Part shown: positions 1 through 64,000 of the stretch, piece by piece
Numbering within the stretch: position 1 is the first letter of the stretch
Layout of the letters: every line of letters begins with the position of its first letter
NCBI GenBank assembly: GCA_030538215.1
Contig: JAUNUM010000001.1
Span: 63,472-127,471, forward strand
Length of the DNA stretch: 64,000 bases
From: Bacteroidia bacterium
GTDB lineage: Bacteria; Bacteroidota; Bacteroidia; Bacteroidales; Dysgonomonadaceae
Reading direction: 5' to 3'
Program-made: the position numbers and the translations under genes
Notes under the pieces: model-generated
The model's database searches: none
The model's input: the letters and a program-made list of their open reading frames with translations, nothing else
Told to the model about the DNA's origin: nothing

Positions 1-975
1 ATGAGTGAATTAATTATTGAACCTATTGAAAAGTACGGCCTCAATATAAGCCACGAGAACAAAGCGCTATTTTCGAGAATTGGCGTTGTGGGAGCCGGAA
101 AAGAAGGGCGAACCATTATCAATCTTACCGCATCGGCAGGGATGGAGGTTGTTTTTATGGAAGAGTCGCAAGAGCGCATCGGTTATGTGCTTGAGGAGTT
201 GAATAAAACGATGGACCAAAAAATCAGCAACTGGGGTTTGACACATTCGGAGAAAAAAATAATAATGAACCGAATAACTCCCACCCTCAATTATGATGAT
301 TTTAAAGGATGCGATCTGGTTATTGAGTGTACACGATTTTCCGAAACAGGACGAAGAAGCACTCCTTTGCGAAAAAGCATCTTCAAGAAGTTAGAAGAAA
401 TACTTGAACCCGATGCTATTATAGCCACAAACGGCTCCACCGTTATCATTAGTGAACTGGCAGCCGATCTCGATATTAAAGATCGCTGCGTGAGCCTTTA
501 CTTTCCGGTCTCGCATCCCGATGCCAGAATTCTAGAAATAGTAAAGGGCATGTACACATCGGAAAAAGTGTACAATAAAATGGAAATCTTCGCTAAACTT
601 ATCAATTATCGTTCTCATCGTATCAACGAAAGCAACGGAAATATCAGCTTACGCATGCTAACTATTATGCTTAACGAAGCTTGTCAGATTTTGCTCGAAG
701 GAGTAAGTGACATGCAAAGCATTGAGGAAACCTTTACGGTTATTTACGGTCAGCGTTATGGGATTTTCAGAATCGCGGATATTGTAGGTATAGAGCGCTT
801 AGTAACCCTTATGGAAGCCATGTTTAATGATTTTGGAGAAAAGCATTACAAGCCCAATCCATTATTGTGGAAACTGTATCGATCTAACCAATTGGGAGTA
901 CGTACAGGTAAAGGGTTCTATTTATATGATGAAGATAATAACATTATTTCAGAAAATAAATCGTTGTTTAATTGA
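1..975 (+). CDS. 3-hydroxyacyl-CoA dehydrogenase-like protein, catalytic residues altered
   Basis: The 324-residue protein has the two-domain layout of 3-hydroxyacyl-CoA dehydrogenases: a Rossmann fold with GxGxxG at residues 31-36 and a helical C-terminal domain ending in a GVRTGKGFYLYD motif like the family's R.G.KtG.GFY. The family reaction is NAD-dependent oxidation of 3-hydroxyacyl-CoA. The catalytic Ser is kept (S146), but the His of the usual HFFNP block is Tyr (Y167) and the Asn of the GFxxNR block is Leu (L217), by my alignment. It may therefore be inactive as a dehydrogenase or have another role. It lies 48 bp upstream of ackA on the same strand and is probably co-transcribed. The ATG is the first base of the window, so a further upstream start cannot be excluded, although 30 residues already precede the nucleotide motif. 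Confidence 0.75.
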   Translation: MSELIIEPIEKYGLNISHENKALFSRIGVVGAGKEGRTIINLTASAGMEVVFMEESQERIGYVLEELNKTMDQKISNWGLTHSEKKIIMNRITPTLNYDDFKGCDLVIECTRFSETGRRSTPLRKSIFKKLEEILEPDAIIATNGSTVIISELAADLDIKDRCVSLYFPVSHPDARILEIVKGMYTSEKVYNKMEIFAKLINYRSHRINESNGNISLRMLTIMLNEACQILLEGVSDMQSIEETFTVIYGQRYGIFRIADIVGIERLVTLMEAMFNDFGEKHYKPNPLLWKLYRSNQLGVRTGKGFYLYDEDNNIISENKSLFN

Positions 976-1023
976 AAAATTGCCGGAGGCGCAACACTTG
1001 CGTCTTGAAATAAAAGAATAAAA

Positions 1024-2223
1024 ATGAAGATATTAGTATTAAACTGCGGAAGTTCATCCATTAAATATAAGCTTTTCAATATGGAAAGCCAGGAAATAAT
1101 TGCGCAAGGCGGAATTGAGAAAATAGGGATGAAAGGATCATTCCTGAAATTCACGCTTCCTGATGGGCAAAAGGTACAATTAGAAGGCGAAATTCTGGAA
1201 CATAGAGCCGGAATTGAATATATTCTGGGAATACTGCTTAGTGAAAAATATGGTTGTATTAAGTCGCTGAAAGAGATAGATGCTATCGGGCATCGTGTAG
1301 TACATGGCGGAGAGCGTTTTAACAGTAGCGTACTCATAACAGAAGAAGTTATTGATATGCTGGAGGAATGCATTGAGCTGGCTCCATTGCACAATCCGCC
1401 CAATCTGAAAGGCATTTACGCTATTCAAGAGCTCTTGCCGAACATACCACAGGTAAGTGTTTTCGATACGGCTTTTCATCAAACTATGCCGGATTATGCG
1501 TATATGTATGGTTTACCTTATTCGCTTTATGAAAAATACGGTATTCGCCGCTACGGATTCCACGGAACAAGCCACCGTTACGTATCAAAACGTGCTTGCG
1601 AATTTTTGAATGTTCCATACGAATCGCAGCGAATTATTACGGCGCACATCGGGAACGGCGGATCAATTACTGCTATAAAAGATGGAAAATCTATTGACAC
1701 AAGTATGGGAATGACACCGGTTGAAGGATTAATCATGGGCACCCGAACGGGAGATGTGGATCCCGGAGTAATTTCTTATATAATGGAAAAAGAGCATATG
1801 CGCCCCGCCGGTATTTCTACCTTGCTGAATAAGTTTTCGGGAGTATTGGGAATTTCCGGTATATCATCGGATATGCGTGAAATTGAAGCGGGAGTTGCGG
1901 AAAATAATCCAAGAGCCATATTGGCAATGAACACCTATGATTATCGTATTAAAAAATATATCGGTTCATACGCTGCGGTTTTAGGTGGTGTAGATATTTT
2001 GGTATTTACCGGTGGTGTGGGTGAAAATCAATGGACTACCCGAAGTGTTGTTTGTAAAAACATGGAATATATGGGCATTGAACTTGACGAAGAAATAAAC
2101 AAATCGGTTCGCGCAAAAGAGGTGGTAATCAGCAAGCCTACGTCCAAAGTAAAAGTGGTAATCATCCCTACTGATGAGGAATTAACTATTGCTAAAGATA
2201 CGATGGAGATATTGGGAAAATAA
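1024..2223 (+). CDS. ackA: acetate kinase
   Basis: AckA interconverts acetyl phosphate plus ADP and acetate plus ATP in the cytoplasm, the substrate-level phosphorylation step of fermentation. The 399 residues match the family's length of about 400. The N-terminus LNCGSSSIKYKLF, the GHRVVHGG block, HIGNGGSI phosphate-binding loop, MGTRTGDVDPG and TGGVGEN blocks are all present, so the enzyme looks intact. The gene follows the dehydrogenase-like gene and ends in a shared bidirectional terminator facing rplI. No pta gene is visible in the window; it may lie upstream. Confidence 0.97.
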   Translation: MKILVLNCGSSSIKYKLFNMESQEIIAQGGIEKIGMKGSFLKFTLPDGQKVQLEGEILEHRAGIEYILGILLSEKYGCIKSLKEIDAIGHRVVHGGERFNSSVLITEEVIDMLEECIELAPLHNPPNLKGIYAIQELLPNIPQVSVFDTAFHQTMPDYAYMYGLPYSLYEKYGIRRYGFHGTSHRYVSKRACEFLNVPYESQRIITAHIGNGGSITAIKDGKSIDTSMGMTPVEGLIMGTRTGDVDPGVISYIMEKEHMRPAGISTLLNKFSGVLGISGISSDMREIEAGVAENNPRAILAMNTYDYRIKKYIGSYAAVLGGVDILVFTGGVGENQWTTRSVVCKNMEYMGIELDEEINKSVRAKEVVISKPTSKVKVVIIPTDEELTIAKDTMEILGK

Positions 2224-2252
2224 CGATTCATTGCTTTTTCATACAACAAACA

Positions 2253-2290
2253 AAAAATCCCCGAGAGCAACTGCTTTCGGGGATTTTTTT
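2253..2290. terminator. bidirectional Rho-independent terminator, ackA / rplI
   Basis: The arms AATCCCCGA and TCGGGGATT enclose a loop that can pair further (AGCA with TGCT). They are flanked by an A-run on the left and a T-run on the right, so the hairpin serves both convergent genes. Confidence 0.9.
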
Positions 2291-2306
2291 ATAAACTCAA
2301 GATATT

Positions 2307-2750
2307 TTATTCTGCTACCACTTCAAAAGGGATTTCAACCGAAACCTCTTTATGAAGTTTGGCAACAGCTGTGTAGCTTCCTACTTCTTTCACCTGATCT
2401 TTGATAACGATGAGTTTTCTATCTACCTCAAAGCCTTTTTCTTTCAAAGCATCAGCAAGCTGAATATTGGTTACCGAACCGAAAATTGTTCCTGTGGAAC
2501 TGGTTTTTGCACCAATAGTTAGTGAAACACCTTCCATTTTATCGGCCAACGCTTGTGCTTCGGCTTTGATCTGCTCAATTTTGTGAGCACGTTGTTTCAG
2601 GTTTTCAGCCAACACTTTCTTTGATGAATCGGTAGCAATTATTGCTTTTCCTTGCGGAATAAGATAGTTGCGGGCATATCCCTTTTTCACGTTTACTATA
2701 TCGTCTTTGTAGCCTAAGTTTACTACATCTTCTTTCAAAATTACTTCCAT
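2307..2750 (-). CDS. rplI: 50S ribosomal protein L9
   Basis: The 147-residue protein starts [19 protein letters not shown] and has the N-terminal L9 signature with [13 protein letters not shown], a long connecting helix and a C-terminal domain. This is the standard length and layout. L9 binds 23S rRNA near the L1 stalk and supports reading-frame maintenance. It is the last gene of the rpsF-rpsR-rplI operon, 18 bp after rpsR. Confidence 0.98.
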
Positions 2751-2768
2751 TACTTTTCCTCCTTCTTT

Positions 2769-3035
2769 TTATTTCATTAAATCGGTTACGTATGGGAGCA
2801 AAGCTATATGACGAGCTCTTTTAACTGCTTGCGCGATACGACGTTGAAACTTAAGCGATGTGCCGGTAATTCTGCGGGGAAGAATTTTCCCTTGCTCGTT
2901 CAGAAACTTTTTCAAAAAATCGGGATCTTTATAATCGATATACTTGATTCCATTCTTTTTGAAACGACAATATTTCTTCTTTTTAACATCTACCGATACG
3001 GGAGTCAAATACCTGATTTCTGATTGTTTTGCCAT
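2769..3035 (-). CDS. rpsR: 30S ribosomal protein S18
   Basis: The 88-residue protein contains the S18 core: the [22 protein letters not shown] segment followed by [35 protein letters not shown]18 binds S6 on the platform of the small subunit. It sits 3 bp after rpsF in the same operon, as expected for partners made together. Confidence 0.98.
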
Positions 3036-3038
3036 CTT

Positions 3039-3455
3039 TTAATCCTCCTTTTCTTCTAATTCGACTTCTTTTTCAACTTTAGCGTTTGCTTTTGTTGGCT
3101 CCTGAGAGCGAGCTTCTTGTTTTTTACCGCCTTTGTTGTTTCTTCTTTTCTCGGCATACTCAAATGCAAAATGATCTTGCTTGATAGTCAGGAAACGAAT
3201 TACACGCTCATCGCGACGGAAGTTAACCTCCAGTCTGTCAACTACTGACGGATTGGCCTTGAATTCCAAAAACGTATAAAAGCCAGTTGTTTTTTTGTCA
3301 ATGGGGTAAGCCAGCTTACGTAATCCCCAATTTTCTTCGTTTACAATTTCAGACCCTTGCTCTATGAGGAGGTTTTTGAATTTTTCAACCGCTTCCTTCA
3401 TCTGAGCATCAGACAAAACGGGAGTCAAAATGAAAACGGTTTCGTAATTGTTCAT
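3039..3455 (-). CDS. rpsF: 30S ribosomal protein S6
   Basis: The 138-residue protein begins [18 protein letters not shown] and contains the S6 block [19 protein letters not shown]6 pairs with S18 on the 30S platform. The tail after about residue 105 is rich in Lys and Glu, a low-complexity extension common in S6 of this phylum. It is the first gene of the operon; a TATCTTTG -7 box lies about 55 bp upstream of the start. Confidence 0.98.
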
Positions 3456-3509
3456 ACTAAAATGAATTAATAATTAATGATTTAAATCGAAAATTTATTT
3501 TTCGGACGG

Positions 3510-3517
3510 CAAAGATA
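3510..3517 (-). promoter_or_regulatory. -7 box of the rpsF operon promoter
   Basis: TATCTTTG on the minus strand fits the Bacteroidetes -7 consensus TAnnTTTG. The -33 region is weak (CTTG/TTGT). The leader to the rpsF ATG is about 50 nt and AT-rich. Confidence 0.7.
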
Positions 3518-3614
3518 CGATAAAATCATTAAAATCACAAGAAGATATAAAAGAAAGTCCAAATCCATCAAAAAATGACTAAAAAACATTACATAAAAAA
3601 TTCGAACCAGTTTC

Positions 3615-4532
3615 TTATAATGCTATCACCGGGCTTTTCCACACCCTATATTTCACCTGAAATCCTTTAGGAACAAAAATAACAGTTGGCATATTGCTGT
3701 TATAAGAAATCGTTTGGGTTTGTCCGTAAATAAATTTTTCGGCAGCATCATCAGGGCAGCCCATTCTGGTGGAGCTGTACTTGCTATCAGAATCAAAGAT
3801 CAAATACTGATACCCGAATCCTTTTACGATTTCAGTTTTAATATTCCCGTTGAGGGTGTGTTGATTACAGTCGACTTTCTCTGTTTTCCCGGGTATAATT
3901 TCCACTTTCAGTTCATCGGTTGTCATTTGTTTTTCAGACAGGGGGGTTAGCAGCAATACATACCTATCGTATCCGGGAAGAGATTCCGGAAAATCTTTTA
4001 ATGCCTGAGTTGCATCATTTTTCACCGCATCATCAATTTTATCGCTCACATCAAACATATTTTTGTCCGCTTCCCAAATTCTGTATTTAAGTCCTATGCC
4101 ATTTGGCGTATATACTACAAAGGGGCGAGCGCTATTGTAAGCGATAAAAATAGTGGGACCGGGAACAAAGGCTATTCTTTTGGAGTTATCAGGACAACCC
4201 ATGCGAGTAGAGAAAACTTCTCCTTTGGAAAGAAAAACAAAATAGGTTTCTCCGTTGGGAAGCATTTTACGTTCATATTTTCCTTGCAGCCCGTGCCTGT
4301 TGCAATCAACTTCCATTTGTTTGCCTGGCACAACTTGCACTTTTAATAAATTCTCATCCTCACGCGGATCAACTTTTATTACTTGTGCGTTAAATCCGTT
4401 TAATTTAGGATATTCATACAGCATTGCTTGTTCATCTTGCGTATAAGTAGTATCAGGTGGCAGAGCATTTTTTTTACTGCCGCAAGATAATAGTAAAGTA
4501 ATCGATAAAAGCAGAAAAAGGCGGATCTTCAT
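3615..4532 (-). CDS. lipoprotein with two tandem ecotin domains (serine protease inhibitor)
   Basis: Ecotin is normally a periplasmic homodimeric inhibitor of trypsin-fold serine proteases with one domain of about 140 residues. This 305-residue protein carries two copies after an SPII signal peptide (lipobox LLLSC, Cys17). Domain 1 spans about residues 38-155: VDCN with C77, FSTRMGCPD with C113, YNSARPFVVYTP and KYRIW. Domain 2 spans about 178-300: VDCN with C222, SSTRMGCPD with C259, YNSNMPTVIFVP and KYRVW. Each Cys pair matches the ecotin disulfide that frames the reactive loop. The P1 residue by alignment is Arg in both (R110 and R256; Met in E. coli ecotin). The C-terminal strand of ecotin makes the dimer, so the tandem copy could fold as an internal pseudo-dimer. 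It stands alone between rpsF and the U32 gene. Confidence 0.88.
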   Translation of the reverse strand: MKIRLFLLLSITLLLSCGSKKNALPPDTTYTQDEQAMLYEYPKLNGFNAQVIKVDPREDENLLKVQVVPGKQMEVDCNRHGLQGKYERKMLPNGETYFVFLSKGEVFSTRMGCPDNSKRIAFVPGPTIFIAYNSARPFVVYTPNGIGLKYRIWEADKNMFDVSDKIDDAVKNDATQALKDFPESLPGYDRYVLLLTPLSEKQMTTDELKVEIIPGKTEKVDCNQHTLNGNIKTEIVKGFGYQYLIFDSDSKYSSTRMGCPDDAAEKFIYGQTQTISYNSNMPTVIFVPKGFQVKYRVWKSPVIAL

Positions 4533-4665
4533 ATCTTGTATATCAAGAAACTGTTTTGAATTTTACGAATCTTATTTTTATAGTTGTTTTGTGCATTTAT
4601 AAACAAATTCAACATCAAAAAGTTCCACTAAAAAATTGTGGATTTCAATCCTAAGTGTTTTTTTG

Positions 4666-4673
4666 TACTTTTG
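4666..4673 (+). promoter_or_regulatory. -7 box upstream of the U32 gene
   Basis: TACTTTTG matches TAnnTTTG and lies 28 bp before the ATG at 4701. No good -33 TTTG is seen. Confidence 0.6.
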
Positions 4674-4700
4674 CAGTTGAAATAATTGCTAAAATTGAAA

Positions 4701-5969
4701 ATGAAAAATATTCACGATTACGAAATAATGTCGCCCGCCGGTTCTTACGAATCGCTGATGGCGGCCATTCAGGGCGGTGCCGACTCTATTTATTTCGGGA
4801 TAGAAGGATTGAACATGCGCGCCAAATCATCCAACAATTTCACGATAGAAGATTTGCACAACATCGCTCAAATCTGCAAAGAAAATAATATAAAAAGCTA
4901 CCTGACCGTCAACACCATTATCTACGATAACGATATGGAGTTGATGCGAAAAGTGGTAAATGCAGCCAAGGAAGCCAATCTGTCGGCAATTATTGCTGCC
5001 GATGTGGCGGTGCTGATGTATGCCCGAAGCATCGGAGTGGAAGTGCATTTATCCACGCAGTTGAATATTACCAACACGGAATCGCTGAAGTTTTACGCGC
5101 AATTTGCCGACGTGGTGGTGCTGGCGCGCGAACTGAATCTCGATCAGGTGGCATCCATTCACCGAGATATTATTGAACAGCAAATAAAAGGCCCTTCGGG
5201 CAAGTTGATACACATTGAAATGTTTTGCCACGGCGCGTTGTGCATGGCAGTTTCGGGAAAATGTTATTTGAGCCTTCACGAAAAAGATTTATCGGCAAAT
5301 CGGGGGGCTTGCAACCAGATTTGTCGCCGCGGGTATATCGTGAAAGACAAGGACAGCGAGATTGAGCTGGAAATAGACAACGAACACATCATGTCGCCCA
5401 AAGATTTGAAAACCATCCATTTTATGAATAAGATGATGGACGCGGGCGTAAAAGTTTTTAAAATAGAAGGGCGTGCCCGCGGACCGGAATACGTGCGACT
5501 TGTTACTTCGTGTTACAAGGAAGCCGCTGAAGCTTATTGCAATGACACGTTTACCGAAGAAAAAATCAATATCTGGAACGAGAAGCTGGCAACAGTTTTT
5601 AATCGCGGATTTTGGGATGGATATTATCTGGGACAACGGTTGGGTGAATGGACACATCGATACGGCTCCGGCGCCACGAAACGAAAGGTTTACGTGGGAA
5701 AAGCCATTAAACATTTTGGGAACATCGGCGTAACGGAGTTTCTGATAGAAACACAATCGATAAAAACGGGTGATGAACTGTTGATAACGGGTCCGACAAC
5801 AGGCGCTATTTTCTTAACGGCAGAAGATATTCGGGTAGATTTAAAACAAGTTCCCGAAGCTGTAAAAGGCGATAATTTTTCCATAAAAACCCCCGAAAAA
5901 ATCCGTCCAAACGACCAGCTTTACAAAATGGTAAAAGCCGAACGGCGCGGAACGGCTCACGAGCGATGA
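4701..5969 (+). CDS. U32-family protein (tRNA hydroxylation/protease-like, TrhP type)
   Basis: The 422-residue protein belongs to peptidase family U32. The signature EMFCHGALCMAVSGKC is at residues 173-188, and C176, C181, C188, C204 and C208 supply a likely iron-sulfur site. The N-terminal part is a TIM-barrel-like domain starting at MSPAGSYESLMAAIQGGADSIYFG, followed by a small beta domain at the C-terminus. Length and layout are closest to the E. coli TrhP (YegQ) group, which takes part in prephenate-dependent 5-hydroxyuridine formation at tRNA position 34; other U32 proteins act on 23S rRNA or were named proteases. I chose the ATG at 4701 over a TTG five codons earlier because it begins MKNIHDYEIMSPAG, at the usual distance from the core. 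Confidence 0.85.
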   Translation: MKNIHDYEIMSPAGSYESLMAAIQGGADSIYFGIEGLNMRAKSSNNFTIEDLHNIAQICKENNIKSYLTVNTIIYDNDMELMRKVVNAAKEANLSAIIAADVAVLMYARSIGVEVHLSTQLNITNTESLKFYAQFADVVVLARELNLDQVASIHRDIIEQQIKGPSGKLIHIEMFCHGALCMAVSGKCYLSLHEKDLSANRGACNQICRRGYIVKDKDSEIELEIDNEHIMSPKDLKTIHFMNKMMDAGVKVFKIEGRARGPEYVRLVTSCYKEAAEAYCNDTFTEEKINIWNEKLATVFNRGFWDGYYLGQRLGEWTHRYGSGATKRKVYVGKAIKHFGNIGVTEFLIETQSIKTGDELLITGPTTGAIFLTAEDIRVDLKQVPEAVKGDNFSIKTPEKIRPNDQLYKMVKAERRGTAHER

Positions 5970-5971
5970 AT

Positions 5972-6343
5972 TTATGCTTCGCATTCGTTATCGCTACAAT
6001 GTATTGGAATAATCTGTCGGTTCACGGCCAGCTGTATATAAAGATATTGTCCCAGTCGGGTGATTTTCAATAACCAAAAAGCGGGAACAAATAACCAAAA
6101 CAACGGAACTCGTACAAAAACCCGATAAAGAGAATTGTATCCGTATTCCCATTTTCCTTTATAAACGGATGCTAATTGCTTTTCTGCCAAAACTAAATCG
6201 AGTCCTTCCACATTTTTTGTATGATCTTCGTTTCGCAACTCTTTGCTTGAAACAAGATTAAGCCAATCCGATTTGTGAGTAAAGTTCATAAAACGGGAAC
6301 AGTTTTTGCACCAATTATCGTAGTAAATAGCTGTTCGTTTCAT
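5972..6343 (-). CDS. DCC family (DUF393) thioredoxin-like protein
   Basis: The chosen product has 123 residues starting MKRTAIYYDNWCKNCSRFM. YYDxWCxxC near the N-terminus is the family's motif (usually DxxCxxC), and YNSLYRVFVRVPLFWLFVPAFWLL is its hydrophobic C-terminal part. DCC proteins are presumed thiol-disulfide oxidoreductases of unknown substrate. The start codon overlaps the stop of the upstream membrane protein (ATGA at 6340-6343), which points to translational coupling and decides the start over a longer form. A second CxxxxC pair is near the C-terminus. Confidence 0.82.
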   Translation of the reverse strand: MKRTAIYYDNWCKNCSRFMNFTHKSDWLNLVSSKELRNEDHTKNVEGLDLVLAEKQLASVYKGKWEYGYNSLYRVFVRVPLFWLFVPAFWLLKITRLGQYLYIQLAVNRQIIPIHCSDNECEA

Positions 6344-6765
6344 TTTTGGTAATTCATAACACTCCCTATCAACATAGTCGTAAAAGCAGCTATCCACATG
6401 TATGTGCCTGCTCCCACGATCACCGGAATGGTGCTGGTATTTTCAGGAATTTCGGATATAAAAAGGCCAAACAAAGAAAAAAAGACAGTTAAAACTGAAA
6501 GGATAATTTTAATCTTACCGTGTTTTATAAAAAAACCAATAATATACAAGACATTGGCCAGCCAGGCAAAAAAGATATTCAAAAATCCCAACGCCCCCAG
6601 CCAGCCAAAAAGCAAAGCCACATAACCTCTCATCCCGTAATTTTGAAAAGGCATCAACACACACGAAATGAGATACAAGAAAAGGGAGATGAAAAAATAC
6701 GGACTTTGAGCCCTTATAAGCTTTTTAAACATCATCGTTATTCTATAAACAAAAGAGAATATCAA
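6340..6765 (-). CDS. small integral membrane protein
   Basis: This 141-residue protein has four hydrophobic segments: about residues 24-40, 48-78, 84-103 and 112-135. No catalytic motif was recognised. It is the first gene of a coupled pair with the DCC-family protein, whose start overlaps its stop. Many DCC-family proteins sit beside membrane proteins, so a shared envelope role is possible but not shown. The start could also be at one of two adjacent ATG codons about ten residues further in. Confidence 0.65.
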   Translation of the reverse strand: MIFSFVYRITMMFKKLIRAQSPYFFISLFLYLISCVLMPFQNYGMRGYVALLFGWLGALGFLNIFFAWLANVLYIIGFFIKHGKIKIILSVLTVFFSLFGLFISEIPENTSTIPVIVGAGTYMWIAAFTTMLIGSVMNYQK

Positions 6766-6943
6766 TTGTTTAAAGTGGTATAGGTATCAGCTCTGCAATA
6801 CTTTTCTCACTCGGCTGCTAAAATAACAGGCTTGTCTATATTTTCAGCCGTCTCATTTTTTAAACTCTTCAATTATAAATCTCACGCATCGGAAATTCGT
6901 TCTGATGGCAATGATTTATTAATTATCAAAAGATTATTTCAAT

Positions 6944-7405
6944 ATGAACACAATAGAAAAATTTGAAAAATCGTGCATACTTTGGATGCAAAGATATGGC
7001 GTAGCACTTTTAAGAATAAGTATCGGGATTGTATTTTTCTGGTACGGGATACTGAAGTTTTTTCCCGGTTTAAGCCCGGCTCAAGATTTGGCTATAAGAA
7101 CCATAAAGACCGCAACATTTGGAATTTTCGCACCTCAAACCATTATTATCGGCCTTGCCGTTTGGGAAGTTCTTATAGGCTTGGGGCTCATTACAGGTAA
7201 GTTTATGCGTTTGACACTGATCTTGCTGTTCACTCAAATACTCGGAACATTCCTTCCTGTTTTTATATTTCCGCACGAAGTATTTACGGCTATTCCATAC
7301 GCCTTAACCATTGAAGGACAATACATATTTAAAAATATCATCATCATAAGCGGTGCTTTTGTGATTGGCGGACATATGCTTGGGAAGAATATCAGAAGAT
7401 ATTGA
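6944..7405 (+). CDS. DoxX-like / DUF417-like membrane protein
   Basis: The 153-residue protein has four transmembrane segments and the start of the DoxX fold: ALLRISIGIVFFWYGILKFFPGLSPAQDLA, followed by a GLxLITGKFMRLTLILL block. Members of this superfamily are quinone-linked or redox-related membrane proteins, but the role of this one is unknown. It has its own transcription unit, divergent from the DCC pair across about 180 bp of AT-rich DNA. Confidence 0.7.
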   Translation: MNTIEKFEKSCILWMQRYGVALLRISIGIVFFWYGILKFFPGLSPAQDLAIRTIKTATFGIFAPQTIIIGLAVWEVLIGLGLITGKFMRLTLILLFTQILGTFLPVFIFPHEVFTAIPYALTIEGQYIFKNIIIISGAFVIGGHMLGKNIRRY

Positions 7406-7421
7406 AATTGGAATATAAAGT

Positions 7422-7485
7422 CTATTTCAGCTGTTTAAAAAAATCCCAAATCACAATTCCCGCCGTAACCGAAACATTGAGCGAA
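7422..7485 (-). pseudogene. displaced copy of the 3' end of the SpoU methyltransferase gene
   Basis: 65 bases (7421-7485) match 8333-8397, the end of the intact SpoU gene, with four mismatches. Translated on the minus strand it gives SLNVSVTAGIVIWDFFKQLK and a stop at the equivalent position (FFKGLK in the intact gene). The upstream part of the gene is absent. The copy and the intact 3' end are direct repeats bracketing about 847 bp that hold one gene. Confidence 0.85.
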
Positions 7486-8332
7486 CGGTTACTCGGGCTA
7501 CAAAACTTCAAAATCTCATGTCACCCCGCCTGACATTGAAGCCCGTGTTAGCAGCAGGAATTTCGCCAACTACCGCATTGACTATCAACAATTTCCTAAT
7601 GCTTCTAAATATCCCATTATGCTCATAAAAACAACCAATACAAAAACAACAATGGCTAATATATTGATTGTTTTCTTTTCAAATTTATAAAATGCCCACA
7701 AAATCCCGATAAATAGTGTGCTCCACACAAATGCTTCTGGATAGCCCATTATTTGTTCAATAATCGGGACATTTGTATAAATAAATCCCTCAATTGAGCC
7801 CATCGCAGCCGCAAAAGTAGAAAATACCGAAAATCCTAAAAGTAAAAGCCATAACTTTAAAAAACCGTGTTTTTCCTCTGTAAATACTTTTTGCAAAGGC
7901 AATAACACTAATGCCATAATAAGTCCACGAATAATTTGTAATGCAGGTCCAAGTGCAACAATTGGTGTGTCGGTCGGCAACATAAATGTTGAAATTGCGC
8001 CATCGGTGAACCAAATTTTATAGTCCATTACCAAAAGCGCAAAAATTCCTGCACAAAAATAGGCAATCGTGTGTGCGACAACAATGCGCCATGCAAATCT
8101 GAATTTTTCGTTGTTTTTGTTTGTCATATTTTCATTCTTATATCTCCATAAAAAAACACACCAATACTCTAACTATTAGATAAATATCCCCCGATTGCTG
8201 TCAGCGCATAAATATACGCAACTCAATTTCGTATATTCCTCAAACATGGAGTGCTTTACGCAACTTATTTACATAAATATTAAATTTCCTTGCAAGTAAG
8301 TAAATTTCCCTCAATTCTCAAACTATTTTTCC
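7486..8332. mobile_element. putative inserted single-gene segment between SpoU 3'-end repeats
   Basis: The segment lies between two copies of the SpoU gene end. It contains one minus-strand membrane-protein gene, then GCTAACA and a foldable stretch. In that stretch CGGGCT pairs with AGCCCG and TGTCA with TGACA (about 7490-7545), and it ends GTAACCG at the repeat junction. No integrase or transposase is present. The arrangement resembles elements that restore the 3' end of their target gene, but this is inferred from layout only. Confidence 0.5.
7585..8127 (-). CDS. hypothetical membrane protein on the inserted segment
   Basis: The 180-residue protein has five or six hydrophobic segments (about residues 15-35, 55-80, 88-110, 120-150 and 155-175) and a short charged N-terminus. 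I do not recognise the family. It is the only gene between the duplicated SpoU ends, and its codon use looks AT-richer than that of the neighbouring SpoU and glycosyltransferase genes. About 200 bp without a gene separate its start from the SpoU stop; I see nothing definite there. Confidence 0.6.
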   Translation of the reverse strand: MTNKNNEKFRFAWRIVVAHTIAYFCAGIFALLVMDYKIWFTDGAISTFMLPTDTPIVALGPALQIIRGLIMALVLLPLQKVFTEEKHGFLKLWLLLLGFSVFSTFAAAMGSIEGFIYTNVPIIEQIMGYPEAFVWSTLFIGILWAFYKFEKKTINILAIVVFVLVVFMSIMGYLEALGNC

Positions 8333-8333
8333 T

Positions 8334-8870
8334 CTATTTCAACCCTTTAAAAAAATCCCAAATCACAATTCCCGCCGTTACCGAAACATTGAGCGAATGC
8401 TTGGTGCCGTATTGCGGAATTTCGATACATCCATCCGAGTGGTCAATTACGGTTTGTTGCACGCCGTGCACTTCGTGACCGAGAACGATGACATATTTTT
8501 TGTTTTTGTCGAATTGAAAGGTTTCCAACGAAATACTGTTTTCGGTTTGTTCGATGGAGAAAATAGTGTAGCCTTCGGCTTTCAATTCTTTAATCGCCGA
8601 TAAAGTTTCCTCGAAATACCGCCATTTCATCGAATCTTCGGCGCCGAGAGCGGTTTTGTGGATTTCGACATTGGGTGGCGTGGCAGTGATTCCGCAAAGA
8701 ATGATTTCTTGCACCCGAAACGCGTCGCTCGTGCGAAAAACCGAACCGATATTGTTCTGGCTGCGCACATTATCGAACACGACCACCAAAGGGATTTTTT
8801 TCGCTTCCTGAAATTCTTCGATACTGATGCGATTGAGTTCTTCAACGTTGAGTTTTCTTCGTTTGGTCAT
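8334..8870 (-). CDS. SpoU/TrmH-family RNA 2'-O-methyltransferase
   Basis: The 178-residue protein carries the three SPOUT motifs: NIGSVFRTSDAF near residue 45, VIVLGHEVHGV near 130, and PQYGTKHSLNVSVTAGI, which forms the SAM-binding knot. It would methylate a ribose 2'-OH in tRNA or rRNA; the target cannot be told from sequence. The ATG at 8870 is preferred to a TTG five codons upstream, which overlaps the end of the toxin pseudogene. The last 65 bp of the gene are duplicated 0.9 kb downstream. Confidence 0.88.
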   Translation of the reverse strand: MTKRRKLNVEELNRISIEEFQEAKKIPLVVVFDNVRSQNNIGSVFRTSDAFRVQEIILCGITATPPNVEIHKTALGAEDSMKWRYFEETLSAIKELKAEGYTIFSIEQTENSISLETFQFDKNKKYVIVLGHEVHGVQQTVIDHSDGCIEIPQYGTKHSLNVSVTAGIVIWDFFKGLK

Positions 8871-8877
8871 ATATTGG

Positions 8878-9182
8878 TCAATCAATTATAAGAGCAGATG
8901 GAACAATTCTTAGTATATAAACAAAATTGGAGTAAATTGAGTAGATGATGGTCATTTTTTTAAAGTTAACACAGCGTACATTATCCCCGAATTGTTTAAA
9001 ATAGCCACTCTCTTGCAACCGATATATTTCGGCGGAACGAGAAACAGAGTGAATTGCGTTCTCTAATCCATCAATATATCGATGGCTGTTAGGATACTTT
9101 TGTATTCGGCTACAATAAAATCAAACAAATCATCAATGTCTGATTTTGCTTTATCGGATACGACAACCCGATATTTTTTCAT
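8878..9182 (-). pseudogene. frameshifted RelE/ParE-like toxin
   Basis: Reading from the ATG at 9182 gives MKKYRVVVSDKAKSDIDDLF and 39 residues before a stop at 9063-9065. Shifting frame at about 9083 restores the rest, with IDGLENAIHSVSRSAEIYRL, a NFKKMTIIYSIY strand and a stop at 8878. The whole lines up with the intact toxin at 18205-18519 (EYKSILTA with EYKAPLTA, KKMTIIYSIY with KNMTFVYCIY). One missing base explains the break. The start overlaps the antitoxin stop as ATGA. A sequencing error would be the alternative explanation. Confidence 0.82.
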
Positions 9183-9376
9183 TTCTTGGAATAATGTTGC
9201 TCAACTCTTTCACGTAAGTCGGCAAACGCCTCTTGCACTGTGTACAGCTTTTCTCCTTCCAATTCTTCGGGAATCGGATATTCAAGTTTGGCTACTTTGG
9301 GATGATTTTTTAGATTACGCAGGATGCGACGTCCTGTCGGTCCACTTGTATCTATTTTTGCTATTACGATTGACAT
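9179..9376 (-). CDS. putative antitoxin of a RelE/ParE-type system
   Basis: The 65-residue protein shares the pattern I-D/N-T...GRR...N.P.V..L..P.P..EK.YTV.E with the antitoxin at 17990-18208. Such small acidic-ended proteins directly upstream of a ParE-like gene are typical type II antitoxins. Its stop overlaps the start of the toxin pseudogene by ATGA. It remains open although its partner is broken. Confidence 0.7.
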   Translation of the reverse strand: MSIVIAKIDTSGPTGRRILRNLKNHPKVAKLEYPIPEELEGEKLYTVQEAFADLRERVEQHYSKK

Positions 9377-9438
9377 GATTATAATCTGTTCTTTTTTTAC
9401 AAAGATACTATTTTCCCATTAAAAACATTCTTTTCCGT

Positions 9439-10167
9439 CTATTTAACAACTGCTCTCACCGCAAACCAAATATGATGCATAAATGTGGAAGCTTGTCCGT
9501 AATATTTTGCCATAATTCGGTAACGTTCTTTCAACGAGGCTTTTCGGTTGGCGGTGGTCATTCCTTCATTGAGATAATTGATAAGCGTGAGGCGCGTGTT
9601 GTGAATAAGCGTAACTTTTTTCATCATCCGTACTGCCCAATCGAAATCGGACGAAAAGCGATACTGTAAATCGTACGGCTCAAAAATCGATCGTTTTACG
9701 ATAAATGCCTGATGACAAACCAACATGCCTTGTTTAAAGCTTTTCCATGTGAGAACTTCGGGAACTTGCAAACGACGCATGTGTAAGAACTTGCCATCGT
9801 TATCTACAATAGCTGTTTCGCCATATAAAATATCGGGGAATTTGCTTTCAGAAAAGGATTGGAATATTTTTTCAACCGTTTGTGCATCAAAAAACGTATC
9901 GCCCGCATTCAAAAAGCAGAGATAATCGCCCGTAGCCATTGTTGCCGCCTTGTTCATGGCATCGTACAAACCTTTGTCGGGTTCGCTTATCCAATGCAAA
10001 TTTTCGTTTTCGTATTTGCGGATTAAATCCCCCGTTCCATCTTTCGATTTTCCGTCCACAATCACATGCTCAATGTGCGGATAAGTTTGCTCGTGTACGC
10101 TTTTTAGTGTGCGTTCCAGCGTGCGTTCGGCGTTGTAAGTAACAGTTATGACGGATAATTTAAGCAT
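9439..10167 (-). CDS. glycosyltransferase family 2
   Basis: The 242-residue protein has the GT-A fold of GT2: LSVITVTYNAERTLERTLKSV at the start, VDGKSKDGT, and LNAGDTFFD as the nucleotide-sugar/metal motif near residue 90. It transfers a sugar from an activated donor; substrate unknown. It resembles the short GT2 enzymes (WcaA-type) of polysaccharide clusters. It is the last of four co-directional genes and its start overlaps the preceding GT4 gene by 8 bp. Confidence 0.88.
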   Translation of the reverse strand: MLKLSVITVTYNAERTLERTLKSVHEQTYPHIEHVIVDGKSKDGTGDLIRKYENENLHWISEPDKGLYDAMNKAATMATGDYLCFLNAGDTFFDAQTVEKIFQSFSESKFPDILYGETAIVDNDGKFLHMRRLQVPEVLTWKSFKQGMLVCHQAFIVKRSIFEPYDLQYRFSSDFDWAVRMMKKVTLIHNTRLTLINYLNEGMTTANRKASLKERYRIMAKYYGQASTFMHHIWFAVRAVVK

Positions 10168-11389
10168 TGTATAATTCTATATATCTTTTCGCGATATGCT
10201 CTTGTGCATATTCCGACAACACTTTCTCGCGTGCGTTTGTCGAAAGCGTTTCGGAGTCGGCTTTGTAGAGTGTCCAAAGCAAGCCGTTGGCAAGCTCTTC
10301 AGCACTTTTGTAGGTTGCCACATATCCGTTTTTTCCGTGTGAAATCATTTCGGGAATGCCTCCAATATCGAAGCCTACGCAGGGTGTTCCGCACGCCATC
10401 GCTTCCATAATGGTATTGGGCAAATTCTCTTGCAACGATGGCGTAACAAACACATCGGCAGCGTTATATACATCGAGCATATTTTCGGGAGCTATGAATC
10501 CGAGGCTGTGGGCAGGCAGCGAAAGTTGTTTTTCGAGTTCTTTGCCGTTATTTCCGGCAATGAGAAACAGCACATTGTTGGGATGTTGTGCCATTATTTC
10601 ACTTGCTTTTGCCAAATATTCCATTCCTTTTCGCGGATCGGAGGTTTTTACTGCGGCGAAAAGCACGATTTTTTTATCGTCGGGCAGGTTCATTTTTTTT
10701 CGAACTTCTGATTTGTCTTTAGGGAAATAGATACGTGTATCGATTGGGTTGGGAATGGTAACGACCGAATGTTCTTTGGTTAACGGACTTTTTTCGGCTA
10801 AGCTTTTGAGCCAATTGCTGCATGCGACGAAGGTAATTTTTCCGTTTTTATAAGCAGTTTGCTTTTTGAGAAAAACTTGATGCGACAAATCGTTTTGTGA
10901 AGCCGAAACCAAATAGGGGCACGAACCGCACGATTTTTCGTAGTTTTTGCAAACACCCGCGTGGTGGCAAATTCCTGTAAATGCCCACATATCGTGCATC
11001 GTCCACACTATCTTTTTGCCGGAGGCAAGAATTTTCCCGATTTCATCAACAGAAAGCATCCCTTGATTATTCCAATGTAAATGAATGACATCGGCTTGTG
11101 TAAATTCGGGTGGTGAGGTAATAGATATTCCTGTATTGGCGATGGAAATATCGAATAAATTCTCTCTCGATAATCGGTTTTTTAGAAAAATCTTTCCCCG
11201 TTCCCAATAAAAGTTCCATTTATTTTTGTGTTCACTTCCAACCTGAAATACGGTGTCACTCCCCGATAGTTTTTCACGCACAATCATCTTGGCATTTACA
11301 CCATTGGCATTGAGCGCGTTCATTAATCGGAATGCGGCTATTGCAGCGCCGCCGTGAATGTCGGATGTGCTTACAATGAGTACGTTCAT
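10160..11389 (-). CDS. glycosyltransferase family 4
   Basis: The 409-residue protein has a GT-B fold. The N-terminal domain opens VLIVSTSDIHGGAAIAAFRL and contains a cluster of Cys (HHAGVCKNYEKSCGSCP, about residues 140-156) often seen in WcaC-like enzymes. The C-terminal domain has the retaining GT4 block SLQENLPNTIMEAMACGTPC with the E-x7-E pair. It probably adds a hexose to a surface glycan. It overlaps the following GT2 gene and follows the next gene by 5 bp. Confidence 0.88.
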   Translation of the reverse strand: MNVLIVSTSDIHGGAAIAAFRLMNALNANGVNAKMIVREKLSGSDTVFQVGSEHKNKWNFYWERGKIFLKNRLSRENLFDISIANTGISITSPPEFTQADVIHLHWNNQGMLSVDEIGKILASGKKIVWTMHDMWAFTGICHHAGVCKNYEKSCGSCPYLVSASQNDLSHQVFLKKQTAYKNGKITFVACSNWLKSLAEKSPLTKEHSVVTIPNPIDTRIYFPKDKSEVRKKMNLPDDKKIVLFAAVKTSDPRKGMEYLAKASEIMAQHPNNVLFLIAGNNGKELEKQLSLPAHSLGFIAPENMLDVYNAADVFVTPSLQENLPNTIMEAMACGTPCVGFDIGGIPEMISHGKNGYVATYKSAEELANGLLWTLYKADSETLSTNAREKVLSEYAQEHIAKRYIELYNA

Positions 11390-11394
11390 CGGGG

Positions 11395-12288
11395 TTATAT
11401 TTTTAGATGTTTGCGAATGCGTCTTCTCACTTTAGCCCAAAATCCGGTAGTTTTTATGTAGTATCTCTCAAACGAAATGCGTGCCTGTGGGTTTTCTTCA
11501 ACCTCCGACACATCAATGGAGAGCTTTTGCGTGTAAAGAGGTGTCGAGTAGATCTCTTGCGTGCCACTGTGGGTACCCGTACCATCGAATCCGATGTTTT
11601 GCACCAATGATTTGCCTGCATTGAGCGAGAGTATATCGTTGAGAAAAAGCGATGCATTCCATCGAATAGCCCAGGAGTTATTGAAGCCCTTCGTTTGCCG
11701 ACGAAGCATGCGTGTGTAGCGATAACTACCGTTGAAATCGAAGGTTTTGGTGAGTCTTCTGCGTTGCAACTCATCCAAAAGAGCTTTTCCGTCGGGATTA
11801 AAATATTTCCATGCACGTTGCCAAGTAGCCCAGCCCCAGCTGCCTGTCCATTTTATGAGAAATGCGTCAGGTAAATTCAAGTCGGGATAACAGAAAGCGT
11901 GAATGTGTCCTATCTTTTCTTCTTGTTCAAACTCATCGAGCGCTTCGTTCATAAAGGTAAGGAACCACGGCGAAGTTATCAAGTCATCTTCCAGCACAAT
12001 TACTTTTCCATGTTTATTAATTACTTGCGTAACACCTTCGATAATATTTTTAGCCAATCCCCAGTTGTCTCTGTTTTCAACAATATGAATCTGTTTAAAT
12101 CCATTGATGTTGTGGATTATTTTCCGCACTTTTTCTACTTCCGCTTTGTCGAAGTTGTTTTTATATCCATCAGAAAAAACATACAATTCGCTCTCGCCGC
12201 AGAGCTTGTTGTTGAGCAAGGCATTCAGCGTTTGTAGTGTGTGCTGAGGGCGGTTGTACGTAAATAATAGGATAGGGGCTAATGACAT
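11395..12288 (-). CDS. glycosyltransferase, GT2-like (GT-A fold)
   Basis: The 297-residue protein starts LAPILLFTYNRPQHTLQTLNAL, contains VIVLEDDLITSPWFLTFMNEAL (the EDD acting as a DxD-type motif near residue 97) and a WTGSWGWATWQRAWKYF block. This pattern is found in bacterial GT2/GNT-I-like sugar transferases. It lies between the MBL gene (17 bp) and the GT4 gene (5 bp), so the three transferases probably build one oligosaccharide. Confidence 0.8.
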   Translation of the reverse strand: MSLAPILLFTYNRPQHTLQTLNALLNNKLCGESELYVFSDGYKNNFDKAEVEKVRKIIHNINGFKQIHIVENRDNWGLAKNIIEGVTQVINKHGKVIVLEDDLITSPWFLTFMNEALDEFEQEEKIGHIHAFCYPDLNLPDAFLIKWTGSWGWATWQRAWKYFNPDGKALLDELQRRRLTKTFDFNGSYRYTRMLRRQTKGFNNSWAIRWNASLFLNDILSLNAGKSLVQNIGFDGTGTHSGTQEIYSTPLYTQKLSIDVSEVEENPQARISFERYYIKTTGFWAKVRRRIRKHLKI

Positions 12289-12305
12289 GACTAACTCGTT
12301 TTTAT

Positions 12306-13121
12306 TTATAATTCGACTTTGGCAGATAAAACATTTCTACGGAAAACGTCAATATTTACTTCAATTCCACTGTTGATAAGTTCGTTTTTTACAGTCTGAT
12401 AAGCCAATTCGGGATTATTGTTGTCGCCACTGAGATGACAAAGCCATATATTTTTTGTTTTCTCAGAACAATTTTCTGCAAGAAATCGTGCGGTTTGGCT
12501 GTTGCTAATGTGTCCCGTTCCGTTTGTGATACGTCGTTTCAGGTGTGTCGGATAACGTCCGTTGCGTAGCATTTGTTCATCGTAATTGCTTTCGATGACA
12601 ATGTGATTTGCTTTTTTCACATATTCCGAAATTTCATCGGTAGTAATGCCAATATCGGTAGCGAGCATCATTTTGTGGTTGCCAAACTCAAAAAAATATC
12701 CGGCATTATCGTTACTATCGTGAGGCACATCGAATGCGGTAATACGAAAATCTTCAATTTGAAATGATTTTCCTTTCTCAATAATTCGTTTGTTTATGCC
12801 GTTAATTGTGTTTTTTATTAACGGACAGTTGCGAATGCCCCGATGCACTTTTTCTGTTGTATAAACCGGAATATTGAGCTTTTCGGCCAAATATGCGGCC
12901 GATTTTATATGGTCGTAATGGTCGTGCGTGATGAGAAGAGCGTAAATGGTAGAGAAATCGATTCCGTGTTCGCCAAGGCGTTTTTTGATGACGCGCGGAC
13001 CCAATCCGGCATCGATAAGCATACCGTAGTGGCTGTTGCCAAGGTAATAACAATTACCGCAACTACCGCTGCTGAGGCTGAAAAAAGAAAATCTATCGGA
13101 TGAAAATAGGTTGTATTGCAT
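12306..13121 (-). CDS. MBL-fold metallohydrolase, WalJ/YycJ-like
   Basis: The 271-residue protein has the metallo-beta-lactamase fold: SLSSGSCGNCYYLG at residues 15-28, THDHYDH (H66, H68, D70, H71) as the metal site, a later DVPHDSNDNAGYFFE block and HISNSQTARFL. The closest family is the WalJ (YycJ) group, linked to nucleic-acid processing and the cell-division checkpoint in Firmicutes; its substrate is not settled. It heads the operon with three glycosyltransferases. The -7 box lies only 8 bp before the ATG and no other in-frame start is available before the fold, so the mRNA leader must be very short. Confidence 0.85.
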   Translation of the reverse strand: MQYNLFSSDRFSFFSLSSGSCGNCYYLGNSHYGMLIDAGLGPRVIKKRLGEHGIDFSTIYALLITHDHYDHIKSAAYLAEKLNIPVYTTEKVHRGIRNCPLIKNTINGINKRIIEKGKSFQIEDFRITAFDVPHDSNDNAGYFFEFGNHKMMLATDIGITTDEISEYVKKANHIVIESNYDEQMLRNGRYPTHLKRRITNGTGHISNSQTARFLAENCSEKTKNIWLCHLSGDNNNPELAYQTVKNELINSGIEVNIDVFRRNVLSAKVEL

Positions 13122-13129
13122 TGTAATTG

Positions 13130-13137
13130 CAAAGATA
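13130..13137 (-). promoter_or_regulatory. -7 box of the MBL-glycosyltransferase operon
   Basis: TATCTTTG on the minus strand ends 8 bp before the ATG at 13121, implying a leader of only a few bases. Confidence 0.6.
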
Positions 13138-13209
13138 TAAAGAATGTACGATATCAGATTTACGATTTACGATTTTTTCAAAAATGCGCCATTCTATACA
13201 AAAAACATG

Positions 13210-13217
13210 TACCTTTG
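13210..13217 (+). promoter_or_regulatory. -7 box upstream of the DUF4304 gene
   Basis: TACCTTTG matches TAnnTTTG. It is 76 bp before the TTG start and 27 bp outside the left inverted repeat of the cassette, so the promoter may belong to the host locus rather than to the inserted segment. Confidence 0.55.
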
Positions 13218-13292
13218 CAATAGGTAACTTTAACAAAGAAAACGTTAGCGGTCAGGCTAAACAGACATTCCGTAACAAAAAGAAAAATAAAA

Positions 13293-14000
13293 TTGGGACT
13301 TTTCGACATATTTAAAAGGCAAGACAAATCTAAAAGTGAAACTGAAAAATCAGCAACACCGACAGATTTTAAAACTCAACTTGACATAGTTGAAAAAGAC
13401 GTATTTATCAAACTCAAACCACTTGGCTTCAAGAAAAACGGCAGGACATTTAACAGACGACTTGACGATGGAATAATTCAAGTGATAAACTTTCAAAGCG
13501 GACAATATCCGATTGGACAAGGTTATGAAATACCGGGACTACGAGAAAATTTGTATGGAAAGTTTGTTATTAACCTTGGAGTTTGTATTGAAAGTCTTTA
13601 CAAATTTCAATTTCCGACAGAAGACAAAAAGTATTACAAAGAATATGACTGCCAAATCAGGAGCAGACTCGGAACTTTATTAACAGGACAAGACCATTGG
13701 TGGACGATTACGGACGACAACACGGAAATTACACAAGAAATTATTGAAGGAATTGAAACAAAAGCTTTTGAATGGTTTTGGGGTTTAGACACAAAAGCAA
13801 AAATAATCTCAAATAACGGACAACTACCTTATGACGCTACACCAAGAGCAAAGTTGGACATTGCGTTAATTGTATGGTTTGACGACAAAGTGAAAGGCTC
13901 AGAATTATTCAAAGATTACTATCACAACATTCAACCAGCTAAATCTTCACACAAAGAATACGTTAAAGACTTAGCACAAGAATTAAAAATTGAACTATGA
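13293..14000 (+). CDS. DUF4304 domain protein
   Basis: The 235-residue protein begins MGLFDIFKRQDKSKSE from a TTG codon; MGLFDIFK is a common start for such proteins and no ATG is in phase nearby. Residues about 28-180 match the DUF4304 layout (VFIKLKPLGFKKNGRTFNRR, then INFQSGQY and FVINLGVCIE). The function of this domain is unknown. Codon use is AT-rich with many GAC and GGA codons, unlike the neighbouring MBL and DPP genes. It is the only gene between the inverted repeats at 13244 and 14008, which suggests acquisition as a cassette. Confidence 0.75.
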   Translation: MGLFDIFKRQDKSKSETEKSATPTDFKTQLDIVEKDVFIKLKPLGFKKNGRTFNRRLDDGIIQVINFQSGQYPIGQGYEIPGLRENLYGKFVINLGVCIESLYKFQFPTEDKKYYKEYDCQIRSRLGTLLTGQDHWWTITDDNTEITQEIIEGIETKAFEWFWGLDTKAKIISNNGQLPYDATPRAKLDIALIVWFDDKVKGSELFKDYYHNIQPAKSSHKEYVKDLAQELKIEL

Positions 14001-14025
14001 CGACAAAAGCCCGAACCGCTAACAT

Positions 14026-14137
14026 CGTATTGGCAATAGTGGGGCGGACAGTAATAAATTCAACATTTGTAATACTATGAGGCATTTGTGCAAATGTTGG
14101 GCTGAAGTTTTTCAAATGCCCCACCATCGCCAATACG
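14026..14137. repeat. large imperfect hairpin at the cassette end
   Basis: The 20-base arms CGTATTGGCAATAGTGGGGC (14026-14045) and GCCCCACCATCGCCAATACG (14118-14137) pair at 18 of 20 positions. Inside them CAACATTTG and CAAATGTTG form a second perfect stem. No T-run follows, so it is not a usual terminator. Confidence 0.85.
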
Positions 14138-14237
14138 TAAACCGTTTTATGAAACGAGCATGATAATCATTTTCACACATGTAGATGATTAAAGCGAGTT
14201 CCATACGATACATTTGAAAATAAATAATTTTAATCGT

Positions 14238-14654
14238 ATGAAAAAATATAAGATTTTTGTTTCACGAAAAGAGTGGGCGTTTATTATCGTATTAATGGTT
14301 TTGATAGTGTTTTTAGTGCTTTGGTTTTATGTTGGAAAAGAGAGGGAACCATGGGTGTTGCTTTTTCAGTTGCCTTGGATGGTATTAATATTTCTAATCC
14401 AAGCAAAAGAGGTTAGGTTGTATGATAACGATACGCTCGAACTTCGTCAGTATATCAGAAACAAAGCGTTTAAACCTATTTCTGTGCAGCAAATTTCTTC
14501 CTTTAAGCGCGACAGTAAAAATAAAAACAAACTTATCCTTATATATCATCGCGACCAACTTCGGGGCGATTGGACAATTCGCCTATCGGAAAAAGATATC
14601 GACGCGTTAATATCTGAATTAACACGTCGAAATCCGGCTATTGTGGAGTTGTAA
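14238..14654 (+). CDS. small membrane protein, PH-like C-terminus
   Basis: The 138-residue protein has two transmembrane helices (about residues 12-33 and 40-55) and a C-terminal beta-rich cytoplasmic part (VRLYDNDTLELRQYIRNKAF...WTIRLSEKDIDALISEL). This layout is seen in small bacterial PH-domain membrane proteins. Function unknown. The ATG at 14238 is preferred to a TTG eight codons upstream. Its last 109 bp overlap, on the opposite strand, the end of the dipeptidyl peptidase gene. Confidence 0.65.
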   Translation: MKKYKIFVSRKEWAFIIVLMVLIVFLVLWFYVGKEREPWVLLFQLPWMVLIFLIQAKEVRLYDNDTLELRQYIRNKAFKPISVQQISSFKRDSKNKNKLILIYHRDQLRGDWTIRLSEKDIDALISELTRRNPAIVEL

Positions 14655-16783
14655 GTCTTTTTAATATTATCATCAAAATACCTCGTAATATGCTCGTGCA
14701 AATGCACACGGTCGGGTCCCATCATATTGTGCTCGTGTCCGGGATAAACAAAAAAATCGGGATGTGTGCCGGCAGTAATGGAGGCTTTTAAAAACTGTAA
14801 ACTGTGCTGCATAACCACCACCGGGTCTTCATCGCCGAGAATAATTAAAAGTCGTGATTTTAGTTTGTCGGCTTTGTTCAGCAAGCTGGAATTGTTATAT
14901 CCGTCGGGATTTTCCTGTGGCGTATCCATATATCGCTCGCCGTACATCACTTCGTAATATTTCCAGTCGGTAACCGGACCGCCCGCAACGCCCACTTTAA
15001 ACACATCGGGATGGTTGAGCAGCATGCTTATCGTCATAAAACCGCCGTAGCTCCAGCCGTGAATACCCATTCGCGACGCATCTACATAAGGAAGCGATTG
15101 CAAAAACTCCACGCCGCGCATCTGGTCTTTCATCTCTTCCACACCGAGTTGGCGATGTGTAACATTTTCAAAGTCGCGCCCGCGATACGATGTCCCTCGA
15201 TTGTCTATCACAAAAACCACATATCCTTTTTGCGCCATATAGGTTTCCCATCCGCCCGAACCGTATCGCCAACGATTCTGCACCATTTGCGAATGCGGAC
15301 CTCCGTACACATAAATGGCTACGGGATGTTTTTTGGAGGTATCAAAATTGGCGGGTTTTATGATTCGGTAATAAAGGGCGGTTTTGTTGTCGGCAGCTTT
15401 AATCGTTCCTAATTCAACGGATGGCATATTGATGTCGGTAAACGGATTTTGTGCTGATGCCAACGTGATGGTTTTTCCGTTTCGTGTGTCGATAAGGTCA
15501 ATTTTTCCCGGATTGTTGTGTGCCGAATATCGGTCGATAAGATAACGCCCCGATGCGCTCACCATTGCCGAATGCACTCCTTCGGAGGAGGTGTGTCGTT
15601 GGGTTTTTCCGTTTTTGAGATTCACGGAGTAGATGTGTCTGTCCGTTGGTGTTGGGTTGGTGGATGCGAAAAACAGGTTTTGCCCTTTTTCGTCAAACCC
15701 GATTACATCGGTTACTTCCCATTCGCCTTTTGTGAGTTGTTTGAGCAGTTTCCCCGAAACGTCGTATAAATACAAGTGGTTGTAGCCGTCGCGATTGCTT
15801 TGCCAAACAAATTGCGTCGATTTATTTTTCACAAACGACACCGGATGTTGTGGCTCCACATATTTGGGATGCGATTCTTCAAAAAGCGTTTTCTCCAATT
15901 CTCCCGAAACGGCGTTGTAGCGGTTGAGTATCATGTGATTTTGCTCACGATTCAGTTCTGCAACATATATCGATTTTTCATCGGGACTCCATGCTATGTT
16001 CGTCAGAAATTTGTCTTTAGGTTCGCCGGTTTTCAGATAAACGGTTTTGCCCGTTTTTGAGTCGTAAATGCCAATGGTAACTTCGTGGCTTCGTTCGCCC
16101 GCCATTGGGTATTTAATGCTTTTGTCGGTAGCGATTCGGGTGGAAATATCTACAATTGGGTAATCGGTAACCATGGTTTCGTCCATCCGGTAAAACGCCA
16201 TTTTTTCGCCGTCAGGCGACCAGAATATGCCGCTGTTGATTCCGAATTCGCTTCTGTGAACCGATTGTCCGTAAACGATTCCTTTGTTTTTTTCGTTGGA
16301 GATGGCGGTTTCGTTTCCGTTTTTGTCTGCAATGAAAAGGTTATTTGCTTTAGTGTAAGCTAAAAATGAATTGTTGGGCGAAAGTTGTCGGTTATCACTT
16401 CCCTCGGGATAGGAGAAAAATGCGGTTTCTTGTTTCGTGTTTGTATTGTACGTGCCAATGCCGTTTCGTGTATAAAAACGAATAAGATTATCGGTGTTTT
16501 CGGCAAACGAAATTCGGTTTACGTTCTCCTTCACGTCAGCATAACGAAACTGGAAAGTCCGTTTCTGTGGCGCGGACAAATTGTTGATTACAAAAACCGA
16601 ATCGCCGTTAATTTGCATCAAGTTATCGCCATGCCACTGAAATTGTTCAGAAATACGGGAATAATAGGTGTAAAAATCTTTTCCGCCGGGAATTAATTCG
16701 TCTAATGTGAATTGCTTGTTTTGTTGCGCGGATAAAACGCTCGCGAAAGCGATAAAAAGAAGAAGTATGAAGTTTTTTCTCAT
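14546..16783 (-). CDS. dipeptidyl peptidase IV-family serine peptidase (S9B)
   Basis: The 745-residue protein has a signal peptide (cleavage after VLSAQ), an eight-bladed propeller domain (about residues 40-480) and an alpha/beta hydrolase domain with the nucleophile motif HGWSYGGF, DEDPVV with the acidic residue, and the His in GHEHNM. It removes N-terminal X-Pro dipeptides in the periplasm or on the surface and supports growth on peptides. Family members end near HEHITRYFDDN; this one runs on for about 38 residues that overlap the convergent gene. The extension is probably the result of a lost stop codon rather than a functional domain. Confidence 0.9.
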   Translation of the reverse strand: MRKNFILLLFIAFASVLSAQQNKQFTLDELIPGGKDFYTYYSRISEQFQWHGDNLMQINGDSVFVINNLSAPQKRTFQFRYADVKENVNRISFAENTDNLIRFYTRNGIGTYNTNTKQETAFFSYPEGSDNRQLSPNNSFLAYTKANNLFIADKNGNETAISNEKNKGIVYGQSVHRSEFGINSGIFWSPDGEKMAFYRMDETMVTDYPIVDISTRIATDKSIKYPMAGERSHEVTIGIYDSKTGKTVYLKTGEPKDKFLTNIAWSPDEKSIYVAELNREQNHMILNRYNAVSGELEKTLFEESHPKYVEPQHPVSFVKNKSTQFVWQSNRDGYNHLYLYDVSGKLLKQLTKGEWEVTDVIGFDEKGQNLFFASTNPTPTDRHIYSVNLKNGKTQRHTSSEGVHSAMVSASGRYLIDRYSAHNNPGKIDLIDTRNGKTITLASAQNPFTDINMPSVELGTIKAADNKTALYYRIIKPANFDTSKKHPVAIYVYGGPHSQMVQNRWRYGSGGWETYMAQKGYVVFVIDNRGTSYRGRDFENVTHRQLGVEEMKDQMRGVEFLQSLPYVDASRMGIHGWSYGGFMTISMLLNHPDVFKVGVAGGPVTDWKYYEVMYGERYMDTPQENPDGYNNSSLLNKADKLKSRLLIILGDEDPVVVMQHSLQFLKASITAGTHPDFFVYPGHEHNMMGPDRVHLHEHITRYFDDNIKKTYNSTIAGFRRVNSDINASISFSDRRIVQSPRSWSR

Positions 16784-16830
16784 AAAATTTTATTTTGCAC
16801 GCTAATTTTGCTGATTTCTTTCGCAAATTT

Positions 16831-16880
16831 ACGCAGAATCTGCGAGAATCTGCGCAATTAATCTGTGTTCATCTGCGTGA
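16831..16880. repeat. short TCTGCG-type tandem motif
   Basis: Four imperfect units of (A)TCTGCG/CGCAGA type lie between the NMO-like gene and the start of the DPP gene. This motif is widespread in intergenic DNA of this phylum; function unknown. Confidence 0.6.
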
Positions 16881-16888
16881 GATATATT

Positions 16889-17833
16889 TTAAAAGGTTTG
16901 TTTTGATATGTTTATAACGGTTTGATTGTACTCCCCCACCATCTCTTTCACCACCTCTTCCGCCGAAACAATTTCACGAATCATCGAAGCGGCTTGTCCG
17001 ATTTCCAATTCGCCTTCATCTAAATCTCCTTCAAAAATGCCCCGTTTGGAACGACCACGCCCCAACAACGAGCGAAGCTCATCGGCAGATGCGCCTTTGT
17101 CTTCCAACTCTTGTACCTGACGGTAAAAATCGTTTTTTATCATGCGGGTAGGGCTCACTTTTTTCAGCGAAAGCATCGTATCGCCTTCAGCGAGTGAAAT
17201 GCACCTTTGTTTGAATGCATCGCTGGCAGAACTTTCGTTGGTGAGCGCAAAACGAGTTCCTACCTGCACACCTTCGGCTCCGAGTGCAAAAACGGCAGCC
17301 ATTGCCGCGCCTGTTGCAATTCCACCGGCGGCGATAAGCGGTAAATCTACGGCTTTGCGCACTTGCGGAATAAGTGCGAGCGTAGTTGTTTCTTCACGAC
17401 CGTTGTGTCCGCCCGCTTCAAAACCTTCGGCAACAATGGCATCTACGCCGGCTTCGGCACATTTTACGGCAAACTTGGAACTCGAAACCACGTGCGCAAC
17501 AAGTATTCCTTCGGCTTGTAGCTTGGTTGTCCATGTTTTGGGATTTCCTGCCGACGTGAAAACAATCGGCACTTTCTCTTCGATAACAATCTGCATAATC
17601 TCATCAATTTGCGGATACATCAACGGAATGTTTACGCCGAAAGGCTTATCGGTTGCCGCTTTACATTTCTGAATATGCTCGCGCAGCGTGTCGGGATGCA
17701 TTGAGCCTGCGCCAATTAATCCTAATCCTCCGGCACTACTCACTGCCGATGCCAATCTCCAGCCACTACACCAAACCATTCCGCCTTGGATGATGGGGTA
17801 TTTAATGTTGAAAAGTGATGTGATTTTGTTCAT
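16889..17833 (-). CDS. nitronate monooxygenase / FabK-like flavoprotein
   Basis: The 314-residue protein has the FMN TIM-barrel of the 2-nitropropane dioxygenase family: YPIIQGGMVWCSGWRLASAVSSAGGLGLIG at the start, GFEAGGHNG near residue 140, PLIAAGGIATGAAMAAVFALGAEGVQVGTRF near 170-200. Members are either nitronate monooxygenases or enoyl-ACP reductases of the FabK type. No other enoyl-ACP reductase is in the window, so the two cannot be separated here. It is monocistronic, with a TACCTTTG box upstream. Confidence 0.82.
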   Translation of the reverse strand: MNKITSLFNIKYPIIQGGMVWCSGWRLASAVSSAGGLGLIGAGSMHPDTLREHIQKCKAATDKPFGVNIPLMYPQIDEIMQIVIEEKVPIVFTSAGNPKTWTTKLQAEGILVAHVVSSSKFAVKCAEAGVDAIVAEGFEAGGHNGREETTTLALIPQVRKAVDLPLIAAGGIATGAAMAAVFALGAEGVQVGTRFALTNESSASDAFKQRCISLAEGDTMLSLKKVSPTRMIKNDFYRQVQELEDKGASADELRSLLGRGRSKRGIFEGDLDEGELEIGQAASMIREIVSAEEVVKEMVGEYNQTVINISKQTF

Positions 17834-17896
17834 TTTAAATATTTGATGTTAGGGTTTATTTTTATCAATGTTTGAAACCTTAACAAAGCTCAGTCA

Positions 17897-17904
17897 CAAA
17901 GGTA
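17897..17904 (-). promoter_or_regulatory. -7 box upstream of the NMO/FabK-like gene
   Basis: TACCTTTG on the minus strand, 63 bp before the ATG; the -33 element is not clear. Confidence 0.55.
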
Positions 17905-17945
17905 GCTGTTTATTTTGATGATTTTGTAAATAACTATTCGCTTGT

Positions 17946-17976
17946 TTTGACAATTTGCAATTTTGTTATAGCTTTG
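17946..17976 (+). promoter_or_regulatory. promoter of the intact toxin-antitoxin operon
   Basis: TTTG at 17946-17949, a 19-bp spacer and TAGCTTTG at 17969-17976 fit the full Bacteroidetes -33/-7 consensus. The antitoxin ATG follows 13 bp later. Confidence 0.8.
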
Positions 17977-17989
17977 TATATAAACAAAG

Positions 17990-18208
17990 ATGGATAGTAA
18001 AATGAAAATGCACGTATCGATAAATACAAATACGGTTTCGGGGCGAAGATTGATAAAAGAAATTGCCAAAAACCCAAACTCAGTTGAGATACTAAAACCT
18101 GCACCCACAAATGAAAAAATATATACGGTGAATGAAGTTTATCATCATGGTATGAAAAAACTAAGCGAACTTTACGGCGTAGATATGTATAAGTTTGAGG
18201 AAAAGTGA
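17990..18208 (+). CDS. putative antitoxin (paralogue of the one at 9179)
   Basis: The 72-residue protein contains SINTNTVSGRRLIKEIAKNP and EKIYTVNEVY, both matching the antitoxin at 9179-9376. It would neutralise the toxin encoded next and may repress the operon promoter just upstream. Later in-frame ATGs (18002, 18008) are possible starts and would match the shorter N-terminus of the paralogue. The stop overlaps the GTG start of the toxin by GTGA. Confidence 0.75.
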   Translation: MDSKMKMHVSINTNTVSGRRLIKEIAKNPNSVEILKPAPTNEKIYTVNEVYHHGMKKLSELYGVDMYKFEEK

Positions 18209-18519
18209 ATCATTACAAGGTTATCATTCCTCAATCTGTATTATATCAAATTGATAGATATATTAATTTCATCGCACACGAGTATAAAGCACCACTTACA
18301 GCCTATCGACATTACGATGAATTAATGCAAGTTATCCACAATTTAGAGACAACAGCACACTTAAATCCAATACGTCATACCGAGTCATTACAACGAAATT
18401 ACGGTGTGTTTGTACGCCAAATAAATTTAAAAAACATGACGTTTGTGTATTGCATTTATGCAAACAACGAGGTTTACATCCACGAATTCATTGCACAAAA
18501 GATAATCAAAGAAGAATAA
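18205..18519 (+). CDS. RelE/ParE-superfamily toxin
   Basis: The 104-residue protein has the ParE-like order: a YKVIIPQSVLYQIDRYINFI helix pair, a second helix LMQVIHNL, then strands FVRQINLKNMTFVYCIY and VYIHEFIAQK. Members of this superfamily poison gyrase or cleave mRNA on the ribosome; which applies here is unknown. It starts with GTG inside the antitoxin stop, so translation is coupled. A frameshifted homologue lies at 8878-9182. A 93-bp hairpin repeat follows 20 bp after its stop. Confidence 0.8.
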   Translation: MNHYKVIIPQSVLYQIDRYINFIAHEYKAPLTAYRHYDELMQVIHNLETTAHLNPIRHTESLQRNYGVFVRQINLKNMTFVYCIYANNEVYIHEFIAQKIIKEE

Positions 18520-18539
18520 AAAAGATAAGACTTAGTTTT

Positions 18540-18632
18540 CTTCATTTCTTAATGGTTTCATAAAGAGAATGAAGAAATAAATCGTGTCGATTTATTTATG
18601 AATACTATAAACTAATTTGTGTTTGGTACTTA
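18540..18632. repeat. 93-bp two-hairpin repeat, copy A
   Basis: It is identical to 24410-24502 except at one base (18619). It contains a stem CTTCATT/AATGAAG with TCTT/AAGA inside it, then a perfect 10-bp palindrome AAATAAATCG-TGT-CGATTTATTT. It lies between the toxin gene and the end of the helicase gene. Confidence 0.92.
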
Positions 18633-18677
18633 ATACAGGCAACCTTTGTCAAAGTTTGAAACTTTGATAAAGGTAGG

Positions 18678-21113
18678 TTATTCCGATTTTTCACGTATCC
18701 ACGCATTTATAAACGTTATTTCAACTTGCGAGAAATATGGCGACAACGTTGCAAAAACCGAAACATTTTCCTCTTTATCTTTTAATATCTTCATAGCTTT
18801 TTCGTATTGTTCACGGGACACGAAGCGATGCAAATCCAGCGTTCCATCCACCACAAATGGGGCTAAATGTCCAGCAATTGTTGAGATAACCAACTTTCTT
18901 TCAGCGGCAATTTCTTCGATGCTTTTGCCACTCTCGAACAGCGCTAACGTTTCGCGTGCACTTTCACCTTTCTTCTTAGCCGGTTTTTTCTCTTTTTCGG
19001 GCTTTGTGATCAAATCCATGCGCGAAGTAATGCCATGTTCATTGCAATAATCGGCAATTTCCTGTAAAAAAGCATCGCCATATTTTTCGGCAGTAACTTT
19101 ACCGAAGCCGTGGATGTGCAACAATTCTTTACGCGTAAGAGGTAAATATTCAGCCATTTCGATGAGCGATTTTGTTTTCGCCACAATATACACCGGCATA
19201 CCCAGCTGTTCGGCAATGAGGTTGCGGGTTTGCGTGAGCGTGCGCAATAAATCGGGATGTTTGGATGTAATTTTTTCACTGTGCGCTGTAGCATACGCTT
19301 TAATGGATGGCGGCAGGAATACAAAATTCTTGCGAAGCGAAAAATAATGCTCTATGGTAAAATCGTTATTTAGTCCTTTTATCAGGTGTTGTTTCTGTGC
19401 GGCGAGGGTATAAAGCGCCAAGAGATCGTTTTCGTATTGGCGGGACACACTGCGATTATCGGATGTTGCGGGCGATGATTTTATGAGTTCCAAAAAAGCT
19501 TGCAACTCTTCCGAAAAATAAGAAGATGAGGCTTGCAACCGCTCCGAAAGTTTTTGAACATCATTTACCGATAGGATCTTTGAAAGTTGTGCCCTGAATT
19601 TCTCCGACACATCGGCCAACTGCATCGCTATGTGCTTTACCGATTGCAAAAACGGAACGGTTTCATCGTTAAACGATTCTGAAACCTTTTCGGTATCAAC
19701 CAGCAACTCGTGTGCCATTTTACGCAACGGCGCAAGATTGTACAAGTTCATCAACAGCTGTTCTTTGTACCGCTGTTGCGATGTATCGAATTGCGACGAT
19801 AACTCATCTTGCGAATGCTGTGTTTGCGAAAAACTGCGAATTTCGGCTTCATTGAGCAAGCAATCGCTTCCGATATGGCTTTTCAACACCAATCCTTCCA
19901 ACGTGCGGCATCGGCTTAAGGCAACATACACTTGTCCGGCGGCAAAAGCTGCGCCCGCATCCACCACCACTTTGTCAAATGTAAGTCCTTGGCTTTTGTG
20001 AATGGTAATTGCCCACGCCAAACGCAAAGGCAATTGCGTGAAAATACCGTCAATTTTCTCCTCCAACTGCGTGGTTTCTTTGTTCACGGTGTAACTCATG
20101 TTTTCCCATATCATGGGCGAAAGGTCTATGGCTTCGGCATCGCCGGGGCATTGCACGGTAACGTAACCATCGTGCATGGCGGTTATCACACCGATTTTCC
20201 CGTTATAAAACCGTCGCACAACCTCTGTATCGTTTTTCATGAACATCACTTTAGCGCCCTCTTTCAACTCCAACGTTTTTTCAACAGGGAAATTTCGTTC
20301 GGGAAAGTCTCCTTTTATAATTGCCTCGTAACGTCTGACGGGCGATTTTATTTTAGCCAGCTCATCGGCGTTTATGGCATCGGCTTTGTAGTTGTGCGTG
20401 GTGAGGGTAATGTATGTATCATCTTCTGGCGGTTGGAAAGTGGGATTGTAGCGAGATTGCAATAACTTTAGCCCATTTTCCGTCAATGCGCTGTTTCGGA
20501 CTTCGTTGAGCAACGATATAAAAGTTTCATTGCTTTGTCTGAAAATTGTATCGAATTCGATATGCAACAACGGTGTTTGCTGCAACACATGACTGTTGAA
20601 AAAGTAAATACCTTTGTAGAATTGCGAAAGGATCTGCCACTCATCTTGCTTTGCCACGGGCGATAGTTGAAACATATCGCCGATAAAGATCACCTGCACG
20701 CCGCCAAAAGGTTCGTCGGGGCGATAACGAACATGTCGCAGCACGGTATCCATAGCATCAAGCACATCGGCACGAACCATACTTATTTCGTCGATAACCA
20801 GCAACTCCAGTTCACGCAACACGCTTCGTTTCTGGCTAAACATTCTCAATTTGCCAATCAATTCTCTTCGTCCCTCAGGTGTTGGTATGAAAGGCGAAAA
20901 CGGCAATTGCAGAAAAGAATGGATGGTGGCTCCACCCGCGTTTATCGCTGCTACACCGGTGGGAGCTACCACCGCAATTTGCTTGGACGATTCATTCTTT
21001 AGCCGATGCAAAAACGTGGTTTTTCCCGTTCCGGCTTTTCCGGTGATAAAAAGGATCCGGTTGGTCTGCAGGGCAAAATCGCGGGCAAGTTGGTAAACGG
21101 ATAAAGATGACAT
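18678..21113 (-). CDS. PIF1-like helicase with HRDC and HTH_40 domains
   Basis: The 811-residue protein is an SF1 helicase related to PIF1/RecD. It has Walker A GKAGTGKTT at 25-33, LLVIDEISM (Walker B), GDMFQLSP, the motif around LRLAWAITIHKSQGLTFDKVVVD, and QVYVALSRCR. After a linker come an HRDC domain (about residues 630-710, RNLIAEQLGMPVYIV...LPLTRKELLHIHGFG) and a RecQ-like HTH_40 segment (ETLALFESGKSIEEIAAERKL). The C-terminal domains are those of RecQ helicases, so the protein joins a PIF1 motor to RecQ-type DNA-binding parts. It likely resolves structured DNA in replication or repair. Confidence 0.88.
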   Translation of the reverse strand: MSSLSVYQLARDFALQTNRILFITGKAGTGKTTFLHRLKNESSKQIAVVAPTGVAAINAGGATIHSFLQLPFSPFIPTPEGRRELIGKLRMFSQKRSVLRELELLVIDEISMVRADVLDAMDTVLRHVRYRPDEPFGGVQVIFIGDMFQLSPVAKQDEWQILSQFYKGIYFFNSHVLQQTPLLHIEFDTIFRQSNETFISLLNEVRNSALTENGLKLLQSRYNPTFQPPEDDTYITLTTHNYKADAINADELAKIKSPVRRYEAIIKGDFPERNFPVEKTLELKEGAKVMFMKNDTEVVRRFYNGKIGVITAMHDGYVTVQCPGDAEAIDLSPMIWENMSYTVNKETTQLEEKIDGIFTQLPLRLAWAITIHKSQGLTFDKVVVDAGAAFAAGQVYVALSRCRTLEGLVLKSHIGSDCLLNEAEIRSFSQTQHSQDELSSQFDTSQQRYKEQLLMNLYNLAPLRKMAHELLVDTEKVSESFNDETVPFLQSVKHIAMQLADVSEKFRAQLSKILSVNDVQKLSERLQASSSYFSEELQAFLELIKSSPATSDNRSVSRQYENDLLALYTLAAQKQHLIKGLNNDFTIEHYFSLRKNFVFLPPSIKAYATAHSEKITSKHPDLLRTLTQTRNLIAEQLGMPVYIVAKTKSLIEMAEYLPLTRKELLHIHGFGKVTAEKYGDAFLQEIADYCNEHGITSRMDLITKPEKEKKPAKKKGESARETLALFESGKSIEEIAAERKLVISTIAGHLAPFVVDGTLDLHRFVSREQYEKAMKILKDKEENVSVFATLSPYFSQVEITFINAWIREKSE

Positions 21114-21141
21114 AATATAAACAAATTAAATGACTGATTTG

Positions 21142-21149
21142 CAAAGATA
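21142..21149 (-). promoter_or_regulatory. -7 box of the PIF1-like helicase gene
   Basis: TATCTTTG on the minus strand, 28 bp upstream of the ATG. Confidence 0.6.
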
Positions 21150-21215
21150 ACATTTTTAGAAACACTGTTTTGAGATTTCTTTGCTTTTCAATGTCGTTTT
21201 TTTCGTATTTTTTAG

Positions 21216-21223
21216 TAGCTTTG
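21216..21223 (+). promoter_or_regulatory. -7 box upstream of purD
   Basis: TAGCTTTG lies 110 bp before the purD ATG, giving a leader of about 100 nt in which no known riboswitch is evident. Confidence 0.6.
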
Positions 21224-21333
21224 TGCGTTCTTGGAAGAAAAGAAGATTGACAACAGACGGTTTTGCAATCTCATTTAATCTAAGAAACAGTATTGTGAAT
21301 AATAAAACTATTCAATCGAACTTTTTTGATAAT

Positions 21334-22602
21334 ATGAACGTATTAATTCTTGGCTCCGGTGGTCGTGAACATGCTTTTGCTTGGCGTATGCGTAGCAGTA
21401 AGTATCTCAACAACTTATTTATTGCACCTGGAAACGCGGGAACTGCATCGCTGGGAACAAATGTTGCCATTTCTCCAACAGACTTTCAGGCACTAAAATT
21501 GTTTTCTTTGGAAAATGATGTGGATATGATTGTAGTTGGACCGGAAGATCCGCTTGTGTACGGAATTTACGATTATTTCAGAGACGATGAAGATGCGTGT
21601 CACATTGCTGTTATCGGTCCTTCTAAAAAAGGTGCTCAATTAGAGGGAAGCAAAGATTTTGCCAAAGAATTTATGAGTCGCCACAATATTCCAACAGCAC
21701 AATACAAAACTATTAAACTGGGAAATATTGAAGATGGAAATCGTTTTCTGGAATCATTGCAACCGCCTTACGTGCTAAAAGCCGATGGATTAGCAGCGGG
21801 AAAAGGAGTACTTATTATCGATGATATAAATGAAGCCAAGCGCCTGCTTTGGGAAATGCTGAACGGAATGTTTGGTCCTGCTAGCAATAAGGTGGTTATC
21901 GAAGAATTTTTGTCGGGAATTGAATGCTCTGTTTTTGTGCTTACCGATGGAAAATCATATAAAATTTTGCCTGTTGCTAAAGATTATAAACGCATTGGCG
22001 AAAACGATACCGGATTAAATACCGGCGGTATGGGCGCTGTTTCGCCTGTTTCGTTTGCCGATGTGGAATTTATGAGAAAAGTGGAAGAGAAAATTGTTCT
22101 ACCCACTGTAAATGGAATAAGAAAAGAAAAAATCGATTATAAAGGCTTTATTTTCCTGGGATTGATAAATGTTGACGGAGAACCAAAAGTAATTGAATAC
22201 AACGTTCGCATGGGCGATCCGGAAACGGAAGTGGTATTTCCGCTCATAAAATCGGACATTTTGGATCTTTTTGTAAGTGTTACCACTGAAACGCTGGACA
22301 CTAAAACATTGGAAATCGATAACAGATATGCCACAACTGTTATGATGGTTTCGGGCGGATATCCGGGAGATTATGAGAAAGGAAAAGTTATTTCGGGCGT
22401 AAAACAGGTGAAAGATTCCATCATTTTCCATGCCGGAACCATATTGAAAAATGATGCAACAGTTACATCGGGTGGTCGTGTTTTAGCTGTAACCTCTTAC
22501 GGACAAACCATGAGTGAAGCGTTGGAAAACTCGTATAAGAATATTGAGAAAATTTCCTTCGAAAACAGTTATTACCGAAAAGATATCGGCTTTGACTTAT
22601 AG
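21334..22602 (+). CDS. purD: phosphoribosylamine--glycine ligase
   Basis: The 422-residue protein starts MNVLILGSGGREHAFAWRM, the invariant PurD N-terminus. It contains the ATP-grasp core with LKADGLAAGKGVLI, EEFLSGIECSVFVLTDG, NTGGMGAVSPV and the metal-binding FRD..-like segment YNVRMGDPETEVV. It joins glycine to 5-phosphoribosylamine in purine synthesis. I placed the start at 21334; the open frame continues upstream without ATG through the leader. purN, another purine gene, is in the window but unlinked. Confidence 0.96.
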   Translation: MNVLILGSGGREHAFAWRMRSSKYLNNLFIAPGNAGTASLGTNVAISPTDFQALKLFSLENDVDMIVVGPEDPLVYGIYDYFRDDEDACHIAVIGPSKKGAQLEGSKDFAKEFMSRHNIPTAQYKTIKLGNIEDGNRFLESLQPPYVLKADGLAAGKGVLIIDDINEAKRLLWEMLNGMFGPASNKVVIEEFLSGIECSVFVLTDGKSYKILPVAKDYKRIGENDTGLNTGGMGAVSPVSFADVEFMRKVEEKIVLPTVNGIRKEKIDYKGFIFLGLINVDGEPKVIEYNVRMGDPETEVVFPLIKSDILDLFVSVTTETLDTKTLEIDNRYATTVMMVSGGYPGDYEKGKVISGVKQVKDSIIFHAGTILKNDATVTSGGRVLAVTSYGQTMSEALENSYKNIEKISFENSYYRKDIGFDL

Positions 22603-22688
22603 AACGACAAGCAATAAATTGCTACGTTGTAAGTCCTTCACACGATTAGTTGTGGCAATAAAAATTCTAAATAACAATTGAAAACTAT

Positions 22689-23714
22689 ATGAATACCCTA
22701 CTGGTTCGAAACTTCAAATCTTACTTCGTGGAGTCGCGATTTATCTCTATAGTCGTTTCCATTACGGTTATCGTATTGCGCTTTCTGATGTTTTTAAGAA
22801 AGGGCTTGCCCGATTTTCCCATCAACAATACCAATTTTTCTTGGTCATACATAGAACCTATTTTTCAACAATACCCCATTGCTTCTTTTCTGTCGAGCAC
22901 TTTATCTGTGTTTATTATCTCGTACCTTATTTCCGAGCTGAATATTCGATATGGAGTAATTCGCATGAGAACGTCCATGCCTTTTTATGTTCCGCTGGTC
23001 CTTTTTAGTATTCATCCGTTTTTTCTGAAAATGACACCCGACTATTTGGGTCTTATTTTCATCCTTTGGTCACTATTCCCTTTGCTTTCATCTTATCAAT
23101 ATCGCTATTCTCACCGATATGCTTTTCAGTTTGGAGCATTAATGGCTATTGCCGCCACTTTCCAAGCCTATGCTTTGCTGTTTCTGCCTTTGTGGTTAAT
23201 AGGATTATCAGCAATGGGAGGGATGAGTTTTAGGTCGCTCATTGCGTCTATTTTCGGAATATTTTTAGTGTTTTGGATTGTTTTTGCACTATATGTTTTT
23301 GGCGACAACATCATCGGTTTCATTGATCCTTTCAAGTGTTTTACTGAAATTTATGATTTCACTCAATTACCTGTTTTTTCGGTACCACAATGGGGATTTA
23401 TCGGAACTATATTTCTCTTTATATTTTTCTTTATTATTGCCGATAACAAACAGATCACAAGAGAACGAAGTTTCACCAAAAAAGTATTGATTTTCAGCAC
23501 CTCTATTATCATATTTTCTATTCTTATGCAAGTTTTATATTTGTATGAAACTTTGTTTTGGATTTACATTGCAACGGCATTTCTCTCGATTATTATCGCA
23601 CATTTCTATACAAACACTACCTTGAAATTGCAGATTTTATCGTTTTTCATAACTTTGGCATTATTAACTTTCTATTATTGTCTAAACTTTTTCACCGATT
23701 TATCGCCCTTCTAA
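22689..23714 (+). CDS. polytopic membrane protein (DUF6427-like)
   Basis: The 341-residue protein has about ten transmembrane helices and few charged residues. Its start MNTLLVRNFKSYFVESRFI and length resemble Bacteroidales proteins of the DUF6427 group, of unknown function. It follows purD by 86 bp on the same strand. Confidence 0.6.
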   Translation: MNTLLVRNFKSYFVESRFISIVVSITVIVLRFLMFLRKGLPDFPINNTNFSWSYIEPIFQQYPIASFLSSTLSVFIISYLISELNIRYGVIRMRTSMPFYVPLVLFSIHPFFLKMTPDYLGLIFILWSLFPLLSSYQYRYSHRYAFQFGALMAIAATFQAYALLFLPLWLIGLSAMGGMSFRSLIASIFGIFLVFWIVFALYVFGDNIIGFIDPFKCFTEIYDFTQLPVFSVPQWGFIGTIFLFIFFFIIADNKQITRERSFTKKVLIFSTSIIIFSILMQVLYLYETLFWIYIATAFLSIIIAHFYTNTTLKLQILSFFITLALLTFYYCLNFFTDLSPF

Positions 23715-23762
23715 CAACAATAATCGCTATTTTTTTGTTTTACAATAAAATAAAAGACGATT

Positions 23763-24266
23763 ATGAAACAATCAGCATTACATTTAATTATTGTGTTGTC
23801 AGTCGTTTTTGGATTGACGACGTGTGGAACAGCACAAACCGCAGCTGAAAAGGAAGCTGTTGCCGGCGAAGTAAATCAGCGCGTAAATAATTTCGATTTT
23901 ACGTTTAAGGCTACCTATGCTTATCCTATCGGATTCAAATCAATCTATCTGTCGCCTTATTACGACGTGAAAGTTAATTCCGATACCGTTCGAGTGTATT
24001 TACCATATTATGGTCGTGCGTACGTGGCACCAATGAACCCAAACGAAGGAGGAATTAAATTTACCAGTACCGATTTCGATTATCAGGTTGTTCCGAGCAG
24101 AAAGAGAGGGAACTGGCAAGTGAATATCCGGACAAGAGATACGGGGCGTGAAATATTTCTCTATTTCGATATCTGGGAAAACGGAAGCGCCCGGCTGAAC
24201 GTTACTGACACCAACCGGCAACCGATCTCGTTTCAGGGGAATATTGAGACGGGGAAGCAGGAATAA
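23763..24266 (+). CDS. DUF4251 exported protein
   Basis: The 167-residue protein has an SPII-type signal peptide (VFGLTTC, Cys about residue 21). Its body contains the DUF4251 features: DFTFKATYAYP, LSPYYDVKVNSDTVRVYLPYYGRAYVAPMN and GGIKFTSTDFDYQV. DUF4251 proteins are small beta-rich envelope proteins of Bacteroidetes with no known role. The gene is 48 bp after the membrane protein gene. Confidence 0.8.
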   Translation: MKQSALHLIIVLSVVFGLTTCGTAQTAAEKEAVAGEVNQRVNNFDFTFKATYAYPIGFKSIYLSPYYDVKVNSDTVRVYLPYYGRAYVAPMNPNEGGIKFTSTDFDYQVVPSRKRGNWQVNIRTRDTGREIFLYFDIWENGSARLNVTDTNRQPISFQGNIETGKQE

Positions 24267-24373
24267 GTTAGTTTATAGTTCTGAGTTATTAAGTACATCG
24301 TCTTAATTACTTTATATTATTATCAGCAGTGCTAATAAACAAAAACTTGTTTTTGCGCTTAATAGTCTAAAAC

Positions 24374-24432
24374 AATATAAACCATTAAGAGGTTAAGAAT
24401 AAAAAAGATCTTCATTTCTTAATGGTTTCATA
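24374..24432. repeat. extended inverted repeat joined to copy B
   Basis: AAACCATTAAGA upstream pairs with TCTTAATGGTTT inside copy B of the 93-bp repeat, giving an alternative longer stem at this site. Copy A lacks the upstream arm. Confidence 0.7.
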
Positions 24433-24502
24433 AAGAGAATGAAGAAATAAATCGTGTCGATTTATTTATGAATACTATAAACTAATTTATGTTTGGTACT
24501 TA
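24410..24502. repeat. 93-bp two-hairpin repeat, copy B
   Basis: This copy differs from copy A (18540-18632) at one base. It ends 14 bp before the ATG of the M28 peptidase gene, so it would lie in the promoter or leader of that gene. Confidence 0.92.
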
Positions 24503-24516
24503 GGGGTTTATAGCTT

Positions 24517-25758
24517 ATGAAAAACACATACAATATTGATATGGCTCAACAACAAGTTTTCTCAACAACACAACAACATCTGCACGTGCTCTGCAACGAC
24601 ATAGCCGACCGCAGCGTGGGAAGCGAAGGAAACCGAAAGGCTACCGATTATTTCAAAAAAGAGCTTGAAAAAAACAATTGGCACACGGAAGAAACGTTGC
24701 TCAAGGTGGTAGACTGGGAAACCAACGGGGCTACGCTACAGTGCGGACAAACCGACTATGAAGTGTTTTCGAGCCCCTACTCTTTGGGATGCGATGTGCA
24801 GGGAGAATTGTCGCCCATAAGCAATATTGATGAACTTGAACAGACCGATTTGCGGGGAAAAATTGTGTTACTGCACGGCTCAATAACAAAAGAACAGATA
24901 ATTCCCAAAAACTTTGTGTTTTACAACCCCGATGAGCACAAACGCGTGGTTTTGGCACTCGAAAAAAGCGGCGTGCAGGCTATTATTTGTGCAACAGGGC
25001 GAAATTCGGCTCTCGCCGGCGGGGTTTATCCTTTCCCGATGTTTGAAGATGGTGACTTCGATATTCCTTCTGTTTTCATGAAAGACACCGAAGGCGAAAA
25101 ACTGCTGGAAGAACGCGGAAAGGTAGTTGTCTTGAAATCCGATGCCCGGCGCATTCCGCAAACAGCTTACAATGTTGTCGGAAGAAAAAGCGGCACATCC
25201 GGCGCCCAGTCCATCATCGTAACCGCACATATCGATGCCAAGCAGGGCACTCCCGGCGCCATCGACAACGCCACCGGAGTAGCCGTTTTGCTGCTTCTCG
25301 CTCAACGTCTGAGAGACTATGCCGGTAAGCACAACATCGAATTGGTCGCCCTCAACGGCGAAGATTATTATGCCGTGCCGGGACAAATGAAGTATCTGGA
25401 ACAAAACCAACTCAACTTCCCCAATATGCTGCTCAATATCAATATAGACGGGTTAGCGTATCGGGAGGGGAAAACATCGTTTTCGCTATTTCAGCTTTCG
25501 CCGGATATGGAAGTGGTCGTACAACGCATCGTACAAAACACACCCGATGCCGAAATCGGACTGCCTTGGTATCAAGGCGACCACAGCATGTTTCTGCAGA
25601 ACGGTTGTCCGGCAATTGCCGTTAGTTCGTCGTGGTTTGTAGAGAACATGGAAACGCAAAACGTAACGCATACGCCCAAAGACAACCTCTCGATTGTCGA
25701 TTTCGAGAAAGTAGATAAAGCGGCTGCTTGTATTTACGAAATGATAAACAGTTTCTGA
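24517..25758 (+). CDS. M28-family metallopeptidase
   Basis: The 413-residue protein has a PA-type insert (about residues 95-200) and an M28 catalytic domain with IIVTAHIDAKQGTPGAIDNATGVAVLL (His and Asp metal ligands), LNGEDYYAVPG (catalytic and bridging acidic residues), NINIDGLAY and a late His in GDHSMF. It is an aminopeptidase of two-zinc type. No signal peptide is seen, so it is probably cytoplasmic. The 93-bp repeat abuts its start. Confidence 0.87.
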   Translation: MKNTYNIDMAQQQVFSTTQQHLHVLCNDIADRSVGSEGNRKATDYFKKELEKNNWHTEETLLKVVDWETNGATLQCGQTDYEVFSSPYSLGCDVQGELSPISNIDELEQTDLRGKIVLLHGSITKEQIIPKNFVFYNPDEHKRVVLALEKSGVQAIICATGRNSALAGGVYPFPMFEDGDFDIPSVFMKDTEGEKLLEERGKVVVLKSDARRIPQTAYNVVGRKSGTSGAQSIIVTAHIDAKQGTPGAIDNATGVAVLLLLAQRLRDYAGKHNIELVALNGEDYYAVPGQMKYLEQNQLNFPNMLLNINIDGLAYREGKTSFSLFQLSPDMEVVVQRIVQNTPDAEIGLPWYQGDHSMFLQNGCPAIAVSSSWFVENMETQNVTHTPKDNLSIVDFEKVDKAAACIYEMINSF

Positions 25759-25811
25759 AAAATCAACTTTCCACAGAATTATATATACAAGACACACCCA
25801 ACAACTTTTTT

Positions 25812-27509
25812 ATGATGAACGAAGACAGATTATCGCACATGATGGTTTTACCATACGACATATCTACGCTGAAAATGCGAAACGGCAGCTTAATCGAAAT
25901 TACCCAAAACACCATTGAGCGACTGAAAGCCAATGAGGAATTTAGCATCTCGGATATTGAGGAAATCGATGCCGAGTTTTATTGTAACGTTGCCTACAAA
26001 GAAAAAATATATCCCGTAAACATCTATTACAGAACGTTTGATTACGAAACTATCGAAAACTTCAGACACGTACACGCCATAACCGACGACGAAAACGAAA
26101 TTTTGAAACAATCTGACGAAGGGGTGATGGTCGTTATCGAAAATCAGGATAATCCGCTGGACGCGTTCCACCTGCATCTGAAATTACTACACGCTATTTT
26201 TCCGGATAACATCCTCGCCGTACTCGATTACAGCGCCGGAAAACTCCTCAACGGAAACTGGACAGCCCGCGCCGCGGAAGCATCGGCACCGCCAAGTCCC
26301 ATCTATCTTTTTTCTATACACGGAGTGAGCAACGAGCATGATAACACGGCATGGATACACACGCACGGACTGCTGCGCTACGGACTGAGCGAGTTAGATA
26401 TTTTGCAATCGCCCGAAGAGTTGCACTATGATCATCAGATGCTGTTACAAGCGTTGGCAACCTTCAAATTATACAACGGCGAGAGCGAAGATGCTTACAT
26501 CGGCATTCTTTCAGATGAAACTCCCATTGTATGTGCCATGATACCATGGCCGCTGGCCGAAGACTACTATAAGATGAGAGGAAAAGAATTGCCTTATATG
26601 TTTACGGATAAAAATCCGCACGATGAAGAAGAGGCGCACAGTGTAGTATTTCTTTACACATCGGAAGACAACTATGAAAAAGGCATATACGACACCTTGG
26701 ATGTGTTGGAGAAAGAGCAGTTGGATAATCCGCTCTATTTCTTTACCACAGCCGAAACACAGCGGATGAAAACGTTGGCGCAAGAGCGTGTTTCGATTCT
26801 AAGGCAGGTTGTGGGAAAAGAGGGATATTCGGCTATCGTGAAAATGGGTATCATAGTGGATGATGAGCATAAAGATGCTTCGGAAGATGAAGAAGAACAG
26901 GAACAGCGCGAATATTTGTGGTTTGAGCTTTTGGCGATAAATGACTCTATCCTCACACTGAAAGCTACGCAAGATGCCTACTACATCGAACGCGTGCGCG
27001 AAGGCGCTGAAATCGAACACGATGCGACCGACCTCACAGATTGGATTATTTACGCGCCTGATGCTACCATTGGTCCCGATGAAGTTTACTTGTTGCAAGA
27101 AGACAAACGACAGGCTTTTGTGGGAGAAGAGCCGCAAACATTGGAAGAGAAACTCGTTTACTGGCACGAAATTGACAAGCACAACAAGGTAATCGAGGCC
27201 ATTGAGCAGATACCCGACGAAGAGCGCACGTTTGACCTGATAGAAAAACTGGCGCGCGCATACAACAATGTGGACAGGGAGGAAGACGCGTTAAAACTGA
27301 TGAAAACCGTGCAGGAAGAAGGCGCCGACGATGCAAAGTGGAATTTTAGGATGGGCTACGCCTATTTTTATCGTTCGGAAGGCGACCGGGAAGGGAATCT
27401 GCTGTTAGCCATCAATCATTTTAGCAAAGCGCACTCGTTAGACCCTGCCGACCCCGATGCTCCGGCTTTTATAAAATATTGTAAAGAGGGGCTGGCGGAT
27501 TTACAGTAA
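25812..27509 (+). CDS. DUF4026 and DUF2314 protein with TPR-like C-terminus
   Basis: The 565-residue protein has an N-terminal region with the features of DUF4026 (about residues 1-270). A DUF2314 domain follows, with EYLWFELLAINDSILTL...DLTDWIIYAPDATIGPDEVYLL (about 375-450). A TPR-like helical tail runs from about 470 to the end (LARAYNNVDREEDALKLM, AINHFSKAHSLDPADP). No enzymatic motif is visible; the domains are of unknown function. I chose the ATG at 25812 because the upstream open frame runs into the end of the M28 gene. It is 53 bp after that gene, on the same strand. Confidence 0.75.
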   Translation: MMNEDRLSHMMVLPYDISTLKMRNGSLIEITQNTIERLKANEEFSISDIEEIDAEFYCNVAYKEKIYPVNIYYRTFDYETIENFRHVHAITDDENEILKQSDEGVMVVIENQDNPLDAFHLHLKLLHAIFPDNILAVLDYSAGKLLNGNWTARAAEASAPPSPIYLFSIHGVSNEHDNTAWIHTHGLLRYGLSELDILQSPEELHYDHQMLLQALATFKLYNGESEDAYIGILSDETPIVCAMIPWPLAEDYYKMRGKELPYMFTDKNPHDEEEAHSVVFLYTSEDNYEKGIYDTLDVLEKEQLDNPLYFFTTAETQRMKTLAQERVSILRQVVGKEGYSAIVKMGIIVDDEHKDASEDEEEQEQREYLWFELLAINDSILTLKATQDAYYIERVREGAEIEHDATDLTDWIIYAPDATIGPDEVYLLQEDKRQAFVGEEPQTLEEKLVYWHEIDKHNKVIEAIEQIPDEERTFDLIEKLARAYNNVDREEDALKLMKTVQEEGADDAKWNFRMGYAYFYRSEGDREGNLLLAINHFSKAHSLDPADPDAPAFIKYCKEGLADLQ

Positions 27510-27540
27510 GTTTGCGGCAAATATTTTTGATTGGAACCAT

Positions 27541-27568
27541 AAAAAAAGCGGCGTCTGCCGCTTTTTTT
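27541..27568. terminator. bidirectional terminator between DUF4026 gene and GH20 gene
   Basis: A perfect 12-bp stem with GTCT loop (AAAAAAAGCGGC / GCCGCTTTTTTT) serves both convergent genes. Confidence 0.95.
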
Positions 27569-27573
27569 ATTTA

Positions 27574-29532
27574 TCAATCTCCCAAATACTCCACTTTCAA
27601 ATTCTCAATTTTCCCGTTGAATTTACCCACTCCTTTTAGCGGGAAAACCAACGTTTGCACCCATTTGCGTTTGTCTTTTTTCACGTGAGTATCGTCTTTG
27701 TGCGGAATGGTTTCGAGCTTATCTTTCAATTCTCCGTTCACAAAAAGAGCGGTAAAGGCATTGGTTCCCTCAATGGCGATGGAAACTTTTTGTCCCAAAG
27801 GTACGGAATAATTAAACTGATAATCGTATCCGTTGCGACTGAAACCCAATCGGCCGTCTTGGGGATTGAGAAGATAGAACACGGAATTATCCGATGTAAA
27901 CAAAGCTGTACCACGCGTGTTGGCACGAGCCGTAACATCGAAGCTTACACGATAATTCCAGCCAATATCATCCAACTTTTGGTTCAAGGCTTTTCCTTGA
28001 CGCGGCTTCTTCACCTCAAACACCACGCCCGCCACCGACTTGACGGGAATAGCCAAGCGATTTTGCCCCGGTGCTTCGCTCAGCGCTTTTCGTTTCGAGT
28101 CGAAATCGGCAAACGGAAGTTGTACATTTTTTCCCGTCCACATTTTCACGGCAAGCGTTTGCATGGCAGGAAACAGACGATGATACACATCTTGTGTGCT
28201 AATTCCATTACCCACTTGGTCGTTCCACACGGCAAACATTCCGCCTTTTATTTGTGGATGTTTCTCTTCAAAAATCTCTTTCCCGATAACGGCCGGTGTC
28301 CAATTTTCGTAAATATGCTTTGTGTTCAGATAGTCGTGATAGTATCCGGCGGCAGGCACAATGTACAATATGCCGTCGGGCACGCTCAACACGTCGTAGC
28401 CCAATTTCATCATATCGTGCGGTTGCGCATAACCGTTATACCACACGTTCATCAGCACATCGTCCACCTTCACGGGTGTTTTGCCTTTGGCGTGTGTGAG
28501 CGCGCCCCAAAGCACCGCTTTTTTACCGTATTTTTCCACTTCCTTGATGTAATAATCGGTAAAATAACGGAATTTCTCCACCACTACGCTGTCTTTGTTG
28601 CTGTATTCGTCGGTTCCGATGTGTACGTATTCGTTCACAAACACGGGATTGTCGCCTTCGAGATATTCTTTGAAAAGTCCGTCTAAAAACTCGTATGTTT
28701 TCGGGCTAAACAGGTCTAAATGATCCATTCCATACTCTTCGCTGCCAATTTCGGGCATGAAATGCGAGAATGCCAACGTATGCGCCGGAGCGTCAATTTC
28801 GGGAATAACGGTTACACCTTGCGCCAGCGCGTCTAATTGAAATTGACGAAATTCGTCTTTTCCGTAATGCCCATCCTTGGCCGTCAGGCCGGGATAAGTT
28901 TCGCTTTCTAAACGGAACGCCGAGTAGGTTTTGCTCCAATCGTCGCCAAAATGCTGAATAAAACCATTGTCGTTTAAATGCACCTGAAAGGTGTTCATTT
29001 TATAATACGACATGAGTTTTACCACCGATTGCAGGTAATCCATCGGAAAAAACTTGCGTCCCACATCGAGCATAAAGCCTCTTTTCGGATAATCGGGATA
29101 GTCTGTAATAACACCTTGTGGCAGTTCGTTCGACTGTTCCAGCATTTGCAGCAATGTGCGTGTGCCCCAATATAGCCCGGTGGTGCTGTTGGCTGTAACC
29201 AATACTGAATGTCCGATTTCAATCCTGTACGCTTCGTCGCCATATTCTTTCAGTAAATCGGGTTGTAATAAAAAGCGAATATCTTTTTCGTTCTTTTTAT
29301 TCATGGCGATAATTTTTGGTTTTGCACCAAACATTTTTTTATAATCAGCTGCAAATTGTGAGGCTACGCCTATTTCCAAAGCATCGGCTTGAATTTTTGT
29401 TTTTGCAGAAACTGTAAAAGTGCCGCTTCCTCCCTGCCAGTCGCGCAGTTCGGGAATGACAAACGGTTTTTGATGCTGCGCCAATGTCGATAACGAAATG
29501 AGCAGCGATAATGCTACAAGTAGATTTTTCAC
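27574..29532 (-). CDS. beta-N-acetylhexosaminidase, GH20
   Basis: The 652-residue protein has a signal peptide (STLAQ), a GH20b N-terminal domain (about 25-145), the catalytic TIM-barrel (from KRGFMLDVGRKFF) with the acid pair in HIGTDEY (D308, E309; the usual form is HxGGDE), and a C-terminal beta-sandwich (about 530-652) of LamG-like type. It removes terminal GlcNAc or GalNAc from glycoconjugates in the periplasm or on the surface. It follows an alkaline phosphatase gene by 19 bp. It could act on the same host-type glycans as the distal PUL, but the two are not linked. Confidence 0.9.
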   Translation of the reverse strand: MKNLLVALSLLISLSTLAQHQKPFVIPELRDWQGGSGTFTVSAKTKIQADALEIGVASQFAADYKKMFGAKPKIIAMNKKNEKDIRFLLQPDLLKEYGDEAYRIEIGHSVLVTANSTTGLYWGTRTLLQMLEQSNELPQGVITDYPDYPKRGFMLDVGRKFFPMDYLQSVVKLMSYYKMNTFQVHLNDNGFIQHFGDDWSKTYSAFRLESETYPGLTAKDGHYGKDEFRQFQLDALAQGVTVIPEIDAPAHTLAFSHFMPEIGSEEYGMDHLDLFSPKTYEFLDGLFKEYLEGDNPVFVNEYVHIGTDEYSNKDSVVVEKFRYFTDYYIKEVEKYGKKAVLWGALTHAKGKTPVKVDDVLMNVWYNGYAQPHDMMKLGYDVLSVPDGILYIVPAAGYYHDYLNTKHIYENWTPAVIGKEIFEEKHPQIKGGMFAVWNDQVGNGISTQDVYHRLFPAMQTLAVKMWTGKNVQLPFADFDSKRKALSEAPGQNRLAIPVKSVAGVVFEVKKPRQGKALNQKLDDIGWNYRVSFDVTARANTRGTALFTSDNSVFYLLNPQDGRLGFSRNGYDYQFNYSVPLGQKVSIAIEGTNAFTALFVNGELKDKLETIPHKDDTHVKKDKRKWVQTLVFPLKGVGKFNGKIENLKVEYLGD

Positions 29533-29551
29533 TTTATGGGTCTTCTTTTAA

Positions 29552-31183
29552 TTATAATTTTTCAACTAGTTTTTTCGGCAAATAAAACGTGTCATTTTTA
29601 TCCATATACACCACCACCGAACCAATATCAAACGGCTTGCCGTTGAGTTTAGCAACCGATGAAAAGGCTTTTATTTCCAGTGTGTTCCTGCCTTTTTTAA
29701 CCGTTAGGACAGGAAAATCGGGGTCTTTTTTGTTGATGGTGTATTGTTCTCCGGCGAAAACATCGCCGTGTTTCGCGAAAATATTATCGGACAGTTCCTG
29801 CAACGACACTTCCAGCCCCGACACTTGCTGCAAATACTTATTTACATCCGTGTTACGCACATTTCCACGCAAAATATCATCCTGCGGATGGTACGATGCC
29901 AACAGCGCTTCCTCGCCCGTGTGTCCGCCTGTGGTGTACCCGAAACAGGTGCGCGAATTAAGAATATTCACAATATTGTGCGCCAAGTTGTTGCTCGTGC
30001 CCACTTTGGTATAATCGCCTTCTTTGTAGTTTTTGGAAGAAAGCAACGATTGCAGTTCTTCGTCCGTAATATCTATTCCCGTGTATTTTTTGAACTCACT
30101 TTTAATATTTTCGGGCTGAGTATTCACTAAAATAGCTTCAATGCCGTTTGCCGAGAGTTTGTAATTCGATACAGCTTCAAACAACTGATGAATAGTGAGT
30201 TTATCGTATCCGGGGCAATCTTTCGAACCAATGGTAAAGCCACTGTTTCCATGGTCGGACATAATTATAACCGCCGTATTTCCGTCTTTTTCGGCAAAAT
30301 CCATTACTTTGCCCACCGCTTCGTCAAAGGCAAGATATTCGGTAATAATTCCGATGGGGTCGTTGGCGTGCGCCGCCCAATCCACTTGGCTGCCTTCTAT
30401 CATCAGAAAGAAGCCGTTTTTGTTTTCCGAAAGGATTTCCAGCGCTTTTTCTGTCATTTGCGAAATTGATGGTACTTTGTCGGGATTTCGGTCTATATCG
30501 TACGGCAAAGCCCGGTCGCCGAACAGCGCCCATACTTTTCCGTTTCCGTTGTAGTTCAACAACGCGTTTCTATCGTCCTGAATTAATGTAGTTCCGTTAC
30601 TCTTAAAATGTTGCTTAATATCATCCGTCAAAATACCGTTTCCACCTCCAAACATCACGTCCATATTCTGATATGCCATTTGTGGAGCAATAAATTTATA
30701 AGCGCTACGAGAGTGATAATGCGAAGCAAAATCGGCAGGCGTAGCGTGGGGAAATTCGCAGGTAACTACCAAGCCAACGGCTTTGTTTTGCAATATCCTG
30801 GAAGCTTCTAAAATGGTTGCTGCAGGCTGATAAGTCCGGCTTGCATCCACCGGATAAATATCGTTATCGGAATCAGCTTCGGGATATATGGCGACGTTAC
30901 TTGTTTTTTGCAAAACGCCAGTAGCGTATGTCGATCCGGTAGGCGCCGAATCGCCGATAGGTGCGTTGGATGAATGTGTAGTTACCGTTCCCGTAAAATG
31001 AGGATCAATATGTAAACGGTCGCCCATTTTGTTGTAAAATTTATACCATCGGGCGGCAGAATAAACACCAACCGAAGTCCCGTCAGGAATCATTACGATT
31101 ACATTTTTTACTGGACGCACATCCTGAGCAAAGGCTGTTATCGTGGTTATTAACAGCGCAAGTAGTAAACTTAATTTTCTCAT
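29552..31183 (-). CDS. alkaline phosphatase (PhoA family)
   Basis: The 543-residue exported protein (signal peptide ending TAFAQ) has the metal and nucleophile blocks of the family: VIVMIPDGTSVGV (D34), GDSAPTGSTYATG (S79 nucleophile), CEFPHATPADFASHYHSR, MIEGSQVDWAAHAND, IIMSDHGNSGF and GGHTGEEALL. It hydrolyses phosphomonoesters in the periplasm. It heads a two-gene operon with the GH20 enzyme, divergent from surE. Confidence 0.92.
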   Translation of the reverse strand: MRKLSLLLALLITTITAFAQDVRPVKNVIVMIPDGTSVGVYSAARWYKFYNKMGDRLHIDPHFTGTVTTHSSNAPIGDSAPTGSTYATGVLQKTSNVAIYPEADSDNDIYPVDASRTYQPAATILEASRILQNKAVGLVVTCEFPHATPADFASHYHSRSAYKFIAPQMAYQNMDVMFGGGNGILTDDIKQHFKSNGTTLIQDDRNALLNYNGNGKVWALFGDRALPYDIDRNPDKVPSISQMTEKALEILSENKNGFFLMIEGSQVDWAAHANDPIGIITEYLAFDEAVGKVMDFAEKDGNTAVIIMSDHGNSGFTIGSKDCPGYDKLTIHQLFEAVSNYKLSANGIEAILVNTQPENIKSEFKKYTGIDITDEELQSLLSSKNYKEGDYTKVGTSNNLAHNIVNILNSRTCFGYTTGGHTGEEALLASYHPQDDILRGNVRNTDVNKYLQQVSGLEVSLQELSDNIFAKHGDVFAGEQYTINKKDPDFPVLTVKKGRNTLEIKAFSSVAKLNGKPFDIGSVVVYMDKNDTFYLPKKLVEKL

Positions 31184-31217
31184 TTGTTGAATTGTGATTA
31201 TTTTCAGTCTAAAACAC

Positions 31218-31225
31218 CAAAGTTA
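31218..31225 (-). promoter_or_regulatory. -7 box of the alkaline phosphatase operon
   Basis: TAACTTTG on the minus strand, 34 bp before the ATG. No recognisable Pho-box repeat was found. Confidence 0.55.
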
Positions 31226-31311
31226 ACAAATTGTTGTGTTTTTTTGCGGCACAGACCTCAATTTAACGATTTTGTAACACTTTGCATACACGAAAAGTCG
31301 ATGAAATTTAT

Positions 31312-31319
31312 TAAGTTTG
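31312..31319 (+). promoter_or_regulatory. -7 box upstream of surE
   Basis: TAAGTTTG lies 26 bp before the surE ATG. Confidence 0.55.
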
Positions 31320-31345
31320 TTCTTAATTTTATAAAGAAGTAAATA

Positions 31346-32110
31346 ATGAACAGTACAAAACCTCTTATCCTCGTGAGCAACGACGATGGATATCAGGCAA
31401 AAGGAATTATTTCGCTTATTGAAGCGATGAGAGAGTTGGGCGATGTTATTGTTTTCGCTCCGGAAATGCATCAATCGGGTATGTCGTCTGCCATAACAAC
31501 GCTACAACCGTTGAGAAGCAGAATTTACAAACAGGAAGAAGGACTTACGGCATATATGTGCACGGGAACTCCGGTGGATTGTGTGAAACTGGCGTTGAAC
31601 GAATTTTTGGATCGCAAGCCCGATTTATTAGTTTCAGGCATTAATCACGGTTCCAACGCGGGAATCAGCGTAATATATTCGGGAACGATGGGAGCTGCCA
31701 TTGAAGGATGTATTTCTGAAATCCCTTCGCTTGGTGTTTCTTTGTGCGAATATTCATACGATGCCAATTTTACACACGCTTGCGAAGTAGCTAAGAAAAT
31801 GGCCAAAACTGTTCTCGAAAAAGGACTTCCAAAAGGTATCTGTTTAAACATAAATGTTCCGTCAGGCGAAATAAAAGGAATTAAAATAACATCGCAAACA
31901 CAAGGAAAATGGGTAAATGAATACCGACGTTCTGCCGATGGAAACGGGCGAGATGTTTTTTGGATGACCGGAAATTTCGAGAACTGGGAAGAAGATAATG
32001 TAAATACCGATGAATGGGCGTTGGCAAACGGATACGCGGCAGTTGTTCCCGTGAAAATTGATATGACTGCACACGATTTTATTCCTGAACTGAAAAATTG
32101 GGAATTGTAG
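31346..32110 (+). CDS. surE: 5'-nucleotidase SurE
   Basis: The 254-residue protein has the SurE N-terminus ILVSNDDGYQAKGI with the metal-binding DD pair (D13, D14), the SGMSSAIT block and SGINHGSNAGISVIYSGTMGAAIEG. It is a cytoplasmic divalent-metal phosphatase acting on nucleoside monophosphates. It is followed 43 bp later by lpxB on the same strand, as often seen in Bacteroidales. Confidence 0.95.
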   Translation: MNSTKPLILVSNDDGYQAKGIISLIEAMRELGDVIVFAPEMHQSGMSSAITTLQPLRSRIYKQEEGLTAYMCTGTPVDCVKLALNEFLDRKPDLLVSGINHGSNAGISVIYSGTMGAAIEGCISEIPSLGVSLCEYSYDANFTHACEVAKKMAKTVLEKGLPKGICLNINVPSGEIKGIKITSQTQGKWVNEYRRSADGNGRDVFWMTGNFENWEEDNVNTDEWALANGYAAVVPVKIDMTAHDFIPELKNWEL

Positions 32111-32153
32111 AGACACGACATGCCACGTCTCTACGGATGTTTAAAAATATAAA

Positions 32154-33317
32154 ATGAAATATTACTTTGTAGTTGGTGAAGCTTCAGGCGATTTACACAC
32201 ATCAAATTTGATGAAATCGCTGAAAGAACACGATAAAAATGCCGATTTTCGTTTCTTTGGGGGCGATCTCATGCTTGCCCAAGGCGGTACTTTGGTAAAA
32301 CATTATCGCGAAATGGCGTTTATGGGAATTATTCCGGTGTTAATGAACGCCAAAACCATTCTTAGCAACCTTACTTTTTGCAAAAAAGATATTGAAGAGT
32401 ACCGCCCCGATGCGGTTATTTTGGTGGATTATCCCGGATTTAACCTGAAAATTGCGAAATTTGTAAAAACTCAACTGAATATTCCTATTTTCTATTATAT
32501 CTCACCTAAAGTGTGGGCGTGGAAAGAGTATCGGGTAAAATCCTTCAAAAAATATGTGGACGAGATGCTTTGCATCCTACCCTTTGAAGTTGATTTTTAC
32601 AAAAAACACAACTATCCGGTTCACTACGTCGGTAATCCATCAGTAGATGAAATCAATACACGTGACTATAAAGACGAAACATTTTCAGAATTTATCACCG
32701 CCAACGAACTTCCCGACCGACCAATTATCGCACTACTCGCCGGTAGCCGAAAACACGAAATATCCAAAAATCTGCCTCCCATGCTGCAAGCAATAAAAGG
32801 ATTCGAAGACTATCAGTTCATCATTGCAGGAGCGCCGGGCATTGAACCGCATTTTTACGATGATTTTATAAATGGATTTCCACTAAAAGTATTATTTAAT
32901 CAAACGTATCGCATTCTTGCACAATCGCAGGCAGCGTTGGTTACATCGGGAACAGCTACGTTGGAAACAGCTTTATTAAATGTTCCTCAAGTAGTTTGTT
33001 ATCGTACATCAATGCCTAAGTTATCATATTGGGCTTTCAAAAACATCTTGCATACTCCTTACATTTCGTTGGTCAACCTCATTTGTGGAAGAGAAATAGT
33101 TATGGAATTTTTTGCCAAATATTTCACTATCGATAATATCCGTAAAGAGCTTATTCAGCTTCTCCACGTGAAGAATTATCGAAAAAATATGCTGGATAAC
33201 TATGCCGAGATGCGCCGAATATTGGGAGGAACAGGTGTATCTAAAAAGGCAGCTGAAATAATTGTTAAGAAAATCATGGTAATGCGAAATAATGCTCAAC
33301 AAGCAAAAGGAAGCTAA
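32154..33317 (+). CDS. lpxB: lipid-A-disaccharide synthase
   Basis: The 387-residue protein begins MKYYFVVGEASGDLHTSNLM, the LpxB glycosyltransferase N-terminus, and contains MAFMGIIPVL, IDYPGFNLK-type (VDYPGFNLKIAKF), YYISPKVWAWKE and LLAGSRKHEI. It joins UDP-2,3-diacylglucosamine and lipid X at the inner membrane in lipid A synthesis. Length is normal. Confidence 0.95.
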   Translation: MKYYFVVGEASGDLHTSNLMKSLKEHDKNADFRFFGGDLMLAQGGTLVKHYREMAFMGIIPVLMNAKTILSNLTFCKKDIEEYRPDAVILVDYPGFNLKIAKFVKTQLNIPIFYYISPKVWAWKEYRVKSFKKYVDEMLCILPFEVDFYKKHNYPVHYVGNPSVDEINTRDYKDETFSEFITANELPDRPIIALLAGSRKHEISKNLPPMLQAIKGFEDYQFIIAGAPGIEPHFYDDFINGFPLKVLFNQTYRILAQSQAALVTSGTATLETALLNVPQVVCYRTSMPKLSYWAFKNILHTPYISLVNLICGREIVMEFFAKYFTIDNIRKELIQLLHVKNYRKNMLDNYAEMRRILGGTGVSKKAAEIIVKKIMVMRNNAQQAKGS

Positions 33318-33418
33318 AATAACTTGTATATCATTCAACGAAAACAGAAAATAATCTTGCCGTTTATTCTATTTTTTCTTTCCTTTGCAAGAGCAAATTT
33401 TTATAAAAAAACAGACAG

Positions 33419-34441
33419 ATGAAAATTGGAATCCTCACCTCGGGCGGCGACTGTCCCGGAATTAACGCAACTATACGCGGCGTTGGAAAAACAGCCATTA
33501 ACAATTACGGAATGGAAGTAGTTGGAATTCAAAACGGGTTTTCCGGCCTACTTTATAAAGACGTTATCGAATTGACCGACGCCTCGCTATCGGGTATTCT
33601 CAACCTGGGGGGAACTATTCTTGGAACCGCTCGCGAGAAAGTATTCCGCAAAAAAATAACTTCTCCTGATGAAAAAGATCAAGAAGAGATAAAAAGATGC
33701 TATAATGAACTTGGACTCGACTGTTTGGTTTGCATCGGTGGGAACGGTACGCAACGCACAACGTGGATGCTCTCCGAATTAGGATTAAATGTTATAGGAA
33801 TTCCTAAAACCATTGATAATGATGTGTACGGAACCGATGTTACTTTCGGGTTCGATACTGCCGTAAATATCGCAACTGATGCTATCGATCGCCTGCACTC
33901 CACAGCAAGTTCGCATCGTCGTGTTATGGTTATCGAATTAATGGGACATCACGCCGGATGGATTACATTACATGCCGGAATGGCTGGTGGAGCCGACATT
34001 ATTCTACTTCCCGAACTGGGCTACAATATGAAAGTGATTATCGATAAGATAAAAAAACGGATGGAAATAGGGAAAGCCTATTCTATTGTGGCAGTCGCCG
34101 AAGGAATTGAAATTCAAGGCAGTAATGAAAGGCCTGCGATGTATTTTGCTAAAGAGATTGAGAAACAAACGGGATTTGAAACCCGTGAAACCGTTCTCGG
34201 ATATATTCAGCGTGGTGGTTCACCTTCACCGGCAGACCGAAACTTAGGAACATTACTCGGTGGTCACGCCGCAAAGCTTATCCACGAAGGAAAATTTGGT
34301 CGAATGACCGCAAAAATAAATAACCAAATATCGGATATCCCTTTGAAAGAAGTGGCGGGAAAACTTCGTTTAGTAACTGAAGACACGCCTTTGGTACAGC
34401 AAGGAAAGAGAATGGGAATCTCATTTGGAGTTTGGGCATAA
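33419..34441 (+). CDS. pfkA: 6-phosphofructokinase
   Basis: The 340-residue protein has the PFK fold: TSGGDCPGINATIRG, CIGGNGTQ at about 105-112, GIPKTIDNDVYGTD at 128-140 with the catalytic Asp (D133), HHAGWITL, and VLGYIQRGGSPSPADR. It makes fructose 1,6-bisphosphate. The donor is ambiguous: the Gly of GGxG that fits ATP is kept, but Asn replaces the usual Asp before it, and PKTIDND (Lys) is the form common in PPi-using and mixed groups. A -7-like TTCCTTTG is at 33380. Confidence 0.92.
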   Translation: MKIGILTSGGDCPGINATIRGVGKTAINNYGMEVVGIQNGFSGLLYKDVIELTDASLSGILNLGGTILGTAREKVFRKKITSPDEKDQEEIKRCYNELGLDCLVCIGGNGTQRTTWMLSELGLNVIGIPKTIDNDVYGTDVTFGFDTAVNIATDAIDRLHSTASSHRRVMVIELMGHHAGWITLHAGMAGGADIILLPELGYNMKVIIDKIKKRMEIGKAYSIVAVAEGIEIQGSNERPAMYFAKEIEKQTGFETRETVLGYIQRGGSPSPADRNLGTLLGGHAAKLIHEGKFGRMTAKINNQISDIPLKEVAGKLRLVTEDTPLVQQGKRMGISFGVWA

Positions 34442-34444
34442 AGT

Positions 34445-34476
34445 AAAAACGCATCGGAATCCGATGCGTTTTTTTA
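34445..34476. terminator. bidirectional terminator pfkA / rnc
   Basis: The arms AAAAACGCATCGG and CCGATGCGTTTTT with loop AAT separate the convergent pfkA and rnc genes. Confidence 0.95.
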
Positions 34477-35304
34477 TTTCAATACTTTGTCTAATGGTAA
34501 GTCTTCTTCCTCTGATTTTTCAATTTCAGTAGAAATATTTTTATTCAAAGCCAATAACTTTTCCAACAATTCGTTATCGTTACGCAATTTTTTAATGGCT
34601 TTTTTTGCAGCTTTCTGATGCGATTCTTTTTTAGAATATCCTCGGCCCGAACCTAAATCCATACCACCGACAATAACTCTCGATTCAAAAATAGGGTTAT
34701 TTTGCTCGTCATACGAAGAACTGGTCACTTCAAAACCAACTTCTATTTTGTATTTCTGTCCCCACTCTATCAAACGCGATTTAAAATCCACCTCGCTTCT
34801 CAATACCGTATCAATGTTGATATGCTGTTTAATGAGCGTTTCAAAAACAAAGCTCTTCGCTACACGATAACCCTGATCGAGATAAATTGCACCAATCAAT
34901 GCTTCAAGCGCATCGCCGTAAATATTAGTATTGTGAGCAAGATTTCGGGTAGAGGAGGTAATAATTTTATCGATCCCGATTTCAATAGCAATTTTGTTCA
35001 ACGTTTCGCGTTGAACAATTCTTGAACGAGTGCTGGTGAGAAATCCTTCTTTTTTATTCTCGAATTTTTTGTATAAAATATCGGCAACAATAGCATCAAG
35101 AATAGCATCACCCAAGAACTCAAGACGTTCGTTATTAACCCACCTTCCTGAATTCGAGCGCATTGATGACGACCTGTGTGTCAACGCTTCGTGGTACAGA
35201 TCAATTCTATCGGGATAAAATCCCAGCATTTTATAGAATGAGAAGTAAGGCTCCTTTCCCTTGTGTGGGATAGCCCTTACTTTTCGCATAAATTTTCTTA
35301 ACAC
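34474..35304 (-). CDS. rnc: ribonuclease III
   Basis: The 276-residue protein has the RNase III signature NNERLEFLGDAILDAI with its acidic cluster, a second acidic site at NIYGDALEALIGAIYLD, and a C-terminal dsRNA-binding domain (FKSRLIEWGQKYK...GSGRGYSKKESHQKAAKKA). An acidic tail follows. It processes rRNA and other double-stranded RNA. It is the last gene of acpP-fabF-rnc, the order typical of many bacteria. Confidence 0.96.
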   Translation of the reverse strand: MLRKFMRKVRAIPHKGKEPYFSFYKMLGFYPDRIDLYHEALTHRSSSMRSNSGRWVNNERLEFLGDAILDAIVADILYKKFENKKEGFLTSTRSRIVQRETLNKIAIEIGIDKIITSSTRNLAHNTNIYGDALEALIGAIYLDQGYRVAKSFVFETLIKQHINIDTVLRSEVDFKSRLIEWGQKYKIEVGFEVTSSSYDEQNNPIFESRVIVGGMDLGSGRGYSKKESHQKAAKKAIKKLRNDNELLEKLLALNKNISTEIEKSEEEDLPLDKVLK

Positions 35305-35305
35305 A

Positions 35306-36568
35306 TTACTTGTTGAATTTCTTTAGAATAACGCTTGCGTTATGGCCTCCAAAGCCAAAAGTATTCGATAGTACAGCTTTTAACTCGCGTTTTTGAGCTT
35401 TATTGAATGTAAAGTTAAGATTATAATCAATTTCCGGATCTTTGTCACCTTCGGTAAAGTTAATAGTCGGAGGAACTATCTGGTTCTCAAGAGCAAGAAT
35501 ACAAAACATGGCTTCCAAGGATCCGGCTGCACCCAACAGGTGTCCCGTCATCGATTTGGTTGCGCTTATGTTCAACTTGTAACTGTGCTCTCCAAATACA
35601 TCCAAAATAGCTTTCACTTCCGAAATATCGCCTACCGGCGTGGATGTTCCGTGAACGTTAATATAATCTATCTCTTCGGGTTGCATTTCTGCATCTTCCA
35701 AGGCGTTACGCATCACGAGCTTGGCTCCCAATCCTTCGGGATGCGAAGCGGTGAGGTGATAAGCATCAGCCGACATTCCGGCTCCGGCAACTTCGGCGTA
35801 AATATGTGCCCCGCGCGCAAGAGCGTGTTCCAATTCTTCAAGAATTAAACACGAAGCTCCTTCACCCATCACAAAACCATCACGACTGGCGCTAAAAGGA
35901 CGCGAAGCCGTTTCGGGCGAATCGTTTCGGGTAGAAAGTGCGTGCATAGCGTTAAATCCGCCAACTGCCGACGGGCTAATAGTTGCTTCCGCTCCGCCTG
36001 TTACAATAACGTTTGCCTTGTTGAGTCTGATAAGGTTAAAAGCATCGGCTATGGCATTTGTGGATGATGCGCAAGCCGAAACTGTTGCGTAATTAGGACC
36101 TCTCAGTCCGTAAATCATAGAGATATGCCCGGCGGCGATATCGGCTATCATTTTCGGAATGAAAAATGGATTAAATCGGGGACCTTTGTCTTGTTCAACA
36201 AAATAATTACCAACCTCATCTTCAAAAGTTTTGATACCTCCGATTCCGGCAGAAAAAATAACGCCGATTCGGTTCGTGTCTTCTTTTTCCAGATCGAGCC
36301 CCGAATTTTCTATCGCTTCTTTTGCCGACTTTAACGCCAACTGCGAATAGCGGTCGAACCTTCTGGCCTCTTTTCTGTCGAAAAGCTCATTAGGATCAAA
36401 ATTCTTTACCTCACAAGCAAATTGTGTTTTGAATAAAGATGCATCGAAAAGAGTAATAGGCCCGGCTCCGCTTTTTCCCGCCACGGCGTTTTCCCATGTT
36501 GTTTTAACATCGCCTCCCAGCGGCGTTACGGCACCCAGGCCTGTTACTACTACTCTTTTTAACTCCAT
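35306..36568 (-). CDS. fabF: 3-oxoacyl-ACP synthase II
   Basis: The 420-residue protein has the KAS II catalytic triad: Cys in ATVSACASSTNAI, His in INVHGTSTPVGD and His in MTGHLLGAAG. It begins RVVVTGLGAVTPLG. It condenses malonyl-ACP with acyl-ACP in fatty acid elongation. It lies 20 bp after acpP and 1 bp before rnc. Confidence 0.97.
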   Translation of the reverse strand: MELKRVVVTGLGAVTPLGGDVKTTWENAVAGKSGAGPITLFDASLFKTQFACEVKNFDPNELFDRKEARRFDRYSQLALKSAKEAIENSGLDLEKEDTNRIGVIFSAGIGGIKTFEDEVGNYFVEQDKGPRFNPFFIPKMIADIAAGHISMIYGLRGPNYATVSACASSTNAIADAFNLIRLNKANVIVTGGAEATISPSAVGGFNAMHALSTRNDSPETASRPFSASRDGFVMGEGASCLILEELEHALARGAHIYAEVAGAGMSADAYHLTASHPEGLGAKLVMRNALEDAEMQPEEIDYINVHGTSTPVGDISEVKAILDVFGEHSYKLNISATKSMTGHLLGAAGSLEAMFCILALENQIVPPTINFTEGDKDPEIDYNLNFTFNKAQKRELKAVLSNTFGFGGHNASVILKKFNK

Positions 36569-36588
36569 GAATTTTGAATTATGGATTC

Positions 36589-36825
36589 TTATTTAGCATG
36601 TTGCTCAACGTAAGCAACAGCATCGCCTACAGTAGAGATTTTTTCAGCTTGATCGTCTGGAATTGAGATGTTGAATTCTTTTTCGAATTCCATGATTAAC
36701 TCAACAGTATCAAGTGAATCAGCTCCCAAATCATTGGTGAAACTGGCGGTTTCTGTTACTTCAGACTCTTCAACACCTAATTTATCGACAATGATCGATT
36801 TTACTCTTTGTGCTACTTCAGACAT
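36589..36825 (-). CDS. acpP: acyl carrier protein
   Basis: The 78-residue acidic protein has the phosphopantetheine site [13 protein letters not shown] with Ser37. It carries acyl chains as the 4'-phosphopantetheine thioester. It is the first gene of the acpP-fabF-rnc unit and faces purN across an AT-rich 158-bp region. Confidence 0.98.
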
Positions 36826-36983
36826 AACTTTTTATTAATTAAATTAGTAAATAAAGATATTTTCTTTTTAATTTTGTGGATGCAAAGTAAATCAATTTTT
36901 CTTTAACCACACAATTTTTCAATCATTAAATTCAAAAAAAGTGCACATTTGTTGATTTTTTGTGCAAAATTAAAATATATTAT

Positions 36984-37553
36984 ATGAAGAGAATAGCCAT
37001 ATTTGCCTCAGGTAGCGGATCGAATGCCGAAAATATTATTCAATATTTTTCAGGTAGCGATGAAGTTGAAGTTTCACTGATACTTTCCAATAAAAAAGAC
37101 GCTTTTGTACATGAAAGAGCAAAAAAAATGGGGATTCCTTCCTATACATATAATAAAAAAGAGTTTGATGAAGCCGAATTAATTCTGGAAACGATGCGAC
37201 AATACGAAATTGATTTTATCGTACTGGCAGGTTTTCTGCTAAAAGTCTCGCATCCTATTCTTGTAGCTTTTCCAAATAGAATAATCAATATTCATCCGGC
37301 ATTACTGCCTAAATATGGCGGAAAAGGGATGTACGGCGAGCGCGTTCATCGTGCAGTTGTTGACGCCGGAGAGAAAGAATCAGGAATATCCATACATTAT
37401 GTAAATGAACATTACGACGAAGGTGATATAATATTTCAAGCCACTTGCAAAATCTCATCTAATGACTCTTTCGATGATGTCGCTCAAAAGGTGCATCAGC
37501 TGGAATACAAACATTTTCCTCAAATAATAGAAAAACTTGTTTTAAATAAGTAA
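36984..37553 (+). CDS. purN: phosphoribosylglycinamide formyltransferase
   Basis: The 189-residue protein has IAIFASGSGSNAENII (substrate loop), the catalytic INIHPALLPKYGGKGMYG and HYVNEHYDEGDIIFQ with the Asp. It uses 10-formyl-THF to formylate GAR. The ATG at 36984 is chosen because it places the Rossmann strand at the N-terminus; an upstream in-frame start eight codons earlier has no support. Confidence 0.95.
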   Translation: MKRIAIFASGSGSNAENIIQYFSGSDEVEVSLILSNKKDAFVHERAKKMGIPSYTYNKKEFDEAELILETMRQYEIDFIVLAGFLLKVSHPILVAFPNRIINIHPALLPKYGGKGMYGERVHRAVVDAGEKESGISIHYVNEHYDEGDIIFQATCKISSNDSFDDVAQKVHQLEYKHFPQIIEKLVLNK

Positions 37554-37574
37554 CGGAAAATAAAAAAATAGTAT

Positions 37575-37582
37575 TACCTTTG
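37575..37582 (+). promoter_or_regulatory. -7 box of tRNA-Leu
   Basis: TACCTTTG ends 23 bp before the tRNA 5' end. Confidence 0.7.
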
Positions 37583-37605
37583 CACTCGCAAACAAAACGC
37601 TGCAA

Positions 37606-37687
37606 GCGGTCGTGGCGTAATTGGTAGCCGCGCTAGACTTAGGATCTAGTGCCGAGAGGCGTGGGGGTTCGAGTCCCTTCGACCGCA
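37606..37687 (+). tRNA. tRNA-Leu (anticodon TAG)
   Basis: The acceptor arms GCGGTCG and CGACCGC pair fully, followed by discriminator A. The anticodon stem CTAGA/TCTAG holds the loop CTTAGGA, giving anticodon TAG. The variable arm is long (type II), as in Leu tRNAs, and the T loop is TTCGAGT. CCA is not encoded. Confidence 0.96.
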
Positions 37688-37688
37688 C

Positions 37689-37725
37689 AAAACTCCTTTT
37701 AGAATAATCTGAAAGGAGTTTTTTT
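37689..37725. terminator. terminator downstream of tRNA-Leu
   Basis: AAACTCCTTT pairs with AAAGGAGTTT, followed by a T-run on the plus strand. The T-run overlaps the stop codon of the small convergent gene. Confidence 0.85.
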
Positions 37726-37885
37726 ATTTCGTTTTCTGCATATTTTCGGGATTAAATTCACACGCATTGCAGCTACCGCAGAATCCCGATTCCTTTTTCA
37801 CGAAAAAGAAACGATAAATTCCGCGAATAACCATAAGGGAGACAACAATGCCGATGATGATAACTATAAATATTTGTATGTCCAT
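37724..37885 (-). CDS. FeoB-associated Cys-rich membrane protein
   Basis: This 53-residue protein has one N-terminal membrane helix (IFIVIIIGIVVSLMVI), a basic stretch and a Cys motif CGSCNAC at residues 36-42. It matches the small FeoB-associated proteins found next to feoB in Bacteroidetes and Firmicutes, which are thought to assist ferrous iron transport. It lies 30 bp downstream of feoAB, on the same strand. Its stop codon falls in the T-run of the tRNA terminator. Confidence 0.88.
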   Translation of the reverse strand: MDIQIFIVIIIGIVVSLMVIRGIYRFFFVKKESGFCGSCNACEFNPENMQKTK

Positions 37886-37915
37886 ATTTTTACAACAAAC
37901 TGATACCTAAAATGT

Positions 37916-40396
37916 TTAAAAAACGAAGCTACCTACCTGATAAACTAAAAACGCCACAAACCAAGCCAATCCCGTGGAATAAACCACGCTGAAAAGCGCC
38001 CATCGCCACGAATGGGATTCTTCTTTAATGGCTACAATTGTAGCAATACACGGGAAATAAATCAGTATAAACAGTAAAAATCCGATAACGACAAGTGGTG
38101 AAAAAACGGGTGAGCCATCGGCATGTGTTTCGGATAGCAATCGGGTTTGGAGCGACTGCTGGTCTTCGCTGTCGCCGGTGTAAAGCACGCCCATGGTGCT
38201 GATTACAATTTCTTTCGCTGCCATTCCAGACAACAAACTTACCGAAATTTTCCAATCGAAACCCAACGGGCGCATAACAGGTTCCATAAAATGACCAATT
38301 TTTCCGATATAGGAATTTACCTGATGTTCGGTATTTCTTGTGTGCTCCACTTCCGAAATCATTTCAGCTTTTTCATCGCTGTTTATCGACAAGGTTTCAA
38401 TTTGTGCTATTCGCGTATCAAACACGGCTTCACGCTCTTTGTTTTGTGGAAAATATCCCAAAAACCAGATGATTATGGATGCAATCAGAATGGGACCACC
38501 CATTTTCAGTAAATACTGCTTGGCGCGTTCCCACATGTGGATAATTACCGATTTAAACGTGGGCATGCGGTATGGCGGCAACTCCATCACAAACGGCGTA
38601 TCTTCTTTGGTAAAAAATTGCTTGCGAAGCATGATCGCCGTCAGAATAGCCACTAAAATTCCCACTCCGTACAAACCGAGCATAATAAAGCTGCCGTTTC
38701 GGGGGAAAAATGCACTCACAAACAAAATATAAACCGGCAACCGGGCGCTACACGACATAAACGGCACGATAAGCATGGTAATCATGCGACTGCTTCGGCT
38801 CTCGATGGTACGCGTTGACATCACGGCGGGAACATTACAACCGAATCCCATAATAAGCGGGATAAACGATTTTCCGTGCAACCCGATGTTGTGCATCAGC
38901 TTATCCATGATAAACGCTGCACGCGCCATGTAACCCGAGTCTTCCATAAACGCGATAAACGCGTACAAAATTACGATATTCGGCAGAAAAACTATAACGC
39001 CGCCTACCCCACCGATAACTCCGTCAACAAGCAGATCTTTGAGCGGGCCTTCGGTCATGTTACCACGTATTAAATTCCCGATTTCGGCAACAATCCACTC
39101 AATCCATTCCATCGGATAAGCGCCGAGCCGGAATGTGGCTTCGAACATAATCCACAGAAAAATAAAGAAAAGCGGAAGTCCCAAATATTTATTCGCCAGA
39201 ATGGAATCGAGAGCGGTGGTTTTATCTTCAAATTTGGTCTTTTCGCTAAGTGTTTCTTTGAGTGCACCGGCAATAAATCCGTATCGGGCGTTGGTAAAAG
39301 CCGATTCGGGATCTTCTTTCAACAGCTTTTCAATATAGTCTCGTTCTTTGTCCCTACGAGCTATAAGTTCTTTGCTTTTATCGTGACTGCCGATTGTTTC
39401 TTCTACTTCTTTATCGCCTTCCAGCAATTTAATGCTGATATATCGTTTGGGCATGTTCATTTGCGAAAAGCCGTTGACTGACAAATCGCGACACATAATG
39501 CCTATGGATTTCTCCAATACGCGCCCGTAAGGGACTTTTATGTTATGAGAATTGTTTTCCGATTCGTGAATCTGAATCACATTTTCCAGCAACTCGGGAA
39601 TACCAAATCCTTTTTTCCCGACCGTTGGAACAATAGGAACGTTCAGCATTTCGGAAAGTGATTGATGATTAAACTTCCGGCCGCTTTTCTCAAGCTCATC
39701 GTACATGTTGAGCGCCACCACCATCGGTTTTTCCAACTCGATAAGTTCGGTCGTCAAATACAAGTTTCGCTCCAAAGCTGATGCAGACACCACGTTAATG
39801 ATGACATCGGGTTTTTCTTCGAAAATAAATTTTCTTACAAACAACTCTTCGGGAGAATAAGCCGATAAGGAGTAGGTGCCGGGAAGATCGGTTAATATAA
39901 ACTTATATCCGTTGTGTCTCAGTGTTCCCTCTTTAGCATCAACAGTTACGCCGCTGTAGTTTCCCACATGCTCGCGAGCGCCCGATGCCAGGTTGAAAAT
40001 AGATGTTTTTCCGGCGTTGGGGTTTCCTATCAGTGCTACACGGATGGTTTTCGTGTTTCCGTTCTTGGAATTCTGCCCATCGTAAAGCAATTGATCGGTA
40101 AAATCTGCTTCCTGGAGTTCATTTTCAACATCTTCAAATTTTCCATTATCCGAAATATACAGCACATCTTCTTTCAGTTTCGAAATCTCAATCATCACCG
40201 CTTCGCTGCGGCGCAACGAAACTTCGTACTCCATGATGCCGTATTTGATGGGGTCTTTCAGTGGAGCATTCAGTATCGATTTCACCTCTTGTCCGCGCAC
40301 GAATCCCATTTCGAGAATCCGTTTCCGAAACGCTCCCGATCCGCTCACTTTTACAATGAATGCCTTATCTCCGGTTTGTAGTTCTGAAAGTCGCAT
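37916..40396 (-). CDS. feoB: ferrous iron transporter, FeoA-FeoB fusion
   Basis: The 826-residue protein starts with a FeoA domain (MRLSELQTGDKAFIVKVSG, about residues 1-75). The GTPase domain follows, with GNPNAGKTS (G1, 124-132), SGVTVDAKEG (switch I) and DLPGTYS (G3, 170). A helical region and a membrane part with two Gate motifs (GFGCNVPAVMSTRTI and PFMSCSARLPVYILF) complete the protein. It imports Fe2+ across the inner membrane under low oxygen. I chose the ATG at 40396, not one 12 codons upstream, because a TTCCTTTG -7-like box lies in that upstream stretch. Confidence 0.96.
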   Translation of the reverse strand: MRLSELQTGDKAFIVKVSGSGAFRKRILEMGFVRGQEVKSILNAPLKDPIKYGIMEYEVSLRRSEAVMIEISKLKEDVLYISDNGKFEDVENELQEADFTDQLLYDGQNSKNGNTKTIRVALIGNPNAGKTSIFNLASGAREHVGNYSGVTVDAKEGTLRHNGYKFILTDLPGTYSLSAYSPEELFVRKFIFEEKPDVIINVVSASALERNLYLTTELIELEKPMVVALNMYDELEKSGRKFNHQSLSEMLNVPIVPTVGKKGFGIPELLENVIQIHESENNSHNIKVPYGRVLEKSIGIMCRDLSVNGFSQMNMPKRYISIKLLEGDKEVEETIGSHDKSKELIARRDKERDYIEKLLKEDPESAFTNARYGFIAGALKETLSEKTKFEDKTTALDSILANKYLGLPLFFIFLWIMFEATFRLGAYPMEWIEWIVAEIGNLIRGNMTEGPLKDLLVDGVIGGVGGVIVFLPNIVILYAFIAFMEDSGYMARAAFIMDKLMHNIGLHGKSFIPLIMGFGCNVPAVMSTRTIESRSSRMITMLIVPFMSCSARLPVYILFVSAFFPRNGSFIMLGLYGVGILVAILTAIMLRKQFFTKEDTPFVMELPPYRMPTFKSVIIHMWERAKQYLLKMGGPILIASIIIWFLGYFPQNKEREAVFDTRIAQIETLSINSDEKAEMISEVEHTRNTEHQVNSYIGKIGHFMEPVMRPLGFDWKISVSLLSGMAAKEIVISTMGVLYTGDSEDQQSLQTRLLSETHADGSPVFSPLVVIGFLLFILIYFPCIATIVAIKEESHSWRWALFSVVYSTGLAWFVAFLVYQVGSFVF

Positions 40397-40421
40397 AAAT
40401 GACAAATTCCTTTTCCGACTG

Positions 40422-40429
40422 CAAAGGAA
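40422..40429 (-). promoter_or_regulatory. -7-like box of feoAB
   Basis: TTCCTTTG on the minus strand, 25 bp before the ATG at 40396; first base deviates from TAnnTTTG. Confidence 0.45.
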
Positions 40430-40591
40430 CATATTTTTGCTGAAAAAAGCGAGATTTTAAGGTATATTATTTATAATGGGTATAAATAAACTCGCTCATG
40501 AAACTTTTTCCTAATTCTGGTGCAGCGTTTTTTTTAAAATTCCATCTTATATATATATTCAACTTTCACTAACCCAATTATCAATTATTTT

Positions 40592-41380
40592 ATGAGAAGA
40601 ATGTACGTATTGTTCCTATTTGGCATTTCGATTTTAGCCGTACATGCACAGAAAGACCCTATTTACCGAATCGGAATCGAGATAGGCGGTGGAGTATTAG
40701 AGGGTAACACTATCGGCGACAAATGGAATATCCGTCAAGATGTGGGCGGCTATAGTTCGCACAATTTACCTCACGATCATGAATTCGGAAGTAATTCCAG
40801 TTTCATATCTATGGGTATAAAATCGCAAGTTTCGCTGCTAAATGAACGAATAGATATTCTTTCGGGATTACATTTCACAATGTTCAACACCAGCATCAAA
40901 AATCATCGAAACAACGTGATTTACTTACGTATGGATAACCCTAATGCAGTTGAGTTTTATAAAATTTCGGGTATTAATGAAAAAGTCGGATACCTAAGTA
41001 TTCCATTGGAAATGAATTATCATTTTTTTCGGCGTAACGTTTTTAAACGAAGCCGTATTTCTCTCTTTGGAAAAGCTGGAGCCGAAGCCGGAATAAAGCT
41101 TTACGGAAATACAAATATCAATTTTGTATCGGACGCTATGAAATCACACGAAAAAGAGGTTCTACAAAGCCGGAATTTAAAACTCAACAATTTTTATTCG
41201 ACATTTTATCTCGGCTGTGGCTTTCAGTTTACTGATGGAAACGACATTCAATATAGCTATGAAGTGAAGCTACCGGGAGCTTTGCTCACAAAAAATAATA
41301 GCAACATTATTCGCCCCAATGCATTTGTGAGTGCTCACCTGTCTGTTAAATTTCCCATTCAACTAATTTTAAAAAAATAA
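40592..41380 (+). CDS. outer-membrane beta-barrel protein
   Basis: The 262-residue protein has a signal peptide (AVHAQ) and alternating beta strands (YRIGIEIGGGVLEG, FISMGIKSQVSLL, VGYLSIPLEMNYHFF, FYLGCGFQF, NAFVSAHLSVKFPIQ) like the PorT/OprF-type barrels of Bacteroidetes. Function unknown. It is followed 5 bp later by a lipoprotein gene, so the two likely work together in the outer membrane. Confidence 0.72.
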   Translation: MRRMYVLFLFGISILAVHAQKDPIYRIGIEIGGGVLEGNTIGDKWNIRQDVGGYSSHNLPHDHEFGSNSSFISMGIKSQVSLLNERIDILSGLHFTMFNTSIKNHRNNVIYLRMDNPNAVEFYKISGINEKVGYLSIPLEMNYHFFRRNVFKRSRISLFGKAGAEAGIKLYGNTNINFVSDAMKSHEKEVLQSRNLKLNNFYSTFYLGCGFQFTDGNDIQYSYEVKLPGALLTKNNSNIIRPNAFVSAHLSVKFPIQLILKK

Positions 41381-41385
41381 ATAAT

Positions 41386-41991
41386 ATGAAATATATCCAT
41401 TTTGCCCTTTTGTTTATATTTGCTACACTTGTTTTCACATCGTGCAACAATTCCGACGATTTTAAGCTAAGCCAATCTGTGTTTATTCATGATACGGATT
41501 ATCCGGGACTCCCCATCTATTCAGAATGGGGCTACAACACATTCGGCGCGTATTTAGACCGTACGCCGTTTATCTCAGATAATTATCTGATGCCTGTGAA
41601 AGTTATGGTAAAACCTGATACGTGCTTACTTGCCTTTACAGGGCGCACTCAGGTGAAATATGAAGAAGCCACGCTTACATTTTACCTCCTAAACGTTCAA
41701 CCAAAAACGTTTTTCGAACTACTTTCACTCGACAAAAGAACATTTGACTTAAGCGATAAGCATACAATAGTTTCTTTTCGTAACGGCACAAAAACAGATA
41801 CGCTTCGCGTTACCGAAGGAGTGTTTGTTATAAAAAAAGCGCAAAAATTGCTTGTAGATAAAGAAGAAAAAAAAGTAGTACTTTCGGGAACATTTTCAAT
41901 GAAAGCCTCAACCGGCAAAGAACCTATTTCCATTAATAATGGACGATTTGATGTGAGCGTAGATGATGTTAACTTTTTTGGAAAAAGATGA
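41386..41991 (+). CDS. hypothetical lipoprotein
   Basis: The 201-residue protein has an SPII signal (LVFTSC, Cys20). The mature part is beta-rich (VKVMVKPDTCLLAFTG, GVFVIKKAQKLLVDK, VVLSGTFSMKAS) and matches no family that I recognise. It is in operon with the barrel protein. Confidence 0.65.
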   Translation: MKYIHFALLFIFATLVFTSCNNSDDFKLSQSVFIHDTDYPGLPIYSEWGYNTFGAYLDRTPFISDNYLMPVKVMVKPDTCLLAFTGRTQVKYEEATLTFYLLNVQPKTFFELLSLDKRTFDLSDKHTIVSFRNGTKTDTLRVTEGVFVIKKAQKLLVDKEEKKVVLSGTFSMKASTGKEPISINNGRFDVSVDDVNFFGKR

Positions 41992-42164
41992 CACCTTTCC
42001 CTTATTCCCTATTGAATTTCATAGAGTTAAATTAATCTTTAATTCCGTAAAAATTAATAGTATCCAAAAGTTCTCGTGCAACTTTTTGTTTGTGGTGTTT
42101 TTCTTCCTATTTTTGTATATTAAGAAGAACTATAGCATAACAACAAAGTAAATACATCTATTTT

Positions 42165-43805
42165 ATGTCAAAAAAACCATTTCATTATCAAGCCCCTTTT
42201 CCGATGTCGAAAGACAAAACGGAGTATTATCTATTAACCAAAGATCATGTATCGGTTTCAGAATTTGAGGGAAAAGAAATCCTAAAAGTTTCGCAGGAAG
42301 GACTTACACTGATGGCGCAGACCGCTTTTCGCGATGTGGAATTCCTGCTTCGCCCCGAACATCAGGAGCAAGTAGCGAAAATTCTTACCGACCCCGAAGC
42401 GAGCGACAACGATAAATATGTGGCGCTTACGTTTTTGCGCAACTCCGAAATATCGGCAAAAGGAGTTCTACCTTTTTGTCAGGATACGGGAACGGCGATA
42501 ATTATGGGTAAAAAAGGCCAGCAGGTTTGGACGGACGGAAACGATGAGGAAGCGCTCTCGAAAGGTGTTTACAATACGTTTGTGAACGAGAATCTCCGTT
42601 ACTCGCAAAACGTGGCACTTAACATGTACGATGAAGTGAACACGGGTACAAACCTTCCCGCACAAATCGATTTATATGCCGTTCAAGGAAACGAATATAG
42701 TTTTTTATGCGTAGCAAAAGGCGGCGGTTCGGCCAACAAAACGTATTTGTATCAGGAAACCAAAGCGTTACTTACACCCGAAAAATTAGAAGCATTCTTG
42801 ACGGATAAAATGAAATCGTTGGGAACTGCCGCTTGTCCGCCTTATCATTTGGCGTTCGTTATCGGCGGCACTTCGGCCGAAGCCAACCTGAAAACCGTAA
42901 AATTAGCATCTACCAAATATTACGACAATCTTCCTACCGAAGGTAACGAGTTTGGACAAGCTTTCCGCGATATTGAAATGGAAGAGAAACTGAAAAAAGC
43001 ATCCGAGAAATTGGGTTTGGGCGCTCAGTTTGGCGGAAAATATTTCACGCACGATATTCGCGTGGTGCGTTTGCCGCGTCACGGCGCATCGTGTCCGGTA
43101 GGAATGGGCGTTTCCTGTTCGGCCGACCGCAATATCAAAGCAAAAATAAACAAAGACGGTATCTGGATTGAGAAAATGGAAGATAATCCAACCCGCTTAA
43201 TTCCCGAATCGATGCGCGAAGCAGGCGAAGGCGGCGGTGTGAAAATCAATTTAAATCGTCCGATGGCGGAAATTCTGGCAGAATTATCAAAATATCCGGT
43301 TTCCACGCGCTTATCACTCAACGGAACCATTATCGTGGGGCGCGACATCGCTCACGCAAAACTGAAAGAACGCATCGACCGTGGCGAAGGGCTTCCCCAG
43401 TACATCAAAGACCATCCTATTTATTATGCCGGACCGGCAAAAACGCCCGAAGGTTATGCATCGGGTTCCATGGGGCCAACCACCGCAGGACGTATGGATT
43501 CGTATGTGGATTTGTTTCAATCGCACGGCGGCAGCATGATTATGTTGGCAAAAGGCAATCGCAGTCAGCAAGTTACCGACGCCTGCAAAAAGCATGGCGG
43601 ATTTTATTTGGGTAGTATCGGCGGTCCGGCAGCGATTTTGGCGCAAAACAGCATCAAGAGCCTTGAATGCGTGGAATATCCCGAATTGGGAATGGAAGCT
43701 ATCTGGAAAATTGAAGTGGAAGATTTTCCGGCGTTTATTCTTGTGGATGACAAAGGAAACGATTTTTTTCAGGTAGTTACGCAACCGAACTGCGCGTTTG
43801 GGTAG
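42165..43805 (+). CDS. fumA: class I fumarate hydratase
   Basis: The 546-residue protein is a class I [4Fe-4S] fumarase with fused alpha and beta parts. It has the cluster-binding Cys of [10 protein letters not shown], the segment [18 protein letters not shown], and C-terminal [22 protein letters not shown] with a GGPAA loop. It hydrates fumarate to malate in the anaerobic branch of the TCA cycle. It is oxygen-sensitive, in line with an anaerobic host. The symbol fumA is by family; B-type paralogues cannot be separated. Confidence 0.93.
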
Positions 43806-43832
43806 AATTTAAACAAAACATTGAATAAATAG

Positions 43833-43868
43833 AAACGGCGGAAAGAGATGAATCTTTTCGCCGTTTTA
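43833..43868. terminator. bidirectional terminator fumarase / GH130
   Basis: AAACGGCGGAAAGA pairs with TCTTTTCGCCGTTT through one G-T wobble; loop GATGAA; a T-rich stretch follows. Confidence 0.9.
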
Positions 43869-43886
43869 TTTTCGTAAAAAAGGGGC

Positions 43887-44888
43887 TTATACGGATCGTT
43901 TCTTCATAAAATCGATAATTTCATCGATGTATCCGAAAGCAACACCAACTACCGTATCGGCAGCTCCGTAATAAACAGCGACCTTATTGCCTTCGTGCAG
44001 GGCGGCACAAGGGAAAATTACGTTAGGCACATCGCCGGCAAGTTCATACAGCTCGGCAGGAGCCAGCAAGTAATCTTGTGTGCGATAAAGTACTTTCGCG
44101 GGATTTTCTCTATCCAAAAGGGCTGCACCCATAGAATAGCGGAAACCGTTGCACGTGTTGATAACGCCGTGATAGAAAAGCAGCCAGCCTTCATCGGTAA
44201 GAAACGGAACAGGTCCGGCGCCAATTTTGGTGCATTGCCACGCGCTTTGCGGAAATGGTGTAACTTTCATCACGCAACGATGTTCGCCCCAATATTTCAT
44301 ATCGGGACTGTAGCTGATGTAGATATCGCCAAAGGGTGTGTGACCGTTGTCGCTGGGGCGGCTGAGCATGGCGTATTTCCCATCTATTTTTTCGGGAAAC
44401 AGCACACCGTTGCGATTGAATGGCAGAAAAGCGTTCTCGCATTGGAAGAATTCTTTGAAATCAAACGTATAGCCGATGCCAATCGTAGGTCCGTGATAAC
44501 CGTTGCACCACGTAATCCAGTAGCGGTCTTCAATCCACACCACACGCGGATCGTATTTGTATTCCGACTCAATCATATCGGTATTTCCCGCCTTAAATTT
44601 GATGGGGTCGTGATTAATTTCCCAATTTAGCCCGTCTTTGCTAAATCCGGCAAAAATATTCATTTGTACCGATTTATTATCGCAACGGAATACTCCGGCG
44701 AAGCCGTCTTCAAAAGGCACTACGGCGCTGTTAAAAATGCTGTTGGAAGAGGGAATGGCATAGCGGCCGATAATCGGGTTTTCCGAGTATCGCCACATTA
44801 CATCGTTACAGCCTTCGGGGCGATCTTGCCAAGGCATTACCCCTAAATCCCCTGAAGGGGAGTTGATGGAATGAGAATTGTTGTTCAT
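43887..44888 (-). CDS. GH130 glycoside phosphorylase (mannosyl-GlcNAc type)
   Basis: The product has up to 333 residues and is a five-bladed propeller phosphorylase of GH130. Blocks seen include [63 protein letters not shown] and [18 protein letters not shown]. Enzymes of this subgroup split beta-mannosyl-1,4-GlcNAc with phosphate, the last core step of N-glycan use. Residues 1-17 contain an in-frame copy of an intergenic repeat (44840-44861), so translation may really start at the ATG at 44837 (MPWQDRPEG). The MFS gene lies 74 bp upstream, with a palindrome between. Confidence 0.88.
44840..44861. repeat. CCCCTAAATCCCC-type repeat inside the GH130 5' end
   Basis: ACCCCTAAATCCCCTGAAGGGG is a motif common in intergenic DNA of Bacteroidetes. 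Here it falls in the first codons of the longest GH130 reading frame. Confidence 0.6.
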
Positions 44889-44903
44889 TTTTTATATGTT
44901 TTG

Positions 44904-44936
44904 AGAAACTGTTTTGAATCCGTCAAAACAGTTTCT
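44904..44936. repeat. 14-bp palindrome between MFS and GH130 genes
   Basis: AGAAACTGTTTTGA and TCAAAACAGTTTCT are perfectly paired arms around ATCCG. One arm is repeated at 4546-4561 without a partner. No T-run follows on the minus strand. Confidence 0.85.
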
Positions 44937-44962
44937 GAGTTTTATCTGTAAGTTAATATGTA

Positions 44963-46255
44963 TTACTCTACTACATCGGATTGTTTGTTCTTGTGGTCGT
45001 ATGTAAACGGAACAAACCATGTGATAAGCAATGCCGGAATGGTAGCAATCATTACCAAAGTAAAAAAATGCTCATATCCCAATCGTTCGCTTAAAAAGCC
45101 ACTAATCATTCCCGGTACCATCACACCCAAATTCATTAAACTGTTGGCGAAAGCATAATGTGCCATTTGATGTTTTCCGGGTGCAATTTGCTGCATCATA
45201 AAAAGAATAAGTCCTACAAATCCGAATCCATAGCCAAAATATTCGCCCACAATTCCTCCGGCTATAATCCAAAGTTGTTGCGGTTGAAAAATAGCGAATA
45301 GTAGATACACCACAAACGGAATATTAAACATGCAGGCGAGGGAAAATAATACCTTTTTCAGCCCAAATCGAGATACGTAATATCCTGCCGATATAGAACC
45401 AATGATAAAAGCTATAGCTCCAAAAGTGCCATAAACCAAGCCATATTGCTCATTGTTGAGCCCAATACCACCTTTCTCGATAGAGTCTTTCAAGAAAAGA
45501 GGCGCAATTTTCATTGCCAGACCTTCGGCAAATCGGTACAAGAAAATGAAAATTAAGTAAAACCAAATGTATTTTTTGCGAAAAAAACTGATAAATACTT
45601 CCCACAATTCAGCACTTTTCTCTTTAAAGGCACCTGTTTTTTGAGGTGCGTCTCGCGTTGGCAACATTTTCCAATGATAAAGCGCCACGCATATCATAAT
45701 TACGGCACAAATAGCCATAATGGTTTGCCACGATTGTGTGATGCTCAAATTGAGTGAACGCGTGAGCCATCCCGCAAGAAACACCAAACCTCCGTTTGCC
45801 AGCACTTTCGCTAAATTATAAAACGCACCTTGCCATCCGGAATATTTGCTTTGTGTTTCGGTATCCAGTTCGTCTAAATAAATACCATCGCCGGCAATAT
45901 CGTGCGTAGAACCCGACAGAGCAATAATGCCCATCAATGCCAAAGCAATAGCAAAAAAGTTAGGTAGAGGCAATGCAAAAACTATGAGTCCGAACATAAT
46001 TGCACTGCTTATTTCGGTAATAACCACGTATTTCTTTTTTGTGCCATAAGTCTCCATAATAAGACTGAAAATGGGTTTAAGCGACCAAGGCAAAAGTAGC
46101 CACGATGTCCAAAAAGCAATAGACTCATTATCGATGCCCAAATCTTTGAACATAACTACCGAAACCAGCGAGAGCGCCACAAAAGGAAGCCCCATGGCAA
46201 AATAAACGGAAGGTACCCAACGAATGGGATTACGCTTTGAAGAGGGATTATTCAT
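44963..46255 (-). CDS. MFS sugar transporter
   Basis: The 430-residue protein has twelve hydrophobic helices and the MFS layout with SIMETYGTKKKY between helices 2 and 3 and a GIGLNNEQYGLVYGTFGAIAF repeat half. It resembles the transporters paired with GH130 in N-glycan loci, which carry the mannosyl-GlcNAc disaccharide over the inner membrane. It is divided from the Ig-like lipoprotein gene by a strong hairpin terminator, so it has its own promoter. Confidence 0.85.
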   Translation of the reverse strand: MNNPSSKRNPIRWVPSVYFAMGLPFVALSLVSVVMFKDLGIDNESIAFWTSWLLLPWSLKPIFSLIMETYGTKKKYVVITEISSAIMFGLIVFALPLPNFFAIALALMGIIALSGSTHDIAGDGIYLDELDTETQSKYSGWQGAFYNLAKVLANGGLVFLAGWLTRSLNLSITQSWQTIMAICAVIMICVALYHWKMLPTRDAPQKTGAFKEKSAELWEVFISFFRKKYIWFYLIFIFLYRFAEGLAMKIAPLFLKDSIEKGGIGLNNEQYGLVYGTFGAIAFIIGSISAGYYVSRFGLKKVLFSLACMFNIPFVVYLLFAIFQPQQLWIIAGGIVGEYFGYGFGFVGLILFMMQQIAPGKHQMAHYAFANSLMNLGVMVPGMISGFLSERLGYEHFFTLVMIATIPALLITWFVPFTYDHKNKQSDVVE

Positions 46256-46350
46256 TTACTTGATTATTCTTCTAAATTAGAATGGTAAAATTACTATTTT
46301 TCTTTGAGTTGGGAAAGTAGAAACGTACTCTAAATACAGTAAAAGTAAAA

Positions 46351-46396
46351 AATCTGCAAGAAATTAATATTGTGTGGATATTAATTCTTGCAGATT
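46351..46396 (-). terminator. terminator of PUL module A
   Basis: AATCTGCAAGAAATTAATAT pairs with ATATTAATTCTTGCAGATT with one bulged A. A T-run follows on the minus strand. The TCTGCAAGAA/TTCTTGCAGA arms recur at 57965-58002. Confidence 0.88.
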
Positions 46397-46436
46397 AGAA
46401 TAGTATTAACTATTTTATTAAAAGAGAATGAAGATG

Positions 46437-47417
46437 TTATGGATTAATTTTTTGGATAAAATAGCCATAGTTTAGTTTGTCGTCAGCCACAAAAGAATAG
46501 ATTGCCCAGATGAGGATACCGTCATTCTTAACAATCTCAAAGTTAGCAGGCTGATCTTCATATGTATTCCAACTATCCCAAAAATAGTAGGATAACAGAG
46601 CATTCTCTTTCTTACCTATATTTTTATCTCCCGAAAATTTTATTTTTAAATAATGATCTTCATAAAAAGCCCAACCATAGAAATTCATACCCTCCTCAAC
46701 GGTATTATAATATTCTATATCTGTGTGCTCATATCCATGTTTAAAAGGATTATCATTATTAAATATATAGCAGGTAGCTATCTGAGCTTTAATCTCTTCC
46801 AATTCTTTTTCGGTATAAGGGATAGTGGTTGTAGCGACTTTTACCGTGAACGTCTTTTCTAATCCTTTTGCATCCTTTAGAGTTAGTTTTGTTTCTCCGC
46901 TTTTTTTGCCGGTAACGGAAATCGTACTGTTATTGATAGTTACCGTGGCAATATCTTCATTTTCGGATGTTACTACGTATCCGTTATTTCCTTTTAAGAT
47001 TTTAATGGTTTCGGTTTTTGTCTCACCTAAACGCATTTGCAGGTCGAGTGCTTCTTTGTCGGCGGTAATTTTATCGTAATAAGAGATTACTTTTATTTGC
47101 AGATAACGGCTTTGCTTATCTGAGACGATAATTGCCGTTTCACCACTCGATAATCCTGTTATTTTTACTTTATTGTCTGTTATTTCGGCTTTTGCAATAT
47201 TATCGTTTAACGAAAAAGCCTTGTAGTCACCTTCGCCTTGTTTAATATCGACAATCTCACTTTTATCAACCAAAATATTGACAAATTTATTGCTTAACTC
47301 AAACTTGGGAAGTATTATTTCTTTCTCTATTCCTTTGGGTTTATCGTCTTTACAGCTCCAAAAGAGTGGCATTAACACAAACGATAAAACGATTAATAAT
47401 ATATATTTTACTTTCAT
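46437..47417 (-). CDS. Ig-like (BIG2-type) surface lipoprotein
   Basis: The 326-residue protein has an SPII signal (PLFWSC, Cys22), two bacterial Ig-like repeats (about residues 35-110 and 112-195; ISVTGKKSGETKLTLKDAKG is typical) and a C-terminal beta domain. It has no catalytic motif and is likely a glycan-binding or spacer protein of the PUL. It is the last gene of module A, 33 bp after the GH18 gene. Confidence 0.75.
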   Translation of the reverse strand: MKVKYILLIVLSFVLMPLFWSCKDDKPKGIEKEIILPKFELSNKFVNILVDKSEIVDIKQGEGDYKAFSLNDNIAKAEITDNKVKITGLSSGETAIIVSDKQSRYLQIKVISYYDKITADKEALDLQMRLGETKTETIKILKGNNGYVVTSENEDIATVTINNSTISVTGKKSGETKLTLKDAKGLEKTFTVKVATTTIPYTEKELEEIKAQIATCYIFNNDNPFKHGYEHTDIEYYNTVEEGMNFYGWAFYEDHYLKIKFSGDKNIGKKENALLSYYFWDSWNTYEDQPANFEIVKNDGILIWAIYSFVADDKLNYGYFIQKINP

Positions 47418-47450
47418 TGTCTTTTTTGTTACAAGTGTAAATAATTAAAT

Positions 47451-48851
47451 TTATTTCCAGTCTTTTGCATAAGGCTTTTCGTTATAAACAAGCTCGTCAT
47501 CAAACAAGATATCAGCAACTTGCCGGAGCGATGAAAGCTGGGCATCTTTAAAATTGTAGCGAAAGGGATTAAGCGAGAATATCATGTGTGCGCCATATTC
47601 TTCTTCTCGTAATCTGCGCAAATTCACATCGTAGGCAAAATTATTTCTACCATACTCTTGCGAGTAAAGTCCCATAGCCGACTTGGGCATACCCGGAAAA
47701 CTGTCGCTTAAATCGTATCCTTGATTATAATCGTGCAGCGCATAATCTACAAATGCTCCCGATTGTACTCCATCTACATCGGGCAATGAACTTGTGAGGC
47801 TGTAAACATATACCGAAACTATTTTGTGAGGCATCGCTTTTTTGGTTTCGTAACACAAACGTGCTGCTGCTTGTCTTGATGGATTTACAAAGCCGGGAGG
47901 TGGCGGCATTTGGTAAGAAGAATATTCATCATCAAAAAACACTCCGTCTAATTTATAAGCATCGCAAACTGCTTTCAACTCTTGCGCAAATGCACGTGCG
48001 GTTGCATCTGAGAGGTTGGCTACGCCTGAACGATCGTGATTTCCCAAAATACCCAGTATAACTTTTATTCCGTTATCTTGTAGCGGTTTTATATACTTCT
48101 CGCGATTATCGAGCAAATGTTGCACATTAGGATTATTGTACACATAAACACGTCCGGTTTCGTTATTGTAATTGATGTTTGCCGAAAACAAAATAACTTG
48201 ATCAAACAGCGGCTTTCCACTCTTTTTTAGCGTAAAACATAAATTATTGAGTGGATTTGTATCGTTGACTTCCATACAGCTAACAATTTTTATCCCCGTG
48301 GCTTTATCCGATGTTGGCATTTTTGATAAATCTTTCACAAGAATAATAAAATTAGATTCTTTTTCAGCCATAACTATACCGCCCGACTTTATTTGCGTAC
48401 TGAGAGGAAGCGCATACGTGATATTGGCATCAAGCGAAGCGTTGGAGGTAAGAGTGATTTCTAATTTCTCAGACTTTTTACTTTCTTTTGCTACCTTCAA
48501 GTCGCTCCCAAGTGTTACCAACGTCTGTGGCAATAAAATATAATTTGTATTATTGGCTTTATTGTAGGCTTCCAAAACCGCAGGATCGTATTTTATTGCA
48601 GCTACGGCATCTTCTTTGGCCGCTTTGGTTAATGCCAGATAAACTTCAACTTGGCTTTTGTTGCGTAATTCAACAAAACCAACATTTCGTTTTCCTTGTC
48701 CGTCAAGAATATATCCTATGGGCTTGTCTGTTGTTGCGTACTTATTCTCATCAATTTTTCCTATTTCTATATTTTCATTGCATGCTGAGAAAATAATTCC
48801 CGTTGCAATAATAAGTCCCAATATATATGTTTTTAAAAATATACTTCTCAT
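47451..48851 (-). CDS. GH18 endo-beta-N-acetylglucosaminidase with DUF1735 domain
   Basis: The 466-residue lipoprotein (FSAC, Cys24) has a DUF1735 beta-sandwich (about 30-180) followed by a GH18 TIM barrel. The active-site motif is LDGVFFDDEYSSY at 301-313. The acid/base is E309 with D307 two residues before it. The usual Asp at the fourth position of DxxDxDxE is Phe305. This form is close to EndoH/EndoF1-type and to the endoglycosidase of the high-mannose N-glycan locus of B. thetaiotaomicron. It cleaves the chitobiose core of N-glycans at the cell surface. It follows a LamG protein by 25 bp. Confidence 0.88.
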   Translation of the reverse strand: MRSIFLKTYILGLIIATGIIFSACNENIEIGKIDENKYATTDKPIGYILDGQGKRNVGFVELRNKSQVEVYLALTKAAKEDAVAAIKYDPAVLEAYNKANNTNYILLPQTLVTLGSDLKVAKESKKSEKLEITLTSNASLDANITYALPLSTQIKSGGIVMAEKESNFIILVKDLSKMPTSDKATGIKIVSCMEVNDTNPLNNLCFTLKKSGKPLFDQVILFSANINYNNETGRVYVYNNPNVQHLLDNREKYIKPLQDNGIKVILGILGNHDRSGVANLSDATARAFAQELKAVCDAYKLDGVFFDDEYSSYQMPPPPGFVNPSRQAAARLCYETKKAMPHKIVSVYVYSLTSSLPDVDGVQSGAFVDYALHDYNQGYDLSDSFPGMPKSAMGLYSQEYGRNNFAYDVNLRRLREEEYGAHMIFSLNPFRYNFKDAQLSSLRQVADILFDDELVYNEKPYAKDWK

Positions 48852-48876
48852 GTTATTTAAAATTTAATCATTATAG

Positions 48877-50016
48877 TTATTTTGCTTTCGGAAGCGATAC
48901 TTGTACCCATTTCAATGTTTTTGAAGCTATGGCATTGTTTCCGTTGGCAGTATGGTCTCTGATGGTAAGTGGCTGCTCATCATCAAATTTCCAATAAGCA
49001 ACCAACCCTTTAGTATCGGGAGCAACCGAGTATGAATTAGTGGCTATTTCTTCTTGCGTGCGAACCACATTCCAGATTCTGCATTCCGATATTTCTCCTG
49101 ATAAGAAACGATCGTTAGCGTAAGAACGTCCGATACAGAAGCCATTTACTCCTCTTCTTCCTAAATTTACTTTTCCTACATTCTTGGTGTCTTCTGATTG
49201 TTTTTTGCCATTCACGTAAATAATCATTTTGCCATCGGCAGAGTTGTATGTAAGAGCAATATGTGTCCACTCATTGGTGGGTAACCCCTTTTTAGAATCT
49301 CCATCGGGAAAGTTTCCACGATTAGTTGCTACTTGAATCTGATTTGAGGGGAAACCGGCGTCGCCAAGACGAATCAAAAATTGTCCTTCGATACCCATAA
49401 CGGTACTGATCATTTTATCGTAATTGCGTACTTTAATAAGCGCTTCCATTGTGAGTGTTGAAAGATTATTGCACACTTCCGGCTTTTTCCAATCAATAGT
49501 AAGATAATTCTCTTCTATATCGGCAACCACGTTTATAAGTGCACCGGCTTTTACCACATAGTACATTGTTCTTGCACTTTCAAGCACATTGATGCTCGCA
49601 GAAGCTATGGTTATGGGTAGAACGAAAATAGTTTCTCTATTTAATTTCGATAAATCTTTAAATTTCAAAAGAGTTTCATCCGAAGTTACATTTCCTGCCG
49701 GAATAGACGCTTCGGTCTTCGCTAATTCGAAATTGGGAGCAGGCAAAGCAACAGCTTTATCGGAATATGCTTTGTTGTAGTTATCCACGAGCGTGAAATC
49801 GGGTTTGTAAGTAATTTTCACTTCTTGTTGCTCGGGTTTGGCAATGGCAGCTTGTATATTTCTGGTAAGCTCCGGAGTACTACCCTTCAGTATTAACTCA
49901 TTTACTTTTGATGAAGTTTTGAGAAACACTTTGTTGTCGTATGTTTCATTGTCTTTGTCGCAGCTCAACAACAAGCTTATCGACATAACTAATAAAAATA
50001 TATTTAGTTTCTTCAT
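48877..50016 (-). CDS. DUF1735-LamG surface lipoprotein
   Basis: The 379-residue lipoprotein (SLLLSC, Cys19) has a DUF1735 domain (about 25-160; ALPAPNFELAKTEASIPAG) and a concanavalin A-like LamG_3 domain (about 175-375; LTMEALIKVRNYDKM, TNEWTHIALTYNSADGKMIIYVNG, SGEISECRIWNVVRTQEEI). It probably binds glycan at the surface. Its paralogue is at 59078. It starts 1 bp after the stop of the dead GH18 gene. Confidence 0.85.
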   Translation of the reverse strand: MKKLNIFLLVMSISLLLSCDKDNETYDNKVFLKTSSKVNELILKGSTPELTRNIQAAIAKPEQQEVKITYKPDFTLVDNYNKAYSDKAVALPAPNFELAKTEASIPAGNVTSDETLLKFKDLSKLNRETIFVLPITIASASINVLESARTMYYVVKAGALINVVADIEENYLTIDWKKPEVCNNLSTLTMEALIKVRNYDKMISTVMGIEGQFLIRLGDAGFPSNQIQVATNRGNFPDGDSKKGLPTNEWTHIALTYNSADGKMIIYVNGKKQSEDTKNVGKVNLGRRGVNGFCIGRSYANDRFLSGEISECRIWNVVRTQEEIATNSYSVAPDTKGLVAYWKFDDEQPLTIRDHTANGNNAIASKTLKWVQVSLPKAK

Positions 50017-50017
50017 T

Positions 50018-51076
50018 TTATTTCGTTTTAGGCGAGGGATTAAGTATATTTATTGCATTTCTTGTATATAAATATGATATTCTCAACGAGTTAAAATAAT
50101 CGTTGTTAACATTATATATTCCTATACCGGCTATTGATGGAGTTGTTGATGCCGTAATCCAATTGGCAGTACCCCATAAGGAGCGAATATTATTTATCCA
50201 GTATCCGGTTTTTGTATCTTTAACATCGGTAGATGTGGTGGATACTGCTATAATAAAACGATCGGTTGGTACACCTCCCACACTTGCCATAGCCATACTG
50301 TAGTCTAATCCCGATACGTTTTTAATATCTACGCAAGGTATAATAATGTGTGTGCAGGAGTTGAGAATGCTTTTATTCAACAGATTTTGCGGATAGCCTT
50401 CAAAACAAATCATCTTGTCTTTATTTCTATCTTGCCAATCCTTGGCGATGCCAATAAATGCATTTTCATACATAATGTGTATTCTTTTTTCACTTTCAGT
50501 CATGTGAAGAATACTTTTTCCTTTGTATGCCATAGAGATACCATCGTAATTATATTTGCGTATTAGTGACAATGAACTCTCTACCGTATCTACTAAGAAT
50601 TCAATAAAATCGAGCTTTGGAGCATCTTTTTTATCTTTATTCTGTTCTGCCATCTCTTTAACTCTCGCATCAAAAATTAATTTGATAGCATCGAAATCTA
50701 ATGTAAAAATCACCTTAGTGCCTTTGTCTTTCCTGATGGTTTCTATCTCGGCAAGTTCCCAATCTGCTAAACTTTTGGGATGCATCAACGATACTACGTC
50801 AACACTATCCGGTAGTGTTGTAAGATGTTGCGATTGTCCTGCCGGTTGCTTTTGGCTATTGTTGAACCACACGTATGTTTGTTTGTGAGCCGATTTTTTA
50901 TACGCTTTTAAATCTTCCAGATATTTTGCGTATAATTCCGAGTTTTGTTCGGCTATATTTGCCTGTTTTAGTTCTATGCTCTTCACTTCGTTCCAATCGG
51001 AACAAGCGGTAAGAATAAATCCCATGAGAACTAACAATATCAAATTATGTTTCATTTGTATATTTATATTTTTCAC
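50018..51076 (-). CDS. catalytically dead GH18-like lipoprotein
   Basis: The 352-residue lipoprotein (ILTAC) has the GH18 fold seen in module B's enzyme (SVDVVSLMHPKSL with SVDVVSMWGRW, IRKYNYDGI with IDKYNYDGF, then IIIPCVD). At the active site the DxxDxDxE motif reads DGISMAYK (residues 178-185): the second and third Asp and the Glu are Ser, Ala and Lys. It cannot use the family mechanism and is probably a glycan-binding protein. It lies 17 bp after susD. A start seven residues in (ATG at 51055) is possible. Confidence 0.85.
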   Translation of the reverse strand: MKNINIQMKHNLILLVLMGFILTACSDWNEVKSIELKQANIAEQNSELYAKYLEDLKAYKKSAHKQTYVWFNNSQKQPAGQSQHLTTLPDSVDVVSLMHPKSLADWELAEIETIRKDKGTKVIFTLDFDAIKLIFDARVKEMAEQNKDKKDAPKLDFIEFLVDTVESSLSLIRKYNYDGISMAYKGKSILHMTESEKRIHIMYENAFIGIAKDWQDRNKDKMICFEGYPQNLLNKSILNSCTHIIIPCVDIKNVSGLDYSMAMASVGGVPTDRFIIAVSTTSTDVKDTKTGYWINNIRSLWGTANWITASTTPSIAGIGIYNVNNDYFNSLRISYLYTRNAINILNPSPKTK

Positions 51077-51093
51077 GTTAAAACTTTAATTAT

Positions 51094-52677
51094 TTATTTT
51101 TTCTTATCCCACCAAACACGTGTGCCCATATTATCGGGACCTTTAAGGTAGTTGGCAATGGCGTAGTTAACATTAGTTTCATTAGAAGTAATTTCCTGCT
51201 GTGGATATTTCAGCCTACGCGCTCCCAAATTAGTATCTACCTCGCCTGAGCTGTTATTGACTACAACCGGAAAAAGAATGGGATAACCGGTACGACGATA
51301 TTCTGACCATGATTCTATATTCAAAAACGGAAAATTGGCAATCCATTTTTGAGTTATAATTCGCTCAAGGTTTTTCTCAAAATCGGCAGTTGCATCCCAT
51401 GCGATGGTAATTACACTTGTTGCTCCGCTATAATTGTAATCTCCCAGTGGATCTTTATACGAATCGGGTTTACTTTCTTTATCGGCAAGATATGTGTCTG
51501 CACCTTCTGCACCCCATTGAGCAAAGGATGCTTGAACTCCTTTTTTATAAAACTCTTCGGCTGTTCCGCCCATGCTCCAACCTCTTAAAGCTCCTTCGGC
51601 TCTTAAGAAATAAACTTCAGCCGCACCCATAATAAGAACCGGTGTCGTTGCCGTTATATTGAAATTAGTATAAGCCTGTGCAGTAATTGCCGGAGGAACG
51701 GGTGCACCTCGACGAAGTCCATAGAATCCGTTTTCAACATCATCAAGCTTTGAAGAGATAAAATACTTAGATGCACGCGGATCTTTATATCCGTTCATAT
51801 ACGAGGTGATATCTGCTGCAACTCGTATATCGCCTCCATTCCACACGTGCGATGCCAAGTAAAGAGGATTACCGTCTTTGCCAAAATTGGAGTATTGGGC
51901 GTTATCGGTATTTGCCGTGAAAACCCCTACAGGATGTTTTATTGCTTCTTCCGCCATTTGCTGTGCCAATGCCGGATCTGCATATACAATACGTATTGCC
52001 AAGCGAAGTTTGAGCGAATTGGCAAACTTAATCCAAGATCTTACGTTTCCTGCATACATCTTATCGATTAATACACTAAATGACAAGCTTATATTTTCAG
52101 GCTTACTCAATATTTCGGTAGCGTGATTAAGCTCTTTAAACATCTCTTTGTAAACGATCTCTTGCGCATCTAATGCTGTTGTCAAAGCCCCATTTTCTCC
52201 AATCTTTGTATAAGGTATAGGCCCATAGGTATCCGTTACTTTGTGTAGAATGGCAACTTTTAGTATTTCTCCAACGGCGAGTAGCACCTCATCTTTTGTC
52301 ACACCCTTGAGTGACGAATAATTCTGAAATGCAAGCGGAATATCTTCCATATATGATTTTCCTATCCAACTGCTCTCCGGTTTGTATATAGCAAAATTCT
52401 TTCCATAAAAACCGGGATTTGCATCGGCGCCATATCCGCACCAATTAGCCCCCATCAACTGCTCTACGAACTGATTTCTCCAAGGGTTTGACACCGCTGC
52501 TCCTCCCTGCAGATTAATAACAAAAGCACTTACTTTGTATTGGTTACCTTCTAATATTTTTGCATCTGCTTCATAAGGATTTGTATTTATGTCGGGGAAT
52601 CCGGCAGTACAAGACGTCAATCCCATAAATACCAACAGGGTAGATATGATTGTTTGTTTTATAGTTGTTTTTTTCAT
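51094..52677 (-). CDS. SusD-like lipoprotein, module A
   Basis: The 527-residue lipoprotein (MGLTSC) is of the SusD/RagB family (SusD-like 2 type) with helical TPR scaffold: YAGNVRSWIKFANSLKLRLAIRI and AAEVYFLRAEGALRGWSMGG are typical, and the C-terminus has ITQKWIANFPFLNIESWSEYRRTGYP. It caps the SusC channel and binds the incoming oligosaccharide. It is 12 bp after susC. Confidence 0.93.
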   Translation of the reverse strand: MKKTTIKQTIISTLLVFMGLTSCTAGFPDINTNPYEADAKILEGNQYKVSAFVINLQGGAAVSNPWRNQFVEQLMGANWCGYGADANPGFYGKNFAIYKPESSWIGKSYMEDIPLAFQNYSSLKGVTKDEVLLAVGEILKVAILHKVTDTYGPIPYTKIGENGALTTALDAQEIVYKEMFKELNHATEILSKPENISLSFSVLIDKMYAGNVRSWIKFANSLKLRLAIRIVYADPALAQQMAEEAIKHPVGVFTANTDNAQYSNFGKDGNPLYLASHVWNGGDIRVAADITSYMNGYKDPRASKYFISSKLDDVENGFYGLRRGAPVPPAITAQAYTNFNITATTPVLIMGAAEVYFLRAEGALRGWSMGGTAEEFYKKGVQASFAQWGAEGADTYLADKESKPDSYKDPLGDYNYSGATSVITIAWDATADFEKNLERIITQKWIANFPFLNIESWSEYRRTGYPILFPVVVNNSSGEVDTNLGARRLKYPQQEITSNETNVNYAIANYLKGPDNMGTRVWWDKKK

Positions 52678-52689
52678 ACTGATTCTCGA

Positions 52690-55600
52690 TTAAAAATTAA
52701 GTCTTACATTTACTCCAATATTGCGCGTGGAGGGTGTCATAAAATTATCAATACCCTGATAATAGTTATTGGTTGAAGCTACCGACTCGGGATCGAAAGG
52801 AGCTTTGCAATAAATCATCCATAAGTTACGTCCCACTACCGATATACTTGCATCAAAAATATTATTGAACCATTTTCGAGGAAATGTATATCCAATACTT
52901 GCTTCTTGCAAACGAACATTGGTGGCATCATAAGTATAATATTGAGGTATTCCTGAGCCAACACCTATTGTTGAATACCATTTTTGGGCATCAATATGAT
53001 CTTGTCCGTTAATAAGGATACCGCCGTTATCTCTGGCGATAGCAGATGCTTTTGACACACCAAAGTAGTCGAGACCGGCTTGTGTACCTGAGTAGACGAC
53101 ACCGCCAAACCGCGCCGAAAGCATAAATCCAAAATGCAATCCACCCAAAGAGAAATCGTTTCTCCAAGCCATATTTGATTTCGGAAATACTGATCCCAAT
53201 TTGATATATTTATTAAATTCGCGAATTTCATCCTTCGCTATGTTTCCTTTTTCGTCAACATAGATAGCACCTCGATCATCTCTAATCATATCTGTAGTAG
53301 AATAAATATCGCCCAAAGTTCCTCCTTTTTTAAGAATGAATTTAGGCCCATATCCACCCAAATCTAAATGATCGAGCGAAAAAGATTCGCCGGTTATAGG
53401 ATTCGTAGCGTTATCTGCCAAGTCTATAATAGTGTTCTTGTTAAAACTAAAAGTGTAGTTGGATGCCCACATGAATTTATTCCACGTTTGGCTATATCCC
53501 AAAGAAAACTCCATTCCTTCGTTTAACACATTTCCGGTTTGGATATAGATGTTAGACCAACCTGATGATGCAGATATATTGGGATTAAAAGTTTGGTTTG
53601 CAGTATTTGCCCGATAATAAGTTAAGTCGAGATTAAATCCGGCAACACGTGCATTTAATCCAAACTCCCATGAGTTTGTGCGTTCGGGTTTCAAATTATA
53701 CATGGGATAGTTAGTAGATAGTGACCATGTTTTATTTTCGGCATTCCATTTATAGGTTGGATTTGCCAAGAAGCGTTTAAACGGTAATCCCACCGATGCC
53801 CATGAGCCACGCACCTTGAGATACGAAAAAGCTTTAGGCAAATTAATTATCTCTGACAATACCACCGATGCTCCCACCGAAGGATAAAAGAATGATTTGT
53901 TGGATGAATTAGGACCCGCCAACTGCGATGCCCAATCGTTACGCCCCGTAAGCGTGAGATAGTATGTGCTTTTATATCCTACTTCGGCGCTGGCAAATAT
54001 AGAGTTTGTACGTTCGCGCCAACCTTCTTGCACACGAAGTGTTTGTGCATCGCTCAGCTGAAACACATTAAAAAGATTGGGAACCCCCGGATTCTCATAT
54101 ACCGGATTTCCGTCTTTATCGTATCCGGTTTGTGCGCCATAGAGAATAGGACCATTGGTGCCCAACAAATCCGAATGGATATCGGTTGTGGAGACACCGC
54201 CATTTATAGCAAGTGTTACGCTATTATCGAAATTCTTGTTGATGTTTACCAAAAAATCGGCATATGTTTGTTTATCGATAGAGCGGTTAATACCATAGTA
54301 TCCATTCGGTGATTTTTCGGCAAGTAGCAATGCAGTAGAGGCATATCTTTTATCAGTAGCGGTATTATTGCTATTGTCCATTTTAAATCGGGATGAAATT
54401 CCCAGCCAATCCAATATCTGATAGCTCAATCCGGCATTAATCATATAACGATCTCTTTTATTTTCGCGTACGTTTCTATAATTAACCCAGTAAGGATTTT
54501 GCATCAATAAGCCGGCTTCACCGGATGGCCAATACTGCGTATATATGCTTCTGTCCTTATCCCAACGCTCATACATTTGAATATCTTTCCAGTCGTTTCC
54601 GCGAGGAAATAGATAAGCTCCTACCAATGGATTATGATATGTTCCTTGGTTTATCATATTCCGGTCGTTTTGCATAATATAGCTCACTCCTAAATCCAGC
54701 TTCATTTTATCGTCTAAAAACGATGTTGTATTCCGAAATGTTAAGTTATATCGATTGTATTTATTGTTAGGGATAATACCTTTTGAATTAACGGCAGATG
54801 CCGAAAGGTAAGTTTGGTTTTTATCATTTCCCACCGATAGGGCAACGGATTCCGTTCCCACCACTCCTGTTTTGAAGTAATCTTTTCGGGGATTGTATCC
54901 CATAAAATTAGCATCATTCAGTTTTGTTCCCCAGCTTTTATATACTTCCGAGGTGCCGTAAGTATTTTGAAATTGAGGAAGCAGAAATGGCTGGAGTATC
55001 TCGGTATTACTGGTAACCGTTACATTAATTTTTCCGATTTTTCCTTTTTTGGTTGTTATCATAATAGCACCATTCGCAGCATCGCTGCCATAAAGTGCTG
55101 CAGCTGCCGCTCCGGACAATACGGATATAGATTCGATATCTTCCGGGTTAAGGTCGGCAATACCTTCCGATGAACCTGCTGAGTTGAAAGCTCCGGTAGC
55201 TCCGCCGCTTCCAAAATTATACATCGGCACGCCATCTATCACGTAGAGAGCGTTGCTCGATTGCTCAATACTTTTTGTTCCACGCATCACAACTTTACTC
55301 GCCCCCCCAATACCTGACGATGAGCTGTTGATATTAAGTCCGGCCACTTTTCCCGAAAGAGAATTAACAAAGTTGACATCTTTAACGGCTGTAATATCTT
55401 CGGCTTTCACTTGCTGCACGTTATAGCTCAGCGCTTTTTCCGAACGTTTAATACCCAATGCGGTTACCACCACCTCGCCTAATATTTCGCCGTCTTCTTT
55501 TAAAATAACGCTCAAAGTGGTTTTTCCGGCAGTACTTATGGTTTGAGACACATACCCGATATAGGAAAAAGTGAGCTTTGTGTCATTATCAACAGATAAG

Positions 55601-56094
55601 GAGAACTTTCCATCAATATCGGTAGCTGCTCCAACACCTGCTTCTTCGGCAATAACGTTAACTCCGATTAACGGTTCGTTTTTTTCGTCAACAACCGTTC
55701 CGGTTATTTTTCTTTTGGGAGTTTCTGTCGGTTTTGCGGGGATAATCATCACATAACCGTCTTTTATCTGATAGGTAAATCCGGTTCCGACAAGTGCTTG
55801 TGAAAGCGCATTTTCAACTGAATCGCCACTTATATCCAACTGAATGTTTTTCTGATTCTTCAGTTGCGACTCGTTGTAAGCGATAGACATTTTTGACTGT
55901 TTCTCAATCTCTTGTAGTGCTTCAATAACCGATATGTTATTCTTCTTTATGGTTATTTTTGTGTTGTTTTGAGCAAAAGCATTTGTTTGTATGGTAATTA
56001 AACAAAAGAGCAGTATAAAAAACCGTGCTTTTGCGCTCATAGTTCGATAAAAATTCATAAATTTGATCTTTGTTTTTGGTGTCAGATTCGACAT
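52690..56094 (-). CDS. SusC-like TonB-dependent transporter with STN domain, module A
   Basis: The 1134-residue protein has a signal peptide (TNAFAQ), an STN secretin-like domain (about 45-110; ITIKKNNISVIEALQEIEKQ), a carboxypeptidase-like repeat (ITGTVVDEKNEPLIGVNVIAEE), a TonB box region, the plug (ALYVIDGVPM) and a barrel ending in GVNVRLNF. The STN domain talks to an FecR anti-sigma factor, and FecR lies 145 bp upstream. The start at 56094 or 56058 is open. It drives TonB-dependent import of oligosaccharides. Confidence 0.94.
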   Translation of the reverse strand: MSNLTPKTKIKFMNFYRTMSAKARFFILLFCLITIQTNAFAQNNTKITIKKNNISVIEALQEIEKQSKMSIAYNESQLKNQKNIQLDISGDSVENALSQALVGTGFTYQIKDGYVMIIPAKPTETPKRKITGTVVDEKNEPLIGVNVIAEEAGVGAATDIDGKFSLSVDNDTKLTFSYIGYVSQTISTAGKTTLSVILKEDGEILGEVVVTALGIKRSEKALSYNVQQVKAEDITAVKDVNFVNSLSGKVAGLNINSSSSGIGGASKVVMRGTKSIEQSSNALYVIDGVPMYNFGSGGATGAFNSAGSSEGIADLNPEDIESISVLSGAAAAALYGSDAANGAIMITTKKGKIGKINVTVTSNTEILQPFLLPQFQNTYGTSEVYKSWGTKLNDANFMGYNPRKDYFKTGVVGTESVALSVGNDKNQTYLSASAVNSKGIIPNNKYNRYNLTFRNTTSFLDDKMKLDLGVSYIMQNDRNMINQGTYHNPLVGAYLFPRGNDWKDIQMYERWDKDRSIYTQYWPSGEAGLLMQNPYWVNYRNVRENKRDRYMINAGLSYQILDWLGISSRFKMDNSNNTATDKRYASTALLLAEKSPNGYYGINRSIDKQTYADFLVNINKNFDNSVTLAINGGVSTTDIHSDLLGTNGPILYGAQTGYDKDGNPVYENPGVPNLFNVFQLSDAQTLRVQEGWRERTNSIFASAEVGYKSTYYLTLTGRNDWASQLAGPNSSNKSFFYPSVGASVVLSEIINLPKAFSYLKVRGSWASVGLPFKRFLANPTYKWNAENKTWSLSTNYPMYNLKPERTNSWEFGLNARVAGFNLDLTYYRANTANQTFNPNISASSGWSNIYIQTGNVLNEGMEFSLGYSQTWNKFMWASNYTFSFNKNTIIDLADNATNPITGESFSLDHLDLGGYGPKFILKKGGTLGDIYSTTDMIRDDRGAIYVDEKGNIAKDEIREFNKYIKLGSVFPKSNMAWRNDFSLGGLHFGFMLSARFGGVVYSGTQAGLDYFGVSKASAIARDNGGILINGQDHIDAQKWYSTIGVGSGIPQYYTYDATNVRLQEASIGYTFPRKWFNNIFDASISVVGRNLWMIYCKAPFDPESVASTNNYYQGIDNFMTPSTRNIGVNVRLNF

Positions 56095-56138
56095 TTAATT
56101 GTTTGTCATTGTAAGAATGTAAATTCTGATGCTATTCT

Positions 56139-56169
56139 TCCGGAATGAAGTTTGCGGCTTTATTCCGGA
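56139..56169. repeat. inverted repeat between fecR and susC
   Basis: TCCGGAAT and ATTCCGGA are perfect 8-bp arms around 15 bases in the 145-bp gap. The T-run is on the plus-strand side, so for the minus-strand genes it is not a normal terminator. It might lie at an ECF promoter or leader. Confidence 0.6.
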
Positions 56170-56239
56170 TCTTTTTTATTACGAGGTATTATTCATTTTC
56201 TATAATAGTTTAAGTTATTAATATCATTTTCTGGTTTTC

Positions 56240-57220
56240 TCAATGAGTTATTATATAGCAAATATCATTTTCTATTCGGTATTGAACATTTCCTGCTACT
56301 TGGGAAATAATATCCATTACCTCAGCTAAAGTAGCTTTTTCCCTAAATCTAAATGTGTATTTATCGTTTTTAAGACCACTTAAGTTATACAAAAACTCAT
56401 AGGGGTATTTTCTTTCCAAAATAGTAATAATTTCTTTTAGAGTGGTACTCCTAAAGACAAGTTCTCCTCTTTGCCAAGCAGTTGCATCGAGCATATCGGG
56501 AGAGTTTATTAAATCTTGTTTTGTGTGTTTATTGTAAGCTAATTGTTGACCGGGCGAGAGCACGGTGGCAGTCTCTAAATTGTTGTACTCCACTTTCACA
56601 CTTCCTGAGATAACGGTAGCACGCAACACAGAATCTTCGGGATATGCAAAAACATCGAACTCGGTACCCAATACGGTTACTTGAAAATCGGAAGATTTTA
56701 CGATAAATGGCTTCTCTGTATCAGGCGTTACTTTAAAATTTGCTTCTCCCATCAGATAAACGCTTCGGCTTCTTCCATCGAAAGTTTCGGGATAAAGTAA
56801 TATGCTTTGAGAATTGAGTTGTACACGGCTGCCATCGGGCAAGGTTACGTGATGCATTTCGGCAATGGGCACATATTGTTCTATCAAATCGGGAGTCTTA
56901 CGGTTATTATGAAATATGTAAAAATATAGAGATGATAGCAGTGCAAAAATTAGAATGGCGGCAGCCGTTTGCCAATATTGCAACAAGCGGGTTGTTTTTT
57001 TCGATGAAACAGTAGCTTGTCTCTTCTCTTTCACTTGTTGCAATGAGAATGTAGTGCTTGCTAACTGCTTGGAAGAAGTGTTGTCCCACAGTTTTTTGAG
57101 TGCTTCGTCTTTTTCTTCGGTATGTTTTTCGTCAATCAGCCATTGATGAAAGGCTTCTTTTCCGGTTTCCGAAATGTTATGTGTGGTAAAAAAGTCAATT
57201 ATTTTCTGAAAATAGTTCAT
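56240..57220 (-). CDS. FecR-family anti-sigma factor
   Basis: The 326-residue protein has an N-terminal cytoplasmic part (1-80), one membrane helix (about 86-103), the FecR domain (about 115-215; HHVTLPDGSRVQLNSQS, LYPETFDGRSRSVYLMGEANFKV) and a C-terminal DUF4974/STN-like part (about 245-320). It holds the ECF sigma inactive until the STN domain of SusC signals. It lies 67 bp after the sigma gene. Confidence 0.93.
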   Translation of the reverse strand: MNYFQKIIDFFTTHNISETGKEAFHQWLIDEKHTEEKDEALKKLWDNTSSKQLASTTFSLQQVKEKRQATVSSKKTTRLLQYWQTAAAILIFALLSSLYFYIFHNNRKTPDLIEQYVPIAEMHHVTLPDGSRVQLNSQSILLYPETFDGRSRSVYLMGEANFKVTPDTEKPFIVKSSDFQVTVLGTEFDVFAYPEDSVLRATVISGSVKVEYNNLETATVLSPGQQLAYNKHTKQDLINSPDMLDATAWQRGELVFRSTTLKEIITILERKYPYEFLYNLSGLKNDKYTFRFREKATLAEVMDIISQVAGNVQYRIENDICYIITH

Positions 57221-57287
57221 TCTACTCGTTTTTCATGCGCAGAAATACGCATTAGTATATATAATACGACTAACTTGAAACGAGTAC

Positions 57288-57842
57288 TTAAAAGAAAATA
57301 AAAAAAAGCGAATAAATTATTATTTTCTTTAAATCGGATAATGCTAAATAAATGTGATGTTCTACAGTTCTGACAGATAGGTTAAGTTGATCGGCAATTT
57401 CTTGGTTCGACATTTTTTCAAATCGGCTCATCGTAAAAACCTGTTTTCGCTTCTCGGGCATTTGCTCTAAAGCCAATAATATAAGCAGCTTAACTTCTTC
57501 ATAGTATAATGTATCTAATGGATTTTGGTTATCCAAATCGCCCGATAACATATAGTCCTCTATTTTTTCATCCCGATAAGCGCGTTCCACTTTTTTGTGT
57601 TTAATTAAATCTAAGATTTGATTTTTTGTCATGGCATAAAGGTATCCCTCTGCCGATTTATAATCATTTATCCATAAATCGGGAGCATTCCACAATTTCA
57701 TAAAAATATCCTGTGCTATGTCTTCTGCCTCAAAATCAGATTTTAATAGCATAGCTGCAAAGTTTTTCACTTTTGGGAAGTAAAGGGTAAAAAACTTTTC
57801 AAACTGTTGGTCTAGATTTTTTGTATCAGTTTCCTTAAACAT
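57288..57842 (-). CDS. ECF-type RNA polymerase sigma factor
   Basis: The 184-residue protein has sigma-70 region 2 (FEAEDIAQDIFMKLW, AEGYLYAMTKNQILDLIKHKK) and region 4 (ALEQMPEKRKQVFTMSRFEKMSNQEIADQLNLSVRTVEHHIYLAL). It belongs to the FecI-like group used in Bacteroidetes PULs. It probably drives module A and perhaps module B when glycan is sensed. The C-terminus ends in a hydrophobic stretch (IIIYSLFFIFF), which is unusual for a soluble sigma factor. Confidence 0.93.
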   Translation of the reverse strand: MFKETDTKNLDQQFEKFFTLYFPKVKNFAAMLLKSDFEAEDIAQDIFMKLWNAPDLWINDYKSAEGYLYAMTKNQILDLIKHKKVERAYRDEKIEDYMLSGDLDNQNPLDTLYYEEVKLLILLALEQMPEKRKQVFTMSRFEKMSNQEIADQLNLSVRTVEHHIYLALSDLKKIIIYSLFFIFF

Positions 57843-57964
57843 TGCTTTTCTCTCTCAACCAGGTTTTCTCATTAATAATAAGTGGAAAACAGTGTACAAA
57901 GATAAACATTTACTCGATTATTTTACTTTTATGAAAAATGACCTAAAAGCTCAAAATAAAAAAA

Positions 57965-58002
57965 TCTGCAAGAAATCAGTTTTATAACTAACTTCTTGCA
58001 GA
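57965..58002 (-). terminator. terminator of PUL module B
   Basis: TCTGCAAGAA and TTCTTGCAGA pair around an inner AGTT/AACT stem. A T-run follows on the minus strand. The outer arms are identical to those of the module A terminator. Confidence 0.85.
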
Positions 58003-58024
58003 CTTACAAATAGGAATGAATTAA

Positions 58025-59017
58025 TTATTTTATGAGGCTTATTTCAGAAATATCAGGCTGAACAGCCCCGGTTAATGTTAAAAAACGCTCAAACCTAAAC
58101 ATCTTTCCAGAAACTGGTTGTTTAAATTTAATATAAAACTCGGTTCCTACCTCTTTTGTGGTAAATGTACCTTGAACAATGGATCCGCTAGCTCTGCTTG
58201 TTAGAATTCTTACTGATGCAAACTGCCATCTTCCATTATCCGTATTAATTTTAAATCCTTTGATTAATTCCTCTTTTTCAAGATGAAGTTCTACATAAGT
58301 TAAAGCATTGGATGGGTACCAGAATTGTTCCGTTATATCCCCATTTATGAGCACAGAAAGATTAGTAGTTTTATTGGATTTTAATGTTACCCCACTATTA
58401 AACACCTCTCCTTCGATTAGCTTATTAGATGAATCAACATTATCAAGAATAGAGTTTATTCTTCCAAAAACATTTATTCCATCCAGATTAGAGCTAATAT
58501 TTTCAGTTTTACCATTAACTGAAGCTATTCTAACAGGCAATTGAACCTGCTTCTCAATCTCAGAAACCTTTTCATCTAACTTAAGAATAATTAAAATGGA
58601 GTCTTTTGATTCTTTTTGTCCTGATTCAATAAACACTTCATCCTTTTTAATTACATAATTATTTTTAGGAAGAAGCATGTAGTCGGTCTTGTTCTTCTCA
58701 TTGTAACTCGTAACATATTTTTCATCCACATCAAACTTCACAGCCATTCTCTCTGTTGCAGGAGTTGTTATTTTTACCGGAAATTTAATTATAGTATCTC
58801 CTTGTATTGTTACAGTTTTTTCTACTTCCATATAAGTAGCCGTAAAGCCATATTCATTGAGAGGAGACGTAAGTGTGTTGACATAGACTTTTGTTTTATA
58901 GTCCGGAGCATCTTTACCCAAAAAAGGGACATAAGGGTCAGGCTTGCCATAATCATCACATGATGTGATAAACAATATTGCAAATAGCGTGAAAATAATT
59001 ATAAATATATTTTTCAT
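58025..59017 (-). CDS. DUF1735 lipoprotein with discoidin-like C-terminus
   Basis: The 330-residue lipoprotein (FITSC, Cys20) has a DUF1735 domain (about 55-175; ITTPATERMAVKFDVDEKYVTSYNEKNKTDYMLLP) and a C-terminal jelly roll like F5/8 type C domains (about 185-330; NKLIEGEVFNSG, GFKINTDNGRWQFASVRIL). It is likely a surface glycan-binding protein. It is the last gene of module B, 60 bp after the LamG gene, followed by a terminator. Confidence 0.78.
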   Translation of the reverse strand: MKNIFIIIFTLFAILFITSCDDYGKPDPYVPFLGKDAPDYKTKVYVNTLTSPLNEYGFTATYMEVEKTVTIQGDTIIKFPVKITTPATERMAVKFDVDEKYVTSYNEKNKTDYMLLPKNNYVIKKDEVFIESGQKESKDSILIILKLDEKVSEIEKQVQLPVRIASVNGKTENISSNLDGINVFGRINSILDNVDSSNKLIEGEVFNSGVTLKSNKTTNLSVLINGDITEQFWYPSNALTYVELHLEKEELIKGFKINTDNGRWQFASVRILTSRASGSIVQGTFTTKEVGTEFYIKFKQPVSGKMFRFERFLTLTGAVQPDISEISLIK

Positions 59018-59077
59018 CTCGTTTCTTTTTAAGATAAGAGAGAAAGCTAAAAAGCTTCCCTCTTAAAGTTTGCGTAA

Positions 59078-60280
59078 TTAATCGTTAAAATTTATTCTTC
59101 CTTTGTTATCTGATCGAACATTGTCTAACCATCGTAATGGAGTACTTGGTTCAATAATGAGATTAGGTGCACCCGAAACAGAGTTCTTCAGTTCATGCCC
59201 CTGCCCTTCATTCATTTTCCAATACATTATTAAGCCTTCGGTTTTAGGATTTATTGTGTATTGATTATTTATAATTTGTTCTTTGGTACGTGATATATTC
59301 CATAACCTCACTTCACTCATCATACAACCATTTACAAACCATTCCCTGCCAGAACTTGCAATATATATTTTATCTCGGGCTGTTGTTACTTTTCCTGGCC
59401 ATTTATCGGTATTTACATCTTCTTCTCCATTTATATAAAGTGTGAAAATAGAACCATCATAAGTTACAGCAATATGATACCATGTATTCGGCTCAAACTC
59501 TTTAATGGAGCGATCAAACTGACTGCCTGCAAACTTCACTTGTAATGTATTGAATGGTGTAGGAGCATCACCGAATCGCATATAAATTTCGCTATCTGGC
59601 CCCCATATTCCAAAAAGAGCTTGGTTGTTTCTTTGAAATCCGCTCATATTTACTCGCATCTCAACCGTCCAAGCACTTAATACAAGATCTTTAGCTAAAG
59701 GTGCCGAGGCGGAGTGATAAACTCCAGTTTTAGGATCGGTTCCAAGCACAGGCACAGAAGTTACTATTACTTGATCTATTTGATAAATAATAGTGTTTGC
59801 TCCATCTATCACGGTAACATCCGTTCCATCAATAGGTTTAGCCGTCAAAGCTAATGCATATTGATTTCCGGTTTCAACCATTTCTTTGCTTAATCCCTTT
59901 AGAGTAATATTTACAGTAGGTGCAAGTGTCTCTCCTTTCTTTATCACTATTTCGGTCTGATCTAGTTTAAAGTTTTCCACAGGCAACGCCACAAAGTTTG
60001 TACTGTTTCGTTTATTGTAGGCTTCCAGTGCAGCCGGATCAGCTACAAGTGTTACTTTAACGTCTTGTCCCGCGGGATTGCTGGAGCGAACTGTTGCCGT
60101 AACATTTGCCCCCTGATCATCTATAGTTATTTTTTTTCGGGCATTGGATGATGTTGCAGTTTCTGCCAAAAACAACCGATTATCGAGAGAGCTGTACTCA
60201 GCATTATTGCAACTATAAAATGGCAGCAGAGTTAGCAGAGTTAACCCCATCAACCATAGTTTATTGGTATTTTTATTCAT
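59078..60280 (-). CDS. DUF1735-LamG surface lipoprotein, module B
   Basis: The 400-residue lipoprotein (LPFYSC, Cys24) parallels the protein at 48877. It has DUF1735 (about 35-170; VALPVENFKLDQTEIVIKKGE) and LamG_3 (about 195-385; WTVEMRVNMSGFQRN, EPNTWYHIAVTYDGSIFTLYINGEEDVN, MMSEVRLWNISRTKEQI). It is likely a glycan-binding lipoprotein. It is 19 bp after the GH18 gene. Confidence 0.85.
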   Translation of the reverse strand: MNKNTNKLWLMGLTLLTLLPFYSCNNAEYSSLDNRLFLAETATSSNARKKITIDDQGANVTATVRSSNPAGQDVKVTLVADPAALEAYNKRNSTNFVALPVENFKLDQTEIVIKKGETLAPTVNITLKGLSKEMVETGNQYALALTAKPIDGTDVTVIDGANTIIYQIDQVIVTSVPVLGTDPKTGVYHSASAPLAKDLVLSAWTVEMRVNMSGFQRNNQALFGIWGPDSEIYMRFGDAPTPFNTLQVKFAGSQFDRSIKEFEPNTWYHIAVTYDGSIFTLYINGEEDVNTDKWPGKVTTARDKIYIASSGREWFVNGCMMSEVRLWNISRTKEQIINNQYTINPKTEGLIMYWKMNEGQGHELKNSVSGAPNLIIEPSTPLRWLDNVRSDNKGRINFND

Positions 60281-60299
60281 AATTTTAGTTTTTTATTAA

Positions 60300-61400
60300 T
60301 TAACGGACTGCCGGATTCATAATCTGAATTCCTTTTCGTAAATACGGATAGGTTATTGTGCCAAATCCGGAAACTCTATACTCATATTCCATATGATAGG
60401 TGCCGATGCCGCCTTTTTGAACTTTTTTTCCATTAATAATTGGAGTCCAGCGTGCCATTCCTTCTAAAGATTTATATTGTTTACCATATCTATCGATATA
60501 ATTAACACCACCGGCAGTTGCATAATTTTCAAAGTTTTCTGTTACAACATATTTTTTTGCAACCTCTTCGGGAGTCAACACCCCCTTAAAATTGTTTATT
60601 GTTGAAGTTAAACGACGGTCTAAATCCGAATCACCGTAACTTTGATATGCCTGCACAATAAAGTAGTTAAAATAAGGGCCTGATTCAGGCGGCATTGACT
60701 GAGGTTCTCCATCAATAACAAAAAGTCTCTCTCTGCCTTTTTCCGTTTCTGCTTTTGGACCGATTCTTTTTCCCATAGTTTTTACAAATGTCATCATTCT
60801 ATCGGGATATCCACTTAGATTTCCTCTGTGCCCATAATTAGGCTCAAAGTCAATATCAAAGCCATCGTAGTTATATTTATCAATTGTATCGCACAGAGCA
60901 TTCGTATATTTTTCGATAGCGGCATGAATTGACTGGTCATTTCCATCTTTCCATCCCCAGTATTCTTTAACGCTCTTCATATCTTTATTATGGGATTCAG
61001 GAGTTATATTACCACCTCCTAAATCTTGAACAATGAAAACTACAAGCGCTTTCAATCCTTTTACTTCTTGACAAAAACGCAGGTCTTCCAACTGCTCTTT
61101 TGTTGGATTCGCCCAACGTCCCCACATAGATACTACATCAACACTGTCTGGCAAACCTGCCATTGAGCCTTGAAGATTAGCACCACTACCAGTCCAGTTA
61201 CCAAACCATCCGAAAGCAATAGGATGATCTGACTTTTTATATTCACGGAGATTAGCGTAATATTCAGGTGTTTTATACGTGCTTAAGGCTCCTACTAATT
61301 GAGTGGGTTGAAGAGGTTCTGTCATTGTCCAGTCTTTACACGAAGTCAAAAACAAACTTAAACCCAGTAAACCGAGGAGTATTTTATTTATTTTTTTCAT
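60300..61400 (-). CDS. GH18 endo-beta-N-acetylglucosaminidase, module B
   Basis: The 366-residue lipoprotein (LFLTSC, Cys21) has the GH18 barrel with a complete motif DGFDIDFE (residues 179-186, catalytic E186). IAFGWFGNW and SVDVVSMWGRW mark the early strands. It would cleave the chitobiose core of N-glycans. The ATG at 61400 is chosen because the usual signal peptide starts there; a start at 61430 would overlap susD. It shares its order susC-susD-GH18-LamG with module A, where the GH18 in this position is dead. Confidence 0.9.
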   Translation of the reverse strand: MKKINKILLGLLGLSLFLTSCKDWTMTEPLQPTQLVGALSTYKTPEYYANLREYKKSDHPIAFGWFGNWTGSGANLQGSMAGLPDSVDVVSMWGRWANPTKEQLEDLRFCQEVKGLKALVVFIVQDLGGGNITPESHNKDMKSVKEYWGWKDGNDQSIHAAIEKYTNALCDTIDKYNYDGFDIDFEPNYGHRGNLSGYPDRMMTFVKTMGKRIGPKAETEKGRERLFVIDGEPQSMPPESGPYFNYFIVQAYQSYGDSDLDRRLTSTINNFKGVLTPEEVAKKYVVTENFENYATAGGVNYIDRYGKQYKSLEGMARWTPIINGKKVQKGGIGTYHMEYEYRVSGFGTITYPYLRKGIQIMNPAVR

Positions 61401-61411
61401 ATTATTAACCA

Positions 61412-62980
61412 TTATTTTTTTTGCCACCACATTTTAGTTGCATAATCATCTTTACCACCCATTACAGCAACTGCAGCTTCTACGTTTGTTCTGTTGTTTA
61501 TATATTCATTCGAGTTAAATGGTATTCGGTTAGCAACTTTCATTGTTCCATAATTTGTGGATTGAGCTAAGGGGAAAATTTGCGGATATCCCGTTCTTCT
61601 AATTTCACACCAAGCTTCATGTCCATTCGGCCACAAGGCGATCCACTTTTGTGTAATTAATCGCTCAAGCTGTTTTTCTGCCGAATCAGAGCTTTTCCAT
61701 TTTATAGTAATGGTACTCACAGCCGCTTGATCACCTCCTACTTTTAGCGGGTCAGTATAAGCTGATTGGGAAAGTGCTTCATCTACGATATAATTATCGG
61801 CTCCACTTGCTCCCCACTGTTCAAAAGAAAGTTTGATACCTTCATTGTAAAGTTCTTCTGCGCTTCCTCCCATTCCTGCCCATCCGGCCAATGCGCCTTC
61901 TGCTCGGCAAAAAGCTACTTCTGCAGCAGAAAGCCATAAAACAGGATCATTAGTAGCTGCTACCGGAGATGAATATTTACGTGCATTTTCCTGATTTGTC
62001 ACATTTGCTCCTGATCTAAGGCCCACGATGTTGCGTTCCGCACCTTCAATATGAGATTTTTGAGCATAAGAAGAAGCCCTCGGATCCTTATAACCATTCA
62101 AAAAAGCATCCATGTCTGCTGCAAGCCTTGCATCTCCATAAGAGTTCCACATAACTTCAATGGGATTTTTAGCATATATCTCCTTTGCATTATCGGCATT
62201 TGATGTAATTACGCCACTTCTTACCGCTTCTTCACCCATTTGTTGTGCAAATTGTGAATTTGCGTATCGAATACGGATTGCCATTCGCAGTTTTAATGAG
62301 TTTGCAAATTTGAACCATTTATTCATATCTCCTCCGTAAACCTTATCAAAAGAGCCAAAAGGTTTGCCTTGAGGATTAGATGCAATATAAGATTTAAATG
62401 TCGCAATAGCTTCATTCAAGTCATTAAACATGTTTTTATATACTTCTTCTTGAGTATCGTAAGAAGTTTTTAAATCTTCTCCTGTAATTTTCGAATAAGG
62501 AAGAGGTCCGTACATATCCGTTAAACGCTGCATGGCCTGTATGCGTAAAATTTGTGCCCATGCAAAATTAACACCTGTTTTATTGGTTGCTTTAGCTATT
62601 TCGTTCCATGCAGAGTAGATGCTTGTCATAACATTCGAAAAGGGATAATCTACCCAACCTTTAGGTGCATTGTACGTAGTGAAATTTGCAGGACTCCAAC
62701 CCGCGCTTGTGTACATCATATAACGACCATAGTAATCGCCAATAAGATTTTGATTCATTTGGTAGTTGTTTTCCTGTGCAGGAAACGAGTTATCTTGCAA
62801 GGTTATGAAAAATACTCCCGACCTATAATTGTCTCTATTAAGCTCTTCGTTTGATAAAGAACCCCCGGGGCGATTAATCTCTCCAAAATTATTTGTACAC
62901 GAAATAAAAATCAGTACTCCTAAAATTAGTTTGGCAGCCAATTTAAAGGATTTTATTGTGTTTTTTTTCATCATATTCAT
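61412..62980 (-). CDS. SusD-like lipoprotein, module B
   Basis: The 522-residue lipoprotein (LIFISC) has the SusD layout with DMNKWFKFANSLKLRMAIRIRY, AAEVAFCRAEGALAGWAGMGGSAEELY and a C-terminal RLITQKWIALWPNGHEAWCEIRRTGYP. It is clearly a paralogue of the protein at 51094. It binds glycan at the surface and works with the SusC encoded 4 bp upstream. Confidence 0.93.
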   Translation of the reverse strand: MNMMKKNTIKSFKLAAKLILGVLIFISCTNNFGEINRPGGSLSNEELNRDNYRSGVFFITLQDNSFPAQENNYQMNQNLIGDYYGRYMMYTSAGWSPANFTTYNAPKGWVDYPFSNVMTSIYSAWNEIAKATNKTGVNFAWAQILRIQAMQRLTDMYGPLPYSKITGEDLKTSYDTQEEVYKNMFNDLNEAIATFKSYIASNPQGKPFGSFDKVYGGDMNKWFKFANSLKLRMAIRIRYANSQFAQQMGEEAVRSGVITSNADNAKEIYAKNPIEVMWNSYGDARLAADMDAFLNGYKDPRASSYAQKSHIEGAERNIVGLRSGANVTNQENARKYSSPVAATNDPVLWLSAAEVAFCRAEGALAGWAGMGGSAEELYNEGIKLSFEQWGASGADNYIVDEALSQSAYTDPLKVGGDQAAVSTITIKWKSSDSAEKQLERLITQKWIALWPNGHEAWCEIRRTGYPQIFPLAQSTNYGTMKVANRIPFNSNEYINNRTNVEAAVAVMGGKDDYATKMWWQKK

Positions 62981-62984
62981 TTAT

Positions 62985-64000
62985 TTAGAATTGTATTTTT
63001 AAATTGAATCCAAAGTTTCGTAAACTTGGTTGCATAAAGTAGTCGAATCCCTGGTAATAAGTTCCTGTCGAAGCGGTTAGCTCAGGATCAAAAGGAGCCT
63101 TATTGTAAATCATCCATAAATTGCGTCCTGTTACAGAAACACTCATGTTCATTTTATCATTGAACCACTTAGATGGTAACACGTATCCGAGATACGCTTC
63201 TTGTAAACGAACGTTTGAGCCATCATAAATATATTCTGACCACACAGCTGATTCCCCTCCCACAACTTGATAGTACGCCTCAGCGCCAATCAATCCGTTG
63301 TTTACAGCAATTCCACCATTATTACGAGCAGTTTCTGTAGTTTTTGTAACACCGTGCTGATCTAATATTGCTTGTGTACTGGATATAACTACACCACCCA
63401 AACGAGCAGACAACATAAATCCAAAATTGAAACCTTTCCACGTAAAATCGTTTCTGTAACCAAAGTTTGCACGAGGCAATACTGATCCCATATAGTGAGG
63501 ATGAGATTTTAAATCGGTTTTGATAACATTGTTTTTATCATTTAATGCAATATTACCTTCCGGGTCGAGAGCTAATTTATTGTACACGTATAAATCACCC
63601 ATTGTACCTCCATTTTTCAATAAAATATTTGCGCCATCAAAACCGCCTTTATTGATGATTTCAGTTTTTTCGGGAAGCAATTCAACAATTTTGTTTCTGT
63701 TCATACTATACGTAAAATTAGTATTCCAAGTAAAGTCGTTCCACGTTTTATTATATCCTAATGCCAGCTCAATTCCTTGATTTTCGACATTCCCCGTCTG
63801 AACATATTCACTATCATAACCTGAAGAAGCAGAAATTGCTCTTAAGAATGTTTGATTCTTAGTGTTAGACTTGTAATAAGTGGCATCAAAGTTTAAGGCT
63901 CCTTTGAAGAAACGAGACTGTAAACCTACTTCCCAAGAGTTGGTACGTTCCGGATAAAAATTTTCAGGCATCTTATAAGTTACTGTTGCGTAAGACTGTG
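62985..64000 (-). CDS. SusC-like TonB-dependent transporter, module B (partial)
   Basis: This is the C-terminal barrel part of a SusC protein, open to the window edge with no stop; the true start lies outside. YPERTNSWEVGLQSRFFKGALNFDATYY and a GFNFGFMLSARLGGVV block match the module A SusC (KPERTNSWEFGLNAR, GFMLSARFGGVV). It ends in NFGFNLKIQF. Whether an STN domain is present cannot be seen. Confidence 0.93.
   Translation of the reverse strand, partial: QSYATVTYKMPENFYPERTNSWEVGLQSRFFKGALNFDATYYKSNTKNQTFLRAISASSGYDSEYVQTGNVENQGIELALGYNKTWNDFTWNTNFTYSMNRNKIVELLPEKTEIINKGGFDGANILLKNGGTMGDLYVYNKLALDPEGNIALNDKNNVIKTDLKSHPHYMGSVLPRANFGYRNDFTWKGFNFGFMLSARLGGVVISSTQAILDQHGVTKTTETARNNGGIAVNNGLIGAEAYYQVVGGESAVWSEYIYDGSNVRLQEAYLGYVLPSKWFNDKMNMSVSVTGRNLWMIYNKAPFDPELTASTGTYYQGFDYFMQPSLRNFGFNLKIQF

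Follow-up and report, generated by a model that had tools for sequence, protein, structure and literature searches.

A tandem ecotin lipoprotein of Dysgonomonadaceae as a predicted built-in dimer with arginine at both P1 positions

The window, the whole 64,000-nucleotide stretch of DNA analysed here from a member of the Dysgonomonadaceae, encodes a lipoprotein that carries two ecotin domains in one chain (Table 1). We establish the domain identity, reactive loops, anchoring motif and conservation pattern of this protein, which is best read as an ecotin dimer built into one chain and shifted from a broad range of targets to trypsin-like ones. In its full form, to which we assign a probability of about 0.65, the proposal is that of a predicted dimer on an outer-membrane lipid anchor, whose arginine heads would act against trypsin-like proteases and thereby protect the envelope; inhibition, location and targets are putative. 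The architecture is new within a known family, being lipid-anchored, probably dimeric by construction, composed of diverging halves and presumably inhibitory. Our search of the open literature found no paper on a tandem ecotin, and priority is uncertain given that subscription literature lay outside the search.

Table 1. Features of the tandem ecotin gene and its product, in positions of the window
Feature	Position	Strand	Basis
Tandem-ecotin lipoprotein, 305 aa	3615..4532	-	ORF with ATG start; PF03974 twice; NF002987
Signal peptide II with lipobox Cys17, then GSKKNA without acidic surface-export signal	4482..4532	-	Sequence reading; lipobox comparison; charge comparison
Ecotin domain 1, residues 41-155	4068..4412	-	PF03974 5.7e-31; model superposition
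Reactive loop 1, STRMGCPD, P1 = Arg110 (codon CGC)	4188..4211	-	Alignment to E. coli position 84; codon
C-terminal arm of domain 1 plus linker, residues 154-181	3990..4073	-	Alignment and model
Ecotin domain 2, residues 178-299	3636..4001	-	PF03974 1.2e-35
Reactive loop 2, STRMGCPD, P1 = Arg256 (codon AGA)	3750..3773	-	Alignment to E. coli; codon
Shortened domain-2 C-terminal tail, 7 residues after Trp298	3618..3638	-	Tail-length comparison and models

Scored separately against the PF03974 profile, the halves reach 107.5 bits (5.7e-31) and 122.5 bits (1.2e-35), both far over the cut-off of 22.2, and the whole protein scores 234 against the NCBIfam ecotin model NF002987 (cut-off 162). The two halves, which share 39% identity, are the sole ecotin matches in their genome. 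A signal peptide precedes the lipobox LLLS-C17, and a lipobox cysteine is present in all tandem relatives. Alignment to E. coli ecotin places the Cys50-Cys87 pair around the reactive loop at C77/C113 in domain 1 and C222/C259 in domain 2, and position 84 (P1) at R110 and R256, both within STRMGCPD. The original prediction of one lipoprotein with two ecotin domains, each with the cysteine pair, the loop and a P1 arginine, is thus borne out, down to its coordinates (3615-4532, minus strand) and residue numbers. Its description of both domains as complete holds for the fold and primary loop of domain 1, which are intact, but not for its secondary site, where the 60s loop is one residue short, W67 is missing and Arg108 is replaced by Ala. 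Likewise, the KYR(I/V)W motif does occur in both halves, as KYRIW and KYRVW, but the dimer arm of E. coli ecotin consists of residues 133-142, after the Trp of KYRVW (PMC7773321).

Among solved structures, E. coli ecotins come closest, M84R forms included. With E. coli ecotin (Eco; PF03974) the window protein shares the fold, the Cys50-Cys87 disulfide, the substrate-like 80s loop and the KYRVW strand, and its STRM loop is the same as that of the engineered M84R variant. However, E. coli ecotin is a soluble periplasmic single-domain homodimer with Met at P1 and an intact site 2, whereas the window protein is lipid-anchored and fused, with Arg at P1 twice and a weakened site 2. The single-domain ecotins of the same bacterial family, from genus g2 (probably Dysgonomonas, as we infer), belong to the same Pfam family as the tandem but have Met at P1 nearly throughout, intact Arg108 and WGY, an 11-residue tail and, judged by eye, mostly signal peptide I. 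An enlarged ecotin-family protein has been described, but its second part is not ecotin (PMC9904509). A cationic binding-loop residue, as in the window protein, is found in the ecotins of Tatumella citrea (Arg) and Burkholderia glumae (Lys), which are single ecotins from plant pathogens (PMC9904509).

To model the protein, we used AlphaFold2 with ten tandem sequences (model 1; pLDDT 83.5, pTM 0.75) and repeated the prediction with a Petrimonas IBARAKI relative, 36% identical, as the lead sequence of the same alignment (model 2; pTM 0.71). In a Foldseek search with the window-protein model, the top 29 matches were all ecotin; the fold reached VIA Z values of 11.6 and 15.3 for the window-protein and relative's models, respectively, and domain 1 fits onto ecotin chains that come from protease complexes. 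Chains of dimeric, arm-exchanged ecotins align to residues 15-148 of model 1 as one run (132-134 aligned, rmsd about 1.8 A), while 1ifg aligns over 16..286 (129 aligned, rmsd 1.9) and, in the relative's model, over 20..279 (128 aligned, rmsd 1.9 A). In keeping with its title ('monomeric form'), we take 1ifg to be a monomeric ecotin with the arm folded back on its own chain. Because its range spans both domains, the last strand of domain 2 would sit where 1ifg folds back its own arm. We infer from these alignment ranges, in two models that share one alignment, that the halves pack as an intramolecular arm-swapped dimer, in line with the packing that had been anticipated; tail exchange between molecules could also occur.

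The two domains might instead behave as independent heads on a string, binding two proteases separately or pairing with domains of other chains into larger assemblies. Few regions of the models are predicted with less confidence than the linker (block pLDDT 64 and 60), the domain-2 tails are shortened (in the window protein, 7 residues past Trp298 versus 11 typical of single-domain relatives), and E. coli ecotin deprived of its arm forms a stable monomer, which remains functional when P1 is Arg (PMC9136129). We nevertheless regard this arrangement as unlikely, given the pTM values of both models, the extension of the 1ifg range across both domains in two divergent proteins and a linker length that is kept in most tandems.

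Ecotin is present in 34 of the 101 genomes searched from the family. Reading of the open reading frames assigned the tandem to 17 of these, from the Petrimonas/Proteiniphilum group, a count that includes one genome (G432) in which the tandem is inferred across a run of N; the remaining ecotin genomes have the single-domain form. Two of the tandem carriers are single-contig genomes (G436 and G437), and in named records the tandem group falls with Petrimonas, Proteiniphilum and Dysgonomonadaceae MAGs. Samples of 395 genomes from the phylum and 395 from the class contained no tandem, and the 393 genomes sampled from the order yielded the sole case found outside the family, a divergent one (G087, another family of the same order) in which domain 1 has lost the Cys pair and reactive loop. 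The scan of named genomes relied on a single Arg/Gln-loop pattern and would have passed over any tandem outside the family whose loops differ. The 17 family genomes, two of them single-contig, the 39% identity between halves and the different Arg codons rule out an assembly artefact or a recent duplication.

The collection also contains related arrangements. In genome G430, of the same genus, the tandem (L031, L050) clusters with Proteiniphilum (g213) copies and sits at another locus, which suggests transfer within the family. A tandem ecotin on a contig filed as an uncultured Clostridia MAG (L057) gives the same match as a Proteiniphilum contig (L056), and the former contig is probably mis-binned. 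Another genome of the same genus encodes a fusion of one ecotin domain with a META domain (L019, G433:C18; PF03724, 1.8e-22), and two tandem-carrying genomes (G447 and G445) also encode an ecotin with an ATRMGCPE loop, hence Arg at P1, and a long C-terminal part without a Pfam match (L022, L023).

Gene neighbourhoods of the tandem are common only within genus groups: it adjoins a U32 peptidase gene in g1, g209 and g210, with rpsF as a further neighbour in g1, and a dinB-like gene in g217. No protease partner recurs among the flanks across the genus groups compared, which led us to reject a conserved partner gene, and no dedicated target gene lies beside the tandem gene. Elsewhere in the window (46437-63971), two adjacent SusC/SusD-type clusters are accompanied by GH18-like lipoproteins and a sigma/anti-sigma pair.

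In a tree of individual domains, the 16 copies of domain 2 cluster together (92/91; 95% of bootstraps), which fits one fusion origin; the domain-1 copies require two changes, and those of g217 fall near single-domain ecotins without firm support. The simplest reading of the sequences would be one ancient fusion followed by divergence. This divergence is uneven, as 102 of 105 species pairs show stronger conservation in domain 2 than in domain 1. Arginine occupies P1 in 13 of 16 domain-2 loops (6 of 7 by lineage) versus 1 of 16 domain-1 loops, the latter being that of the window (Fisher p = 4e-5, a descriptive value, since the rows are related). Elsewhere among the tandems, the P1 residue of domain 1 is Leu, Met, Thr, Gln or Ala. 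Paired arginines are thus the window species' own state and not a hallmark of tandems, and their different codons (CGC and AGA) fit convergence. Among 20 single-domain ecotins, P1 is Met in 18, Leu in 1 and Arg in 1, the last belonging to an ecotin that is extended at its C-terminus.

The secondary protease-binding site appears changed as well. In E. coli ecotin, a protease is gripped jointly by site 1 of one subunit and by site 2 of its partner; the residues Arg108 and Asn110 are important at site 2, and Arg at P1 boosts site 1 and offsets a weakened site 2 or a lost arm (PMC9136129). Arg108 survives in 18 of 20 single-domain ecotins, in 4 of the 16 copies of domain 2 and in 1 of the 16 copies of domain 1. 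Of these 16 domain-1 copies, 10 have a shortened 60s loop. In the window protein, the 67-70 and 108-113 loops are eroded in domain 1 (no W67, A108, N110 kept) and partly kept in domain 2 (FGYQ, S108, N110), while the family's single-domain ecotins combine Met at P1, nearly throughout, with an intact secondary site. By sequence, the secondary site therefore appears eroded, mostly in domain 1, and the window protein resembles the engineered 'site1R/site2A' ecotin, a likeness known here from sequence alone.

It is tempting to view the tandem as a natural hetero-ecotin in which fusion let the halves specialise, domain 2 becoming fixed on Arg for trypsin-like proteases and domain 1 serving as another head (Leu, Met, Thr or others) while site 2 eroded mainly there. 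One molecule could then inhibit two protease classes, and the window species would have converted to a double-trypsin form; we put this forward tentatively, at somewhat less than even odds. Alternatively, domain 1 may be in decay and retained chiefly for dimerisation, with domain 2 alone inhibitory across the family. Its variable P1, the frequent shortening of its 60s loop, the near-complete loss of Arg108 and the G087 copy devoid of Cys pair and loop all suit such decay. We doubt it, however, since domain 1 of the window protein has a canonical STRMGCPD loop and its Cys pair, and the loops STMMACPD in g217 and STLM(A/G)CPD in five others are near those of working ecotins.

In Bacteroidota, lipoproteins exposed at the surface have an acidic signal following the cysteine, such as K-(D/E)2, SDDDD or SDDFE (PMC5080379). 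Positions +2 to +7 of the window protein read GSKKNA and are net basic, those of the tandem relatives are basic or neutral, and none of the tandems has a K-(D/E)2 or SDDDD-like signal after the cysteine; at these positions, the remaining lipoproteins that we detected in the window range from neutral to acidic. Because the N-terminus carries no acidic surface-export signal, periplasm-facing anchoring seems likelier than surface display, although the signals compared come from other Bacteroidota and may not be those of this genus. The surface location originally envisaged is accordingly unlikely. A periplasm-facing anchor in turn fits an external target poorly, S1 proteases being bulky for entry into the periplasm, unless the envelope is damaged, the protein is carried on vesicles or the surface is reached.

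Concerning the targets, the expectation of trypsin-like specificity fared better. Arginine at P1 would fit trypsin-like enzymes, and structures exist of ecotin M84R, which has the same STRM loop, bound to factor Xa, factor XIa and trypsin. The original prediction further considered host enzymes at the cell surface, and an inhibitor exposed there or carried on vesicles might be aimed at animal-host trypsin. P1 Arg suits trypsin, and human trypsin-2 ranks in the top 20 sewage proteins by abundance (PMC10399289), sewage being a possible habitat of related bacteria. Yet the basic or neutral residues after the lipidated cysteine speak against such exposure, and the named carriers, judged by title, look like anaerobic, reactor, sludge and environmental MAG lineages, which makes an animal-host target improbable. 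Wastewater peptidases favour Lys or Arg at P1 (PMC12119764), so that, together with sewage trypsin-2, the probable habitats of some carriers would expose them to trypsin-like enzymes; a sludge proteome paper contains nothing on host proteases.

The same genome encodes DegP/HtrA and, outside the window, a trypsin-fold protease (L061, G000:C113:39118-41400; about 769 aa) that bears a T9SS type A sorting domain. The lipoprotein might guard the periplasm from the cell's own trypsin-fold proteases in transit, this exported S1 enzyme being one example, and a periplasm-facing anchor would place the inhibitor on the protease's route. The protease occurs in 12 of 17 tandem carriers versus 38 of 84 other genomes (odds ratio 2.9), a co-occurrence that is not significant (p = 0.067) and is driven by phylogeny. 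Moreover, it is near universal in Petrimonas/Proteiniphilum genera with or without the tandem, is missing from all five tandem carriers of g210 and g217, and shows no gene linkage to the tandem. A self target, the other possibility raised at the outset, is hence not clearly supported, and we consider it quite unlikely.

We thus favour the built-in dimer, working as follows. An ancient duplication would have fused two ecotin domains into an outer-membrane lipoprotein, probably facing the periplasm, whose halves pair like ecotin dimer subunits and swap C-terminal segments inside one chain; with the swap internal, the dimer would be preformed and a second molecule needless. In each half, a substrate-like loop with P1 Arg may occupy and block the active site in serine proteases of the trypsin-like type; the opposite half would provide a secondary contact, weakened here, the strong Arg contact making up for the loss. 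The likely role would be to shield envelope proteins from trypsin-like proteases entering from proteolytic surroundings.

Finally, how far the breadth of ecotin rests on symmetric dimerisation is an active question, which has been answered through engineered mutants (PMC9136129). Evolution seems to have done the same experiment in the tandems, with a dimer built in, symmetry broken and P1 Arg joined to a weakened secondary site. The tandem ecotins supply natural asymmetric scaffolds for dual-specificity inhibitors, and with them anaerobic waste-degrading bacteria may defend themselves against trypsin-like proteases.
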